From assembly GCA_001574975.1 (NCBI GenBank), contig KQ965753.1, positions 248,001 through 312,000 of the forward strand: a stretch of 64,000 bases of DNA. Direction: 5' to 3'. The position numbers and the translations under genes are program-made. Source of the stretch: Gonapodya prolifera JEL478. Taxonomy: Eukaryota > Monoblepharomycota > Monoblepharidomycetes > Monoblepharidales > Gonapodyaceae. The notes below the pieces were generated by a model, which made no database searches, was not told the origin of the DNA, and saw only the letters and a program-made list of their open reading frames with translations. Positions 1 through 64,000 of this stretch are shown here, one piece after another; position 1 is the stretch's first letter, and every line of letters starts with the position of its first letter.

Positions 1-2030
1 TGTCATCCGGGTTCCACCACTCACGTTTCAGAGTGCCCTTGGACAACTTCGAAATTGTTTCCGGTGGAGAAGAAAGCCTGCATTTGTGGGTTTCAGGCCT
101 TCAGAAATTGGTTCTTAACCTTGGAATCTCGATGCCTGGACCCAAGCCTGTGTGTGAGGATGAGGATCGATGCGGTTTCGCACCTCCCACACAAATGTGT
201 CTGGCCACAGCGACTTTGTTTTCCGCGGAGATAAAAGCCTTTCTTGGCTCTATGAGTTCATATTGCCTGAAGCTCGTTTCCCAGAAGCCGGTACTCCAAG
301 AGCGTGGCGTGTGGATGCTTCAAGGAGAATGCTCTCGTCATGGGAGACAGGGACAACCTTGCGATCGTGGCCGCGACAATGACCGGGAATGACACCACGT
401 AGACATTTCCCCGTTCATTTCAGGCCGTCTTGCAAAATAGAATGTTACGAAGAGGCGACAAATTTGTTTGGACAGCGCGAATTTCGCTCGCGTGATGTTC
501 GGCCAAACTATTCCGACGATCGGATACGGACAATTGGAAGCCGCACTGTTATGCGACAGACGCTTGCTGCGAAGGTAGGAGGATATTGAATAGAGGGGAT
601 TAGCACACGTGAAGAGGACTTAAATTCATAGCGCTCGACAAGGTCATGCCAGAAAATAGAGGCTTCTCCTTTGTAACAGCCCGGGACATGATCGATTTCG
701 TTCGAAACCCTATTGCCGTCAATAAGCGAGCGAGAAAACATCAACGTTACTTGCGAACAAGTGGTCTTATCTCTATCGCGAGTTGTTCAATAGCACACAA
801 ACCGCCCATGTGAGCGCAAAGGCGAAAATTGATGTGACCCCACAACCAGATCGATGTACTATGAAAAGCCGCGTAAGTTCCGGGAAAGACGCAGGGTGTG
901 AGTTTGCAGAGAGCAATAAGGCACAACCGCAACAGGACGTTAGGACCGGACCTGAATTCTTGAACACTGGCAAGACCGGGCAATACTTTGATTGGTTGGT
1001 GAGACAGCCCCGCTCAATGAAGGACAGGGACGGTGGCCTTCCATCTGGTTGCGGGGATCTCCAAAAATAGAATACGAAGGGCGGTCTCGTGCGCCTGCGC
1101 GGGGCGAGAGAAGCGGGTTTGATTTGAGGGTACTGGTCGGGCAGATTCTGAGTGCACTATTGGTGCCGTTAACTGTGGCGTGGCACGGACTTGACGTGAT
1201 GCCTGTTGGGTGCACGCGAGAACCGTTTTGGTACTTAGACGTGTTCTGGCGACGCAAAGAAGAACCCTTCCGAGATAAAGCTGAGACGGCGATGGACACT
1301 GAGCGCGAAAGCAGCCCATACGGAGTGCCGGCGCTCAAAAAACAGAATGCAGCGGGGTGATCATGTGTGCGCGCGTTCAGGCCTCTCGGACGGTTGATAT
1401 GGGTGAGACTTGTTCTAGTGAAAAGAGATCCTTGGTGTAGGAGGATTAAGTCATACCAGTGAGACGACACTACGCAGAAGAGGGATAGAGGAAGCGAGTT
1501 GGTCCTCCAATTCTCGCGGGGGTCTCCAAAAAGTGAAACAAAACGTCTTCCACAGGCCATAAACGCTGCTCTCATTTCGCCACGGACGGGTGCATGCGCG
1601 ACAAATGTGGTCGGCGTGGAAGTTTGACAGATAGAGAACCGTTGGTGACGTGTAGCGGATGGGATTTGCCTTCCGGCTTAGCCAGATACGGGCAAGAATG
1701 ACACCATGGAGCGAATGGTTGAGACTTCTCACACAAGGCAGAGGAAAGAGACATGGGGCCTCCAGGACAGTCTCCACTCAAAACAAAACAAAACAGGAGA
1801 ATGATCTTGGCGACGTCCTGCGTTCGCGTTTGATGGTGTTGTGAGACTGCAGTGCATGGGGGATGCGTTATGTAAGTAACGCAATCAACACGACACAGTG
1901 TGCCGTTGGACCGTCAACCGAACAATCCATTTAGACAGTGGCAGACACTGAACACAAAAGCAGAGCGTTCATATGCAGTTCGTCATCGCCCCCAGGAGTT
2001 TCAACTTGCTCCCTTGTATCCCTAATCTGC
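1..2030. other. Gene-poor stretch, no supported gene
   Basis: I see no domain, no convincing exon chain and no RNA gene. The longest frame is on the minus strand at 940-1575 (211 codons). Its translation contains FGDPR twice, near each end, which reflects a weak DNA repeat: the strings ending GGGGATCTCCAAAA (about 1055) and GGGGGTCTCCAAAA (about 1525), each about 50 bp after GTGAGAC. That looks like a diverged duplication, not a conserved protein. Confidence 0.5.
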
Positions 2031-2033
2031 ATC

Positions 2034-2638
2034 ATGGATGTACTGCGGAAATATTATGCGAAGACAGACAATTCAAAGCTTTATTGGATTGCACTAGGTG
2101 AGTATTCCCCCTAGCAGATTCAACTTTTCTCATCTGAAAAACTAATCAGTGTGGAAGTTCTACACCCCACCTATAAGCTGTCGTGGATGCAGGAACAACA
2201 GTGGGAGTCCGCGTATGTCCGACAGGCAGATGATGCAATCAGGACGGCGTATCAGGCAGGATACTCCAATGCTGGGTTGGACATGGGACGGGGACGGGGC
2301 GAACGAATGTCTTGGGACCTCCTCTCGTCAAACCTTTTTGATGATGAGGAGAAGATGGTGGGAGAACTGGACCGGTATCTTGGCGAGGCACGTAGGCCAA
2401 GGAAGACGGACCTACTGGAATATTGGAAAGGGAGGAGTGACCTCCCTGGACTCCAGCAGATGGCACGGGACTACCTCAGAATTCCAGCAACAAGTGCGGA
2501 GGCAGAGAGGATCTTCTCGGCGGGTAGGAATGTCATTGGTGATAAGAGGGCGCGTTTAGGTGTGGGGATGATTAGAAGCTTAATGTTATTAAAGAAGTGG
2601 AAACAAGAGTTTCCTGTAATAATGGTGAGAAAATGATG
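2034..2638 (+). mobile_element. hAT-family transposase fragment (C-terminal dimerisation region)
   Basis: The translation carries hallmarks of the hAT C-terminal dimerisation region: KYYAKTDNSKLYWIA at about 2046-2092, then VLHPTYKLSW after a probable intron (about 2097-2148), and finally LRIPATSAEAERIFSAG and a block around KRARLG and LMLLKKWK, ending at the stop near 2636. hAT transposases are cut-and-paste enzymes of about 600-700 aa. Only the last 180 or so residues are present, and the RNase H-like catalytic part and BED zinc finger are missing. The join between the two pieces does not keep a clean reading frame. I take this as a dead, 5'-truncated copy. Subterminal palindromes lie just downstream, as expected for the element's right end. 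Confidence 0.85.
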
Positions 2639-2740
2639 AATAAAGGCAATTTTTATTATCCATTGGTTTGAAATTGTACAAAACATTTTGTAATTGGGTG
2701 AATCGAATGTTTGGGCGACGCATAAATTAGTTTTAACACC

Positions 2741-2864
2741 GAGCGAGTTAACTCGCAAGTTGCGAGTTGCCTCTGTTGATGAGCGAGCCGAGTTGCGAGT
2801 TGGGCACATGTCTCAGTGGGTGAGTAGCGAGTTGAACAAAATGAGCGAGTAACTCGCTCACTCA
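2741..2864. repeat. GCGAGTT-rich palindromic repeats, probable hAT right end
   Basis: A 124-bp block about 100 bp after the transposase stop. It contains the perfect palindrome GCGAGTTAACTCGC near 2743, several GAGTTGCGAGTTG units, and a terminal inverted repeat GAGCGAGT-A-ACTCGCTC near 2843-2859. Clustered subterminal repeats of this kind are typical of hAT ends in fungi. I could not find the matching left end or a target-site duplication. Confidence 0.6.
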
Positions 2865-3304
2865 TAACATTGTCTGCGTTGAAATTACATGAGCCATGAT
2901 GTACTTAAAATTCATTGTGGAATCGTGGCGAGGCTGCTGCGCTGAACAATCTTCCAAAACGCAAGTTACACTCTTTGTTTTCTTCTTCATTCGTGCAAGG
3001 GTCAAAAATGATATACAATAGCTGAGGATGGAGAAATACGTTTTGGAGTTCCAGCGCACCTGAGGATTATGTATGGATAATGATGTTGTCGAGATCCTTA
3101 AGGTCACGAGAATGACGTGTTGATGACCAAAGATTGAAGACTAATAAATGTAACGTTTCCAATGATGGCTGTGCCCCAGCGTTGTCACAAAATCATTCAA
3201 ACCTTCAACAGTCAAAAACCATCAAGAAACAGCAAGCATGAGCTCGGTTGGTACAAGCCAAAGCAGACAGGAGACGACACAAAGCGCAGGACTCCCCGCG
3301 AAGA

Positions 3305-3815
3305 TGTGATGGCACTCCGCTGAGTTTGAACTTTTTGCAGTACAAACCAACTGAGCACGGTGGGATGAAGGCGGACGGTACTCCAGACAAGCGCGTGAAG
3401 GGTATGTGTTCGGAACGTGACGTGAGCGAAAGAGGTCGCCCGTCATCCGCAGGATGGCTCATTTCCCCGCGTTGTGTCCGAACCAGAGCACGAATCCGAG
3501 GCTCACCGGGCCAACGCCGAAGAACTCGCCCACGGCTCGCACCACGCTTCAAAGGTGCAGACGGAGGAGGGAATCTCGGCTTCGCAAGGTCGGTCCTGGT
3601 GTCTGTGGTGAAACGTCATAATGAGGTAATTGACGATCGCGATGGCGAAGCAGTTGGGGGCCAGCACAACGAAGGATCCGAAAAATACAAGCCTACAGAG
3701 CACGGTAATGTCACCTTTATGACAGTTGTGAATCCGAGCTCACCCAAGTTGATGTTATCCGCGCAGACGGCCTGAAGGAGGACGGCACTCCCGACAGGCG
3801 CACGAAGATGGGTCA
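3305..3815 (+). repeat. Scattered modular repeat in a gene-free stretch
   Basis: Two modules recur. Module A (TACAARCCNACWGAGCACGGT) occurs at about 3340 and 3687. Module B (GAYGGYACTCCRSNSA) occurs at about 3309, 3371 and 3781. At 3340-3405 the order A-B is compact, but at 3687-3810 the same two modules are separated by about 65 bp of extra sequence. Frames through the region repeat YKPTEHG and DGTPD but are closed by stops. I take this as an eroded repeat or gene relic. The rest of 2870-4700 shows nothing recognisable. Confidence 0.45.
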
Positions 3816-4709
3816 AGGGGCGAGGGAGTAGATATAGGGTGCACTTTCAAGCTGTGCTTTTGGATTTTAACAGAACAAATAAAGGATATTATCTTTCTTC
3901 TCAAAGTTTCACAATTTTCTTGAGCGAAAAGATGCACCAATAGCATTCGACATTCTCATTCTTATCAATCCACTCTCGGTCGTTTGTCACAAAGCTTGCT
4001 CTATTCAATGAGTTCCCTTCACCAGTATCAAAGTTGCAGGAAATACTTTGTACGATTCACTAAAGTCGAATTCCCACAATCAGTGCATCAGTCCTACTTT
4101 TATGGATCATGACATGCAGTTAAATAAAGGAAAATGGTCTCAGAGCTGTTTACACGATGTGCCGGGGGCCCTGGCGCCGGTCCACGAGGCGGTTGAGAGC
4201 ACGGTGCGTGGGTGTATGGAGGAGGGATGCCGAGTGCCCTTGGCAGAGACTCGGTGAGGTTGGGAGACAAGTCGCGGGAGAGACCCAGGAACCGGGGGAA
4301 AGAGACGCGATGGGAACTGCGGGTGTAGTCCGAATAGCTAGAGTCTCGAGAAGTGTAGAGGAACCACGAACGCGGACAATAGACAGAGTTTGGGGGACAA
4401 CTCGTGTTGATCTCTCTTGGGATACAAATATCAGCTTACGTACTTCGGCAACACTACGTCACGTGACACGGTCCCAATGTCCTAAGATCAATGTCCGAGG
4501 GGCGAATGATGTTCCGTTCGATGAGCGAGAAAGACGAGGAGCCAACGCCTGACAGGTGTCGAATGGAACCGATTAAATTTGCGCTCTTATTCTTTATCTG
4601 CGAATCAATCATCCTTTGCGTTCTCGGAGAAGAGACGGAGTGCTGTCGGAAAATCATTGCCCCCTGGTTCATCTGCATAATCTGTCGACACGAACTGTAC
4701 CTTAATGTT

Positions 4710-5975
4710 GGCCCTCACCTGGCAACAGATAATAACACTCCCCGCTCGTCCCAAACCTCTACGTCCCACTCCCGCTTCGCGTCATTGGTCGCAAAAAGGG
4801 ACCTAGAGGCGATAAGAATACACTGGAGATTCGGATCTGGGATAGCCCGGATTTGTATTTGAACCTCCAGCGTCTGAACAAGGAGAACGAGAGAAAACCA
4901 TCATCACGGCATGTTAAGTGAATCACATCGGTAGCAGCGTTACTCACAGGTCCTTACCTGTCCGTCATTCTTGCCCTTCCACATCCCATCCCCGACATGC
5001 GAATTCCACAGATCGCTCCAAAACGCTAACGCTACCGTCTCCTGAACATCCCCATTATCTTTCTACCAGACCCACTTACGCCACGTGGTGCCCTTCTCGA
5101 CGCTGCGGAGAGACAGCGGGTCGCGTGGTTCATTCAACGTCTCGATGACTTCAATTACGTTCCGCCCAGTCCGGGGACTGCGGAGGAAGTTGGCATTGTT
5201 CAAGTCGGTACGTAGTATGCAGATTTCTCTGGTTGGAGCCCGAGACCGACAAGTCGTGATGTGGCCGGAACGAGTGTCAAAGCGGGTGTACTGGCGAAAG
5301 GGTCGTCCACCTTGGACCATCTGTCATTGCTGAGGATGACCAAGTACCCCTTTTCGCCAACAAGATCCGCCACCGTCACTTTCGCGTTGAGCAGGGCGCT
5401 CCACAAGCCCTTCTGCTTTGCCTACTCCTGGCGAAATGTGACTTCGAACACTGCAAAGCACCCGCCGAGACGAATGGGTGATACGACGACAAGATATGGA
5501 GCGTCGGAACAACCACTCTCTAACAGGGACGTGGTCATGGAAATGGGTTCTAGAGAACGTCAAGTTTGGTATGCCGTTCAATGGTATCCTTCGACCTTTC
5601 TCCTCCCCCGACAAGGAGGAGCTCACCTGGGTATTTGCCAGCCAGCCCTCTCCATTTGACTTCCTCCTTCGCCACATGGAGCGCGAGGGCAAGCACGAAC
5701 CCCCGAAATGGAGCCCATCTACAACCAATCCTCACAACAATTTCATTCCGATTCCCACCATCCCTTGCCGCTTTTCCACTCACGTTGGCACCCATTGATC
5801 ACCAAAATTTCCCGTCCAGACGGTGGACCCTTTCGTCCCTCCAAGCTCGGTTCTTTCCGGGCAGCTGTATGGGAGAATCTGACGGCGAGGGCGGATTCTG
5901 GCCGGTTCGAGCGACGAAAGGAATTGGTTCTCAAAGACGTGGGAAGGCTGGAGACTTACTGAGACTGGGTTGAGT
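4710..5975 (-). pseudogene. Decayed tandem copy of the TesB-like thioesterase gene
   Basis: This copy is colinear, exon by exon, with the intact gene at 6263-7699 and shares its splice-site positions. Conserved blocks include WAPFRGFVLALALHVAKEEV (about 5710-5650), the GEKGY/DDPF block, RTDLNNANFLRSPRTGRN (about 5215-5165) and KREWDVEVWDERGVLLSVAR (about 4775-4720). The breaks are specific. The start ATG is replaced (CTGACTCAACCC where the intact copy has ATGGCGAATCCC). The second exon changes frame before VWTG. There are in-frame TAG codons at 5422-5424 (a Ser in the intact copy) and 5063-5065 (a Trp in the intact copy), and another frame change near the YYVPT block at 5210. With this many independent lesions it cannot encode the full enzyme. 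Confidence 0.85.
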
Positions 5976-6262
5976 CAGTTGCCGTCGGAGCTTTCCAACT
6001 TTTGCGCGATCCGTTGAATTTCACCGAAAAAGGAATTTTACTCAATGATTCCATCCGCACGTCACGACCCCGCGTAAGGGAAAGGTATGAACAAGCCCAT
6101 CTTGAGTGTTGTTAGATTCAACTGACTCGTTCCAATTTCACTCTCACTGTTCAAGAAGCGCCGCTCGACATCACAATTGCAGTTCTTACGGACCAGATTC
6201 TACATCACCGTCAGCAATTATTATAGTCTATCTATTGTATATACGTGGTGGGATGAAGCCCA

Positions 6263-7699
6263 TCACACTTTGCTCTTGATCTCTCCCGGCAAGTCTATTC
6301 TTCTTTGAACCCTGGGGGTGGAGACGGAGAGTTGCCTGTACGACATCGATCCCAACGCGACGTCATTATTCAGCAGTCAAAGCGAGCATGCTTGAGCCCA
6401 GGCCCTCACCTTGCGAGACACAGCAAAACCCCTCGCTCATCCCAGATCTCCACGTCCCACTCCCGCTTAGCGCCGTTGGTCGCGAAAAGAGACCGCGAGG
6501 AGATGAGGATCCACTCGAGAGTAGGGTCGGGAATGGCGCGGATTTGTATTTGGAACTCGAGCGTCTTGAGTGGTAGGAGGGCCGGAGGTCGGGGGGCAAA
6601 GATCAATCAAGCCCACGGTCACCTAACAAGAACACACAAAAAGCAAAATTCACGTACAGGTCCTTGCGCTTGTCCGTCATCCTTCCCCTTGCGCATCCCC
6701 CACCCAACGGGGGAATGCCACAAATCCGCCCAAAACGCCAACGCGACCGTATCCTGAACGTCCCCATTATCTTTCCACCGGACCCACTTGCGCCACTCAG
6801 TGCCCTTCTCGATGTCGGGGAGGGACAGCGGGTCGTGGGGCTCGTCGAGCGTTTCGATCACTTCGACAAAGTTGTGGCCCGTGCGCGGGCTGCGGAGGAA
6901 GCTGGCGGAGTCGAAGTCGGTGCGGAGGACGCAGGTGTCACGAGGTGGGAGGCCGAGACCGATGAGGCGCGAGAAAGGTGAGTCGTTGGAAGCAGGAACG
7001 AGTGATAGAGCGGGCGGAGCGAAAGGGTCGTCGACTTTCGACCGCCCGTCATTGCTGAGGACAGACGAGTATCCCTTTTCGCCGGCCAAGTCTGCCATTG
7101 TCACTTTGGCGTTGAACAAGGTACCCCACATGCCCTTTTGCTTTGCGGATTCCTGACGAAACGTGACGTCGAAGACGGCAAAGCGGCCTCCGAGTCGCAC
7201 GGGAGTTACGATGGCGAGGTATGTTGCAACACGACCGCCCTCCATGAGAGACGTAGTCATGGAGACAGGTTCTTGAGAAGAAGTTCGGCTTATCGTTCAA
7301 TATTGATGTCCAATAACCTTCCTCTCTCCACGCGAAGGGGCTCACCTGGGTATTTGCCAGCCAGCCCCCTTCGTTTGACTTCCTCCTTGGCGACGTGGAG
7401 CGCGAGTGCGAGCACGTACCCTCCAAACGGAGCCCATCTGCGAACCCAACGTTAGTTGATTCCGACTCGGCTCCACGCTATCGTGCCATGTCTTCACTCA
7501 CGTCGACACAAATTGGTCGTCGAAGATTCCAGTCCATACCGCTGACTCTGGTGACCCCCCAAGAGTGGGCGGTGACTCGGTGCGAGCGGTGTGGGAGAAC
7601 GTCACGGCGAGGGCAGATTCTGGCGTGATCGGGAGAGTGACGGAGATGGGTCTACACGTAGCGAAAAGGCTGGGACGTACTGAGACTGGGATTCGCCAT
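6263..7699 (-). CDS. TesB-like acyl-CoA thioesterase family protein
   Basis: Six-exon model: complement(join(6263..6335, 6410..6564, 6658..7271, 7346..7437, 7502..7619, 7681..7699)), 356 aa, with every phase closing. The N-terminal hotdog half contains WAPFGGYVLALALHVAKEEV, matching the conserved PFGGY block of TesB-type thioesterases. The C-terminal half contains the block IPDPTLEWILISSRSLFATN followed by KREWDVEIWDERGVLLCLAR, matching the second hotdog domain with its terminal beta strand and Asp. The family hydrolyses acyl-CoA to free acid plus CoA, in peroxisomes or cytosol; I see no clear C-terminal SKL. The substrate cannot be read from sequence. Introns are 60-93 nt. It is divergent from the Rieske gene, with start codons 72 bp apart, and its tandem neighbour is a pseudogene. 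The last exon (73 nt) is the least certain part. Confidence 0.8.
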
Positions 7700-7770
7700 T
7701 GGAGTCGTTGGTGCTTCGGAATGACGGTTGATCTTCGTTTCCGGGAAATTTTACCCAGTAATTCTTTCGA
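7700..7770. promoter_or_regulatory. Short shared region between divergent start codons
   Basis: Only 71 bp separate the start codon of the minus-strand thioesterase (7699) from that of the plus-strand Rieske gene (7771). Both core promoters must overlap here or extend into the opposite gene. I see no clear TATA element. Confidence 0.4.
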
Positions 7771-8481
7771 ATGGCGGAATTTCAAGCCGTTAGCGAACAG
7801 GGTGGACATGTTCTTGTTCCATTCGCACCAGTTGCATCATTCTTCCCCCCAGACGCTGCCCGACCGACCGAATTCCCCGCCACGTTTCGATTCAACGCAT
7901 CCCTCAACCGCACATCTTTGCAATCCGCGAAAACTACGACAATCAGAATGCTCATTGTTGTTGCTATCTCACAGCGGGCTGCGGGTGATGTGATGGACTC
8001 GACCTCCACAAACAACTTTCCTGCAAAGGAACACGATGTTTTGGTGTTGGCAATCAACCCTCTCTGCCCTCACGGATCGGGGAACCTCTCTATGGTGAGA
8101 ATTGAACCGCTCTTTTCGGCATTGGACATTGTGACTCATCGCTCATCGCAGGGCGACCTCGAAGACCTCCCACCAATGTGCTCGAAGGACTACGTCGGTC
8201 CGCACCCCTCCATCGTCTGCCCCAAGCACGACTACGACTTCAATTTGGTGACGGGCGAATCCTCGCGGTGCCACCTTGTCGCGCAGACGTGGCGTTGTGA
8301 GGTATTTCCAAAGGAGGAGGGAAGAACGGGGCAGGACTGGGTTGGAGTGTGGATGGAAAAGGTGGGAAAAGACGGCGAGACGTACGCTTGGAAGGTGAAG
8401 GAAGTCAAGGAGTTGTTGGGGGGAAGAGTGGTCGTGAAGGAGGAGTCGATACCAGTACCGACACCGGTGTCTTCCACATAG
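7771..8481 (+). CDS. Rieske [2Fe-2S] domain protein (RFESD-like, soluble)
   Basis: Two exons, 7771-8094 and 8152-8481, giving 217 aa. The 57-nt intron (GTGAGA...TCGCAG) keeps the frame, so an uninterrupted ORF also exists. Removing it joins NLSM to GDLEDLP, the usual Rieske spacing. The cluster ligands are visible: CPH at residues 99-101 and CPKH at 131-134 followed by DYDFNLVTGES, the standard C-x-H ... C-x2-H pattern with the hydrophobic-D-TG tail. There is no transmembrane segment, no oxygenase catalytic domain and no signal peptide, so this is a small stand-alone ferredoxin-like protein of unknown partner. The first 60 residues show no similarity I recognise, and the true start may be a later Met. 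Confidence 0.8.
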   Translation: MAEFQAVSEQGGHVLVPFAPVASFFPPDAARPTEFPATFRFNASLNRTSLQSAKTTTIRMLIVVAISQRAAGDVMDSTSTNNFPAKEHDVLVLAINPLCPHGSGNLSMVRIEPLFSALDIVTHRSSQGDLEDLPPMCSKDYVGPHPSIVCPKHDYDFNLVTGESSRCHLVAQTWRCEVFPKEEGRTGQDWVGVWMEKVGKDGETYAWKVKEVKELLGGRVVVKEESIPVPTPVSST

Positions 8482-8938
8482 TGAGGGGCCAAACGAGATG
8501 GGAAAGTGGTTCTCTGGTTCTGTATCATGGAGGACGGGGTCTTTACCTTCCGTTTAGAAGCGTCAAGAGGTTCCTCGTACATGAATTGCTTCCCAACAAA
8601 GCAAAGCGTGGGTGACTCCAATGTAGTGAGCAGCGAGAAAGGTACTGCAACCCAGTCACAGTGTCGTGCTCGTAGGACCTTGCACTCTTGTACGGGAGAG
8701 GTCTCATCTTCAGCTTTCCATCATGGTGTGGGTTTGTTTACGTTTGGAGCTACAATTTGCATTATTTGCTGTGAGCCATGTGACTTGCGATAAAACATTT
8801 ATGCTGACCTGCCTCAGAAACTCGAGGCTTCTGTCCAGGCTCATGCACATGACTAAAGTAACATCACTTTATTCAGTCTTTCTTTCCTTTACATCGCCAG
8901 CGTTCCTCCTTCCTCGACCTCAACCTCTCTCTGCTCAT

Positions 8939-9940
8939 GTCCTCCCTCCTCTTTCCTCCGCCAGACCAGCGTTCCCACCTCCTCAACCTCCCCACTAAAA
9001 TTCTCTACACCATCTTCTCCCTCCTGGCGACCGACTCTCTTGCCAACCTGTGTCTGACCTGCCGCGCCGCCAGCAATATCGTTGCATCACTCCCAACGTG
9101 GTCTCGGTACCCCATTTGGATGGAGAATGAATATGGCTCGTCGGAGGAGTTTGAATCCGGGGCCAGGCGTTCTTTTGGGATATTCAACGGGTAGTATTGA
9201 ACAACGATGTCCTGGAATTTGCTTCGGGTGTGGTATCGATCAAATTGGATCGGGAATACATGCCTATCAAAGACAAACTCATAGTTCGTATTCTGGACAT
9301 GTTCACCTCCCTCCGCGAAGCATCCTTTGTCGGGTTCCTGACGTCCGGACAAGATTGGCGTCCCTGAACGGTCGTTTTTCAACATGGACGTCCAGAAGTC
9401 TGACGCTATTGGACCTGTTGGACAGTGAGGCGAGGGTGAAACAATTCGCCATGGGACCTCTCCATCGTCCAGATGTTCCGGTATCTACAGTTTGGAAGGA
9501 TCTCTCGTATCAACGGATTGTGGAACAGTTCACGGACCTCGCGGGAACTGCACCTTCTGGGTTCGAGGCTTTCCCTCGGACATGCATGCAATGTAGACAC
9601 TTCCCGTCGTACTCCTGGAATTCCACGAGACTCTGCGTTTATTGCAGCAATCTAGGGACATGTTTACAGTGCGGGAATGAAGGCATGAGTCGCATTACTC
9701 TTTGCTGCAGGTTTCATGACCGCGTTTTTATGAAGCCGTGCGACACCTGCCGTGACACGGTGGGATGGAAACGGTGCTTGCAGTATGCCATTTGTTCGGG
9801 GAGACCTGCCCCAACTGCCGAGTGACGTGCGATGTCTTTGGGGTGGAATTTGGGATCTGGAGGCCCACGCTAACATGGGCACTCGAACGTGCTCCGACTG
9901 TACACGAAGAGCTTTTTGTGTAAAAGTTGGGTGTTATTCA
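8939..9940 (+). pseudogene. Decayed F-box/cysteine-rich protein gene (upstream paralogue)
   Basis: It begins with a good F-box start, MSSLLFPPPDQ then LLNLPTKILYTIFSLLATDS, at 8939. It then shifts frame near 9172, where the homologous protein continues as FASGVVSIKLDREYMPI in another frame. It hits a stop near 9367, changes frame again, and resumes at about 9430-9825 with a Cys-rich block (TCMQCRHFPSYSWN, LCVYCSNLGTCLQCGNEG). The Cys-rich C-terminus of the next gene is only partly present and degenerates by about 9940. At least three frame changes against the paralogue at 10178-11359 make this a pseudogene. Confidence 0.8.
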
Positions 9941-10177
9941 TTTAGAGTATCTTCCGATTGGTGGCGGTTGTTATTCTTGGGGAGCACGCTTTCCTTTGGT
10001 ACCACCACAGTTTCTCGAGTGACTAGAGCATACAAATGTCGACGTGAAATTTTAATGCTCATTGCCAAAAGACGGCAACTTGACATGTTTTGTGGCCGTG
10101 CACTTGACCGAAGGCACCAACCTCGCACTCGGGCGTCTTTTCTCACGACACCTCCATTCCCCATCTTTTTGCTGATT

Positions 10178-11359
10178 ATGACCTCCCTGATCGATGCTCC
10201 CGCGAATCGTCCCCCCCCCTCCTGAATCTCCCCACTGAAGTTCTCCATAAAATCTTTGGGCCTCCTGGCGACCGACTCGCTTGCCACCGTATGCCTCACC
10301 TGCCACGCAATCAACACGATCGCTGCAACGCTCCCCTCGCGGTCTCGATACGCCATTCGCATGGAAAACGTTTATAGCTCGTCGGAGGAGTTGGAATCGG
10401 GGATTGAGCGTTCCCTCGGGATACTGCAGCGCGCAATATTCAACGGCGATGCCATGGTGTTTGCGTCGGGCGTTGTTTCGATCAATCTCGACCGGGAATA
10501 CATGCCCATCGACATTAACGTCATGGTTCTAATTTTGGACACTTTCACCTCCCTCCACGAGGCCTCCTTCATCGGATGTCTGGAATCCGGGCGAGATTTT
10601 GTGAATCTGGCGTCTGAGAAGGGTCGCTTTCCGCTATGGGCGTCCGGAAGCCTGAAGAGTTTGGACTTGTCAGACAGCGAAACGAGGGGTAAAAGAATTG
10701 CAAAGGGACCTCTTTATCGGGGGCACGTTAAGCATACCGCAGCGTGGATACGAGACATGGTGGATTTGGTCGTACCTTCCGCAATACCGTTTCGGCGTCT
10801 TGGGTTGGCGCTCACTTCGAGTATTTTGACTTACCCCCGCCCTTGCACATCTTGTGGTAAACATCCCTCATGCTCTTGGAATCGCGGCGGCCACTGCATA
10901 TATTGCAGCGAACCAGAAGTGTGTTTAGAGTGTGGAGATACTCTATTATCCCTCGGCACCGTCAGGTTTGAATGCCCCGGGTGCATCGAGGTATTCAAGC
11001 TATGTCCACCCTGTCGCGGAAACGCAGGCTGGACACCGTGCGCGAAGATTGGCGATTGTGGTTTAGAAGTATGTCCCAACTGTGGGGCGCCATGCGTTGT
11101 TTGTGGGAATATTTCTCCGTTCTGCCAGGAACACGACACGGTGTGTGAATGCGATATAATGTGCGCGGAATGCTACGACCGGACCGAGTGCAAAGTCTGC
11201 GGTGACTTCCTAAGTGACCGAGCTGGAAACGGTATCTGTAAGGTCTCGACGGGACATACTTGTCCTTACTGCGACTCAAAACAGAATCCAACGGATTCTG
11301 GACTATCTGAAACGTCGACAGATGCGGAATCAGACGTGGAATCGAATGCGGAATCATGA
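10178..11359 (+). CDS. F-box-like protein with C-terminal Cys-rich zinc-binding region (frame doubtful at N-terminus)
   Basis: The N-terminus reads as F-box (LLNLPTEVLHKIFGLLATDS), presumably for SCF ubiquitin ligase binding. A middle region of about 200 aa follows, then about 110 aa dense in CxxC pairs (CTSCGKHPSCSW, CIYCSEPEVCLECGD, CPPCRGNAGW, CPNCGAPCVVCGN, CAECYDRTECKVCGD, CPYC), implying several zinc sites. From 10256 to the stop at 11357-11359 the frame is open. Upstream, the ATG at 10178 is in the same frame but is cut off by TGA at 10223, while the F-box helix lies one frame over. Two single-base length changes, at the C9 run (10211-10219) and at TTTGGGCCTCC (about 10255-10262), would restore one continuous frame. 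Either the gene carries two indels or the homopolymer lengths are misread. Confidence 0.65.
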
Positions 11360-11580
11360 ACACATGCCTTTAAACATAGCGCAGCTCGAACAAAATGCTC
11401 GCCAGTGTCGATTTTCAGTCGATGTAAAACATGTGTTTGCATTTGCTTTGCCGTACCCCCGTGTTGCTCGCACGATGATATTCTTGCAAGTCATATTAGT
11501 ATAAAGTCACCAGCGACATCGGCACCTCTCGTCTGTCGCTCTTTCCCAGCGAGGGAAACAGTTACTCTTTCTTCATCCTA
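11360..11580. other. Short convergent intergenic region
   Basis: This lies between the stop codons of the F-box/Cys-rich gene (plus) and the acyltransferase (minus). I recognise nothing in it beyond the presumed 3' UTRs. Confidence 0.4.
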
Positions 11581-12947
11581 CTACCCTCTCGCCGACCACT
11601 TTCCAGCCAGGGGCCCCTTCGCAACCTTCGGTCCCTCCTCGCTTCTATCCTTCCTCCCCTCGCCCTTCTTCCTCCAAAACTCCACAAACTCCTCTTTATC
11701 CCGCCACCCCAGTCCCGTCTGGCGTAGCCGCACCACCCTGCCGAGCGCCTGGGCGACCAACGATGCGGTAGTTTCGTCGGTGGTTCCGACGGAGAGGTTG
11801 GCGAGTTCCGCGGGGGGGAGGTGGAAGACGACGAGGGATTGCGAGGGTGAGAGCAACAGAGAAAGGAAGTGCGAGGGGAAGGAGCCGTGCGGGAATGTGG
11901 CGGAGGGGCGGTCGGTGTCGTAGCTTGTGAAGCGGCACGGGAAGAATATCGTCCGTAGAAATAGCCGGATGCACTTTGCGTAGATCACGAACTCACCGAA
12001 ATCCAATGACGTGCACTCTTGCCTTTCCATCGCTCACGTCTACGCCACTCAGTCCATCGCAAAACCTCAACAAACCCCTACCGTTTCCTGTGGTCTCCTC
12101 CGGGAAGAAGCAAAGTGGGCGTCCAGAAGATTTCGCGGTCGTGAGAAGAGACCGCAAGGAGGAACCTCCTTTGCCGGAAAGAACCGGGTGAGCGGAAGAA
12201 GCCAACAAGAGGAGGATGTAGCGGAGAGGGTGGATATGTTGGAAGTTCGGGGGTGTATCCTCGGCATCGGACGAACATGGCGCGACGAAAGTCGGTGCGT
12301 ATCTGGGGATGATAGCCGCGGAGTCAGAGCTAAGCCCAGTTGCTTGTTTGAAATAGATTCGCGAACGCGCACTTACCTATGAGCCAGCCACAGGACGTCA
12401 ACGTACGAGCAGTGATTCGCCACCACCAAGTCACCTGGGGCGACCTTCGCGTCTGCGAGTCCCCCTCGATCAACTGGTCGTCTTTCGGAGAATTCATTTG
12501 AAGTGATGGTGGTCAGTCTCCCTGCCGACAGTGAACGTCACGTGCCCCGTCTCACCCTTTTCGCAGTGGCCTCCCGTTCCTCGATCTGCCAGAAGCCCAA
12601 AGTGAAGAGTATCAGGCGGAAAAAAACAAAGTAGGTACATTGTCGCCAGACCCCGGCGAGCGGCGGGATGATGGAAATCTGAGGGGGGTATCTCAGTCTG
12701 TCACATCGCCCACACATCGCGTCGTCCCAACAGCATTGCTCACCAGAAGCCCCACCAAGTCTCCCACAATAACTACACCGAGTACTCCTAGCACGAGGAT
12801 GGCGACCCGAGGGATGAGCACGATGGAGACAAGAGTGTATCGCGCAGCGAGTTCAACGGGGGACGTGTCGACAATGGAGGGCTTGATGGGAAGAAATGGT
12901 GCAATGCCTGTTCCAGGGTCTCGCCAGCGGCCGAATTTTTCAGCCAT
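11581..12947 (-). CDS. LOA1: LOA1/VPS66-like lysophosphatidic acid acyltransferase
   Basis: It starts at 12947 with MAEKFGRWRDPGTGIAPFLP, the characteristic N-terminus of the fungal LOA1 family, followed by a hydrophobic membrane segment (LIPRVAILVLGVLGVVIVGD). The exon around 12465-12385 encodes GDLVVANHCSYVDVLWLAH, containing the acyltransferase NHx4D motif. The next exon (12328-12012) encodes APTFVAPCSS and PLCFFPEETTGNGRGLLRF, the FPEGT-like block with a Gly-to-Glu change. The last exon runs 11921-11581. In yeast the family acylates lysophosphatidic acid at ER and lipid droplets. Introns at 12011-11922 and about 12384-12329 are clear. The small exon near 12585-12550 (EEREATAK) could not be joined without a phase conflict using the best GTGAGA donor, so the full CDS is unresolved. 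Confidence 0.75.
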
Positions 12948-13152
12948 GGTGTGTTGCTGGCCTGGGTAGACCAGATAATTGGTTGAACTTTTGGGAGTGC
13001 TTAGGTGCGTCCACAGCTTCGGTTCAACATTCACTCGTGGTTGCCGCGGAAACGAGCATTTGAACGGTCGGATCTCCCCTGCCGACGCATCACTACCCCG
13101 CTTTATATATCTGCACAACGCCCCGCTGAGGTCCATCTGATTCCTCGTTCCA

Positions 13153-14543
13153 ATGGAATCCGAACTATCCCGATTGACCTCAAAGGAGATGCTGGAGCTC
13201 ATGGAAACCCGTGAGAACGGATACAAACTCACCATCATCGATTTCTACAAAAGCTTCTGGATCGCGCAGTCAAAGGAGTAGGACAATTTTCCGGACCACC
13301 GAGCAAAGGCGATCAAACAAGGCAAAGAAGACCTACAGCAGCTGCTCTTTTCCAATGATCCCGAACCTGACTCGATGTTTATACTGCACAAGTCGGCTGA
13401 GCCCAGGGAGATTGCGATGCACCGAAAGGTCTTGGGAGTCCTTTTCGCCAGTGACTTCGGAAAGGCATTGGCAACGTTCTGTCCCCCCACGCGTCCGGGG
13501 AGCTTGAGCCACACCGATGTTAGTTGTTGGAGCTGGGGGTGACAAAATCCCGAGCCTTTCGCAAGATGTTGTTGCAGCCTTCTCTTCAACTGCTCCCGCG
13601 ATTGGTGAAGCTCGTGACTGGATCTTTGCGTAACGACGCCGCAAAATATAAGCACGCGCGGACCGATTATATGGGGCGTTGTTGTTTGAAAGTGAGCCGT
13701 GGCTTCTCATACTGCATGCCCTCATTTTGGACATAGACAAAAAGGCGGCGACGTGGTGCAGGAAGCTGACCTGCGATAACGAAAGAGTTCAAAAGCGCTC
13801 TTTGCGATCTGTGCTTCCTGGTGGAGGAAATATTCGGATCAAAAAGCCAGAATGGTGGCAGTTGGAATGATGACAACAATGAAAATTGCCCTGGAGACAA
13901 TGAGGATGATGTCCCCTACCACTATGATGAGGGTGACGATGAGGACAGGGAAGAATCTGCGCACAAGGACGAGGTCAAAGGCGGGTATAAAGAAGAATCC
14001 TTCCGTGGGAGCTTGTGGAATGATGAGGACGAAAACAGTGATGAAGGCTCCTACTACGACGACGAGGGCGACGATGAGGACAGCAGAGAAGCCGAGGACA
14101 CAGATGAGAACGACGATGCCGTCTATTTCAGAGACGAAAGCTTATCGGACGCATTGCGGCTCTACCTCCACGCCGAGACCGTACCCACCTTCACCTACCC
14201 CTCGATCCGCACTTCTGACCTCATGAATGACATCACGATGGACTTCGAGCTCACAAAAACACCTGCCGCGCGCGCTCGTATCCTTGCCAACGTTGCTACC
14301 GAATGGGCCGCCTTGAAAGAGCGGGGTTATGAGCGTGTGTGCTCGGCCGTCGGGTGTTTCAACTTGGACCCGGCGAAGAAGTGTGCACGCTGTGGATTGG
14401 CAATGTACTGCGGAACCGATCGTCAGCGGGCACACTGGAAGAGGCATAAGTTTGTGTGCAGAGAGGGTTTTTGGAATGTTGTGGGGGGAGATGGAGCCTT
14501 TTCATTTGGTCGAGGAGGTAGACTGAATCTTGCAGGATGTTGA
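13153..14543 (+). pseudogene. MYND-finger protein gene with broken frame
   Basis: It begins MESELSRLTSKEMLELMETR at 13153 and reads to about 13460 with one in-frame TAG (13279-13281). It then continues in another frame from about 13524 (LELGVTKSRAFRKMLLQPSL), again in a third near 13679 (SEPWLLILHALILD), and finally in frame from about 13805 to the stop at 14543. That last part is rich in Asp/Glu and ends in a MYND-like zinc finger at about 14341-14460: C-x4-C, C-x2-C, YC, then RAHWKRHKFVC. The usual sixth zinc ligand (YCxxxC) is Arg here (CGTDRQ). MYND fingers bind proline-rich partners; the function here is unknown. Alternative exon structures could rescue some breaks but I could not find a consistent set. 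Confidence 0.65.
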
Positions 14544-14798
14544 ATTGTTCATGATGACGTCCAAACTACAGATGCGCCTAACGATAAACAGAAGGACATG
14601 TCAATTCATTGTATTTTAGCTTTTAGTCCTCACGGCAGAGTCGAACCTTTTTTGCTGGCAGAAAAGAGCAATCAGATTCCACGTCGGCTCTGATTCTCTC
14701 TCGAACGCACCACAATCGTCGAAGTCAAGGTCTTCCTCTCGGCTCCCTCTGCGCTCCACTCCACTCCCACGACCTTCTAATCGTTCGTCAAAACTCCA

Positions 14799-15402
14799 AT
14801 GGAATCCCGGCCAATGTCCTCCAGCATGGAAGCCAAATTTGCCGAAAACTTGTCGGTTAAAGAAGCTCATTTGTTCTGTAAGGCGATACTGACGCTCATG
14901 GAGACCCGCGGCCCGAACGGTTACAAATGAACAATCTAGGACTTGTACCGAAATTTTTTGGTCTTTAAGACATTCGAAAAGCATCTGGTCTTGCGGGATA
15001 TATATATATATATATATTTTTCCACAAATCAAGAGCGATATGAAGCTCATAATCGCTGACAAAGACCCGGAATCTCCGATTTACGATTGGACCAACAAAT
15101 CCACCAGGGAGAGGGAGACAGCAATGCACAGAAAGGTCATGGGAGCATTAATGGCCAGCGTTTTAGGACGGGACTATGCCGCCCACCTTCTTTCAATGGA
15201 CGCAGAGAACTTTGAAGTGGATGATGTTTTGTGCTTGGAGCTTTGCCTCTTGAAATCCGGCGCGTTCCGAAAGATGGTATTCCTAACATCGCTGGAGCTC
15301 CTTCCGCGATTTGTTGCTCTCATGGACGCTTGTGTTCGTGCCCAAATCGCGAATTTCTCTGACGATCGGAGTGAATACAGTCCTCCAGAACATGGTTCAT
15401 GA
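14799..15402 (+). pseudogene. Truncated tandem copy of the MYND-family gene
   Basis: It shares TCCAATGGAATCC at its start with the copy at 13153. It reads MESRPMSSSMEAKF and TLMETRGPNGYK, then meets TGA and TAG close together at about 14927-14940 where the sister copy reads LTIID. An AT microsatellite follows at 14998. From 15040 to 15402 there is an open stretch matching the sister copy: AMHRKVMGALMASVLGRD, then LCLLKSGAFRKMVFLTSLEL. It stops before the acidic region and MYND finger. It is a 3'-truncated, stop-containing relic. The 400 bp beyond it hold nothing I recognise. Confidence 0.7.
14998..15017. repeat. (AT)n microsatellite
   Basis: About ten AT dinucleotides followed by a T run. 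It lies within the body of the truncated MYND-family copy and interrupts its coding frame. Confidence 0.9.
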
Positions 15403-16171
15403 TGGCGCGACACCTCGTTGAAGAAATGGACTGGATGAAATGACTGAGGTGCTTTTTTGGACGCTCTGGAGTTGTGATAGATCAGTGAGACCGTATTTGT
15501 GTGACTCTACGAGATTGGCAGGGACGTCGTTTTGAGTGCTTGAGCTCGGATTGTGGCAGACCATTTCATATTTAAACATATTCGCTGTGTTTATTATTAG
15601 CGTAAAAGTGTAAAACACAATCGCGTACTGTTCCACCTACCTGAGGAAAAGTGAAATACCAACTTCTCCACGTGTACATGAGCACTCGTGACCAATCAGA
15701 AAGGAAAAATACGTGCACTCAGACGAAAAATTCTAAACGACGAGCCGAAGGAAACCCTGGTGAATGATTTTTGACCGATATTAGTGACGGATAATTTGTG
15801 CGGACATCCGTCCCTCAGAACGGCGACGGGCGTCATTTGAGGCTGCACTGCAACTCCATTCCCCGGCGCGATCTCGGAGCCATTGTTAGCCCCGATATGT
15901 TCGCCAGCGTTGCTACGATTCGAGCCTGGCAGTTTGCGTTCCTCGCTGTTGTCGCCATCGTGACACGAATCCTGAGCGAGTACTCCATCTTCTTCCTCTC
16001 CCGCAGCCGCATTGGACCTGACGAAAATGAATACGGCGCTTTCCATTTTCATTTTTAGGCAGCGATCCCAATTTCGCGCCACAACGATTCGAAGCTACTC
16101 CCCATCCCCGTTACCCGTGGCAGGAACGCGAGTGCGCTCTGGACGATATCGATGTACTGGATCACGTCAAG

Positions 16172-16565
16172 ATGATATACCATTGCGACCCAATCATGGC
16201 GTGGCAGGCCGTGAATATGGCGAATCTTTTCTCGTGTTGTGCTATACTCGCACTTGCCGCGTGTGCGGTTCTTGGTTTGGTGAAAGATTGGCAAGACGAC
16301 AGGAGGGTTATTGTTGCCGCTGGGAGTACCATTGAAGGTATGATACATCAGCTCTTTGGGAATGAATAACTGTATTCTGCAACCCTCCCTTCATGCAGTC
16401 GCGCTGGCCGTGGCCGGATTCCTCGTTTCCTACATTCTCTACCGTTACGCACACCCATCTAAGTGGTTCCCAGATTCCTACCGCTGGGCGGTACGCTGGA
16501 TGGGTGAGCGCAATTATGTCCAGGAATTGGTTCACGTACTTCTTGGACCGCTCAACCTTCTATGA
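16172..16565 (+). CDS. Small membrane protein, unrecognised
   Basis: Minimal model join(16172..16337, 16399..16565), 110 aa, start MIYHCDPIMAWQAVNMANLF. The intron (GTATGA...CATGCAG, 61 nt) joins AAGSTIE to VALAVAGFLVSYILYRYA. Two strong hydrophobic segments are visible (SCCAILALAACAVLGLV and the second just quoted), and the tail ends LLGPLNLL. The frame stays open upstream to about 16059 (HPRYPWQERECALDDIDVLD), after a good acceptor (TTTTTAG at 16052-16058). A further hydrophobic exon beginning MFASVATIRAWQFAFLAVVA at 15897 is therefore probably part of the same gene, but no donor in it matches the required phase. I recognise no family. Confidence 0.5.
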
Positions 16566-16995
16566 CCCTAGATCTCTCAATTTTGTTGCTGGCGACATGC
16601 TCCATACTTCATCTCAAGGTACTTCGCATCCAAGTAGCCTCTCTGAAAAAGGGTACGTTGTCTGTGGAATTGCGACGACGGTCGTGGTGATGATTGAACT
16701 GCTCTTGGAACTAATTGAATCTCCTTTTAAGTTGACATACGTGCGCGACATGATGATAGGACGCCCCTCTTGTCAGAGGAATAGGCCTAGTATCATCGAA
16801 GACATAAATGGAAAGTCGCATTCATTCAATCAAATCTGAGATACGTCATTGCCAAGGAAAAGCGATAGCGCATTCTTCAGATCTAATATCAGCCCGTTTG
16901 GTACAAATGCAGGACATTCAAAAAGTCCGAAGATCGTGATCTTGTGTGAGTGCTGTGGTCGGTCCCTGACCGCGGCGGATTCCGTCTGCACACCA

Positions 16996-19900
16996 ATGAA
17001 CGGCAACGCGCACGCAAAAACTGACGGTCTCACATCCGCTGAAGCTGCAGAGCGTCTCAAATCATACGATGAGAATCGTCACTCCACGATTCTTGGGTCT
17101 GGTAATCTCCACCCACGTTTCGACTGCAAGACCCCAACGACCCCGATAACCCCAAACTGCAGCGCACGTTTCACGCGGTCGTGTGGGAGGAAGTGCAGGA
17201 ACCCATGATGGTGCTGCTGCTCATCTTGGGCACCCTGTGCTCGCTCTGGGGAAATGTGGTCGACACACGTGCGTGGCTTGTTCTTGGACGTGGATAGGGA
17301 AACGTTCATGTCGACGATGCTGATCGTGTGATGTTTTTCTCCGTACAGTCACAATCTTCGTCACCGTGTGCCTACTGGTCTCCGTCGAAGTGGGGACCGA
17401 GTACAACGCCAAGAGCTCGCTCGACAAACTGCACGGCTCTATCGTGCACAACATCGCCGCTTTAAGGGATAAGAAGCTCACAATTCTGCGGTCGGATTAT
17501 CTCGTTCCAGGTATCTAAGGCGGGGGGTGAGGGGGGGGGTGACCGACGGAGGCATGCGAGCACAGCGAGCAGCCCGGAGGAGCGAGCCCGAGGCCTAAGC
17601 GCCACTAGGCGCTGACCGAGGCTGTCCGCCGGAGGCGAATATCCCGCGCGGAGCGTGTATCGAGACGACAGGTTGAAGGATCCATCGCTCGTTTCCCAAC
17701 CACAACCAACCCATCTCATCTCATCCCCACCCGCCCACCCACCTAGGCGACATATTCTTCCTCTCCCGTGGCCAAAAGCTCCCCTGCGACGCTCAAGTCC
17801 TGGAGTGTGTCGGGCCTGCCGTGGACGAGAGTCTCTTGTCGGGCGAGTCCGCACCCGTGTCCAAGTTCGTTCCCACTGAAGGCGTGGCAGGATCCGACGA
17901 AGATATGGAAGTGGAAGTGGACAAGTGCTACGCGATGACGAACGTTGTTTCGGGACGAGGTGAGCAATTTGGACTCCTCTTACTTCTGTCCATTCCATCA
18001 GGTGCTGAAGGGGCAAGTTCTCCCTCAACGCCCGCCCCCTCCGCTCCAGGCACATTCCTCGCCACCAACACCGGCCTCACAACCCACTACGCCCACCTGC
18101 GCGCACTCTCGCACAAACGCTTCCGCCAAAAAGACCGCAAAACGCCCATCCAAAAACTCATGTAACGCATCACCTACATCCTCATATGGAACGCCGCAGC
18201 AGTGTCCTTACTCGTGCTCCTCCTCTCCTACTTCGTCGTCGGGACCACATGGCAGGCATCCATCCTCACAGCCATGTCCCGCGCCTTTGCGACTATCCCC
18301 GACGAGCTGCCCCTTATCGTCAAGGCCGTCACGGCGGTCGGAGCAAGGAAGATGGCCGACCACGGAGCGCTTGTGCGAAGGCTAAGGGCGGGGGACTCCT
18401 TGGGTGCCGTGGAGGTGCTGGTCACGGATAAGACGGGAACCCTGACGAGGGGTATTGGAATGGACTTGCGCAGCGCCGTGTTGATTGCGGCGGGTGATTT
18501 CGTGGGCGCTCATGACGCCGCCGCGGCCGCGCAGGCGATCGGAATGGCGAACCCCATCAAAGAGATCTATCCCGCCAGCCCCCCCCCCTCGTCCCGTCAG
18601 ACGTTGAGCGTATCGCGCTGTTCCTGTCCACGTGGGCGCTCTCCACGGGTCTCCTCGACGCAACCACAGGAGACTCGCACTCGCTGCACGAGATGGACGT
18701 CTTTGACGCTGCAATCCTGGCCTACTTGGATACAGACAGCGGCCGTCTGCCCGTGTACAGGGACGCCCTGGCCTCGGCGATCGCAGAGTTCCCGAAACCC
18801 GTCGCGGAGATGCCGTTCAACCCGACCACGCGAATTTCGGGACGGTGCCGGTCATCGAAGACCGAGCAGGCGGTCCGCGTCGCGGTGGTGCTCAAGGGGT
18901 CGCCCGAGACCGTCATTGCGCATTGTACCAGGGCGATCGGGCCCTGGAAGGCGGGAACTAGTCCCGGCGCCGCACCGGACACGGTCGACCTGACCCCGGA
19001 AGCCCACGCGGCGGCGTTGGGTTTTTTCCACGAGGCGGCCAACACGGGCCAGGTGATTGCGTATGCCATGCGGACGTTCGAAGTCCCCGACGAGCCGGCG
19101 TCCGACGACGCAGGGTTGTTCGCGTCCAAGGACTTTACGTTTGTCGGGGGGTTCCTGTTCCACGACCCCGTTCTCCCGTTCTCGCGTCCGCTGCCGACAC
19201 CGTCGCTAAGCTCCGCGAAGCCGGGGTGCGCGTCATCATGGCGACGGGAGACGGGGAGGGCACCACGGCGGCGGTGGCGAGCGAGGCAGGGATCCATCTT
19301 GGACCGGCTGTCGCGGGGACGGTCGTGGGCGGGCAGGAACTCGCTCGGGTGTTGGCCGCCGCCGCGCCGGAGGAGAAGGACTTCAAGGACGAGCTTGCAG
19401 CCGTGTACTACCGTGCCTCCCCGGAGAACAACTACGCGCTCGTGACGGCGCTGCAGAAGGCGGGGCATGTCGTCGGTATGGTGGGTGATGGGGCGAATGA
19501 CGGGCCGGCGCTGGCGCAGGCGGATGTTGGTGTGGCTGTTGGTGGGGGGGACGAATCGGACGATGAGTGGGATGTGTGGTTTTGGTTGTTGGTGTGATGG
19601 GTGAAAAATGGGTGCGGTTCTTGTGTACAGGATGTCGCGATGGACTCGGCCTCATTGGTGCTGCTGTCGCCCGAAGGTGGGATTGCGGGGCTGGTCGACT
19701 GCATACAGGAAGGACGGAGGATGCGCGATAATGTGCGCAAGACGGTGATTTTTTACCTGGGTTGTAAATCAGCGGTGGGTCATCAATGGTGCTGAAACAA
19801 GGATCAACCGTCGATACTAGTGCGAGGCACCGAATCCTTTCACGAAGATTATCATCCTCTTTATTGTTGCTCTGGTAACTATTCGTAAACTTCCCCTGAA

Positions 19901-20335
19901 CCCCGTGCATGTTGTCATTCTTGAAATGTTCATGGATGTTGTTGGGTAAACTCTTGCATACCAACCATCTTAGGTGCTTCGGCAACCTTCCCCGTCGAGC
20001 CTGCTGAAGGTCACGTCCTTCGCCGTCCACCATCGAAATCTACCGACGGCGTTTTTGGGTGGCACGCAATCACGACTATGGTGTACGCTTGTCTCGCTCT
20101 CTTTGGTGTCGTCGGAGGAGCATTCGTAGCGGGACTTCTACTTCTCGCCCTGGAGCACGACCCGAGCGCTGACCCTCGTTTACCCGTTTCCATGGCTTTC
20201 ATGGCGTGGCTGATCGGACACGTCGTTCTGGGACTCTCATGTCGGACGCAAGTAGAGCCTCTGAGAGTTCACGGGTACTTCACCAACACGCGGTTCGGAT
20301 TGTGGGCTGTCGCGGTGTTTGGATCGGATATTTAA
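16996..20335 (+). pseudogene. P-type cation-transporting ATPase gene, frame broken at several points
   Basis: Nearly the whole of a P2-like ATPase can be read. The cytoplasmic start has GLTSAEAAERL (17022) and EVQEPMMVLLLILGTL. The actuator has GDIFFLSRGQKLPCDAQV and LSGES (about 17829). Then come IPDELPLIVKAV (18294), the phosphorylation motif DKTGTLT (about 18426), MATGDGEGT (19238), GDGANDGPAL (about 19485) and late membrane helices to a stop at 20333-20335. Motif residues, including the catalytic Asp, are intact. Breaks: TAA at 18163-18165; a frame change at the C run at about 18579-18588; a frame change near 19180; unresolved joins near 19545 and 19950; and a 29-nt intron or indel at 17102-17130. 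Clear introns are at about 17270-17348 and 17511-17746. It is either a recent pseudogene or a gene hit by assembly errors. Ion specificity (Ca2+-like or other) is not decidable. Confidence 0.7.
17536..17665 (+). repeat. GC-rich palindromic element E1, inside an ATPase-gene intron
   Basis: It lies within the 236-nt intron 17511-17746, which is about three times longer than typical introns here. It contains the hairpin AGCGCC-ACTA-GGCGCT (17598-17613) and repeats of the GAGCGAG/GGAGCG type. A core of 48 bp (17579-17626) aligns to the minus strand of 34285-34332 (element E2): both read GGAGCGAG, then AGGCC, AAGCG, GCGCTG, CC and AGGCTGTC in that order. A second shared block, CGCGGAGCGTGTAT (about 17646), matches CGCGGAGCGAGTAT in E2. 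Confidence 0.7.
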
Positions 20336-20524
20336 GTACCGATTTATCGACGGTCATAACATCGAAATCAATTGTCCGACTTGAGACCGACGTAAATATT
20401 CGGACTCACAAATAAATTACTCGCTGTTCGGATTTTTAGATGAACCCCTTTGATAGGTGGTGTTGGTCCGGGCAGATCCGGACAAACACCCGGAGGAAAC
20501 AAAAATCTATTTGACTCACAAACG

Positions 20525-22241
20525 ATGACTGCCCTCGTAGAGAACACCGCCTTCCTTGAGCGTCTCTTATCTGAACGCTCTCCGCAGATGCCGCTCTCTG
20601 ACCGGATGTCATCGTCCCCCTCGGAGCAACATCTGGCTCGAATTCTCCAGGTCGCGGGTATCGAATCGTACGGGCAAGCACCCGCTTCCCCTCCCCCACC
20701 GAGCTCATCCAGCGGTCAGCAGACACCCCCTGATGGTCTCAAAGGGGCTCCCGCCATGTACCAGAACCAGCAGGGGTCTCCGTTCGGTCTCCGCTTCCAA
20801 CACGACCAAGCCGGAACAGACCAGATGCTCCAGCTTGAGCAGCAGATGGCCGGACTCGACATCGACCAAGCGGAAGAAGAGATGGCGATGAGGATGCAGA
20901 TAGAGGAGTGGATGCTCCGCGAAGGTGAGCAACGCACGGCCGGGGTCCGTGGGCTTTTGTTGGCGACATGGGGAGCATTCTGGGCGGACGCGACTCGCAC
21001 CACGTCTGTTGGGACCCTCGATACCTCGTATCTTTATTCTACGGATTTGGTGATGGTTGGACGCAAGGAGAAGGAGTACTGTTCCCCTTCGGGTGTTTTT
21101 TGCGGGGAATTGACGTGGCCGAACGAACATGGATCCTCAATCACCGGGGCATATATTTGTGACCGGATAATCTTCTAGAGCGTAATTCGGACTGTTCCGG
21201 ATGCATCCGCAGGGGAACGAATGCGTTTGCTTCCTATCCGGTTATCGTTGGAATGCCCGTGCACTTAGAACCCTATTTAACCTTTGTCTATTATTTCCAG
21301 GTCAAGTTCGCTCCTTCAGCAACCACACTCTCCGCAATCTTGCCTCGCCAGATGGATACGCTCTCCTTCCCCCGGAGGCCATCGCGCGAGCGCAGCAGAT
21401 GGGGATCGACATTCGCACCTTGTCGAACCTCTCCAACTCCCGATCTTCGTATCCACCCGCATTCGCCGAGTCCGGTAACGACATGGACTTTGGTGTAATG
21501 GGCTCGGGGCATCCACAGACGTTCTCGCGAAGGTCTGCGTTCTTCCACCGTGATCTTCCAAACGTTACTCCACCCGAGGGCTACGTCTGCAAGCTGTGCT
21601 TCGTACCTGGACACTTTATGAAGCACTGTAGTTTGTACCGCGAAAGGCCTCGCTTCGAAGGCTTCCGGAAAGGTTACTCTGCCGATGTTCCTCCAGAGAA
21701 CTATCTCTGCAAGGTACGACAGATTCGAATACACCATTCGTTGCATCGTACTAACACTGCACATTGTTTTTCTCAGCTCTGCTTTATTCCCGGTCACTTC
21801 ATGAAGAACTGCTCTTTGTACAAGGAGCGGTCTCCTCAATACCCTACCGTCCAAAACAACAACGGTCCCATCTACCGCAAGGATGGCTCCATGGGTACCC
21901 CACCGCCAGGTCTTTACTCGCCCGCCATTCAGAGGGCTGCCCAGCTTCGTGCGGCCGGAATCACCATGCAGAACGCCGGCATAAGGAAGCCCTTCACCAC
22001 CGTGCCACCCGATGGCTACGTCTGCAAGATCTGCGGAGTCCCGGGTCACTGGTGAGAATAGGATTATTTACCGCTGTCAATCCAAGAAGCTCATTTTTTC
22101 GGATTTTCTTCAAGGATTCAACAGTGCCCCATCCGCCACATGCAGCCAGCTCCTGCGCAGCACTCCAACGCTATGGGTAACTTCGGGTACGGCGCAGGCA
22201 TCCAGAACCAGTACGACAGCCAGTGGGAGCGTGGATACTAG
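20525..22241 (+). CDS. CCHC zinc-knuckle protein with three knuckles
   Basis: Four exons, join(20525..20924, 21301..21713, 21777..22051, 22115..22241), 404 aa, with all phases agreeing. The N-terminal third is low-complexity and acidic. Three CX2CX3GHX4C knuckles follow, each preceded by a PP(E/D)xYxCK lead-in: residues 230-243 (CKLCFVPGHFMKHC), 270-283 (CKLCFIPGHFMKNC, interrupted by intron 2) and 354-367 (CKICGVPGHWIQQC, completed only by the acceptor at 22114). The last resembles the knuckle of MPE1/RBBP6-type mRNA 3'-end factors, but no ubiquitin-like DWNN or RING domain is present. RNA binding is a fair inference; the pathway is not known. Intron 1 is long (376 nt) and could hide an extra exon. 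Confidence 0.8.
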
Positions 22242-22438
22242 AGGACAATGCCAACACATCACTCACCCCATTCTCGATTTTCATTTCATTCTTTTCTTTT
22301 CTCTTTTGTCTGATCGGGTATTCGATAACTTAGATTATCTTTTCTACGGAGGCGGGGACCACATTGGATCTCGTGAGGCGAACTATGTTTTGTCTAGAGC
22401 TCTGGATACCGTGTCTGGAGCGGTTCATTTTCTCCGCT

Positions 22439-22744
22439 ACTTTTTTTTTTTTTTTGGATTGCTACCGTCTGAAAAAGCGGGAGAGATTGTGTGGACGTGT
22501 TACATCAATGTGTCACAATCAACTTCACCATCCATTATTGTGTAGTGGTGTGTTTTGTTCCTGGATTCAGAAATGTATCGCAATTGCAAAAGAAATACTA
22601 TTTTCATGACAGTCTATGTTCTGATGAAAAGAGAAAGAATCTAGTCAAATCTTCTCAGTAACAGCGGTCGATTTAGAATACAACACCAATGAAGCCCCTT
22701 CCTTCCAGCCCTGCGGGTTCGATATGTTCTTCGTGTCCCCAAAT
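22439..22744. other. 3' flanks of convergent genes, with a T homopolymer
   Basis: This lies between the CCHC gene and the end of the patatin gene. A run of about 16 T begins near 22441. Nothing else is recognisable. Confidence 0.4.
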
Positions 22745-23909
22745 TCACTGACTGAAATCAGAGCTTCCGCCCGTCCAAAAAATTCTGTCAAAACCTGTCC
22801 TCTTGACAGTATCCATCCATCTCTTCACGTCCCGCTCTCCGTCTTGCATAATCTGCATCAAAGCGTCCCTACTTCGTGGTGGGAAGAGTCTGTAAATGCC
22901 CGGGTAGCGAGGAAGATCCACGGGTGGTGAAATGTCGGCTTCACCAGAGTACGGTGATACGGTGAAGGTTCGCGAGTCCAGCACAGGTTGGTGACCAAAA
23001 CGCGAAAAACAGCCGTCGATGTAGAGTCGTCCGTCGACAAGAAGGGGTGGCTTTTCGTTCTGTTATCCGTGTGGAATTAAACTTCAGTGATTATTCCTGG
23101 AATGGATCTTGGCTTGTATACTACTCACGTAGATCGGAATGTAGCTTGACGCATGAATCATGTTGAGGAGGTGATCGTTGGAGGGGAATTCGGAAACCTT
23201 TATTAGCGGTTCGCAATTGCAGTCATTGGAGCGCAGCCAGAATGCCACATTATGAACGCACCAAGACATTCTTCATATCCGGAAACGAGGTGACGCTCAA
23301 GAAGAGTTTTCCAGAGAGAAACTCGTGGGCCTTTTTTCCTACCCTTTGCTCCCACTGTTCAATGATCGCACGGAGCTCAGCAGAGACAACCCCGGCGACC
23401 TTCCCAACGGGCCCAGAGAACCGATTGGTGCGTCTGTGTTCCAAGACATTGAAGTAGTAGTCCACGATACGGGACGTTGGGACGTCGAGAGCACAAAAGA
23501 GAGCGATGATGGATCCGGTGGACGAACCGAGGTACTGGATTGACGAAAGGGCAGAGGGTGGGAGGTGGTTTCGGAGGGTAGCCACGACTCCTAGGTATGA
23601 TACAGATAATACGTAGAATAAAATTGATGTTTGTTGATCGCAAGCTTGGGACCCACCGATGTGGTAGATTTTGAGCCATCCGCAACCACAAAACGAAACT
23701 TGGAACGGAGGATTTGCACGCAATGAGTCCAAAGAGTCGGAGAGCTTGAGCAGATTCTTCTTTACGTTGAAGGAAAGGTCGCCGGTGAGATGCGACCAAG
23801 TGTAATTAGATGTCATCCGCTTCATGTTTCCAACGTAGGAGCGATTGGGGAGTTCGAAGGCCTTTTTCCAGAGCTTTTCTAGACGGGGATGATTTTTTCG
23901 CAGCTCCAT
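22745..23909 (-). CDS. PNPLA-type patatin-like phospholipase/lipase
   Basis: Four exons, complement(join(22745..23059, 23129..23197, 23262..23590, 23657..23909)), 321 aa, all phases closing. The oxyanion region reads CGCGWLKIYHIG and continues VVATLRNHL, as in the adiponutrin/ATGL (PNPLA2-4) group. The nucleophile elbow is GSSTG with Ser108. The catalytic Asp is Asp232 in YIDGCFSRFG, where the usual DGG is DGC. The block SRTFTVSPYSGEADISPP also matches PNPLA2-like proteins. The expected activity is hydrolysis of acylglycerols or phospholipids by a Ser-Asp dyad at membranes or lipid droplets. An upstream exon ending INDPVIHSIGIHDE (about 24035-23990) can be joined in phase through an intron ending at the SLMELRK codons, so the real start may lie upstream of 23909. 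Confidence 0.8.
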
Positions 23910-24289
23910 TAACGACTTTAAAACCCGGTCTGTGGTTCAAATCGAAATTTTGCTTTCGTGCAGTATCACTGGAGTCTGTTTTATGCCATACCTCGTCGTG
24001 TATACCAATGCTGTGGATGACCGGGTCGTTTATGAGGAAAAATACTCTCTTGCAGAAGAGTGAGAATCTCGAAACTCCAAGTCAGCGTGTTCGTCAGCTT
24101 GGATGCAAAATGGAGGCCGAACGAAGCTATCCTGCATGCAAGCGCTTCCCGGAATGAGGTCCGTCGCCACTCATTGTCACGTGGGGATCTTCCTGCCACA
24201 TCAGAAGCGTACCGAACGTTGAGTCCACGCCACGAATGGCAAAGGGAGGACACGCTGGGTGCATGAGTTCCGGGCCAAACGCGAAAGAC

Positions 24290-25433
24290 ACTGGATCTCC
24301 GACCAAGAGTTATCATTCCCGTCACGGTTCTCATCACCGTTGCAGCATTTCTGCTCGACATTCTGTCTCTCAAGAGGGTTCAACTATCTTTGCTGCGGAT
24401 GCTGCGCCTCGCCGGATCATTGCGTGGAACGCACGTGGATCGCAGCTGGGGGGCGCCTTGGGGTGCAAGCCGAACTCCCTTTCGCTCGAAGATTGCAGTG
24501 ATGGTCCTTCCGAGCGCATCGATCTTCGCAGGGTGAGACGAATGCATTACACGCCGGTCTGCCAGCCGTCCAATCGTCGTTCCTCATTAGACGGTGGAAG
24601 GTGGAACACTGTCCCAAAGAGCTTTTGCAACAAGTATTGACAGCCCAAGGTACGCCCGATGTTATGATGGTATGGGCGCAACCGGCGCTAATTATCAACC
24701 TGAAGGAATGAGCTGGTTTCGGAAGGAAATCGTCCTCCACGCACCTGTATTACCCGTTTTGGAAGTCTCTGTGGGACACTCGGCGGAAAGAAAGTGCGAA
24801 GTGCTGACGCTTGCCCAGAAAGGTGATATGACTGCAGCTCATGATGTCTCGAGCGGCCTGCGTTGGAATTCCTGTTCTTGTCATACTTACCCGTCTCACA
24901 ATTGCATGGAAAAGTCCCTGGTTTTCACACTGCCAACGAGTTCAGCGTTGACGGAAAGCCCAAGACCGTCTTGGATAATTTGTACGGCCAGCTGTTCATT
25001 GCATTTTGGTGGGAGAACGGCACTCTTGTTCAGGTAAGGAGTCCGTTTTCTGGCTTCTCCATTTGTGTGCATACGATTTTGGTCTCGCACTGATCTCAAT
25101 AGCGAACTGAGTCGACGAATCCTCCGTGGACGATGGTTGCGAAGTGGTCCGTTGCGGCCGATGGAAAAACCTATGTTCGGGACAATACATTCACCGTGAG
25201 TTTTGCTCCGATATGCGTGTACTTGGCTGTGGCGTGTAATTTCGAACTTGAAACTGACCCATCCGCTTATTGGCAAATCAAAGTCGCCAACATTTTCCAC
25301 TTCTTTTCAAACCATTTACACTCGTTTGCACCAGAATTACCCCGCGGCCCTTGGACCTCACGAAACTTCACCGCATGCTTCATCCCTTTATCACAATCAT
25401 GGTTCCCCGCAGTTGATTCAGTTGCAAGCATAA
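24290..25433 (+). CDS. Unrecognised multi-exon gene
   Basis: Support comes from splice-like joins. An exon from about 24290 encodes a hydrophobic segment (VIIPVTVLITVAAFLLDIL) and ends near 24534 before GGTGAGAC. An acceptor near 24591 resumes RWKVEHCPKELLQQVLTAQG. Later exons encode FSVDGKPKTVLDNLYGQLF and AFWWENGTLVQ (to about 25032), then an intron GTAAGG...CAATAG. After it come RTESTNPPWTMVAKWSVAAD to about 25196, then GTGAGT, and a last exon SPTFSTSFQTIYTRLHQNYP to the TAA at 25431-25433. The middle joins (24680-24850) are not resolved. The composition suggests a single membrane anchor followed by an extracellular or lumenal domain rich in Trp. I recognise no family. Confidence 0.4.
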
Positions 25434-26059
25434 AGAACGATTCTGGCTTAAATCTTCAGAGCCGCCCCTACCATTCGATCATCATATATTCAAACACATG
25501 TATTTACTCATTACATCTGCAAATGTGCACCGTTGAATCCGTCATGCTGAAATCAAGCCCTCGGCCACCAACTTCCGGAGTGATCAAGGAAGCCGAATTC
25601 CGTTCAGATACATTCTCCAGCAGCCTACATAAAATGGTATAAATGCTATTGATACGAGTGGTTTCCATGGCGAGTCTACTATACCGATAGGTCGGACGGG
25701 TTAGGAGTTCAGAGCAATTTGTTCCATTCCCGCCTTACGCCCTCGTCTCTGCATCTCCTTTGTAGTTTCAATTTGAAACGAACACCATCGGACTGCGGAG
25801 GCGAAAAACAATTATTGCACTCTGGCGCGTATTTTTCTACACGACTGACCAAAGTTTGGGAAAGAGTTACCTCAAATGTTGCAGTTCTTTACAATACGCC
25901 CCGAATACTAACGCCGATCCCTAAACAAACACAGACTTTTCATGTCCCAGTCTGTGATCCGACATGTAACACGCGTCGACCCAGGGACTGTGAATCTCAA
26001 TACGCCCGAGCTCCGGATTTGAATATTTCTGACTTACAACTTCCGATGGTGCTCGGAAG
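25434..26059. other. Intergenic, nothing recognised
   Basis: Only short frames. No repeat, RNA gene or splice-supported exon was found. Confidence 0.4.
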
Positions 26060-27342
26060 ATGAACAGATTTCCGTGGCACATGGTCGCGGTTGCAGCGGC
26101 TGCCACTGCAGCGATTGGTGGAGCAACACGCTTCGACCCCTGGACGATACTGCTGTCGAACTTTCCTTCTCCACGGCTGCTGTGCATGGAACATAGATGC
26201 GGCAAAGATGATCCAGGATTTTGATTTCGGGCGATCCCTGGACTTCCAGGGGATTTGGAGGGAAGCTGATATAGCAGCATCGCAAAATCGTCATGTGGAA
26301 ATTGTTAACACTATCGCGGAGATGAAGGAGGAACCTGAAGGCCGAGACAAGTGGTCTCTCGAAATAGTAGCGGAATTCGGTCCTCTTTCCCGTATGCTGA
26401 CCCTCATGTCGACCCGCTTTGAGTCTTACCAAGACCTTACCGCATCCCCATAATGCAGCAAAGAGGCTCGCCGTCGAAGTCGAGGCACTTCCAGCGCTCC
26501 TCAAGCATTACACGAAATGCAAAATTGACCTGGAAACCTCCAGATGAAACTCTTGGATCTCTGCAGCCCTTCGCACACAGTGCTACTACGAGAAAGGTGA
26601 CGCAGTGCAACTCTTGGTCGCTGAAGGTGCCTGCTTCAGTTCCACCCATTTCAACCTCATGGCGGCACGTGGAGAGACTGAGACACTGAAGGCGATGTTT
26701 GATATCCTGGAGAATCTAGGAGAGACAATGCCCCAAAAGGGCTTTTTACTCTCTACGTCTCGATTCAATCACATCTCAACGGTACGACTTCTCCTGGAGC
26801 GCCACCCCGCAAGCCGAGGTCAGGTACACGAGGCGCTCATTGTTGCAGAGCGGCTTGGGCGGGCGGGATTACTTCGGACAATCATCTCAACCGTCCCGGA
26901 ATCATTTGTGACGTCCGATGGGTGGATTGAGAGAGCTACCACACGACGTGCGTGCACGCCGATAGTGAAAGTCCTTCTTGACCTACACAATCTTGGGACG
27001 ATTCAAGTGGATCCGAAGAAGATGCTTCTGGATGCCCTGCTCGCGTGGCACACGAGGGCAGTGAAGCACCTCCTCCCCATTGCCGCAAGCGAGGGTACTG
27101 TGCGAACGATGAGGAACCTCCTGCGTAGTGGCCTCAAGAGAGAACCATTGGTAGACGTTCACGAGGGCGATGATGCGGTACTCATTGCTGCAGTCGAGGC
27201 CTCAATGTTGACCTCGGCGACGTTCCTGCTCTCGCACGGAGCTCGTGTTGGCACCAAACGGGGGAGGGCGCTGAAAGTTGCGGAAAGAAGACGGTATGAA
27301 CAAATTGTGGACGCTTTCAGAGCCCAAGTGAACGACCATTAG
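26060..27342 (+). pseudogene. Decayed paralogue of the ankyrin-type gene at 28363-30318
   Basis: The C-terminal 245 codons (26605-27342) are open and align with the end of the intact gene: LLPIAASEGTVRTMRNLL versus LLPIAGKYGRVKVLRRLL, and EPLVDVHEGDDAVLIAAVEA versus APLVDIYARDNNALLYATEA. Upstream the match continues in other frames: NTIAEMKEEPEGRDKW (about 26310) versus DTIAEANELPEGRDMF, and WHMVAVAAATAAIGG (about 26075). The frame changes at least twice (near 26215-26235 and 26390-26600), and no F-box-like start is present. It lies in inverted orientation to the intact copy, with ADE8 between them. Confidence 0.7.
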
Positions 27343-27593
27343 TGTTCGTATAATTTGATGTGACTCTGACGTTTCTACATGCCGTGCTGCAAATTGCGAT
27401 AACATTGAGTCGACACCTTTTGCTGTACACATTTTTTTTTCGTCCATTGAGCAAATATAGTGATCCGTTCTTGGAAGTGAATTGAATGTGATACGGACCC
27501 GAACTTTTTCCACTCGTCAAACCGTCGACATATAATACACATTTATGTTCCTTATTACTATTGTGCGAATGCACCGCTGATGGCGACGGTGAC

Positions 27594-28250
27594 CTACGAC
27601 ATGTTGAAACCCAAGTCCTCCAACCTCTTCCGAATGCCCTCGACGATGAGACCGTGCTCGGTTTCATGAATCCGAGTCTGCAAGTTCTCGAGCGTATCTC
27701 CGGGTAGAATCGGCACCTCTCTCTTGCATACCACCTCGCCTCTGTCCACCTCTGGAACCACTTTATGCACCATCACCCCCGTTCGCGAAATCTTTCCCTC
27801 CTTGAACGCCGCATACGCCCTCTCAATCGCCTCTGCTCCGTCGAACTCTCCCGGCAAGGCCGGGTGGAGGTTGAGCACAGTACCCTCTGCAAAGTGCGCG
27901 AGGAACCGCGGGGACAGGATGTGCATCCACCCAGCGAGCATTACGAGGTCTGGTTTGTAGTCCGTGGCAATCTTCCTCCCGAGCTCGTCGTCGTAGTCCT
28001 CGCGGGTCTTGCCCTGGTCTTTGAAGGGTTTGAGGGTGAAGACGAGGGTGGGGATGCCAGCTTTCGCCGCACGCTCGAGGCCGAATGCTTTGGATCGATT
28101 CGAGACGACAAGTGCGATGTCGGCGGGGAGAGATGGGTGGGAGGAGTCGGCGGAGGGAGACTGAGTGGATGCGTCGATGATTGCCTGGAGGTTCGATCCG
28201 TTGCCCGAAATCAGAACAACGGTGCGCGGCTTTCGGGAATGTGAAGTCAT
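27594..28250 (-). CDS. ADE8: Phosphoribosylglycinamide formyltransferase (GAR transformylase)
   Basis: Single exon, 218 aa, close to the usual 200-215 aa of the family. It transfers a formyl group from 10-formyl-THF to glycinamide ribonucleotide in step 3 of de novo purine synthesis, in the cytosol. The N-terminus carries the phosphate-binding VLISGNGSNLQAIIDA. The formyl-folate site is MLAGWMHILSPRFL. The catalytic Asn-His-Asp set is visible as LNLHPALPGEFDG (Asn, His) and the Asp in VPEVDRGEVV. A stand-alone enzyme is the fungal and bacterial arrangement, whereas animals fuse it with GARS and AIRS. It sits between the decayed and the intact ankyrin-type genes. Confidence 0.95.
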   Translation of the reverse strand: MTSHSRKPRTVVLISGNGSNLQAIIDASTQSPSADSSHPSLPADIALVVSNRSKAFGLERAAKAGIPTLVFTLKPFKDQGKTREDYDDELGRKIATDYKPDLVMLAGWMHILSPRFLAHFAEGTVLNLHPALPGEFDGAEAIERAYAAFKEGKISRTGVMVHKVVPEVDRGEVVCKREVPILPGDTLENLQTRIHETEHGLIVEGIRKRLEDLGFNMS

Positions 28251-28362
28251 GGTGATGTCTGTGCGGCTACTGGGGACGCGGACAGGGCTGTCGATTGAGT
28301 CAAATGAGATGGAGAAACCGATTGCTGCGGTGAATGCTAGCTGTTTTCTTCCTTTATTGTTC

Positions 28363-30318
28363 TTATTTCGACGAGCGATATAAATTTAAAACGTTCACCA
28401 CGGCATGATCACCCCGCGCAGTCGCTACTTCCGCAGCCTGCTCTACATGATTGTCTACATTTACCCCTAATTTGAGCAGGAACGCCACGGTTCCTGCAAC
28501 GCCCGCCTCGGTGGCATATAAGAGTGCGTTATTGTCTCTGGCGTAGATATCCACAAGTGGCGCGCCCTTGCCACGAGGTAGCAGGAGCCTTCTGAGGACC
28601 TTCACGCGACCATATTTCCCCGCGATTGGTAAGAGACGCTTGGCGGCAGATTTGATAGTGGAGACGTCACAGAACTTGAGTGCAAACTTGAGTAGGAATA
28701 TGGCAAGGTTGGTGGTGAAGCCTTCCTGCACTGCAGACCAGAACTCGTCTGACTGACACAGAGCCGAAGCGTCGACAAGGTGCCGACGCAGGATCATACG
28801 GACCACGCCAGTGTGACCGCTTTGTGCGGCAGTGATGACCATTCTCTTCACGTCAAACTCGATGACGCCCTCCTTGCGTAGGTCAAGAAGAAGTGCCATT
28901 GTGCTCGTGTGAGCGCGGTTCGTGGCCGCACCCTGCACCCACGGGTCGGACGGGACGAACGTGTCCGGGAGCGTTCTGATGACTGATCGAATGATATCAG
29001 GCCGGCCCCACTGCCCTGCAGATTCCAAGACTCGAGGTAGCAAAGCCAGGCTTGCGGCATGTCGTTGGAGAAGAAGGTTGACAAGCACAGGATGGTCCCT
29101 CCGAACAGCAGTTAACACAATATCGGCATCAGGGGCTCCAACGTCGTATTTTTCCCAAATCGTCAGCAAAACGTCCACCACATCTACGTGTCCCAACGTC
29201 ACTGGTTCAACGAACATGGCCGCTTCAGTGACAGCGCCACGGTCACAGAGAAGCTGAACAGAATCGGCCGCGCCCTTGGAGCACGCGGCGCTGAGGGCCT
29301 CACTTAGGTCCTTCTGGTCAAACCAAACAGACGGTGGGTGCCACCAGTCGAGAAGCGCCTTTAACGGTCCTGCATATCGTCTCGTCGCAGCTCTCGCGAT
29401 GATGGATGGGGGTATGGTGGAATAGGAGTCTGATCGGTCCTCGAGCAGAAGTTTAACATGATACGTAGGGCCAGACGTCGCCGCTATTCGAAGGCAGAAC
29501 ATGTCTCTCCCCTCAGGAAGCTCGTTCGCTTCTGCAATTGTATCGATGATCGTCAAGTGTCCCTTGGATGCTGCAATCCTAGCCGCCTCCACCCACACGT
29601 GGAGTTCAAATTTTGCCGCACTGCTTCCAGCTGCACCGCACCTTTCCGCGAGCATCTTGACGACATCCAAATTCCCGCTGTGTGAGGCAGCGCGCAAAAT
29701 GGTGTGCCACGTATACTGTCCCATTGGCGGATGGATGTTACACAAGGCCAGGACCATATCTCGCCCAACCGCCGCATTTCCGGCAGCGGCCGTCACAACG
29801 AGGTCCCATTGGTACGGCTCCATCCATCCGAGCTGGGCCGCCACAAGCCGGAACAGCTCTACGTGAGGGGATCGTGCGGCTGTGTATAAAAGCAGGTACT
29901 CGAAGCGCGTGGGGTACTTCGAAGTTGTGATCGTTGCGCCGTTCACGAGGAGCAGCTTTACGGCGCCCACATGGCCCGCATTAATAGCTCTTGCAAGCGG
30001 TGTGGGGCTGAAGGTGAGTGACCGGGCTGATTCGTTCCGGAAAATCACTGGTTGGTTGATGTCTTTCACGAGCTGTAGAATAAGTTCAAGCACGGCAGCG
30101 TCCCCCTTTTCGGCTTCAGCGGCGAGAGCATGTTCCGGAGAAGAGAAATGTCGGAGAGCCCTTTGGGCGATCGATTGCGGGTGGCGGAAGATGGCGAGGA
30201 GTGATTTGTTGAGGGCATCGACGGGAAGCGCGAGTCTGAAGTCGATGCAGAAGAGTCCGATGTGGGAGACGATCTCTGTGGGAAGCGATAGCAGAGGAAA
30301 CTTCGATGGCAGTTCCAT
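28363..30318 (-). CDS. F-box-like/ankyrin-repeat protein
   Basis: One long intronless frame, 651 aa from the first ATG (30318); the frame is open to 30393 but without an earlier ATG. The N-terminus (LLSLPTEIVSHIGLFCIDFR) looks like an F-box helix. The rest is a solenoid of degenerate ankyrin-like repeats of about 33 aa, for example PLARAINAGHVGAVKLLLVN, AASHSGNLDVVKMLAERCG, AVRRDHPVLVNLLLQRH and ATEAGVAGTVAFLLKLG. This layout suggests a substrate receptor for an SCF-type ligase, but the target is unknown. A broken paralogue lies at 26060-27342 in the opposite orientation. Confidence 0.8.
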   Translation of the reverse strand: MELPSKFPLLSLPTEIVSHIGLFCIDFRLALPVDALNKSLLAIFRHPQSIAQRALRHFSSPEHALAAEAEKGDAAVLELILQLVKDINQPVIFRNESARSLTFSPTPLARAINAGHVGAVKLLLVNGATITTSKYPTRFEYLLLYTAARSPHVELFRLVAAQLGWMEPYQWDLVVTAAAGNAAVGRDMVLALCNIHPPMGQYTWHTILRAASHSGNLDVVKMLAERCGAAGSSAAKFELHVWVEAARIAASKGHLTIIDTIAEANELPEGRDMFCLRIAATSGPTYHVKLLLEDRSDSYSTIPPSIIARAATRRYAGPLKALLDWWHPPSVWFDQKDLSEALSAACSKGAADSVQLLCDRGAVTEAAMFVEPVTLGHVDVVDVLLTIWEKYDVGAPDADIVLTAVRRDHPVLVNLLLQRHAASLALLPRVLESAGQWGRPDIIRSVIRTLPDTFVPSDPWVQGAATNRAHTSTMALLLDLRKEGVIEFDVKRMVITAAQSGHTGVVRMILRRHLVDASALCQSDEFWSAVQEGFTTNLAIFLLKFALKFCDVSTIKSAAKRLLPIAGKYGRVKVLRRLLLPRGKGAPLVDIYARDNNALLYATEAGVAGTVAFLLKLGVNVDNHVEQAAEVATARGDHAVVNVLNLYRSSK

Positions 30319-30628
30319 TGTGATGCCGCGGACATTTCCAAGTCCTCCCCCTGGACTTTTCTTCCAAAACCAAAAGCCCTCAAGCTTGAGCAATCCAGGT
30401 GGGAGAGAACAAATGCTTGAGATGTTTTTCGTGCGTCACGTGCAATGCATAGGAAACACGCTGTGATGTAACTTTTTCTAAAGCACAAGTAAAACCCAGC
30501 GAGTAAAGGTAGGCAGTAAATAAAGTTCGTCGGACGTGATCATGGCTGACTGCCAGGTTTCGGTTTGTCATGACAGTGCTCGATGTGTTCACAGCCTGCG
30601 CACCAGAGCAGCAGATAAGAAAAAGTGT

Positions 30629-30920
30629 TCAGAAATGCCCTGTAACAAGACTCGACGAACCTCTATCCTGCGGAGGAGTCGTCTGTGAACGACGTGGTTC
30701 ATCATGAAGTGAGTGAGTGCGTGGTCAGTGTTGAATATGGCATAAGGGGTGGCGAGAACATGGCTTCCTCGAGACTTACTAGACCTCTACCTGCACATGG
30801 CTGACCAGCCTGGCACACGGCGCCACCGACGCTGAAGTCTTGTCGCGTTTGGATGGGGACGGCGCCAACAAGGCATGCCAAGATCCCGAGGAGGAGGACG
30901 AACGTAAGAAGTAGACGCAT
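30629..30920 (-). CDS. Small secreted peptide, 64 aa
   Basis: Two exons, complement(join(30629..30682, 30780..30920)), with a perfect GTAAGT donor and CACAG acceptor and a 97-nt intron that keeps phase. The N-terminus MRLLLTFVLLLGILACLVGA is a textbook signal peptide, with cleavage likely near GA-VPIQ. The mature part is about 42 aa: a QTRQ segment, two cysteines spaced C-x5-C (CQAGQPC), then a Gly/Ser/Pro tail ending LVTGHF. No family is recognised. Dibasic or KR-type processing sites are absent, so it need not be a pheromone-like repeat precursor. It could be a cell-wall or effector-like peptide. The same exon 1 frame also reads past the donor, giving a 72-aa unspliced alternative. Confidence 0.5.
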
Positions 30921-31950
30921 TGTCCAGGTTTGCAACCGTGCTCAGGTTATTCAAGTTCGACCGCTTTTAAGCGCCGCTAGGATGTGCATAGTACCCTTCG
31001 TGGGAAGGAACCGCCAGGTAAATGTGGGTCCGGAGAAGTTACCTCTCTTTCTTTTTGATCAAAAACGAGAAAAGCTTAATATCGTCTTCCCGTATGAATT
31101 AAATTCATAAGTATCAGTATCCGTTTGCACATCGTTGTATGGTTATATAATGTGCAAAAGTTGTGTTCGCGTTGTGGGTGCGAACCAAACCATTTAGGTT
31201 ACATCAGCAGTTTTTCGAGCAAGAGTAGCATACGTTCTTCAATACTCATCATGTCCCGCACGGTCGCTCCAACAGACTGCAACACTTAGATCTGAACCAG
31301 ACTCTCAGGGAAGTTATTCCATATTTTTTTATCCATAACTCTCTCCATTTCCCTTTTGCGTTTGGCCCTGAGATTGGGACCAGTTCCCTTCGTATCGCGT
31401 GTTTTGATTAAGGAGACGCTGATGAACGCTTCATAGAGTCCATTCCCCGATACAAATGCAATCTAACTGCAGGATGTCGCCCGATCGGTTTGGGAGAGAC
31501 TTCTGCTGCACACCGCGGCAACAGTTTGAAAAATCACATTGTTACAATCCTATCTCCAAACCGCCATCGAATTAAGGCTTTTAAACGTTGACAACATTAC
31601 CTCCATCTCGCCGCCGAGCATGTGGATCTAACTTGCGGTCAACCTTGACCAGATTGATCGCCTCTCCGCAACAATGTAAACTGCTCCAAATACATACGTG
31701 TCGCTCACTCTGGACTCTGGTGTTCTACGCCTTTCCTCCGTTATGCTTCATGCCACCCAAGGCGCGAGCACGACATTATCTGGCAATACGCTGGCACCAA
31801 TTACACCCAAGTGCTTCATACCTTTCGTACGGCATCACAGGTCAACAATATTCTTTCTGAGTCGGGAAAATGAGCTTTGATTCCGTTCGGTGCCGCACGG
31901 CTGATCTCCAGCCGAACAACACACCCACCCACTCCTTCTGATTCACTCCC
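30921..31950. other. Intergenic, 1 kb, nothing recognised
   Basis: AT-richer than its surroundings, with only short overlapping frames. It should hold the promoters of the secreted-peptide gene (minus) and the SDR gene (plus). Confidence 0.4.
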
Positions 31951-33657
31951 ATGCCACGATTCGACGTCCGCGGCAAGGTATGCTTCTCGGCAGATTCCTA
32001 CCTCGACCGTGCTGAAACGAATCGCCTGCTCCCCATGCACCCTGCTTCGAAATGGAACTCACCTCCCTGCCAAAGGTCGCCATCATCACCGGAGCAGCCA
32101 GCGGATTCGGGGAGGGTCTTGCTCTACGGTACGACCTTCCAACTTCCTTGCACTCCTTTCCTTATAGCAATTCGAACTCGACCTCATTGTCTCGGTGTTG
32201 GTGTTTGGTGTTCGGGCCAGTCTTGCCGACCAGGGCGCCAACGTTGTGTTGGGAGACCTCAACGAGGCGGGACGTACGCTGGCAGATGCTATTAATAAAA
32301 AGTGAGGGGGGGCTGACTGTATCTTTGGCCGCGTTCGCCATCAGACAAAACTAACGTCTGATGTTAATGTCAGAGCTGGAAAGACAGTCGCGGCGTTTTC
32401 CAAATGCGACGTCACGAGCCGAACTGACATGACGACGCTCTTTGAAGTCGCCAAACGGAACTTCGGCCCCGTCGATGTACGTCGCTTTCTCTTCCTCCCA
32501 GCCCGAGGTGCAACGTCGGTTCAAATCACCTTTCCCACGCCTGCGCCGCCCCACGTCGCCTTCAGATATTTGTCGGAAACGCTGGGATCCCCGAACGCCG
32601 GGTCTTTACCGAAGACGACGAAGACACCTGGAAGTCCGTCACGGCGGTGGACCTCGACGCTGTCATTCTAGGCACGCGGATGGCAATTACGGAGTTCAAA
32701 AGGGCGAACAAGAAGGGCGTGGTTGTGAATACAGCGAGCATGGGTGCGTGCGTGCGTGATTTTTGTGGTAGGGGTTGAGTGACGGTGTGGTGATGGTCGT
32801 AGCCGGATTGGTGCCTGTCCCGGAAATGCCGGTTTGTGAGTACCACGTCCACTGGAATGTCTCGCGCTGTCTCACCATCCTTTATCGAAAGACTCAGCAG
32901 CGAAAGGCGGTGTGAGTAGTACGCCACTCTTAGCACTGTATCCATAATCCCATTGACTCCGGTTGCGACCTGGTTTCCCGACCTCAACTTCGCGTTCCAC
33001 GCCAGCTCGTCCACTTTACACGCTCCCTCAGCCGTCTTCACTCGCAGCTCAACATCCGTGTCAACTGTGGGTACCACGTCCCTTCCTTCCCCCTTTCCAC
33101 ACAACTAACAACTAACGTCACACCATCTTTCTCCCATTTCCCAATTCCTATTTCCGGTTTCCCTTGCAATTACAATTTCAGGCGTATGTCCCGGCGGCGC
33201 CGCCACCAACATCTTCAACCACCCCCTCGAGCGGGTCGAAGAGGACGGCACCGTTACAAGGTTGGAGAGGGGAAAGTTGAGTGCCGGGAGTTGGCTGAGT
33301 GTGGGGCAAGGTGAGCGTGGGAGAGGGGAGGTAAAATGGTGGTGGGGAAAAGGTGACGGGAGTGACTGACAATGCCTCCTCAACCTTGCCCGTGGTGATA
33401 AAGTCGTCGACGCGATGTTGCACGCGATTGAAGACGAGTCGATTTTTGGTGAGTTCAGTGGACCGGACCGGAGGTCTTCCTGCCGGGGCCTTCCTTTTCG
33501 TCTCGCAGTTTTACGTGCACGGTCAGCTGACACACCGAATATGCCACTTACATGTACAGGCCAAGCCCTCGCCGTGACGATCGATAGGGGCATTCAGATC
33601 AGGTACCATGGGTTCCGCCAGCCGCCAAAGGCGTTGCCGTATTTGTCCAAGATTTAA
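31951..33657 (+). CDS. Short-chain dehydrogenase/reductase (classical SDR)
   Basis: Eleven exons: join(31951..31977, 32076..32128, 32221..32301, 32374..32476, 32566..32743, 32803..32835, 32892..32911, 33006..33066, 33182..33310, 33404..33448, 33560..33657), 275 aa, with every phase closing. The cofactor motif TGAASGFG is at residues 14-21, NAG at 93-95 and the catalytic YSAAK at 159-163, the latter created only by using the acceptor CGAAAG at 32886-32891. NIRVNCVCPGGAATN follows and is the usual SDR segment after the active site. It is an NAD(P)(H)-dependent oxidoreductase of unknown substrate; the Asp ending strand 2 (VVLGDLNE) favours NAD(H). Exon 7 is only 20 nt. Confidence 0.85.
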
Positions 33658-33936
33658 AACGCGACTCGAGGCCGAGGGAGTCTGACACATGAGGAAGGAA
33701 GAACATGTGGCTGTGGGAGAGGGGTGGGTAAAACATGTGACGGAGAGATATTCTCCGCTCGTGATATATGATTCTGCTGGGACCGCGGTGATTGTTCTAA
33801 GTGGATATGAACACCGTTTATGACGACCGGTTTATGTAACAACATGCAGAATTATATACACAAAGTAGAAGCTCGCACGCCTAGCTCCCACCATTCCTAA
33901 GTCAAAAGTCCTCCCACGAGCACGAGCGCGTCGCCG

Positions 33937-35006
33937 TCATCGGTCAGTCGCCTTCGGTGTGAACTTTTTCAACCACGCACTCTCGGGCACTTTCTTTGCC
34001 CAGTCGGGAGCGGGAAGACGCGGCATTGCGGCCATGATGTCCATGATCCGTTGGGCGTCTTCTGATGGTGCGACAGGCGGCAGGCGAATGGAGCCGGGGG
34101 CGGCGTGGCGCGGGTGGTACAGTGGTAAGGCGTGGAGAAGGTGCAATTATCTCGGTCAGTGCTATCACGCTTAGGATTCACCCGCCCGGTTCGCGAGAGT
34201 ATTCCCCTCCGCGGGTTAATTCGCATCCGGCAGGTATACTCGCTCCGCGAGAGGATTCTGCTCTCCGGGGCACTCGCTTCGCTCGACAGCCTTGGCCAGC
34301 GCTGCTCGCTTCGGCCTTGGTGTCCTCGCTCCGCTCGCCGTCATCACCCCCTCCCTGGGGATCACGCACCATCACTCATTTTTGCATCCTGCGACATTGG
34401 CCCCTTCGCCGTAGAGGAAATAGGTTGCAACAAGGGCAGTTTACTCCAGTCTGCTTTCCAATCCGCAGTACCCATGGAGTGCGACCCTGCAATCCCTCCA
34501 TCCAGTCGGGACTCCACACCCGGGGGTGCCTCAAACTCCCCAAACGTATCCGCTTCAGACTCGCCCTCGTCCTCCCCTTCAGCCGGGGAGCCTCTTGCCG
34601 TGTCCGACCCCGACGTCGCGTCCTCGCTAAGCGTCGTTTCGGCGGATCGGGAAGCCGTGGGGAGGGGAGGCTCTGTGCCCAGTTCTGAAAGCAAGGGCTC
34701 GTATGCGAGTGATGGCGGGGAGTCGGGTGGTTGGGATTCAGACTGAAAAGGTGCGAGGGTTCACGGCGAAGACGGGAAATGGGACGTCGATCTGTCGTTC
34801 ACCTGTGCGTCCTCATGTAGTTCCATGGGCGGCGACGGTTCGTCGAGGGGGGCAGAGTCTCGAGAGATGTCGGTGTGCGAGCGTGAAGAGGCAGACGAGT
34901 CAGTGGGCGGGGAGTGGTGTGAGAGCATTTGAAGTGGAGTGTGTCTCGTCGGCAGAATCTGGTCGGCAGAATTGCAACTCACAGCTGACATCAAGTTGGC
35001 AGCCAC
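33937..35006 (-). CDS. Hypothetical Ser/Pro-rich protein with an FGEFE motif
   Basis: Three coding stretches are visible on the minus strand. One (35006-34761) contains PPTDSSASSRSHTDISRD. One (about 34750-34365) contains AYEPLLSELGTEPPLP, ADTFGEFEAPPG and GTADWKADWSKLPLLQPISS. The last (about 34144-33937) reads LPLYHPRHAAPGSIRLPPVA, MDIMAAMPRLPAPDWAKKVP and ends TPKATDR. The DTFGEFEAP string resembles the acidic FGxF motifs that bind clathrin-adaptor gamma-ear domains (inference). The intron between exons 2 and 3 (about 34365-34150) contains palindromic element E2. Its acceptor is not settled, because the nearest AG precedes a TAA. No family is recognised. Confidence 0.5.
34180..34365 (-). 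repeat. GC-rich palindromic element E2, inside an intron
   Basis: Read on the minus strand (host-gene sense) it carries GGCGAGCGGAGCGAGG, CGAGCGAAGCGAG, and the hairpin CTCGC-GGA-GCGAG (34239-34251 on plus). The core 34285-34332 aligns with E1 at 17579-17626 in the same order and orientation relative to its host gene. Repeated CTCGCT(T/C)CGCTCG strings give it a strongly palindromic, GC-rich character unlike the flanking exons. Confidence 0.7.
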
Positions 35007-35039
35007 ATTGCCACGTGCAATAATTCCAATTCAGCCGAC

Positions 35040-35457
35040 ACAGGCGTACATTCTAAGTTAAATCACCGAGGCAGAGAACCAAGTCCTGGCAATCACCTTC
35101 CCAACTCCGCCCCGCATAAGCAGCAGCATCGCTCAGCACGTGGTTATTTGTCATTCGAGGCTTACCGCCTGGTTTGAAGTGTGAAGGGAAATTTCATCAA
35201 GAGCCAGACAATTGCCCGTGTGAATTCGGATCGTTGATCAGGTCAAGAAGATTGAATTTTCGAGTCTTACTATGCAACACCATCGCATTTCTCTCCAACT
35301 ATCAAGGCGGGACCTACTGCTTGGTCGCATCAATAAGCAAATGCGAATGCCGGTATCGCGAGTGAAGGCGAGCACTTATGCCACGTAAAGGCCGAAAGCC
35401 GGCGAGTGTTGCCTCCGAGTCCCAAGAAAGGATGAGATGTCGGAGCGGCGACCCGTC
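35040..35457. other. Intergenic, nothing recognised
   Basis: Short frames only. It lies between the 5' end of the Ser/Pro-rich gene and the 3' end of the LRR-like gene. Confidence 0.35.
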
Positions 35458-36850
35458 CTAAGCATTTTCTTCCGCGGCTTTGTCAAATTCTACTTTCGCC
35501 TTGCCGTTATATTTCCAGGGTCTTCCAAAGACATAGAAAAATTGAGGCTTCAATTCGCGAATTATGCTTGCTGCTGCGGCAACGTCTGGGACTGAGACAG
35601 TGTCTGTGACCAAAAATTCGAGGTTCGGGCACAGGTTTCCAAGTTGCAACACGTAAGATCCTTTGTGATTCGACTGTGAAAGGAGTATTCTTGAGCTAAA
35701 GTACCTTGAGGCCACTACCAATAGATTTGAGGAGTTGCAGCACCAGCGGGAAACAACGTCGTGTTTTCGAGACCACACCGCAAACCTCAAGTTTCTTCAG
35801 ATCCTTGAGCACTTCAAGTTTACTTTCCCCATCGTGGTTGTACACGTCCCCGTGAATTTTGAGGGATTTCAATTGGGCGTATCTCCCAATTCTGTCGTAA
35901 ATCCACTGATCCCTTTCCAAGTTTTGAAAACAAATGTTAAGCATTGCAAGGGTATGGGACGCACGTGCAAGCAAAAAATCTGCAGTCGGTAGCCCCAAGT
36001 CACTGCATCGAAATCCCAGTTGCTTTAGTGTTGGACATGGGGCAAATCTGTCGCGTGGTTTGTGAAGGTTCCATTCCGTTCGTGGTCCTAACCACTGTCA
36101 CCCGGAAAGTCAAATCTACAACGTTCTGCAACTTCAAATATGGTGAAAGAGTTCTTCTGAGATTGAACCGTTCAGATGGATTGAGGTGAGTAGATGTGGG
36201 CGGGGAAACTTGAGCTGCTCTGTTGCGTGTGACAAAGACAGGAACTCCAGAAGAAGGACGTTTCCGATCATCACAATCATAAGCTTTTGATCCAAGATAT
36301 CGGCCTTGGTATCAGCATAACGGTGGACCAATCCTTCAAGCTTTGGCCACACTTTCTGGGCAACTCCGTGGAAAAGACTTGCTGAGCCGTTGTTCAAAAT
36401 TAAATCGCGAACATTGGGGGAAACGATTCCCAGAAAGTGTATGATACGATGCACCTCTTGGTGAAGAGCAGATGGAACTTCCACTCGGTGTGGTTTTGCA
36501 AAAGGGCCTCGGGTCTCATCACGTCCAAAGAGTCCAGCGCCCGACCAACGTCTTGACTTATTTCTATTGGAAAGTTGCTCCAGATGGCTTTGGTGGCTGG
36601 AAGTTCAGGATGCGACTTTTCACGATTGGATCAGGAACAGCTGGCATGGTAAGTCTCCGCCACGGAACGTCAGATGAAAATCGCAAAACTCACGCAGTGC
36701 GTGCAAGATGAGCGAGATTCTTCCGCGACAGATAGTCAAACACCGGATCCTACAGTTCTGTAGGAATCGGCGCCACTCATTCAGTCCGCACCGTCTCTGA
36801 TTCCGTCCCCTTGCTCTTGACTCTTGCCCGGCGGGGTTGGTAACCATTTG
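35458..36850 (-). CDS. F-box/leucine-rich-repeat-like protein (structure uncertain)
   Basis: From the 5' end: an F-box-like helix (DPVFDYLSRKNLAHLART, about 36760-36700) preceded by TEL and an in-frame TAG; a stretch with HFLGIVSPNVRDLILNNGSA (about 36450-36390) and FLSLSHATEQLKFPRP; a stretch LKSLKIHGDVYNHDG (about 35885) and LEVLKDLKKLEVCG; and a last part LGNLCPNLEFLVTDTVSVPD to the TAG at 35458-35460. The regular L-x2-L spacing and NLCPNLEFL are typical of F-box/LRR proteins. To join LKSIGSGLK with SNHKGSYVLQL, a 31-nt intron (35667-35697, GTACTT...TTTCACAG) is needed. Because of the TAG near the F-box and unresolved joins near 36500, this may be a degenerate gene. Confidence 0.45.
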
Positions 36851-37040
36851 CTATCGATTCTTGTGAATGCAGCAGTTGGTTGGTGGCTTCTGTGGTCATT
36901 CGAATACTCCATATTTCGAGAAAGTAGCATACATGGCCAGTTAATTAATTCCAATTCCGCCGACACAATAGTAGATTCTAAGACAAATCGCCGACGCAGC
37001 TAGCCCAGTCCCCGTCTTCTCCCGCACCATGTCGCGACGT

Positions 37041-38555
37041 CTACGCAGCAGCATCACCCGTCGGCGCATCACCCACAGCCTCCATGACCTTCTCCGCGAT
37101 TCCGCCAAACACCTCGTACAGATTCGAGGTCTTAAATCGGGCCACGAACCCGCCGTGATCGCCCTTCCCCTCGCCTTCTCCCTCTGCAGCGGGCGCTCCT
37201 GTGCTGCCGCCGGGCGTTTCCATGCTCTTTACGAGGGTAGGGTCCACCGGCACGGATCCCAAGAAGGCAAGGTCGTACTCCGAAGCGAGACTTTGTCCGC
37301 CTCCGCTGGAGAAGAGAGGGGTGACGTCCTGTTGAGTGGTGAGGAGAACAGTGTTAGAAGATGGGTGCGTGTGGAAGTATAGGCGAGAGAGGGTCGAGAG
37401 GGTTGAGGGTGGGGGGTATTGGGTTGAGGATTTCAAAGGTCGCCCAACATCTCTCAACTCTCTCGAACCGAAAAACTCACACCACAACACGGACACACAA
37501 AACCGCTCATATTCTCCACCACGCCACACACGGGTACTCCCACCGTCCTCGCGAATTTCACTTCCTTCTTTACGTCCATGACTGCAACCTGCTGCGGAGT
37601 CGTGACCAGCACGCTCGTGACCACGGGACCTCGTGCGGGTGCCTTGGGCAGTCCCGCGGCGTCGCCCTCCTCCGCCTTGGCGAGAGCGGTTTGGGTAGGG
37701 CGCAGGAGGTACTCGACGATGGAGATGTGCTCGTCGGATGTGCCGGGAGGGGTGTCTATGAGGAGGTAGTCGAGGGGGCCCCAGACCACGTCTTGGAGGA
37801 ACTGCTTGATCATTGCTGTAGCGCAGGTGGTGGGGAAGTCACATTAGGGTGTGTTGAAGTGGGAGGAAGGTGATGAAAGGCCGAGTGAGAAGAAACACAA
37901 ATGACAGAACTCTTCGCAATGGTGACCAAGCCCAAAATTCAGGGAGATTTCAAGGAGCGAAGCTCGGCTCCAGTAAAACCTAGCGCCAAACCGAGAGTTC
38001 GACGTCCGTGTCCCTCACAAATATCCTTTCTTCAAGCTCCGTCCCGACGGGAGAGTCCGAACCTCCAGCGAAGAGCTCCACTCAATAGTATTTACCACAC
38101 ATAAGGCGATCCTGGAAGATTTTCTCCCCCGAGAGTGAACTTGATCCAAAATCGTGTTGATCGACACATTTCACCCACTCACCATTCTTCTTCGGCCCCC
38201 TCCACACCACCGGATCGTCCTCATTCGGCAGCAAAAACTGCATACTCATCACCGCCACATTCTTGCCCTCCTCGTCCGCATAGGGGGGGACCCATCCTGC
38301 CCTGCTCTGTCTTACCGACTTCCCAGCCATCCCGAGCACACGAGGCAGCGAAGGGCCCGTGAGGTCAATGTCCAGCACGGCGACTTTCTTGCCGTGCTTT
38401 TGGGAGAGAGCCAGAGCGAGCTGGGCGGTAACGGAGGATTTGCCCACACCGCCTTTTCCGGAGAGGACGAGAACGATGTGCCGGACGTGGTTGAGGGAGG
38501 GAAAGGGAGGTGAGACGGCGCGGATCGTGCGGGGGTAGGGTGAGGAGGAGGACAT
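37041..38555 (-). CDS. CFD1: Cytosolic Fe-S cluster scaffold NTPase CFD1 (NUBP2)
   Basis: Three exons, complement(join(37041..37328, 37481..37815, 38183..38555)), 331 aa, exactly in phase. The N-terminal deviant Walker A is GKGGVGKS (residues 33-40). [42 protein letters not shown] and [14 protein letters not shown] follow, the last holding the C-x2-C pair (Cys232, Cys235) that binds the bridging cluster; then [14 protein letters not shown]1 and NBP35 form the scaffold of the CIA machinery that builds 4Fe-4S clusters for cytosolic and nuclear proteins. There is no N-terminal four-cysteine cluster, which separates it from NBP35. The C-terminus is extended by a Gly/Glu-rich loop ([17 protein letters not shown]). 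Intron 1 is long (367 nt) and contains a small GGAGC/GCTCC hairpin (37954-37971). Confidence 0.93.
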
Positions 38556-39060
38556 TGGTTTGGTGGGGAGGAAAGGAATGAGGAGATGGTGCTGTTTCGA
38601 AACCAAACGACTTGCTACAAAGTGGCCCAAGTGGAAAACGCTTGCTAAAATAATAAGTAGAGCAAATTTGTTTGGCTGCTTTGACAATATCACACAACAA
38701 GACAAAAAAATCTTCACGTCTCATCCACTCTGGTAAAGAGAAGATGAAAAGAGAGAATAGAATCTCTACACCTTCTTGCGCGTTCGTCTTGAAACTGGAA
38801 GTACGTCTAGCTCTGAAAATTTTCGTTAGGTTGCCCTTGCGGTTCGTTGCCCACAACTTCACTGATGCATTCTCCAACAACTCCACACACTCGACACACT
38901 CGCTGCGGTTGGGCTCTCCCGGCTCCCAGTACTTGTGCTGGGTACTACTAATCACTACGATGGCTCGTTGGTTGATGGTACTTGAAAGCGAACAAAAGGG
39001 GAGATGCGTGGCTCTGGCAGGAACGAACATCGACTCCCAGCGGCAAGACTTTTCAACTCC
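38556..39060. other. Region upstream of CFD1, no gene recognised
   Basis: Open frames exist on both strands (for example plus 38672-39322) but have no recognisable motif or codon pattern. Promoter sequences for CFD1 are expected here. Confidence 0.35.
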
Positions 39061-39063
39061 TAT

Positions 39064-39325
39064 GCTCCATCGAACCCCTGCGGCATCACGCTTCGACTTC
39101 TTTCAATCGTCCAGACCTCCCTGTGGCGCTTCGACACTCAACATTACATTGCCTGCCTCAACTCTCGTCAAGACCTCCCCCGCGTCTACTCCTCTCTCCA
39201 CTGAACTTCGGCGACATAGTACTTCGACTTTTCTCCATCGTCCAGACCTCCCTTTATCGCTTCCACTCTCAACATCTTCGAGTGGCCTCAACTTCTCTCG
39301 TCAACACCTACCCCACCTCTAACTC
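39064..39325 (+). repeat. Diverged tandem repeat, two units of about 131 bp
   Basis: Unit 1 begins near 39064 and unit 2 near 39196. Shared landmarks occur 131 bp apart: CTTCGACTTCTTTCAATCGTC at 39091 versus CTTCGACTTTTCTCCATCGTC at 39222, each followed by CAGACCTCCCT, CGCTTC, ACTCTCAACAT (or ACTCAACAT) and CCTCAACT..CTCGTCAA. The identity is high but broken by small indels, so this is an old duplication. Confidence 0.75.
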
Positions 39326-39329
39326 GGGC

Positions 39330-40960
39330 CAGAGCCACGGCATGGGGGGGAAAAAAAAATTTCCGGGTATCCATTCGGGAGAGTGATGCTGAGACTGGTC
39401 CGATATACGAGACGGGGACTTCAGACTTGCCGTGGGAGTGGTCGTATACCGCAGGGAGGATCAGGACACTATGACATTTTCATGGACACTTGTGGGGTGC
39501 GAAAGCGGTCGGCGTCCTCGGCGCGCATCCTGGAAACGGCTCGTGTGGTGTTCTTTTTCGATCTGGTCTGGAGATGACACGGCAGTTGGAGAGGGAGACC
39601 ACACGAGCCGGCTGACAGCTCGTCATAGTTATTGTATGCTACGGACTCTCTGTACACGGTACCGAATGAATCCATTCTGTTCATCCCTAGTTTTCAAACC
39701 GTACGTCAGTCCCAAACTTGGACTCGACTTCAACGAAATCATGTACAAATGCCTAGTACTACCTACATCTCCATCAAATCTGTGCTCCCGGATAGTCCCT
39801 CAATCGGAGTTGAACTGCTTCAAAGCTCATTCGTTCTCATTCTTCCGACATACCTCCGCTTTAAATCATGTCCACTTTCTGATTGGTGGACTTCGGTCCC
39901 CGATTAGTTTAAACACCTCGGAATGACACCACCCACGAAGGATATCTGAAGCGGAGAATTCAGTGACTGCCCCACCCATGGATGGTCAGGAAAAAACGAT
40001 TTGCGTCGAGTCTGAAATCGGCTATGAAGCAGTATGAGAACTGCACTTTCAATACGATCCCTATTTCGCGGGAGAAGCAAGACAAAGAGCTATATGCCTG
40101 ATAGGGGAGAAGACGGTGACGCGGTCATGGATTTCCACGATATTGATAAAAGTTTGTCTGCTTGATGATCGTTAGTATTGGATAACGGGCGTTGCGTCAC
40201 TCGCCTGCCACAATGCGTAAAATTCCTATGCCATATTTTTCTCCGAAGGTTAGTGCTATAACTGACAGGGAGTCATTGGCGAGCAGGTAGCCAATAGCAG
40301 TGAACGGTGGCCAATCTCTCTTGGTCAGACCCGCCAATCCGAAAAGTACAGCCGGGAACCCTTCCACCGGGCATTGAAACGAATTTACTTAACGTTGGAT
40401 CCTGCGTCGAGGATGTGACATCCAGAATTCGGTCACAGAAGTCACCCTCCAGTCAAACCTATTGGTCACGCGGTACTCTGGAATGAAACACAGTCCGGCT
40501 GCCTCGAATTCATCTATGAGATCTTCTAGCTGCAAGCTGTCCCGATCTGCATGAAAACTTTTACATCAATCTTCGGACGTCCTTCGCACCACGTCCGGCA
40601 CTAAACGTGAACGATTTGTCAGAAACGGATAACAATTTTGATGTACTCTTTCTAACTGTTCGGTAAGGCTGTGTCAAACCTGTCTCCGTTATTGTATAAT
40701 TTGATGGGCGTAAATCTATGGTGATGGCCGTGATTCGAAATCCTTGGTGTCAGGTCATGCGACGAAATTCCAGTCAGCGAATCTATTGACCAGCCGTAGT
40801 TACTAGCAGAATGTCATCACTTTTATGTTTCTTCTCACGTCAATTGACATTTCGTGATTATGTCTCCGTACTTGATAGCCGAAGGTGTGCTGAGTTTGTC
40901 AACGATACAAGTGTGACTGTGTAAACATAAATCGGGCCTCAGAAACTTCACCATTTGTCC
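39330..40960. other. Gene-poor stretch, 1.6 kb
   Basis: A plus-strand frame at 39432-39926 (164 codons) has no motif and no coding-like composition. Beyond 39930 all six frames are closed at short intervals. No RNA gene or repeat was seen. Confidence 0.4.
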
Positions 40961-40965
40961 TTTCA

Positions 40966-41428
40966 GGAAAGAAGCGCCTCAAGCAAGGATAAACAGCCCG
41001 CGGAGAGCAACCCTGCGTCAACTCTCTCTGGATCGTCGGTATCGAGTCCTGTGGATAAGTCTGCTGACAAGGTGTGTGTCTGACGAGCCCAACCGCAGAA
41101 AACATATGCTGATTTGGAGCTCTTCGGATCAGGCTGGAGCGCTCGAAGTGTTGAAGACGATCGACGACGAGCAGCTAGCCGCCAATGAATGGAATGACGA
41201 AACTACTGACTGATTAGACGTACTTCTGACACGATGGACGATTTTTATGCAGTGGCTGACCTGGGACGAGAGGGTCCCACCATACTAACCGCCTCCTTCC
41301 CGACGAAGACCTCAGCAAGATCGACCGCAACCTCGAAGTTCCAAAAGGCTCCATCATGTACTAATATCGGGAAAAGATGAGCTGGAGCGTCAAGGTTTAT
41401 GATATTCCTAAGGCGGAGTGAAGGGGTC
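40966..41428 (+). pseudogene. Relic of a small protein-coding gene
   Basis: After a good acceptor (CTTTCAG at about 40965) a stretch encodes SASSKDKQPAESNPASTLSG up to GTGTGT at about 41071. A second exon-like stretch (about 41132-41211) encodes AGALEVLKTIDDEQLAANEW and ends NDETTD-TGA. Further on, WLTWDERVPPY (about 41253) is followed, one frame away, by RLLPDEDLSKIDRNLEVPKG, then SIMY, an in-frame TAA (41362-41364) and YREKMSWSVKVYDIPKAE to a TGA near 41421. Natural-looking peptide runs broken by one frame change and two stops suggest the 3' end of a decayed gene. No family is recognised. Confidence 0.4.
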
Positions 41429-41773
41429 GAGACAAAGGGAGAGTGAGATTGGAACAGTGACGTTGAATCGAAGTAGATTACAAGTAGTCTTCGAGCAATC
41501 GTGCTTTCAGTTAGTGAATGTGATCTTTTGACCTCCGTATATGAATTTTGGCAAGCGAAGTCCTGTCACCAGCACAGGCTTTCACGCTGAGCGTGTATAC
41601 ATAGTAGTGCAGTCTCGAGCAGTTGTAAACTCAACGTGCACATAACAGATATCTACGAGCTGACGACACAATTTTATTTGTGATACCAGAATTGATTTTG
41701 GACTCATGTTACAATTCCACGTCATTTGGTTGAAACGTCACCAAACAGCACCGCCTCTCCTTTGTGCTCTGGC

Positions 41774-41945
41774 CTATAAAACGCCCGGTTCTCCCTCCTG
41801 GTTGCTTGAAGCTCAGCTCCACTCATTTCGTTCGCGCTCTTTAGCGATGGCAGCCTCCGCAGGACCAGCCGTCGCCAGTCCTACCCAACCACCTCCTAAC
41901 CCCCGCCATGGCTGTTGTGCCGAAACTCCGCAGCCGCCCCTTTGA
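41774..41945 (+). promoter_or_regulatory. TATA box and first-exon-like ORF
   Basis: A TATAAAA box at about 41774 is followed about 70 bp later by an ATG at 41847 that opens a 32-codon Pro/Ala-rich frame (MAASAGPAVASPTQPPPNPR) ending at a TGA. It could be a promoter with a first exon of an unrecognised gene, or chance. Downstream to 43164 I see no supported exons. Confidence 0.25.
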
Positions 41946-41949
41946 ATCG

Positions 41950-43164
41950 AAATGAGCTTCTTCTATGCGCGATTCCATTGAATGAATTTGGGACTACGCT
42001 GGAACTCCGGATGTGGGATTGTCTTGTTCGATCGGTTTCCACACAGCGGTCAACCGCGGGCCTTTCGTTTGGCCCCCTCTCCCTCTGGAAGTCAAGTCAG
42101 AGTCAATCGCTAGCTTTCGAGCAGGTCATCACCGAATGAGGGACTGTCCAGGAGCACCGCTTTGATGGAGAAGCCCGCACAATTTCATTTCGAAGGAGAG
42201 TCCCGGTTTGGGATTGACGACTGTTTGAAAGTAGGGCTGAACAGAGTGTATTCAGTCAGTTGCATTGTACAGAAAGTCCGTAGCTTACAGTCACTACGAC
42301 GGGCAGTCAGCCGTCTCGTGCAATCGGAAGACCGCGCGAGCCGTTTCCAGGATGCGCGTCGAGGACGCCGCCCGTCTTAGCACCCCGCATGGATCCATGA
42401 AAATTTCTTAGTGTCCCGATGCTCGCTGCAGTGTACGACAACTCCCTACGCAAGACTGACGTCACCATCCACCGTATCGGACCACTCCCAGCAACGTCGC
42501 CCGAAGGTAGCACAGTCGGCCTATTTTTTTAACCCCCATGCAGTAGCTCTGACCCTTTTTGAAGAAAGAGGGGACTTGATGAGGGTTGGCTCCAGTCGAG
42601 GAGTGGAGGAGTTAGTGAAGTCGGTGAAGTCGGTGAGGAGCGGAGAGACGTTGATGGACTTTGCCATGATCGGAAGACAATTTTTCGCGAGTTCTGAAGT
42701 GTTTTGTCAATGGGAGTCGTTGAGTCGCGGTGCGTTGGTGAGTTGAAGAGTATCGATGGAGTCCATGTTGGTTCCCGCCAGAGCTACCCATTCCCCTTCA
42801 TAGCGGCCGCTGCACCTCATCCAGTTACCGCAGCTCGTTGCCCAGCACAAGTGCTGGGAGCCGGGAGAGCCCCACCGCAGCGAGTGTGTCGAAGCATTTC
42901 ACCTACTGAAGTTTCTGCTGGGGGAAAAATTTTATTTAGCGATTTGCAATGCGAGTTTTAATTCTGCTGCAAGCATGGAGTAGCTGGAAACTTTTCAACC
43001 CCGTCCAAGTGGGGACGACACTCTTCTGACCGGTCGCATCATCTCGGTCATTTACTTACCGATCGGTTCTGAGGGTGTTGCTTTGAACCTGATTCTGCCC
43101 TTCCATCGGCCCGCTCATTCCCTCTTTTCTCAGCCTGCACCGCACACTCGCACCCGCCACTCTC
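41950..43164. other. Intergenic, nothing recognised
   Basis: Short frames only, for example 42411-42746 on plus, with no motif. The last 200 bp should include the promoter of the next gene. Confidence 0.35.
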
Positions 43165-46042
43165 ATGCCGTTCCCGCTCCACGTCGCACCCATCTCCAAG
43201 ATGCAGGCGCACGCGTGGCCCAACCCGGCGACGCACCCGCACCCGGGACATGTCAAGGAAGCAAACGCGGGCAAGTCAAGCGAGATTCCACGCGTGTTCA
43301 CATACAATCGCATGTCCAGGCGAAGTCCCGTGATGGCAAGACGGGCGATGGTGGGTTTTGTCGTGCTGGAATGTCGGATTCAATGTGTTGTGTCACCTGC
43401 ACCAATTCTCGATTTACTTCCGACCGACTCCCCCCACCACACAATCGCCTTACCCAGGTCGCATGCAGCCAGCCACTCGCAGCAGCTGCAGGATACGACA
43501 TTCTCAAGCGAGGCGGAAATGCAGCAGATGCCGCAGTGGCAGTCGCGTCATGTCTCACCGTGACAGAGCCCACGTCCACGGGCATTGGAGGCGACTTGTT
43601 CGTGCTGTTTTACGATGCAAAGACCAAGAAGGTCAAGGCGCTCAATGGCAGTGGGAGGAGTCCAAAGGCACTCAACTTGGACTTCGCAAGGGCAAAGGGG
43701 TGGGTCACAGGTCACCCAGAGGCCACGATTCCGGATACGGACCTCAATGCCGTCACTGGTGCATGTGACTCAAGTTCTTGCGTTCCCTTTCATCTCGTCT
43801 AAAGCTCTTCTTGTCGAATCATATCGCAGTCCCTGGAGCAGCCGCGGGCTGGTGCGACACCGTCTCGCTCTTCGGCAGCGGGAAACTGTCCCTGAACGAC
43901 ATTCTCGCGCCCGCGATTGACCTTGCCGAAAACGGGTTTCCGGTGGAGCCTATTGCTTCTTACATGGTGAGTTTCGCTCGGTGGTCTCCGAATTTGGTGA
44001 AGGCATTGGAGAACAGTAGAAATGGATGCAGGAGTGGAGCAATTGAGTGATGAGCGTGAGGACGATGGAAGTGACCGAGATTGAGGTCGGAAGTGATCGA
44101 TCTAGAGTGGAGAACGTGGGCCGTGGAGGCGGAAGCGTGGGGCCAATAGGGTGGCGCCGAGGTCTTGGTGGTGGTATACGCTACTCAAGTGGAAAGAGGC
44201 GCACCTCTTTCCCCTTGATTAGCGTTCGCCACTGCCAACCACCGGATTTCACCTTCTGCATCCTCACTCTCGTTGTCGGAGGCGGGAGCCTGAGGTGAGA
44301 GTGAGGTTAGGAAGGGTGCATGCTCGCTCAGGTAATACGGAACGGTACCCGGTCGTTGGGTGGAGCGATCGCGAAAGGACAACAAAAAGCGGAAATGAAT
44401 GGTGGAGGGAGGTAGGGCGAGGAAGGTGAACACCGATAATAACCGCACCGCCTCCTACCCTTTCAGTGGAACGAAAGCGCCACCCGCCTGACTACGCACT
44501 CCACCACCTACGCCGCTCCCCAAGAATGGCTGATCTCGGACCCGTCCTCTCCCTCTGGCCTCCGGGGCCCACACCCGTCCGAAGTGTTCGCCATCCCGAC
44601 CCTGGCCTCCACATTCCGCACCCTTGCTACCGAGGGAAAGAAGGGGTTCTACGAGGGGAGGATCGGGCAGGCGATTCTCGAGACGGTCAAGAAGGGCGGC
44701 GGGGTGATGACGGAGGAGGATCTCAAGGGACATGAGAGTACGCCGAGCGAGCCTATTTCGGCGGTTTATGAGGGTGTGAGGGTGTGGGAGCATGCGCCGA
44801 ATGGACAGGGGTGAGTTCATCTACTTTCTGCTGCTTTATTCGCTTCACGACTCAACTCTCATCCTCACAGTCTCGTCGCCCTCATCGCCCTCCGCATCCT
44901 GCACCACCTCCAACTCTCCGGCCGGGTCCCGCACCTCACCAGCCTCCCGCACAATAGCCCCGCCTACTTACACGCGCTCATCACCGCCCTGCGGATCGCC
45001 TTCGCCGACGCCCGCGCGCACATCTGCGACCCGGCCTTCGCCAAGGTGCCCGTCGAGGAGCTTCTGGGGGATAAGTTTATTTCGGAGAGAGTGAAAGCGT
45101 TCGATGCGGATAAGTGGAATGAGGAAATGGTGGGGAGGGGAGGGCTTGGAATGGAAGGGTTCGGGAAGGGCAAGGATACGGTGTACTTCTCCGTGGTGGA
45201 TGCGGAGGGGAATGCGTGCAGTTTTATCAACTCGACGTACATGTCGTTTGGGAGCGTGAGTGCGAGGCTATGGTTGCGTATTTGGCATGGTGAACGCCGC
45301 CGTGACAGTTTCGATTTTTGGATTTAGGGAGCCGTTGTTCCTGGAACCGGAATCATCCTCCAAAACCGAGGTGCCAACTTCTCGCTCGTGGAGGGGCATC
45401 CTAATGTCCTTGAGGGGGGGAAGCGACCGTGTGAGTGCGGTGTCACTTTGTACGCACAAAGCGAGCAAGATGAAGTGAAAACTCTCGTGCGTTCAGATCA
45501 CACAATTATTCCGGCGATGGCGACATGGGAAGACACTGGCGATTTGTGGTTGAGCTACGGCGTGATGGGCAAGTATCCAAACTTTCTTTTCGCTAAGTGG
45601 CACCTCAGTGAATCATACACCCTTGGCGGTGTGATACTTTCAGGCGGGTTCAACCAACCCCAAGGCCACGTCCAAGTCCTCCTCAACCTTCTTCGCGGAA
45701 TGGACCCCCAAACCGCCCTCGACGCTCCCCGGTTCTGCTTGGAACCGACTGAACCACCCGAGTACCCCGTCCACTTCGACGAAGGCGTCGTCGAAGCCAC
45801 GCTGGACGCATTGGGGAAGATGGGGCATAAAGTTGTCGTGCTGGAGGGGTGGAAGAGAGGGGTGAGTTGTTGTTTTGGGTGAACGTTCGTTGAACCACAG
45901 TATTAATTCTAACTGGGGCCGGGGTCCACAGACCATGGGACGTGGGCAAGTTATCGAGACGCATGTGGATAAACGTACTGGCACTCGGGTTCTTATCGGA
46001 GGCAGTGACCTCAGGGGTGATGGTATGGCTTTGGGTTTCTGA
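43165..46042 (+). CDS. Gamma-glutamyltranspeptidase-like Ntn-hydrolase (YwrD-type)
   Basis: Nine exons: join(43165..43350, 43458..43758, 43830..43966, 44467..44810, 44871..45255, 45328..45430, 45497..45568, 45644..45861, 45932..46042), 618 aa, phases consistent. Family blocks: [75 protein letters not shown], the maturation site [12 protein letters not shown] (Thr becomes the new N-terminal nucleophile after self-cleavage), [18 protein letters not shown], and [20 protein letters not shown]. It is expected to hydrolyse or transfer gamma-glutamyl groups. Intron 7 (45569-45643) has a GC donor (GCAAGT). Intron 3 is unusually long (500 nt). The start is uncertain: ATG at 43165, 43198 or 43312 are all in frame. 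Confidence 0.88.
44191..44212 (+). other. Perfect 9-bp hairpin inside the 500-nt GGT intron
   Basis: GGAAAGAGG-CGCA-CCTCTTTCC, a perfect inverted repeat with a 4-nt loop, in the middle of the longest intron seen in the window. The role is unknown; it could help bring the distant splice sites together. Confidence 0.5.
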
Positions 46043-46338
46043 GGTCAGACGATGTGGTCGTGGAGGTTATAATTGTAGCAGGAAAGTACTGTCCACTCAA
46101 TCTAGAGCACAGGACGACCGATCCGGTGTTTTCTATTTCATCTAGTAAATAAGCAATTAACAGGCAATTTTGCCTCTGATGCACATGTCAGCTAAGGTGA
46201 AGCTGAGACACGTCCGGCCACAGCAACCGTAGCGCAATGGAATGGAACTCGATTTCATTCGACTCGAAGGTGCAGGTTCTTTTTCAGTGACAAAACGCAA
46301 TGTCTAACTCTTTGTCGGTTTTTATTGAAGCCCGCAAG

Positions 46339-46854
46339 ATGGAAAACGCTCAGAAGCAAGATGATTCCTTACTCGAACCTATCAACCCACCTGATCAGCC
46401 TCCTGCCCCACCGCACCGCAATCTCCGAACGAAATCGATCCATCTGGGAAACTGTTTTGCGATAATATAGCATGGAATCTCATACTTCGTGTTCGGACTC
46501 GTGAGTTCCATATTGGAAATGGAACTCGTGACTGGTGTGGTACTCATTTATGCTGCTATAATCCCATCACTGAGCATCACCCTTGCTGTCATCTCATTTC
46601 AAGTTGTCCATTATATGGGGGACGATGTCCCTGATAGGGTCATCCACGCGATAAATGCCATGGGGATTACAGCGTCTGTATGTGCGTCAGTGACACTGGT
46701 CCAAACACTATCCTTTTTACTGGCGAAATTAAAGCCGTCGTGTAAGTTCATTCAACCACATTTGGTAAGCTTGGCTCGAAATAACAGATTTTGGTCACTA
46801 ATTGCCCCCCTATCCCCACCATCTCAGCGTCTCTGTATCACTGACATCAATTGA
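46339..46854 (+). pseudogene. Small multi-pass membrane protein gene with one in-frame TAG
   Basis: The frame starts MENAQKQDDSLLEPINPPDQ at 46339 and runs to 46854 with a single interruption, TAG at 46468-46470. After a Pro-rich cytosolic-type start come hydrophobic segments: GISYFVFGLVSSIL, LVTGVVLIYAAIIPSLSITL and AVISFQVVHYMG, then ASVCASVTLVQTLSFLLAKL. I recognise no family. No GT-AG pair near the TAG gives a sensible small intron, so it is a nonsense mutation, a sequencing error, or readthrough. Confidence 0.4.
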
Positions 46855-47549
46855 GTTTTCATTACCTTTTCATCTGTTTATTTTGACTGTACTAATGGCT
46901 CTGACGCCGAACGGAGAATGCAGGAGCCACAATACGTCCCTGCGCTAAGCTTTGCTTCTGACTTGGAACCCCGCGTCATACGTGGCTTGGGTCTGACGCA
47001 TATCATTTTAAATGTGTTACTGTTCATGTGGTCTTTTCCAGTGTGCTGCTTCGGTTGAAATATGTGGCGAAACACTGAATAACATTCGGATAGATTGAAG
47101 CACAGCTATTGCTCCTGCATATGGCTGAGAAATATTATCATCTAATGCTTAGCTTTCACTTACAAATAGAAGGTGCCAGTAATGGTTGCTTGTGGTAAAA
47201 TGTGATTTGTGGGTGTTTGGATTTGGAACGTGGGTGACTGGAAACTCAGCTGATGGGGCGGAAAGTAAGGATTAGACACATGGGCACCTTGATCATGAGA
47301 ATCGGAATGCTCAAGTTATTTCGCTCAGTTTGTAACGATGGATGTTGACACCATGACATGCAGATGCTTCAAATGAGAATGCGGTGCAGGAACTGAAAAT
47401 CTGGACCGAGAGAGCGGGATGGAGTTGGGTTAGTTGCGTGGGAGCAGAAAATTCAGAGGTTTGTATTCGAAATGCACCAAATATATGGCAAATGGCCTTT
47501 GCTGAATGCTATTGCGAAGCTCTCTGAACGATCCAAATCCCACAACTCG
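46855..47549. other. Intergenic, nothing recognised
   Basis: No exon, repeat or RNA gene was supported. Confidence 0.35.
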
Positions 47550-50010
47550 ATGAATCAACCCCACCAACTCGTCCCTCCTCAAAATGCGGCTCCCACGTAC
47601 CCGTTTCCCATGTGGTCGCTGCCACCTGCCGAGAATGCCGACCAGCCCGGGTTCCAGTTTCGCCCCTTCTACGATATAGAGCACCCCGCGATCATAAAGA
47701 ATATGGACAAGGCTTTGACCACGATGGGTGGTATGGGTGCGGTGGTGAAAGTGGGTGCGGCGTTCTCTCGCAACTGCGAGAAGATGGAGTAGACGGGACC
47801 TTTTCAACGATCATTCTCGCTGGGACGTCTCTGCAGACACTCTCGGAAGACGTGACGAACCAGTTTGGCAGAAATCTACCACAGCAGCAACCAGCTGCGC
47901 CTGAGGAGGCCAGTTGCCCGCTTTCCTGAACTCGGTGGAGCTTCGATTTCGCCCAGACGATCCATATTGCCACCCCATCAACGGAGACTTCGTGGTCGTG
48001 TCGAATCTTCTTGTGAACGTGAAGCGGCGGCGGCGGCGACGGCCGGAAAATGCGATGGATACGGACAGTCCGGAGTACGCGTGGAAGACTGAAGGGAAGA
48101 TTGTGGGGTTTGTTCCTCGAGCGGTGCGATTCAGAGGTGAGTGCGTTAGTATTCTTTCCTGAAGCGTTTTGAACGACTGAATTTTCGCGAAATATATCAG
48201 AGATGGCGGATTTCCAATATGCTCCAGATCCAACCTGGAATATCCCGTCTTTACGGAGGGCTATGGAGAACCTCGATTGTGAGACGACAATTAACGACAT
48301 CGTGGACAGTATCACTCACCACTTTTCGCCAGTCGACGAAATCGAGCGCCTCGCATTCGCCTCCGACTCTTACTTCATGAACCTCGCGTCCACATATCCT
48401 CCCGACCCCGCTCCAGTTAAACCCGCCGACACTACCGAGATTATTGATACACCTTACGTGCCCCCTCTTCCGGAAGGATTCCCGGACCCTGCGGAAATCC
48501 TTCGACAAGTTCCCCCTCCGATCTTTTCGTTTACACACGTGCCCCGGGGGAATGCCCTTCGAAGGTCGAAAAAGCATGCATAGCAACTGAGGATGATGGC
48601 CGCTCAGAGCGGGGCTCAGAACGGAGAGACTGTATGTTTCCAAATTTTTTTTTCTCGCCTGTGTACTTGCAATCCTGTACATCAGAACGAACGTTTCTTT
48701 TCTGACAGGCGAATGACATCATTCTCCCCTCGCGCCGCCACGCGTACAGATTCAAAACCATGGACCCCAACGCAACTCTAGGTGACGTTCCTACTACTCC
48801 GCCGGAGCTGTTAAAGCTTCCCTACAAAATCACCACATCGGCGCGGTCCTCGATCGAGGCACTGTTTGCCAAGCGGCCTGTCTGCACCCGCTTGGTTGCT
48901 CACAACCTCCTTGGATGTATCCCACCGGAAAGTGGTGATTTGTTCTCGTGGAGACCGAAACCCTCACATCGGAAATACATCAAGGAGCTTCTTCCCCTGG
49001 TCGCGTACGCGATTCCAAGTGGACCGTTCAAGGATTGCTGGGTGCGGTATGGGTACGACCCACGACAGCACAACGAGGCACGCTTGTGGCAACCTCTGGA
49101 GACGAGGTTTGGAGTCGCCAAGACAGGGGTGTCGAACCGTAACAGAGCGGCGCGGTTTCGAGGACCGGAGAACGTGAATCCGGGCCTGAATCCGGCGACC
49201 CGATATGCTGCTCAGGAGGAGACCGAGCCAGGAATGCCGGTTCCCCCACTCACGACGCACTTGTTTGATGGCGTGTCGAGGGAATCTGTGGATGCACGCA
49301 CGGCCACATTTCAGTTGTGTGATATTGTAGGTGACTCGGAGTTGAGGGATCTTGTTATGAACAATAAGGAAACAAATATTGAGTGCGACGTGAGTTCCGT
49401 TCTGGCAGTTGTGGTACTATCTTGTGGTACTCAATCAACTTTGATTGCTGTTGTGATATTCTCCACTTTCTAGAATGGCTGGTACCCCAGCACCCACATT
49501 CATACGATCCGACAGAAGCTCAAAGATAAAGTTCTCGCCATTCAACCAACAGGTGGATCCACTACCGAAGGGCAATCGGAAGACACCGCCGACTTTGAAG
49601 ATCCCACTGACCCTTTTCAGACTCGCCTAATGGATGCAAATCGCTCAGTCGATCCAGGAACGGGACCAGTTGTCCAGGACAAGGGAAAGGGGGTTGCGAA
49701 AACCCTGAAAACCTTAGCGCGCGCTTTGAAGGCTGGAACGGGCGATGAAAGAGTTATGAGGGCAGTGGAAGAGATCTGGAATGCGGAAGTGATGCCTGAT
49801 GAAAACGCCGCAAGTAATGCTGCGGAAGGGAGCTCATCGAGATGGCAACTCGACCATGATGGCGACGGCGATTTTTACGACGTGATTTGTGGGGAAGACG
49901 AAGATGCAGATGAATCACCGGACGATCAGGACTATGTCAATGACGATGATATTGGTGACGATGAATACCAAGGAGGCAATTACATTGAGACGGAAGACGA
50001 GGCCGCGTGA
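47550..50010 (+). CDS. TFC1: Transcription factor IIIC subunit tau95/GTF3C5 homologue
   Basis: Six-exon model join(47550..47750, 47914..48136, 48201..48538, 48584..48631, 48709..49389, 49474..50010), 675 aa, all phases closing. Family landmarks: KNMDKALTTMGGMGAVVK near the N-terminus; VELRFRPDDPYCHPINGDF then NLLVNVKRRRRRR; EMADFQYAPD; the DNA-binding-domain block HAYRFKTMDPNATL; FKDCWVRYGYDPRQHNEARL (human protein: WVRFGYDPR); NGWYPSTHIHTIRQ; and an acidic C-terminal tail (EDEDADESPDDQDYVNDDD). TFIIIC binds the A and B boxes of Pol III genes. The 45-nt intron 48539-48583 has a weak donor (GTGCCC) and removes an in-frame TAG (48581-48583). Exon 2's acceptor (GGCCAG at 47913) is also a judgement call, and a small exon may be missing there. 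Confidence 0.82.
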
Positions 50011-50205
50011 CGCACATTTAGGTTCAGTGGGGCCGGAATACCTTCAGTATTATAAATTTACATTTTTCTGCATCGTTTAAACACAACATTTGGCCTCCTC
50101 CAAGGAAACTGAACAATTTCATTCAGGCGGAATGCACGGGTGAAATCAGTCTGAAATCACTGCATCAACCAATCAAAAACAAACACTCAGCTTGGCTTTC
50201 GATCC

Positions 50206-51961
50206 ATGACCGCATCTTCCGCCGCAAAGGGATCTTCTGTGGGCACATCTACCACTGATGTCAGGCAGACCATCGATGTGGCTGCCCTCGCTCGTCACAT
50301 GCAGACCTACGTTGCTGGAGTCACATTGGACCAGGGGAAGCCGCAAGGGGGACTCGACGTAAAACAGTTCGGGTTTGGACAGAGCAATCCAACGTATTTC
50401 TTGAAGGTGAGGCGCCATCGCGTGATCGTTGTGCGATTCCGACGATCTGATTGGGGACTTCCCCTTCGCGGAACTTCACCCAACACTCAAGGATGCGGCA
50501 GGAAAACGATACGTGATGCGCAAGAAGCCACCAGGAAAGCTTGTATCCGCCACGGCCCACCAAATCGAACGGGAGTAAGTCACAGATCCAGCTGACTCAA
50601 GTCCACCCGATACTAACGGCACGGCAACTCCAAGATATCGCGTTATGGACGCACTGAAAAAACACTCGGATTTTCCTGTGCCGACTATGTACTGCTTGTG
50701 CACTGATGCTAATGTCTTGGGAACTCCGTTTTACGTGGGTGATTCAACGTTTGTCAATGTGGAAAATGGTAAACTCACCCGATACTCCGATCCAGATCAT
50801 GGAATTTATTGAGGGACGCATTTTTGCCGACAATTTAATTACTGGGGACTACACCAACGAACAGCGGAGGGAAATGTGAGAATCGTATCAATTGAATTCA
50901 CTTCCATCCCAACTCTCACCGTCCCGACCCAGCTGGAAAGCGTGCATCTCAACCCTAGCCCACCTTCACTCAATCTCCTACACGGCGATCGGTCTTTCCA
51001 ACTTTGGTCGTGCAGGAGGGTACTACACACGGCAGATTCGAAACCTCTCAAAGCTTTCCAAAACGCAGGGGGCGGTGAAAGATGTAGAAACTGGCGCAGA
51101 GACGGGGCAACTCGAAAGACTCGATGAACAGGTTGAGTGGATGGAAAAGAACCAGCCGAAAGATGAGGTTGGGTTGTGCCATGGAGACTTTAGTGGGTGC
51201 CGATTGTGTGAGCGACCTTCCTGCTCTACTTGACTGATTGCCCACCGTTCCTAACCAAAAAGAACTCGATAACCTCATTTTCCACCCGACGGAACCTCGC
51301 GTAATTGGTGTCATTGATTGGTGAGATCCAACGTTCTTTCAATCCACCCATTGTATTCATCACCTTTCTCCGTGATAGGGAGCTTTCCACTATCGGCCAT
51401 CCCTTGAGTGACCTTGCGAACTGTCTCCAGTTCCAGGTGAGGACAACGAGAGCTAACATTTCGAATTCCACAAGCGAAACCGTTCTATCCGACTCCCACA
51501 GTATGTTCCATATACTCCTGGTGGTTCCTCGCTTGGGCAGATGCAAGGCACTCTTGATCAACCAAGGTGAGAACGATGTAATATTATGTCTCTTCACGGA
51601 CTGATTCGGGCGCGGTCAAAACCTCCACCAGACCCCTCCCTATCCCCGAACCCGACGAGCTCATTCGCTGGTACTGCGATGCCGTGAGTCCACCTCAATT
51701 TCTCCCGCTTCATAACATCTTGCTATGTTCAGGTCCGCGTCGGAATAGGTGAAGCGCCCATACCCAATCCCATCCTGGACGTTCTGCCTCGTCTTCGCTT
51801 TCTTCCGCCTCTCTGTAATTGCTCAAGGTATTGCCGCAAGGTATGCCCAGAGGCAGGCATCCTCCGCCAACGCCAAGGCCACTGGAGCGGCTACTCCGCT
51901 CATAAACTCGATGTCGCTTATGTACATGGACCAGGGAAACAGTGGAAAGGGGAGATTGTAG
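50206..51961 (+). CDS. APH/ACAD10-like phosphotransferase (kinase-fold) protein
   Basis: Ten exons: join(50206..50406, 50492..50574, 50635..50734, 50796..50875, 50933..51192, 51263..51320, 51379..51436, 51502..51566, 51632..51683, 51749..51961), 389 aa, perfectly phased. The domain resembles the kinase part of human ACAD10/11: QFGFGQSNPTYFLKDAAGKR, YVMRKKPPGKLVSATAHQIE, YIMEFIEGRIF, LAHLHSI, the catalytic loop HGDFKLDNLIFHP (His238, Asp240, Asn245), VIDWELSTIGHPLSDLANCL (metal-binding Asp260) and WTFCLVFAFFRLSVIAQGIA. No acyl-CoA dehydrogenase domain is attached; stand-alone versions are common in fungi. In ACAD10/11 this domain phosphorylates 4-hydroxy fatty acyl-CoAs, so a role in unusual fatty acid breakdown is possible. 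Confidence 0.88.
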
Positions 51962-52078
51962 ATGTGCGAGTTTCCTTCAATACGGTAGCTGGCCTTTCAG
52001 CTGCTCTATAGCCATGAGGTGTGAAATAGAAAGACCTGGTTTTTGAGATGCTGACAAGAAAACGAATCTACGGTATCT

Positions 52079-53033
52079 TTACAATCTCTGCTCCTCGTTG
52101 GCAACTGTTGCCTTCACGCCAGTGACTACGTACATTGGGTCTGACGTTCCGTCATTGGGGCTTATGTCCCAGCCACGAAGATGCTGGAACATTGCAGTGC
52201 CAGCGGAACTCGAATTCCGAGCATAATGAAGAAATGCCCCAACGATCCAAACTCGATCTGCGTCAGTGGCGCTTAGCCATACTCGGGTTGCTTTGGTGGG
52301 GAACATGCGATTCGAGAAGGATATAATCACCATCCCACCAGGCCTGCACAAGTATTGATATGAATGCATCCTTCCATCATGAAAGCCCCTCTGTAGAGAA
52401 ACGTGTCTTACTTGAGAACTCGAAGTATTTCTGACAGCACTTGCAAAGGTCTGGTGAGATAATCAATCGAAACCGTGCAGGTGACGAAATCAAACGTATT
52501 GTCCTCCAGCGGTGATAGCGAAGGGTTTTGGTTCAAATCCCGCACTAAATATGAGTTCAGTACCTAGCGAGGGTTAGGGTAGGGCATACCAGAGGAAGAA
52601 CAATGAGGAAGAGTGAGCATTTGTTCAACAATATTATTGCTCCTTATTTCACCTTATTTCGAGCAAGCTCCTGTGCCACCATGCCTGTTCCGATAATTTT
52701 GCCATATCCATTCTTCTCAGAGTTGGGAGGTCCGACTTTCGTGGGGAAGTGCGAAATCCAGCTTGAGCACACGTCCAAAATGTTGGGTCGGGAGCCGCCC
52801 CGTGCATGGAATCCCTCGTCAAACATCTTTGCGTAGAATTCCGTGAGCGCGTTGATTGCATCGTCATCAATGTGTGTTACGAAGCGCGGTTGACCGTAAA
52901 ATATGGAGTCAGGGGACTCATCCATCCGCTCGAAATCCTTGTCGGTGAACGGCCAGGAAGGGGGATAGGAAGCCGATGGAATAACATCGGAAATGCAGGA
53001 AGTTGTGGCAAGAGGCCGTCGCTGTTGTTGCAT
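52079..53033 (-). CDS. SAM-dependent methyltransferase-like protein
   Basis: Three exons, complement(join(52079..52343, 52412..52563, 52653..53033)), 265 aa, in phase. Blocks: FYGQPRFVTHIDDDAINALT, the nucleotide-binding strand ILDVCSSWISHFP (motif I, more hydrophilic than the classical GxGxG), DNTFDFVTCTVSIDYLTRP (motif IV region) and LKPGGMVIISFSNRMFPTKA (post-motif strand), ending DPMYVVTGVKAT. This matches a conserved eukaryotic and algal class I methyltransferase family of unknown substrate. The ATG at 53033 is the first that keeps the family N-terminus; an upstream exon encoding a transit peptide cannot be excluded. Confidence 0.8.
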
Positions 53034-53600
53034 CGCGCCTCGGAGGTGGGAGGGAGTCGAGGTGAAGATATTGAGGGGGCGAGAAATCCGCGGCAGTGTT
53101 CGGCAAGTGGCAAATTGAGCGAGGCAGTGGAGGAGAGCCAGGTTTAAGTTGGAAATGTATGCCGGGTGTCAGGAGCGAGAAGGATTGAAGTTTTGAAAAT
53201 GAGATCGGTGATATCGGAACCACCCAACGGAAAACACTGCACTTTGCAATATTACCAAGCCCGAGATTCTCACGTTGAGCCTTTCTAAATTTAAGGAGCC
53301 CTCCAGCAGCTTATACAAACGCTGGCTGACATCTGATGATCATATTACGTATAGGCTTTCATTACCTCTACCGCTTTCCAAACGCCTTCCGCTCGTTCTC
53401 GGCAGTATCCACCTCCAATAATCAGTTTTAGGGAGAGTTGGTGGGGCACCACTTTGTTTCCATGGGGGCACCTGGCTGGTGTGACTCGACTTCCGCACAT
53501 GCTTCCGCCGAACTTAAAAGCTTACTTTCCGCCCGCCGTTTTCTCATCTCCACTCGACCTTCCTTCGATTCAACTGAACCGTTTCGATTTTTTAGAACAC
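53034..53600. other. Divergent intergenic region, nothing recognised
   Basis: It lies between the start of the methyltransferase gene (minus) and the CAP gene (plus). No clear TATA box or repeat. Confidence 0.35.
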
Positions 53601-53605
53601 TAGGA

Positions 53606-54750
53606 ATGGCTCCCCACTCTTTCGTGAGTTCCATCATTACCGCACGACAGCTGATGATGTGAATCTCTGCACCATCCGCTCTTGCTAACCACGCCACTCT
53701 CGGTACCATCACCATCATTCCTCTCGCTTGACGCCCGCGCTCGGTGCTGACCTTCCTTCACAATCCGGCCCCGCTGGCGTCCATCATTCAGAACTCCGTT
53801 CTGGCGCTTGTCGTCACTCTGACTCTCTTCAATCTCTTCTGCGGCTCTCTGGCACAGAGAGATCCAGTACTAATGTGCTGTTTAGTGAACGTGAGTCTCG
53901 TATCCCTTTGACGGCGATGTGGATCCTATCGGAACTCACCGAACCCACTTCCACTGCCACAGATACAACGAATGCAGGTCGGCCTTCCCCCTATGGGTCT
54001 TGACGAGTGAGTTCAAGAGCTCTTGTGTCCACTATCGCTTCTAACGTCACTCTCTTTTACTCCTTCTTTATCGCTCACCCCGACGCACACCAGCCATCTC
54101 AACCAAGCCGCTCAGCTGCACTCTCAAGAGCAAGACATCACCGGCGTCTCCCACTTCTCGGCGGACGGCAGAAACCCAATCGACAGAGTCGCTCCATTGG
54201 TGGGAGCTGGGTGGATGGCGATTGGAGAAAATGTTGCTGGTAGATTTCCCGACGAGACGAGTGTGATGGATGCTTGGATGGTGGGTGGAGTTGACTTCGG
54301 ACTGATGACGTTGCACGTTTTCGAGCAGGCCTAATTAAACTGTCTTCTAATTTCAGAACTCCCCACCACACCGCGCTGACATCCTCGGTGACTACAACTG
54401 CTTTGGCTCTGGTGAATTTGATGGAGTGTGGACACAGAACTTCGCTAAGGTGTGTTTCACCCACAATTTTACAACCGACGAGAATCTGTCGGCTTACAAT
54501 ATACTTCCCTTTCATCACCGTGACAGCTCCCAATCTTCTGCGCCGTATCAGCGTGCTCATTTCGTCGTCTCCGCCGCCGCGACCTCACCAACGACGTCGC
54601 TGGAACCGTTGGCAGCCTCGGTGTACCTTTTGCTAAAACCCACGCCGCAACAGACGACACCGCGAATGTCCAGACCGACGGAGCTGACTCGACGAAGAGC
54701 ATTGCGGACTCGTACAGCTTTTCGTGGAAGAACGGGATCGTGAACTGAAT
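53606..54750 (+). CDS. CAP/SCP (PR-1) domain protein, probably secreted
   Basis: The CAP domain is clear. One exon (ending near 54280) encodes LNQAAQLHSQEQDITGVSHF, PLVGAGWMAIGENVAG and SVMDAW. The next (54357-54450) encodes NSPPHRADILGDYNCFGSGE and GVWTQNF, with the His and Glu positions typical of CAP proteins. The last (about 54530-54750) encodes a Ser/Thr/Asp-rich tail, TANVQTDGADSTKSIADSYS, to a TGA at 54748-54750. Upstream, a hydrophobic stretch IIQNSVLALVVTLTLFNLFC (about 53788-53850) could be the signal sequence, though the exon order between 53606 and 54080 is not resolved. CAP proteins in fungi bind sterols or act in the wall or secretome. Confidence 0.7.
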
Positions 54751-55076
54751 TACTTCGAAACGTTCAATGCACCCAACGTACTCTCACTATAACGCACGTA
54801 GACGATAGAATATTCTCACTCACATATTAGAACTTCTTTAAACTCGTACTTATGATAAATATAGCACAGCTGGACTGTGATTTTTATAAGTTCTGTCGAT
54901 GTGAAGTATTCATCGTGGCGCAACACAAATCACCACTGGTCATTAATACGGAAAGGTAGTACGTCAAGTAAATGAAAGGCAATATTTTGCGCCACTTTTC
55001 CTCGCACTCGTGAAACGAAAGCCGTTCCCTGCACACGTAAGGACGGCCTCGTTTAAGACCTGATCACGTCCTCTCA
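54751..55076. other. Convergent 3' flanks
   Basis: A short AT-rich region between two convergent genes. Nothing else seen. Confidence 0.35.
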
Positions 55077-56478
55077 TCATCGAGCACCGGCTCGCGACTG
55101 CTCGTGAAATACTTTGGTCAGGCTTTCTGCCACCAACGCAAACTGAAACGCTCTGTCTTCTCGGCCGGTGTTCCCAGAACCCACCCAATGTTTGGACACA
55201 TCCTCGGGTCGTCTCCGTAGAATCTCCCGATCCGCCTCTCCTTCCAGATTATGAGTGTCCATGTTCCGGATAATACTCCGCCAGAACATACGTCGCCGAT
55301 CTTCCTTGGTCAATTCAGACTCGGTTGGGGCTGAGCGAGAGGCAGAGGGAGAGGTGTAGGGCTGGTGAAGGCTGGGGCTGGAAGTGTCGTCGTCCTCAAG
55401 AGGGCCAGCCACAGGAGAAGCAGCTGCGAGCACGAGCGCTCCTCTCGGTCGCCGCAATAGTGAGTCTGTCGTTTTCGAAAGCACGGAGCTATCGTCCTCT
55501 AACCACCATGTGTCTGTTTCGGAGTGATGCAGGGGCGTTACTGTGACCTTGACACCCTCCAACCTGGTAATTTTCGGTAGTATTAGACGCTTATAGATAC
55601 CAGGGCGGAAAATCGCCAATGCTCACCTTCCCCAATTGTCCATTTCCTCCAGCAGGAAGTACGGTCTTCCGATATACTTTCTCTTGAGCTCCACGATCGT
55701 TGCTTCCCTCGTCCCACTGACCAATTCCACCGGTGACACTAACACAAGATGTTTCAGAGTCCGTATACGCCTCAGCTGCTGGCCCCACGGAACACTTCGT
55801 CCTCCCGAAGCATTGAGCCACGTAAGAGTGGTCCGCTTTATGCCGAGATTGACGATGGAGAAAGAAACGAGGGAGGATCGCACACACGGGTGGGTGAGGA
55901 TGCGTTGGATGATGGGGTTCGTGTCCGTAGCGTCGAATGCGCCCCGCTTGGTCTGTACAAAGGCGAGGTGTCGAAGACGGAGGAGGACGTTGGAGGAGGG
56001 TAGCGGTTGGTTCATAAAGCTCGTGACAAAGTTAGAGCTCGTTGTGGAAGGGGGATAGCTTGAAGAGAGCTCTGGGGATGCGTTTGGAGTACTGCGTTGA
56101 TCGGTATTTGACCCCGACGCCGGTCGGAAACGGATTCTGAGTCTCATCTCCTCCTCCTTGTTCGAAATAACGATGAGAACGCAGTACTCATAGAATCGAC
56201 GTGGCAGGACTCACGCTCAAAACTCTCAAAAGGTCTTTCGAACGATCGAACGGTAAGACCACGGGCAGAACGGACGCCCAGCGACGAAGGTCCCCCACCG
56301 CACTCTTGACATCCGTGCACATCCGCGCGAGTCGCACCACGGTCAAGTAGTCGAGGTATTTCACCAGGTTCGTTGGGAGGACGTCGAGGATTGCACGGTG
56401 AAGGAAGGCGGGTTTCTCGATGGCTGTAGCGTCATCTTTCGCCTTTTCGAGGGCATTTCTGTCCCATTCCGCCTCCAT
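55077..56478 (-). CDS. F-box-like protein of unknown function
   Basis: Three exons, complement(join(55077..55563, 55627..56156, 56215..56478)), 426 aa, in phase. The N-terminal part (FLHRAILDVLPTNLVKYLDY then LTVVRLARMCTDVKSAV) has the helix pattern of an F-box. The middle holds LLRLRHLAFVQTKRGAF, IQRILTHPCVRSSLVSFSIV and LKHLVLVSPVEL, which look like LRR-type strands. The C-terminal third is charged and contains KEDRRRMFWRSIIRNMDTHN. Overall it looks like a divergent F-box/LRR-like receptor; no substrate can be proposed. Confidence 0.6.
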
Positions 56479-57022
56479 CTCGACGCTGGACCGACGGTGA
56501 CCAACTTTTGATAGCGATGCCCAGCTCCCGTTTCAGACATCCGCCCAACTGCACACCCGCGCCGTCTCCTTTATCTCCCACGTGCGTAATTAGTGCCTCC
56601 GAAGCTTATTGCGATATGGCGTCTATTTTTCCTGGCGTTTATTTTTCACAATAGAAGCCTTCTCATGAACGAGCTGGGTAACCGTCATCCTCCAGCGATG
56701 CATGTAACCAGTCCACGGAGCAAACTGCGAGCCACCAATGAAATTCGTTCGAAACGTCTCATGAGCAGAGTATATCTTTCTTCATCGTAGCTCGCTGAGA
56801 GGCGCTGTACCAATGTGGAACCAGCTCGGTCTGACGAGACGAGCTTATCGTTGTGCTGTGGTGTCACGTGCGCTTCGCCACGGAAAAATAAAACCTTCGG
56901 TGATTCTCTTCCCATCGAGTGATCCGCGAAACTCGCGAGCTTCGGTGTTATACGGCACCTTTATACCCAAGGGCTTCTTTGCACGCAAGCCGATCCACGA
57001 GTTCCCGCCGTCTTTCCCGGTG

Positions 57023-59320
57023 ATGGGACAAACAAAGATAGGACGAGCTACGAAGACGAAGAAGGGGGGAGCTTGGGAAACGCTGAAAAGAGTTGGAGTT
57101 ACCCCAAAGGTGGGTCGAACGATGGGTCATAGCGGACGTTTAGTGATGGAAGGCTTACGATCACGTTCGTTGCACGTCCCTGTCAAACACAACACAAACA
57201 CCATTTGAATTCATCAGGAAGTCCCACCAAACGCCAAAAAGGAGGCGCTCGCTAAAACAGCAGCGAAGAACGTTACGAAGAAGGTGGTGATAATGGACGT
57301 AACGGAAGACATGGAGACTCATGCGCAGTCACCAATCCGGGAGCAGGGGAAGCCAAGTACGGAGACCAGGGATCACGTTCCAATCGCTGCCGAAGAATTG
57401 TCCGCGATGGTGAAGGAAAATGCATCACCAGCATTGGGCTCCTCGTCTCCAGCACCGAAGCCACAATCGCCCGACGTATCGGTGGCGGCGGCAAAGAAAC
57501 CAACGACAGCCGAGGATCCCCCTGCAGGAGAGCCACTTCCGCCCGCGTACGCAGCGTCATCAGACGATGAAGCAACGGAAGATATCGTACGCAACGCGAG
57601 CCAACCCTCCACTCCCGTGCGGCCCAAACGATCCAAGGCCGCCGAACTGTTTGCCGAGGGCCGGTTCCACGAGGCCATCGAGGCATTCTCAAACGCGATA
57701 TCGTCTCGTGGTCGGAGCCCTCCTAATGAGAGCCCAGGAAAGACTCACCGGAAGAAGCAGTCGGAAGGGCAGGGCAAGGGGCAACCAGGGACTCCCGAGA
57801 GCCGACCCAGACGCCCGTCCACCGTCCAACTGGAGCTAATGGCCCCGCCCAATAAAGGACGTCGTAATTCAACCATCGCCTTGGCGCCTCCACCGGCTCC
57901 CCACGACCCTCTCCAAGTTGGCAATCGCCGACGTGCCAAGTCGACTGCTCCCCAACCAGAACCGTTCTTCCCAGTTTTCGGACACCCGCCACAACAGCGG
58001 TCGCGGGCAAACTCGCACGCTGCACCGGCAGACCAGCCTAACGGGGGCAGGAGGGGGCGGAAGGTATCCAATGCGCAACGACCAGATCCGGAGGCCCTGG
58101 CCCCGACCTGGATCCAGCCGATCCCGAAACGGGAGCGTAAGCTGTCCAATGCTCCCCCTCCGGATCATGCCGAACCGATCTACCTGGCTCCGAAGGGGCG
58201 GAGGGACTCGGACGAAGGCTTCCCAGACTACTCCACTGTTGTCACGGGGCGACGTCGCAAGCCGACGGTTTCAGAACAACACCAATCGGAGAAAGTGGGA
58301 GATGGGTTCCCGGACTACTCAACAGTCGCCACGGGCACGGGGCGACGCAAGCCGACCGTGTCGGAACACCTCCACGCGGGGAAGCGGAATGTAGCCCATT
58401 CGGACTCGGACGAAGACCGCTACGTCAACGTAAATTCCGTTTTCCAGCTTGCCATCCCGACAGACACGGACCCGCGGGTGTTCACCGACCTCGCGCTGTG
58501 CCATTTTCGCCTGGGGCAGTACCAGCAAGCCATCGATTGCTGCACCAAGTCGATCCTGCTGGACGAGAAGTACGTCAAGGCGTGGCTGCGGAGGTCGGAA
58601 GCCAGGCGCGACGCGGGAGACCTTACTGGCGCGCTGTCAGATGCGCGCAAGGTGCAGCAGCTGGTGAACGAGTGGATGGATCATGGAGGAGCCGTTGCGA
58701 CGTCGCCGATGTCGCCCACGTCCCCAAAGTCGCCCACGTCGGACTCCAGCGCGGCGCACACACCTCCGCCCATCACCCGCCGTTCGGCTGCCCGGGCTGT
58801 CGCGGCCTTGGAGCAACAGATTGCGGACGACGATACAGCACCGCACGAAGTTGCCCAAATCCCTCGCAATATCAAGCAACGTTTCGACGAGCTTCTGGTT
58901 GTATTCGAACAGCAGCTTGCTGCCCCTGCAACTGACCGCGCTCTCGCCGTGGCAGGGGACTCAGCTGGACGGATCGCAAATGTTCTGTACCAAGACGCTC
59001 GGCTGGCCAATTTGTTCCGTATTGCCGGAGGTTTTGGACGTGTGTTGCAGCCCGCCGCGCTATCCTCCAACGGCCGGTCCCTCGCACTGTCCATCGTCCT
59101 GGCAGCGATTTGGACCTCCCCGGCGAATAGGCGTGAGATGGCAAAGTACGTGAAGGAGATCACTGTCGCGCTGGAGAACAAGGACGATTTGGTGGCCGTG
59201 AGTGTGGCGGCAAAGGTTGTGGCGATATGCGTCTCAGAGGACAGGTTCGTGGAGGAGATGGTCAGGGCGAAAGGGAAGGGAGAGGAGGAAGCTGGGAGTG
59301 CGGAAGAAATTGACACGTGA
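57023..59320 (+). CDS. TPR protein with a long insert and C-terminal helical domain
   Basis: Two exons, join(57023..57109, 57218..59320), 729 aa, in phase. The start MGQTKIGRATKTKKGGAWET is basic. A first TPR-like helix pair, AAELFAEGRFHEAIEAFSNA (about 57638), is followed by about 240 residues of low-complexity basic/Pro-rich sequence. The TPR array then resumes: PRVFTDLALCHFRLGQYQQA and KYVKAWLRRSEARRDAGDLT. The insert contains two tandem copies of GFPDYSTV(V/A)TG...RRKPTVSE and several RKVSN/RKLSN-type repeats, possible basophilic kinase sites. The C-terminus (RIANVLYQDARLANLFRIAG and ENKDDLVAVSVAAKVVAICV) looks like an armadillo-like helical domain, as in TTC12-type proteins (tentative). 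Confidence 0.7.
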
Positions 59321-59441
59321 AGGTTGAATGTGTGGACTAGGTCGTACATGGACTGCTAGTCGGAATAACATCATGGAGAACTGTTGCGTACAGAGTGATA
59401 TCAAAAGTCGGTATTTTACAATTAATCAGTATCTATAAAAT

Positions 59442-59687
59442 ATGTTTATCGTAAGCCTACAGATAAAAAATGACTCATCGACAGCTCCCCCACCGGTTCT
59501 TCCGACCACAACCGACCCGTCGCTTCCAGTGTCTCCTCCTGCCTCCCGAAGGCCCAAGAAGAGCAATGGGATATGCTTCAGGTGGCTGAAGAACGGCGAA
59601 TGCCATTTTGGCGATGAATGCTTTTTCCGACACACGGCTCGTGGAGCTAGGGCTGAGAAGGGCGTTGGTAATAATAGCCTGGAGTGA
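59442..59687 (+). CDS. Small CCCH zinc-finger protein
   Basis: An 81-codon frame from ATG 59442 to a TGA at 59685-59687. After a Pro/Ser/Thr-rich start there is a single finger CFRWLKNGECHFGDECFFRH with exact C-x8-C-x5-C-x3-H spacing, followed by TARGARAEKG. Single CCCH fingers of this kind bind RNA. It could be the last exon of a longer gene, because the sequence just after the ATG contains GTAAGCCTACAG, and nothing upstream was tied to it. Confidence 0.5.
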   Translation: MFIVSLQIKNDSSTAPPPVLPTTTDPSLPVSPPASRRPKKSNGICFRWLKNGECHFGDECFFRHTARGARAEKGVGNNSLE

Positions 59688-59689
59688 AT

Positions 59690-60033
59690 TCGCAAGTAAT
59701 GAAGACGGGCTGCATATCAAATGTCATGGGTGACGGTGCCTTCATTGGTGGTGGTCGCTTAAATTTACGAAGACAACGATCGATTTCGACATAAATAATA
59801 ACACGTTTTCTCGACAATTTGCACTCGAAGTATTTTCTAATAGTGCTTTGATTTAATTTCACTTTTGGATGGTAAGTACGAATCGAGTGGTGGGGTTACC
59901 TTGTTATTGCTGACGAAAGCAGTCAAAGCTTCTTCCACTTGGCTACTCGCCCAGGACCGCTTTAGACCACCCCACGAGGTCGCCCGAGATCAATCGAGCT
60001 TTCGGCCATTCCCTCGACCCCCATCTTCACGCG
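59690..60033. other. Upstream region of the ABC transporter gene
   Basis: No gene recognised. It presumably contains the ABCC promoter. Confidence 0.35.
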
Positions 60034-63000
60034 ATGCTCCCCGGAAACATCGTCCAACTTTTCTCCGTCCGACGCCCGATGGAAGCCCCCCGCAACAGCC
60101 CACTCGACAGACTGTGCGGCCCCGACGGATGGAGCGTGTTCTGGTCGGACGAGGACTTCTCGCGATGTTTCGAGGACGCGTGAGTGTGTCGACGTTGTGT
60201 TGTCGGATGTGGTCCCGCTGACATTTGACGGATTCGGGGCGTCTGAACATTCACACGGGGACGAATCTCAGCGTGATAACAATGGTGCCGAAAGTCTTCT
60301 TGGTGGTAGTGGGCCTGTGGACGCTCGTGCAGTCGATTGGTCGTCACGAATCTCTCAAGTCGCCTCTCTACTGGCAAAAATCAGTGAGTACTCAAACCAC
60401 TTTCGAAAAGTCACAAAGAACTCGTTAATATTGAATCCAATCTCCGACCTCAGTGTGTTCTTGTGTGCTTGGCGATTGTGGCGCTTGCAGATCTTTTTCG
60501 CCAGCTCCTCGGTTCCTTTCCGCCGCCTCCCTACGCATTTTTGGCCTCCTCCACGACGTTGCTAGCCTTTCTAGTCGCGCTTCCAGTCAACCATTATGAG
60601 CACTTGCGGAACCCGTCGACCTCTGCCGTGCTTTTGCTCAGCTACCTCTTCTTCCTCCTCGCCAGCGCCATCAAACTCCGCTCCGTAATCATCCTGGAAG
60701 AGTACCACACCGACCCCTTGCGTTTCTCCCTCTTCGTGTCTGAAATGGGCCTGACTCTCGTGGCATTTTGTTTGGAGAACCTGTCCAAGACGCCGCACTG
60801 GTACATCTCGCTCGACACCGAGCCCAACGCCAGTCTCGAGGAGACAGCGTCAGTATGGTCTGTTCTAACTTTCCACTGGATGTCCCCGCTCATGGCTCTG
60901 GGGTACCGCAAAGTCCTCTCACCGGGGGACCTTCCCAACCTGCGGCCTATCGACCGGGCGTCCAACATTTCGGACGCCTTCCAGCAAGCCTGGGACGACG
61001 AAAAGCGCAAGAGTAGTCCTTCTTTTGTGCGCGCTTGCAGCTCCGCGTTTGGAGGACCGTTCTGGAGCGCTGCGTTCTTCAAGTTGTGCCAGGACATCAT
61101 GCAGTTCGTGCAACCGATGCTCCTCAGGCACCTTATGGATTTTGCGCGCTCGTACATGCCCGATGTTCCCGGGTCGAAACCGCAGGCACCATTCAGAGGC
61201 TTTGTCATCGCAGGTAAGTACCCCAGCGCATTCGGATCGCAATGATGCCAGGCAGTCATGTTCTCACCGCCACTCCTCCACACTCCAGGCGCCATGTTCC
61301 TCTCCGCAATCACGCAATCCTTCCTCCTGCATCGATACTTCCACCTCGTGATTCAAACCGGCATACGACTCAAAGTCGCCACCGCGACGGCGGTCTACCG
61401 AAAATCGCTTGCCGTCTCCAACGCAGCGATGCAAACGGGGTCCCAGAGCGTTGGAAATTTGATGAGTATCGATGCGGCAAAGATTGGAGAGCTGACGTGA
61501 GTTCGGATCTCCGTTGTTGCGAAAAGGCACTTCGTTCTCAATCGATTTCGACATTCCCCTTTACAGGACCTACCTCCACATTTTGTGGTCTGGTATGCTT
61601 CACTGTCAAGTAGTTGTTAACTTCTTAAGTCTAATCCACCGTCGCAGGTCCATTCCAGATCTTTCTTGCCCTCTGGATGTTGTACGGTACACTGGGACCA
61701 TCAGTATTTGCAGGATTGGCCATCATGATTCTGATGATACCTATAAATGTAAGTGTTCCCATCCTGAAGCGACTTCGTTATCGATCTCCCCTACCATATA
61801 TCTCATTCCATGCCCCCAGACCTACCTCACCAAACTGTCAAGAGCGATTCAGAAGCGTCAAATGGCCAACAAAGATTCACGGTAGCTTCACTACCCCCGG
61901 GACCATTGTGTTCATGTGACTTACCGCATATTGTTTGTTCAAGGTTCAAGCTCGTGGACGAATTCCTATCGGGAATCAAAGTTATCAAGCTCTACGCGTG
62001 GGAAAGACCGTTCCTTCAATCTATCTCCGACGTCAGACAGAAAGAACTGGATACGCTCAAATCGTACGCTTACCTCTCAGCCCTCCAGAGGTAATCGTTG
62101 TTTTCGTCCTACCCCTGACGCATCATCGCAACCTGAATCCTTTCACTCCCGTTCCCACTTGCCTTAGTTTCACGTGGTCCTGCGCCCCTTTCCTGGTCTC
62201 ATTCGCCACGTTTGCCCTCTACTCCGTCACGTCCTCCGAGCCTCTCACATCGACGCGCATTTTCGTCTCGCTGTCCCTGTTCAATCTTCTTCGATTCCCT
62301 CTGTCCATGTTCCCGTCTGTGGTGGCAAGTATCACCGAGGCCAGTGTGTCGGTGGACAGAGTCCGCAGCTATCTCCTCGAGGAGGAAAAGGATACGTTGG
62401 CGATACTGAGGGAGCCGATGCCCCCGCCGAAACAGGGGCAAGCGGGGGAAAGAGTCATTGTGCAGAACGCGTGGTTCAGGTGGACGAAAGGTGACAGTGT
62501 AGGCGACGCAGGGATCTTAAAGAACATCAACTTGACTGTACGGGAAGGGGAGCTTGTGGCGGTGGTTGGAAGCGTGGGTTCTGGAAAGAGCAGCTTGATA
62601 AAGTGAGTCTTGAAGATTCTTGCAATTAGCACCGAGATTTCCAATATCCATCATTCAGCGCCCTACTTGGTGAAATGTACAAGGTCGATGGGATTGTCCG
62701 CATGCGTGGGAGGGTCGCCTTTGCCGCCCAAACCGCGTGGATCATGGTCAGTGAAAGTGAAATTTTATTACCATAATGTTGCCCAATTACTCATCCAATG
62801 TTATAGAACGCTACACTTCGAGATAACGTTCTCTTCGGCAGACCATATGACCAGGTGTGGTATAACAAGGTCGTCGAAGCGTGTGCGTTGAAATCTGATC
62901 TTGAAGTGTTACCGGCTGGTGACATGACAGAAGTGAGTTGTTCTGGCATGTGGCACTTCGCCTTTGGTCGAAGGGTTCATGATTTGATCGTTCGGCTGTC

Positions 63001-64000
63001 TTTTAGATTGGAGAGCGCGGTATCAACTTATCCGGAGGTCAGAAGCAGCGGGTGTCCTTGGCGGTAGGTTATAGCAGAGCCGACCCAAGCTTTTTTCTAA
63101 CGTACTGATCATATTTAAATTCAAAGCGTGCTGTCTATTCTCGGTCAGATGTCTATCTCCTGTAAGTTACGAAATCCTTTCACAAGAGCCACTGCAAACA
63201 CTTATCCCACACTTCGTTGGTGTCTGAAGGGATGATCCACTTTCTGCTGTTGATGCTCATGTCGGTCGTTGGATATTCAATCACGTCTTTGGCAAAGACG
63301 GGATCTTGAAAAATCGAGCTCGCATATTGGTCACACACGCCATCCACTTCCTGAAGCAATGCGATCAGGTTTTACTTCTCGACGGTGGCGAGATCGCTGA
63401 AAGTGGAAGTTATCCCGAGCTCATGTCCAAGAAAGGGATGCTCTACAGGTTGATCGAGGAGTACGATGTTGCCAATGTAGGAGAAGACGAGGACGAGGCT
63501 GAAGCAGAGCCTAAAACCACGTCGGTGGATTCGCACCTCCAGAACGGGCGACAGGGGAGTACCAAGTCGTTGGAAAACGGGTCTGCAACAAATGGAAACG
63601 CAGACAAAAGCAAGGATGTGGGATCGCTCCAACTGACCAACCGCCTAACAACACAAGAAGATCGTGCCGAAGGCGCCGTTTCGTGGAAAGTGTATGCGAA
63701 CTATGCATTGGCATGTGGCCCTTGGTCTACCCTTCTCTATATTCTTATGATAGCGTCATCGCAATCAGTTTCGGTCATGCAAAATCTTTGGCTCGCTGAC
63801 TGGAGCAGGGAGAATGATGTGTCTGCTGAAGATGTGCCGGCGAAGAATGTCTCACTTAATTGGAGACTGGGAATATACGGGACGTTGGGATTGCTTTTTG
63901 CCGTTCTGACAGTGTCGCAAACTCTGGTCGCATGGGTGCTCTGTGGAATCCGTAGTGGCCGGACGCTCCACGCTGGAATGCTGAACCGGGTTGGATTGTG
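60034..64000 (+). CDS. ABCC-family (MRP/YCF1-type) ABC transporter, 5' part
   Basis: The gene starts at ATG 60034 (an in-frame ATG also at 60079) and runs off the window. Exon 1 ends CGPDGWSVFWSDEDFSRCFE. A TMD0-type hydrophobic region follows, then the linker and TMD1 (SVWSVLTFHWMSPLMALGYR, LKVATATAVYRKSLAVSN, GNLMSIDAAKIGELT, LVDEFLSGIKVIKLYAWE). NBD1 carries Walker A VGSVGSGKSSLI (about 62567-62602), the Q-loop AAQTAWIMNATLRDNVLFG, the signature LSGGQKQRVSLARA, Walker B VYLLDDPLSAVDAH and the H-loop LVTHAIHFL. Most of these are split by 55-80-nt introns. TMD2 begins near 63660 (AVSWKVYANYALACGPWSTL). Expected role: ATP-driven export, or vacuolar import, of glutathione conjugates and other organic anions. 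NBD2 lies outside. Confidence 0.9.

What the first reader, a model, noticed from the sequence alone, without database searches (positions are those of the whole stretch)
17511..34365. Two homologous GC-rich palindromic elements, each inside an intron and each in host-gene sense orientation
E1 (17536-17665) lies in the 236-nt intron 17511-17746 of the plus-strand ATPase gene. E2 (34180-34365) lies in the intron between exons of the minus-strand Ser/Pro-rich gene. Read in the sense of each host gene, the 48-bp cores (17579-17626; complement of 34285-34332) share GGAGCGAG, AGGCC, AAGCG, GCGCTG, CC and AGGCTGTC in the same order, and a second block CGCGGAGCG(T/A)GTAT. Both are full of short hairpins. 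Host introns are about three times the local norm. Same-sense, intron-confined, dispersed repeats are what one expects of introner-like elements (transposons that create or live in introns). They could alternatively be generic GC-cluster mobile palindromes tolerated only in introns. Orientation bias from two copies has a 50% chance probability, so this is a lead, not proof.
Basis: partly seen in the sequence, partly recalled or inferred. Interest (0 to 1): 0.8.

Follow-up and report, generated by a model that had tools for sequence, protein, structure and literature searches.

The report
Sense-oriented intron repeats in a fungus
In the water fungus Gonapodya prolifera, a family of short GC-rich repeats with hundreds of copies sits near the start of introns, almost always in the direction the gene is read, which makes it an unusual mobile sequence that appears to live inside existing introns rather than create them.

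Summary
The window lies in Gonapodya prolifera JEL478 (47.6 Mb assembly). The shared core has 251 exact genome copies against 0 for the reversed control; a 12-mer of it has 494 against 9. In 86 distinct loci the better-scoring intron around the element is sense in 82; in the unbiased pattern sample in 27 of 28, and the exception has a Pfam domain spanning the sense junction. Copies start a median 25 nt behind the 5' splice site, often after a G-rich tract; the rest of the intron is unique. In two host families the intron is older than the element: GPD (paralogue introns of 95 and 81 nt at the same site) and an aldo-keto reductase (63 and 73 nt), none with element words. So intron creation is not supported; these look like modular, hairpin-bearing repeats that invade introns, without detectable target-site duplication. 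How they copy is inferred: strand-specific copying at intron starts, plus selection against antisense copies, whose strand has twice as many acceptor-like YAGs. A partner enzyme was not searched for.

The parts
17511..17746 (+). E1 host intron (236 nt) of a P-type ATPase-like gene
   Evidence: GT...AG ends; Pfam E1-E2_ATPase match, residues 149-273, spans the splice junction at residue 165
17517..17540 (+). G-rich tract between donor and E1 modules
   Evidence: sequence; spacers of the family have 51% G against 28% in control introns
17541..17657 (+). E1 element (5' hairpin module, core, 3' block)
   Evidence: family 10-mers; genome search 69 matches including itself
17597..17621 (+). E1 core hairpin AAGCGCC...GGCGCTGACCGAGG
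   Evidence: pattern census site C23:265597-265621
34062..34369 (-). E2 host intron (308 nt) of a Ser/Pro-rich hypothetical protein gene
   Evidence: the annotated paralogous protein P0121 aligns on both sides of the junction, with 30-odd extra residues at it; the C22 paralogue has an intron with an element at the same place. My forced strand test alone scored the antisense alternative slightly higher here
34134..34338 (-). E2 element (E module, degenerate core, 3' blocks, second core)
   Evidence: family 10-mers; 47 genome matches with query 34180-34365, including itself
34285..34332 (-).

Best explanation
E1 and E2 are two members of a non-coding, modular, hairpin-bearing repeat family, estimated at several hundred copies, that inhabits pre-existing spliceosomal introns of Gonapodya prolifera. 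A typical copy is: 5' splice site, short and often G-rich tract, one of several 5' hairpin modules, one or more ~90-nt core units, then the unique 3' part of the host intron. Shown: dispersal, intron confinement and sense orientation in the sample held, 5' location, prior existence of the intron in two families, no target-site duplication or second donor above control. Inferred: copies are made by a strand-specific, transcription- or RNA-linked or microhomology-anchored copying step that lands at intron starts. Sense copies are removed with the intron and so tolerated, while antisense copies are lost because that strand is rich in acceptor-like YAG.
For: Copy number: 251 exact cores against 0 control, 494 against 9. 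Intron and sense: ab initio model 77 of 90 loci in a sense intron, 6 antisense intron, 3 exon, 4 unassigned; direct sense-versus-antisense intron test 86 of 90, 82 of 86 unique and 27 of 28 unbiased, against 87 of 157 for random intervals in the same loci (90-nt instead of 120-nt flanks). Of 30 spliced host proteins scanned, 17 have a Pfam match clearly spanning the junction, 1 marginally, 6 have matches only beside it, 6 have none. Core-unit HMM: 221 sense hits, 7 antisense hits in 4 of 86 loci, two of these loci being each other's neighbour on opposite strands. Location: donor-to-element median 25 nt. Intron older. No TSD (mean longest shared word 5.44 against 5.42 permuted) and no second donor (1 of 61 against 9 of 213). 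Antisense YAG 31.3 against 14.5 per kb.
Against: The copying step is untested, and no RT or transposase partner was searched for. Elements persist in both members of three paralogue pairs (L001/L003, L005/L030, E2 and its C22 paralogue), which a neutral parasite need not do. Gene models are mine, self-trained on this DNA; only the GPD gene was checked exon by exon against an annotated protein. In the unbiased 28 loci the ab initio model alone gave 23 sense intron, 3 antisense intron, 2 exon, 0 unassigned, and five forced-test margins are small or negative: L051 -1.9, L058 2.6, L060 2.6, L052 3.2, L034 3.5. L070 and L082 scored better antisense; antisense hits in L021 and L027 were not resolved. 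Element ends are fuzzy, so a short TSD could be missed.
Confidence: 0.66

Rival explanations
1. Introners or introner-like elements: each insertion creates a new intron, and the unique flanks are decayed or recruited sequence.
For: Sense-only, gene-confined, no TSD, as reported for ascomycete introner families (PMC9860276 section 8). An acyl-CoA dehydrogenase paralogue (C1, 40% identity) has one uninterrupted match across the position of L053's element intron.
Against: GPD and AKR paralogues have the same intron without the element. Cores up to 100% identical over 60 nt sit in introns with unrelated 5' and 3' ends.
Confidence: 0.1
2. Ordinary mobile GC clusters or MITE-like palindromes that insert anywhere and survive only as sense copies in introns.
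For: The antisense strand has more YAG and a stronger best acceptor (median 3.78 against 2.11 for sense; real acceptors 4.69), so selection could set orientation.
Against: Does not explain the lack of intergenic copies among 28 unbiased loci (27 by the forced test, L051 by Pfam). No TSD detected.
Confidence: 0.15
3. Functional intronic modules (G-rich splicing enhancers or bridging hairpins) kept by selection; their spread is secondary.
For: Element introns have stronger donors (GTGAGT 31 of 61 against 28 of 201; by subset 13 of 21, 12 of 21 and 6 of 19) and more G-runs of 5 or more (28 of 61 between donor and element +12, against 45 of 510 in the first 45 nt of controls); kept in three paralogue pairs; core arms covary.
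Against: Only several hundred introns by estimate; paralogues have the intron without it; no excess fold stability; wobble over A.C excess not significant (21 against 11, p 0.11).
Confidence: 0.12

Closest known systems
Introner-like elements of Pezizomycotina fungi (PMC9860276 section 8 and passages; PMC4457414 passages)
   Same: Many similar copies, biased to genes, no TSD or TIR in ascomycete families
   Different: Those insert at positions lacking introns in other species and so make introns; here the repeat sits inside an intron that paralogues have without it, and intron ends are not shared between copies
Proliferating stwintrons of Hypoxylaceae (PMC8469720, passages)
   Same: Palindrome-bearing intron sequences that multiply without short tandem duplications
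   Different: Those integrate at new gene positions and carry splice sites; here no second donor above control follows the element (1 of 61)
Mobile hairpin elements of organelle genomes (double-hairpin elements, repetitive hairpin-forming elements, yeast GC clusters; recalled, plus title and start of abstract of PMC2800124)
   Same: Short GC-rich modular hairpins that spread and nest
   Different: Here nuclear, intron-confined and one-sense

Membership tests
Introner / introner-like element | Many near-identical copies in introns of unrelated genes | tested here: met
Introner / introner-like element | Insertion creates the intron (position intronless without it) | tested here: not met
   GPD and AKR: four paralogous element-free introns at the same sites; the one intronless ACAD paralogue (40% identity) is too distant to decide
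Introner / introner-like element | Element ends coincide with the splice sites | tested here: not met
   5' spacer and 3' part differ between copies
Introner / introner-like element | Gene bias and sense orientation | tested here: met
DNA transposon / MITE | Target-site duplication | tested here: not met
   61 clean introns, mean longest shared word 5.44 against permuted 5.42; element ends are fuzzy, so a short TSD could be missed
DNA transposon / MITE | Terminal inverted repeats | not tested
   element ends are not sharply defined
Stwintron | Second donor or internal intron | tested here: not met
   donor-like site after the element in 1 of 61, against 9 of 213 controls
Mobile hairpin element / GC cluster | Short GC-rich hairpin modules with paired arms | tested here: met
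   521 of 708 pairs, permuted max 481 in 2000
Mobile hairpin element / GC cluster | Insertion also in intergenic DNA, either orientation | tested here: not met
   27 of 28 unbiased loci in sense introns by the forced test, the other by Pfam; sample limited to contigs C1-C7
Known structured RNA | Rfam match | tested here: not met
   0 matches at E <= 0.1 in 12 loci

The most novel reading that the evidence does not exclude
A mobile sequence whose address is the functional 5' splice site: copies are laid down in the sense strand just behind the donor of existing introns, by a transcription-coupled, R-loop or spliced-intron-RNA route, so that the intron is a genomic safe harbour rather than a product of the element. 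It may act as a mobile splicing enhancer in the fungus with the highest intron density of 263 surveyed (PMC8476143, passages).
Probability: 0.3. Interest if true: 0.85.

Novelty: new variant of a known kind. Interest (0 to 1): 0.66.

Why it matters
Sense-only, gene-only repeats in introns are easily read as intron-creating introners. This family has those marks, yet the introns predate it in the two families where that could be tested well, so orientation and intron confinement alone do not show intron gain. It also gives a tractable case of an element that treats introns as its habitat, in the most intron-dense fungus of a 263-species survey, and it makes testable whether mobile sequences can find 5' splice sites.

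Tried and rejected
The introner reading was tested against paralogues. Stwintron or tandem-intron origin was rejected because no second donor above control follows the element. TSDs were sought and not found. A strongly folded RNA was rejected. Rfam on 12 loci and one exact 32-mer scan of viral contigs gave nothing. A first codon model was too weak and was replaced. A broader segment test with loose merging was noisy (117 sense better, 29 antisense better, 11 skipped) and includes spurious short segments. One search (protein search with a window ORF) found nothing at E <= 0.001. One search failed on a script error and was rerun. Intron lengths of the paralogues were recounted, as was the L076 G-run.

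Rows dropped: 90 loci became 86 after removing duplicates (L043, L049, L073, L074). Donor, spacer, TSD and YAG counts use 61 clean introns, chosen for plausible distances from 74 unique sense-intron loci; folding used the first 45 of these. Element-free control introns are ab initio calls, so weak false introns may dilute their donors; the seven element-free introns of the annotated GPD gene have 1 GTGAGT. Core-arm counts include some false regex matches; a stricter set is. The Pfam match of L034 is below its curated cut-off.
Full report
Organism. The spliced protein of one element host (L029, contig C108) matched an annotated NAD-dependent glycerol-3-phosphate dehydrogenase (GPD) of Gonapodya prolifera JEL478 on a contig of 167,459 bases, the length of C108. 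The annotated protein aligned with 339 identities, 25 gap columns and 1 other difference in 365 columns, the gap being a stretch that my own gene model skipped. Lim et al. 2021 (PMC8476143; passages read) report this species as the most intron-dense of 263 fungi (4.5 introns per kb).

Observation. The core pattern AAGCG-N(2,12)-GCGCTGACCGAGG occurs 251 times (139 on one contig strand, 112 on the other), the reversed control 0 times. GCGCTGACCGAG occurs 494 times against 9, and a 5' module occurs 47 times against 0. BLAST with E1 gave 69 matches in the 40 scored of 405 candidates; with E2, 47 matches in 36 candidates. From 1.31 exact 12-mers per locus that has one, and 19 of 27 E2-set loci having one, I estimate roughly 400-550 occupied introns; this is inference.

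Intron and orientation. I held 90 loci of about 3 kb: 30 from E1, 30 from E2, and the first 30 sites of the unbiased pattern census (contigs C1-C7). A self-trained codon and splice model placed 77 of 90 in a sense intron, 6 in an antisense intron, 3 in an exon and 4 unassigned; for the 28 unique unbiased loci it gave 23, 3, 2 and 0. A forced comparison of the best sense and best antisense intron around each element favoured sense in 86 of 90, or 82 of 86 unique loci and 27 of 28 unbiased ones. Random intervals in the same loci gave 87 sense and 70 antisense (90-nt rather than 120-nt flanks). The four that went the other way were L051, L061 (E2 itself), L070 and L082. L051 has a peptidase M20 match spanning the sense junction. 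E2's sense junction is supported by the paralogue P0121. L070 and L082 stay open. Among the unbiased loci L058, L060, L052 and L034 have small margins (2.6 to 3.5); L058 and L060 have Pfam support in sense, L034 only below the curated cut-off, L052 none. Of 30 spliced host proteins scanned with Pfam, 17 have a match clearly spanning the junction and 1 marginally (L054), 6 have matches only beside it, and 6 have none. The E1 host and its paralogue also have a spanning match. I submitted only sense translations, so this supports sense genes but is not a blind strand test. A core-unit HMM found 221 sense and 7 antisense units in the 86 loci; the antisense ones lie in 4 loci, two of which (L033, L034) are each other's neighbour in opposite genes.

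Anatomy. Copies begin a median 25 nt behind the donor. From +9 on, G is 36-64% by position against 21-34% in 201 control introns, and donors are stronger (GTGAGT 31 of 61 against 28 of 201, Fisher p 1.3e-8; weakest in the E2 set, 6 of 19). After this tract come alternative 5' modules and one or more core units; the 3' part of the intron is unique. In the C22 paralogue of E2 (intron 210 nt) the 3'-most core is shared but the 5' modules differ, and L001/L003 differ in the number of cores, so modules turn over. Further same-strand copies outside the main intron occur in 11 of 86 loci (that script counted same-strand copies only, the antisense ones being the 4 loci above). The core hairpin arms pair beyond permutation, yet whole elements do not fold better than shuffles, so I make no claim of a stable RNA fold.

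Does it make introns? In the annotated GPD gene the eight introns measure 67, 82, 71, 214, 60, 73, 90 and 70 nt; the 214-nt one holds the element. Two paralogues have an intron at the same place of 95 and 81 nt with 0 element words. In the aldo-keto reductase host L076 (450-nt intron in my model), paralogues on C86 and C103 have the same intron at 63 and 73 nt with 0 element words. A third family is not decisive: L053's distant paralogue on C1 (40% identity) lacks the intron. In three further pairs both paralogues carry elements. So invasion of existing introns is supported in two families, intron creation clearly in none.

Mechanism. Shown: 5' position, one sense, no TSD above chance, no second donor above control. 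The antisense strand has 31.3 YAG per kb against 14.5, and its best acceptor scores a median 3.78 against 2.11, with real acceptors at 4.69, so antisense copies behind a donor would offer false acceptors; selection can thus explain orientation. It does not by itself explain why none of 28 unbiased loci was intergenic, which points to a copying step tied to introns or transcription. Microhomology at donor plus G-tract, R-loops, or a spliced-intron RNA would each fit; none was tested, and I did not search for a partner enzyme.

Literature. I searched the open library for introner with basidiomycete or fungi, palindromic repeats in introns, Gonapodya with intron or transposable, repeat elements exclusively in introns, and hairpin elements (one search failed). 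I saw no description of this family in the listings; most subscription papers and all preprints are not held, and the supplements were not read. Gozashti et al. 2022 (PMC9860276; passages and section 8 read) name only Pezizomycotina (ascomycetes) among fungi in the parts I saw.

Noticed in passing
window 18163-18165: The E1 host ATPase copy has an in-frame TAA where the C22 paralogue (L003) reads on; it may be a pseudogene or an assembly variant.
   Followed up: partly
C23:265-282 kb and C22:273-291 kb: Hosts of both E1 and E2 have paralogues on contig C22, suggesting an old segmental duplication.
   Followed up: partly
L076, intron 3' of the element: A run of 72 G inside the host intron.
   Followed up: no
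L005 and L030: Paralogous elements differ by what looks, by eye, like inversion of a hairpin loop in a 5' module.
   Followed up: no
L095 / P0121: The annotated C22 paralogue protein includes about 30 residues that appear to be read from the 3' end of the element intron, a likely annotation error.
   Followed up: partly
window 4710-7673, 9020-10598, 38891-42892: Tandem and inverted duplications, pieces 71-96% alike.
   Followed up: no
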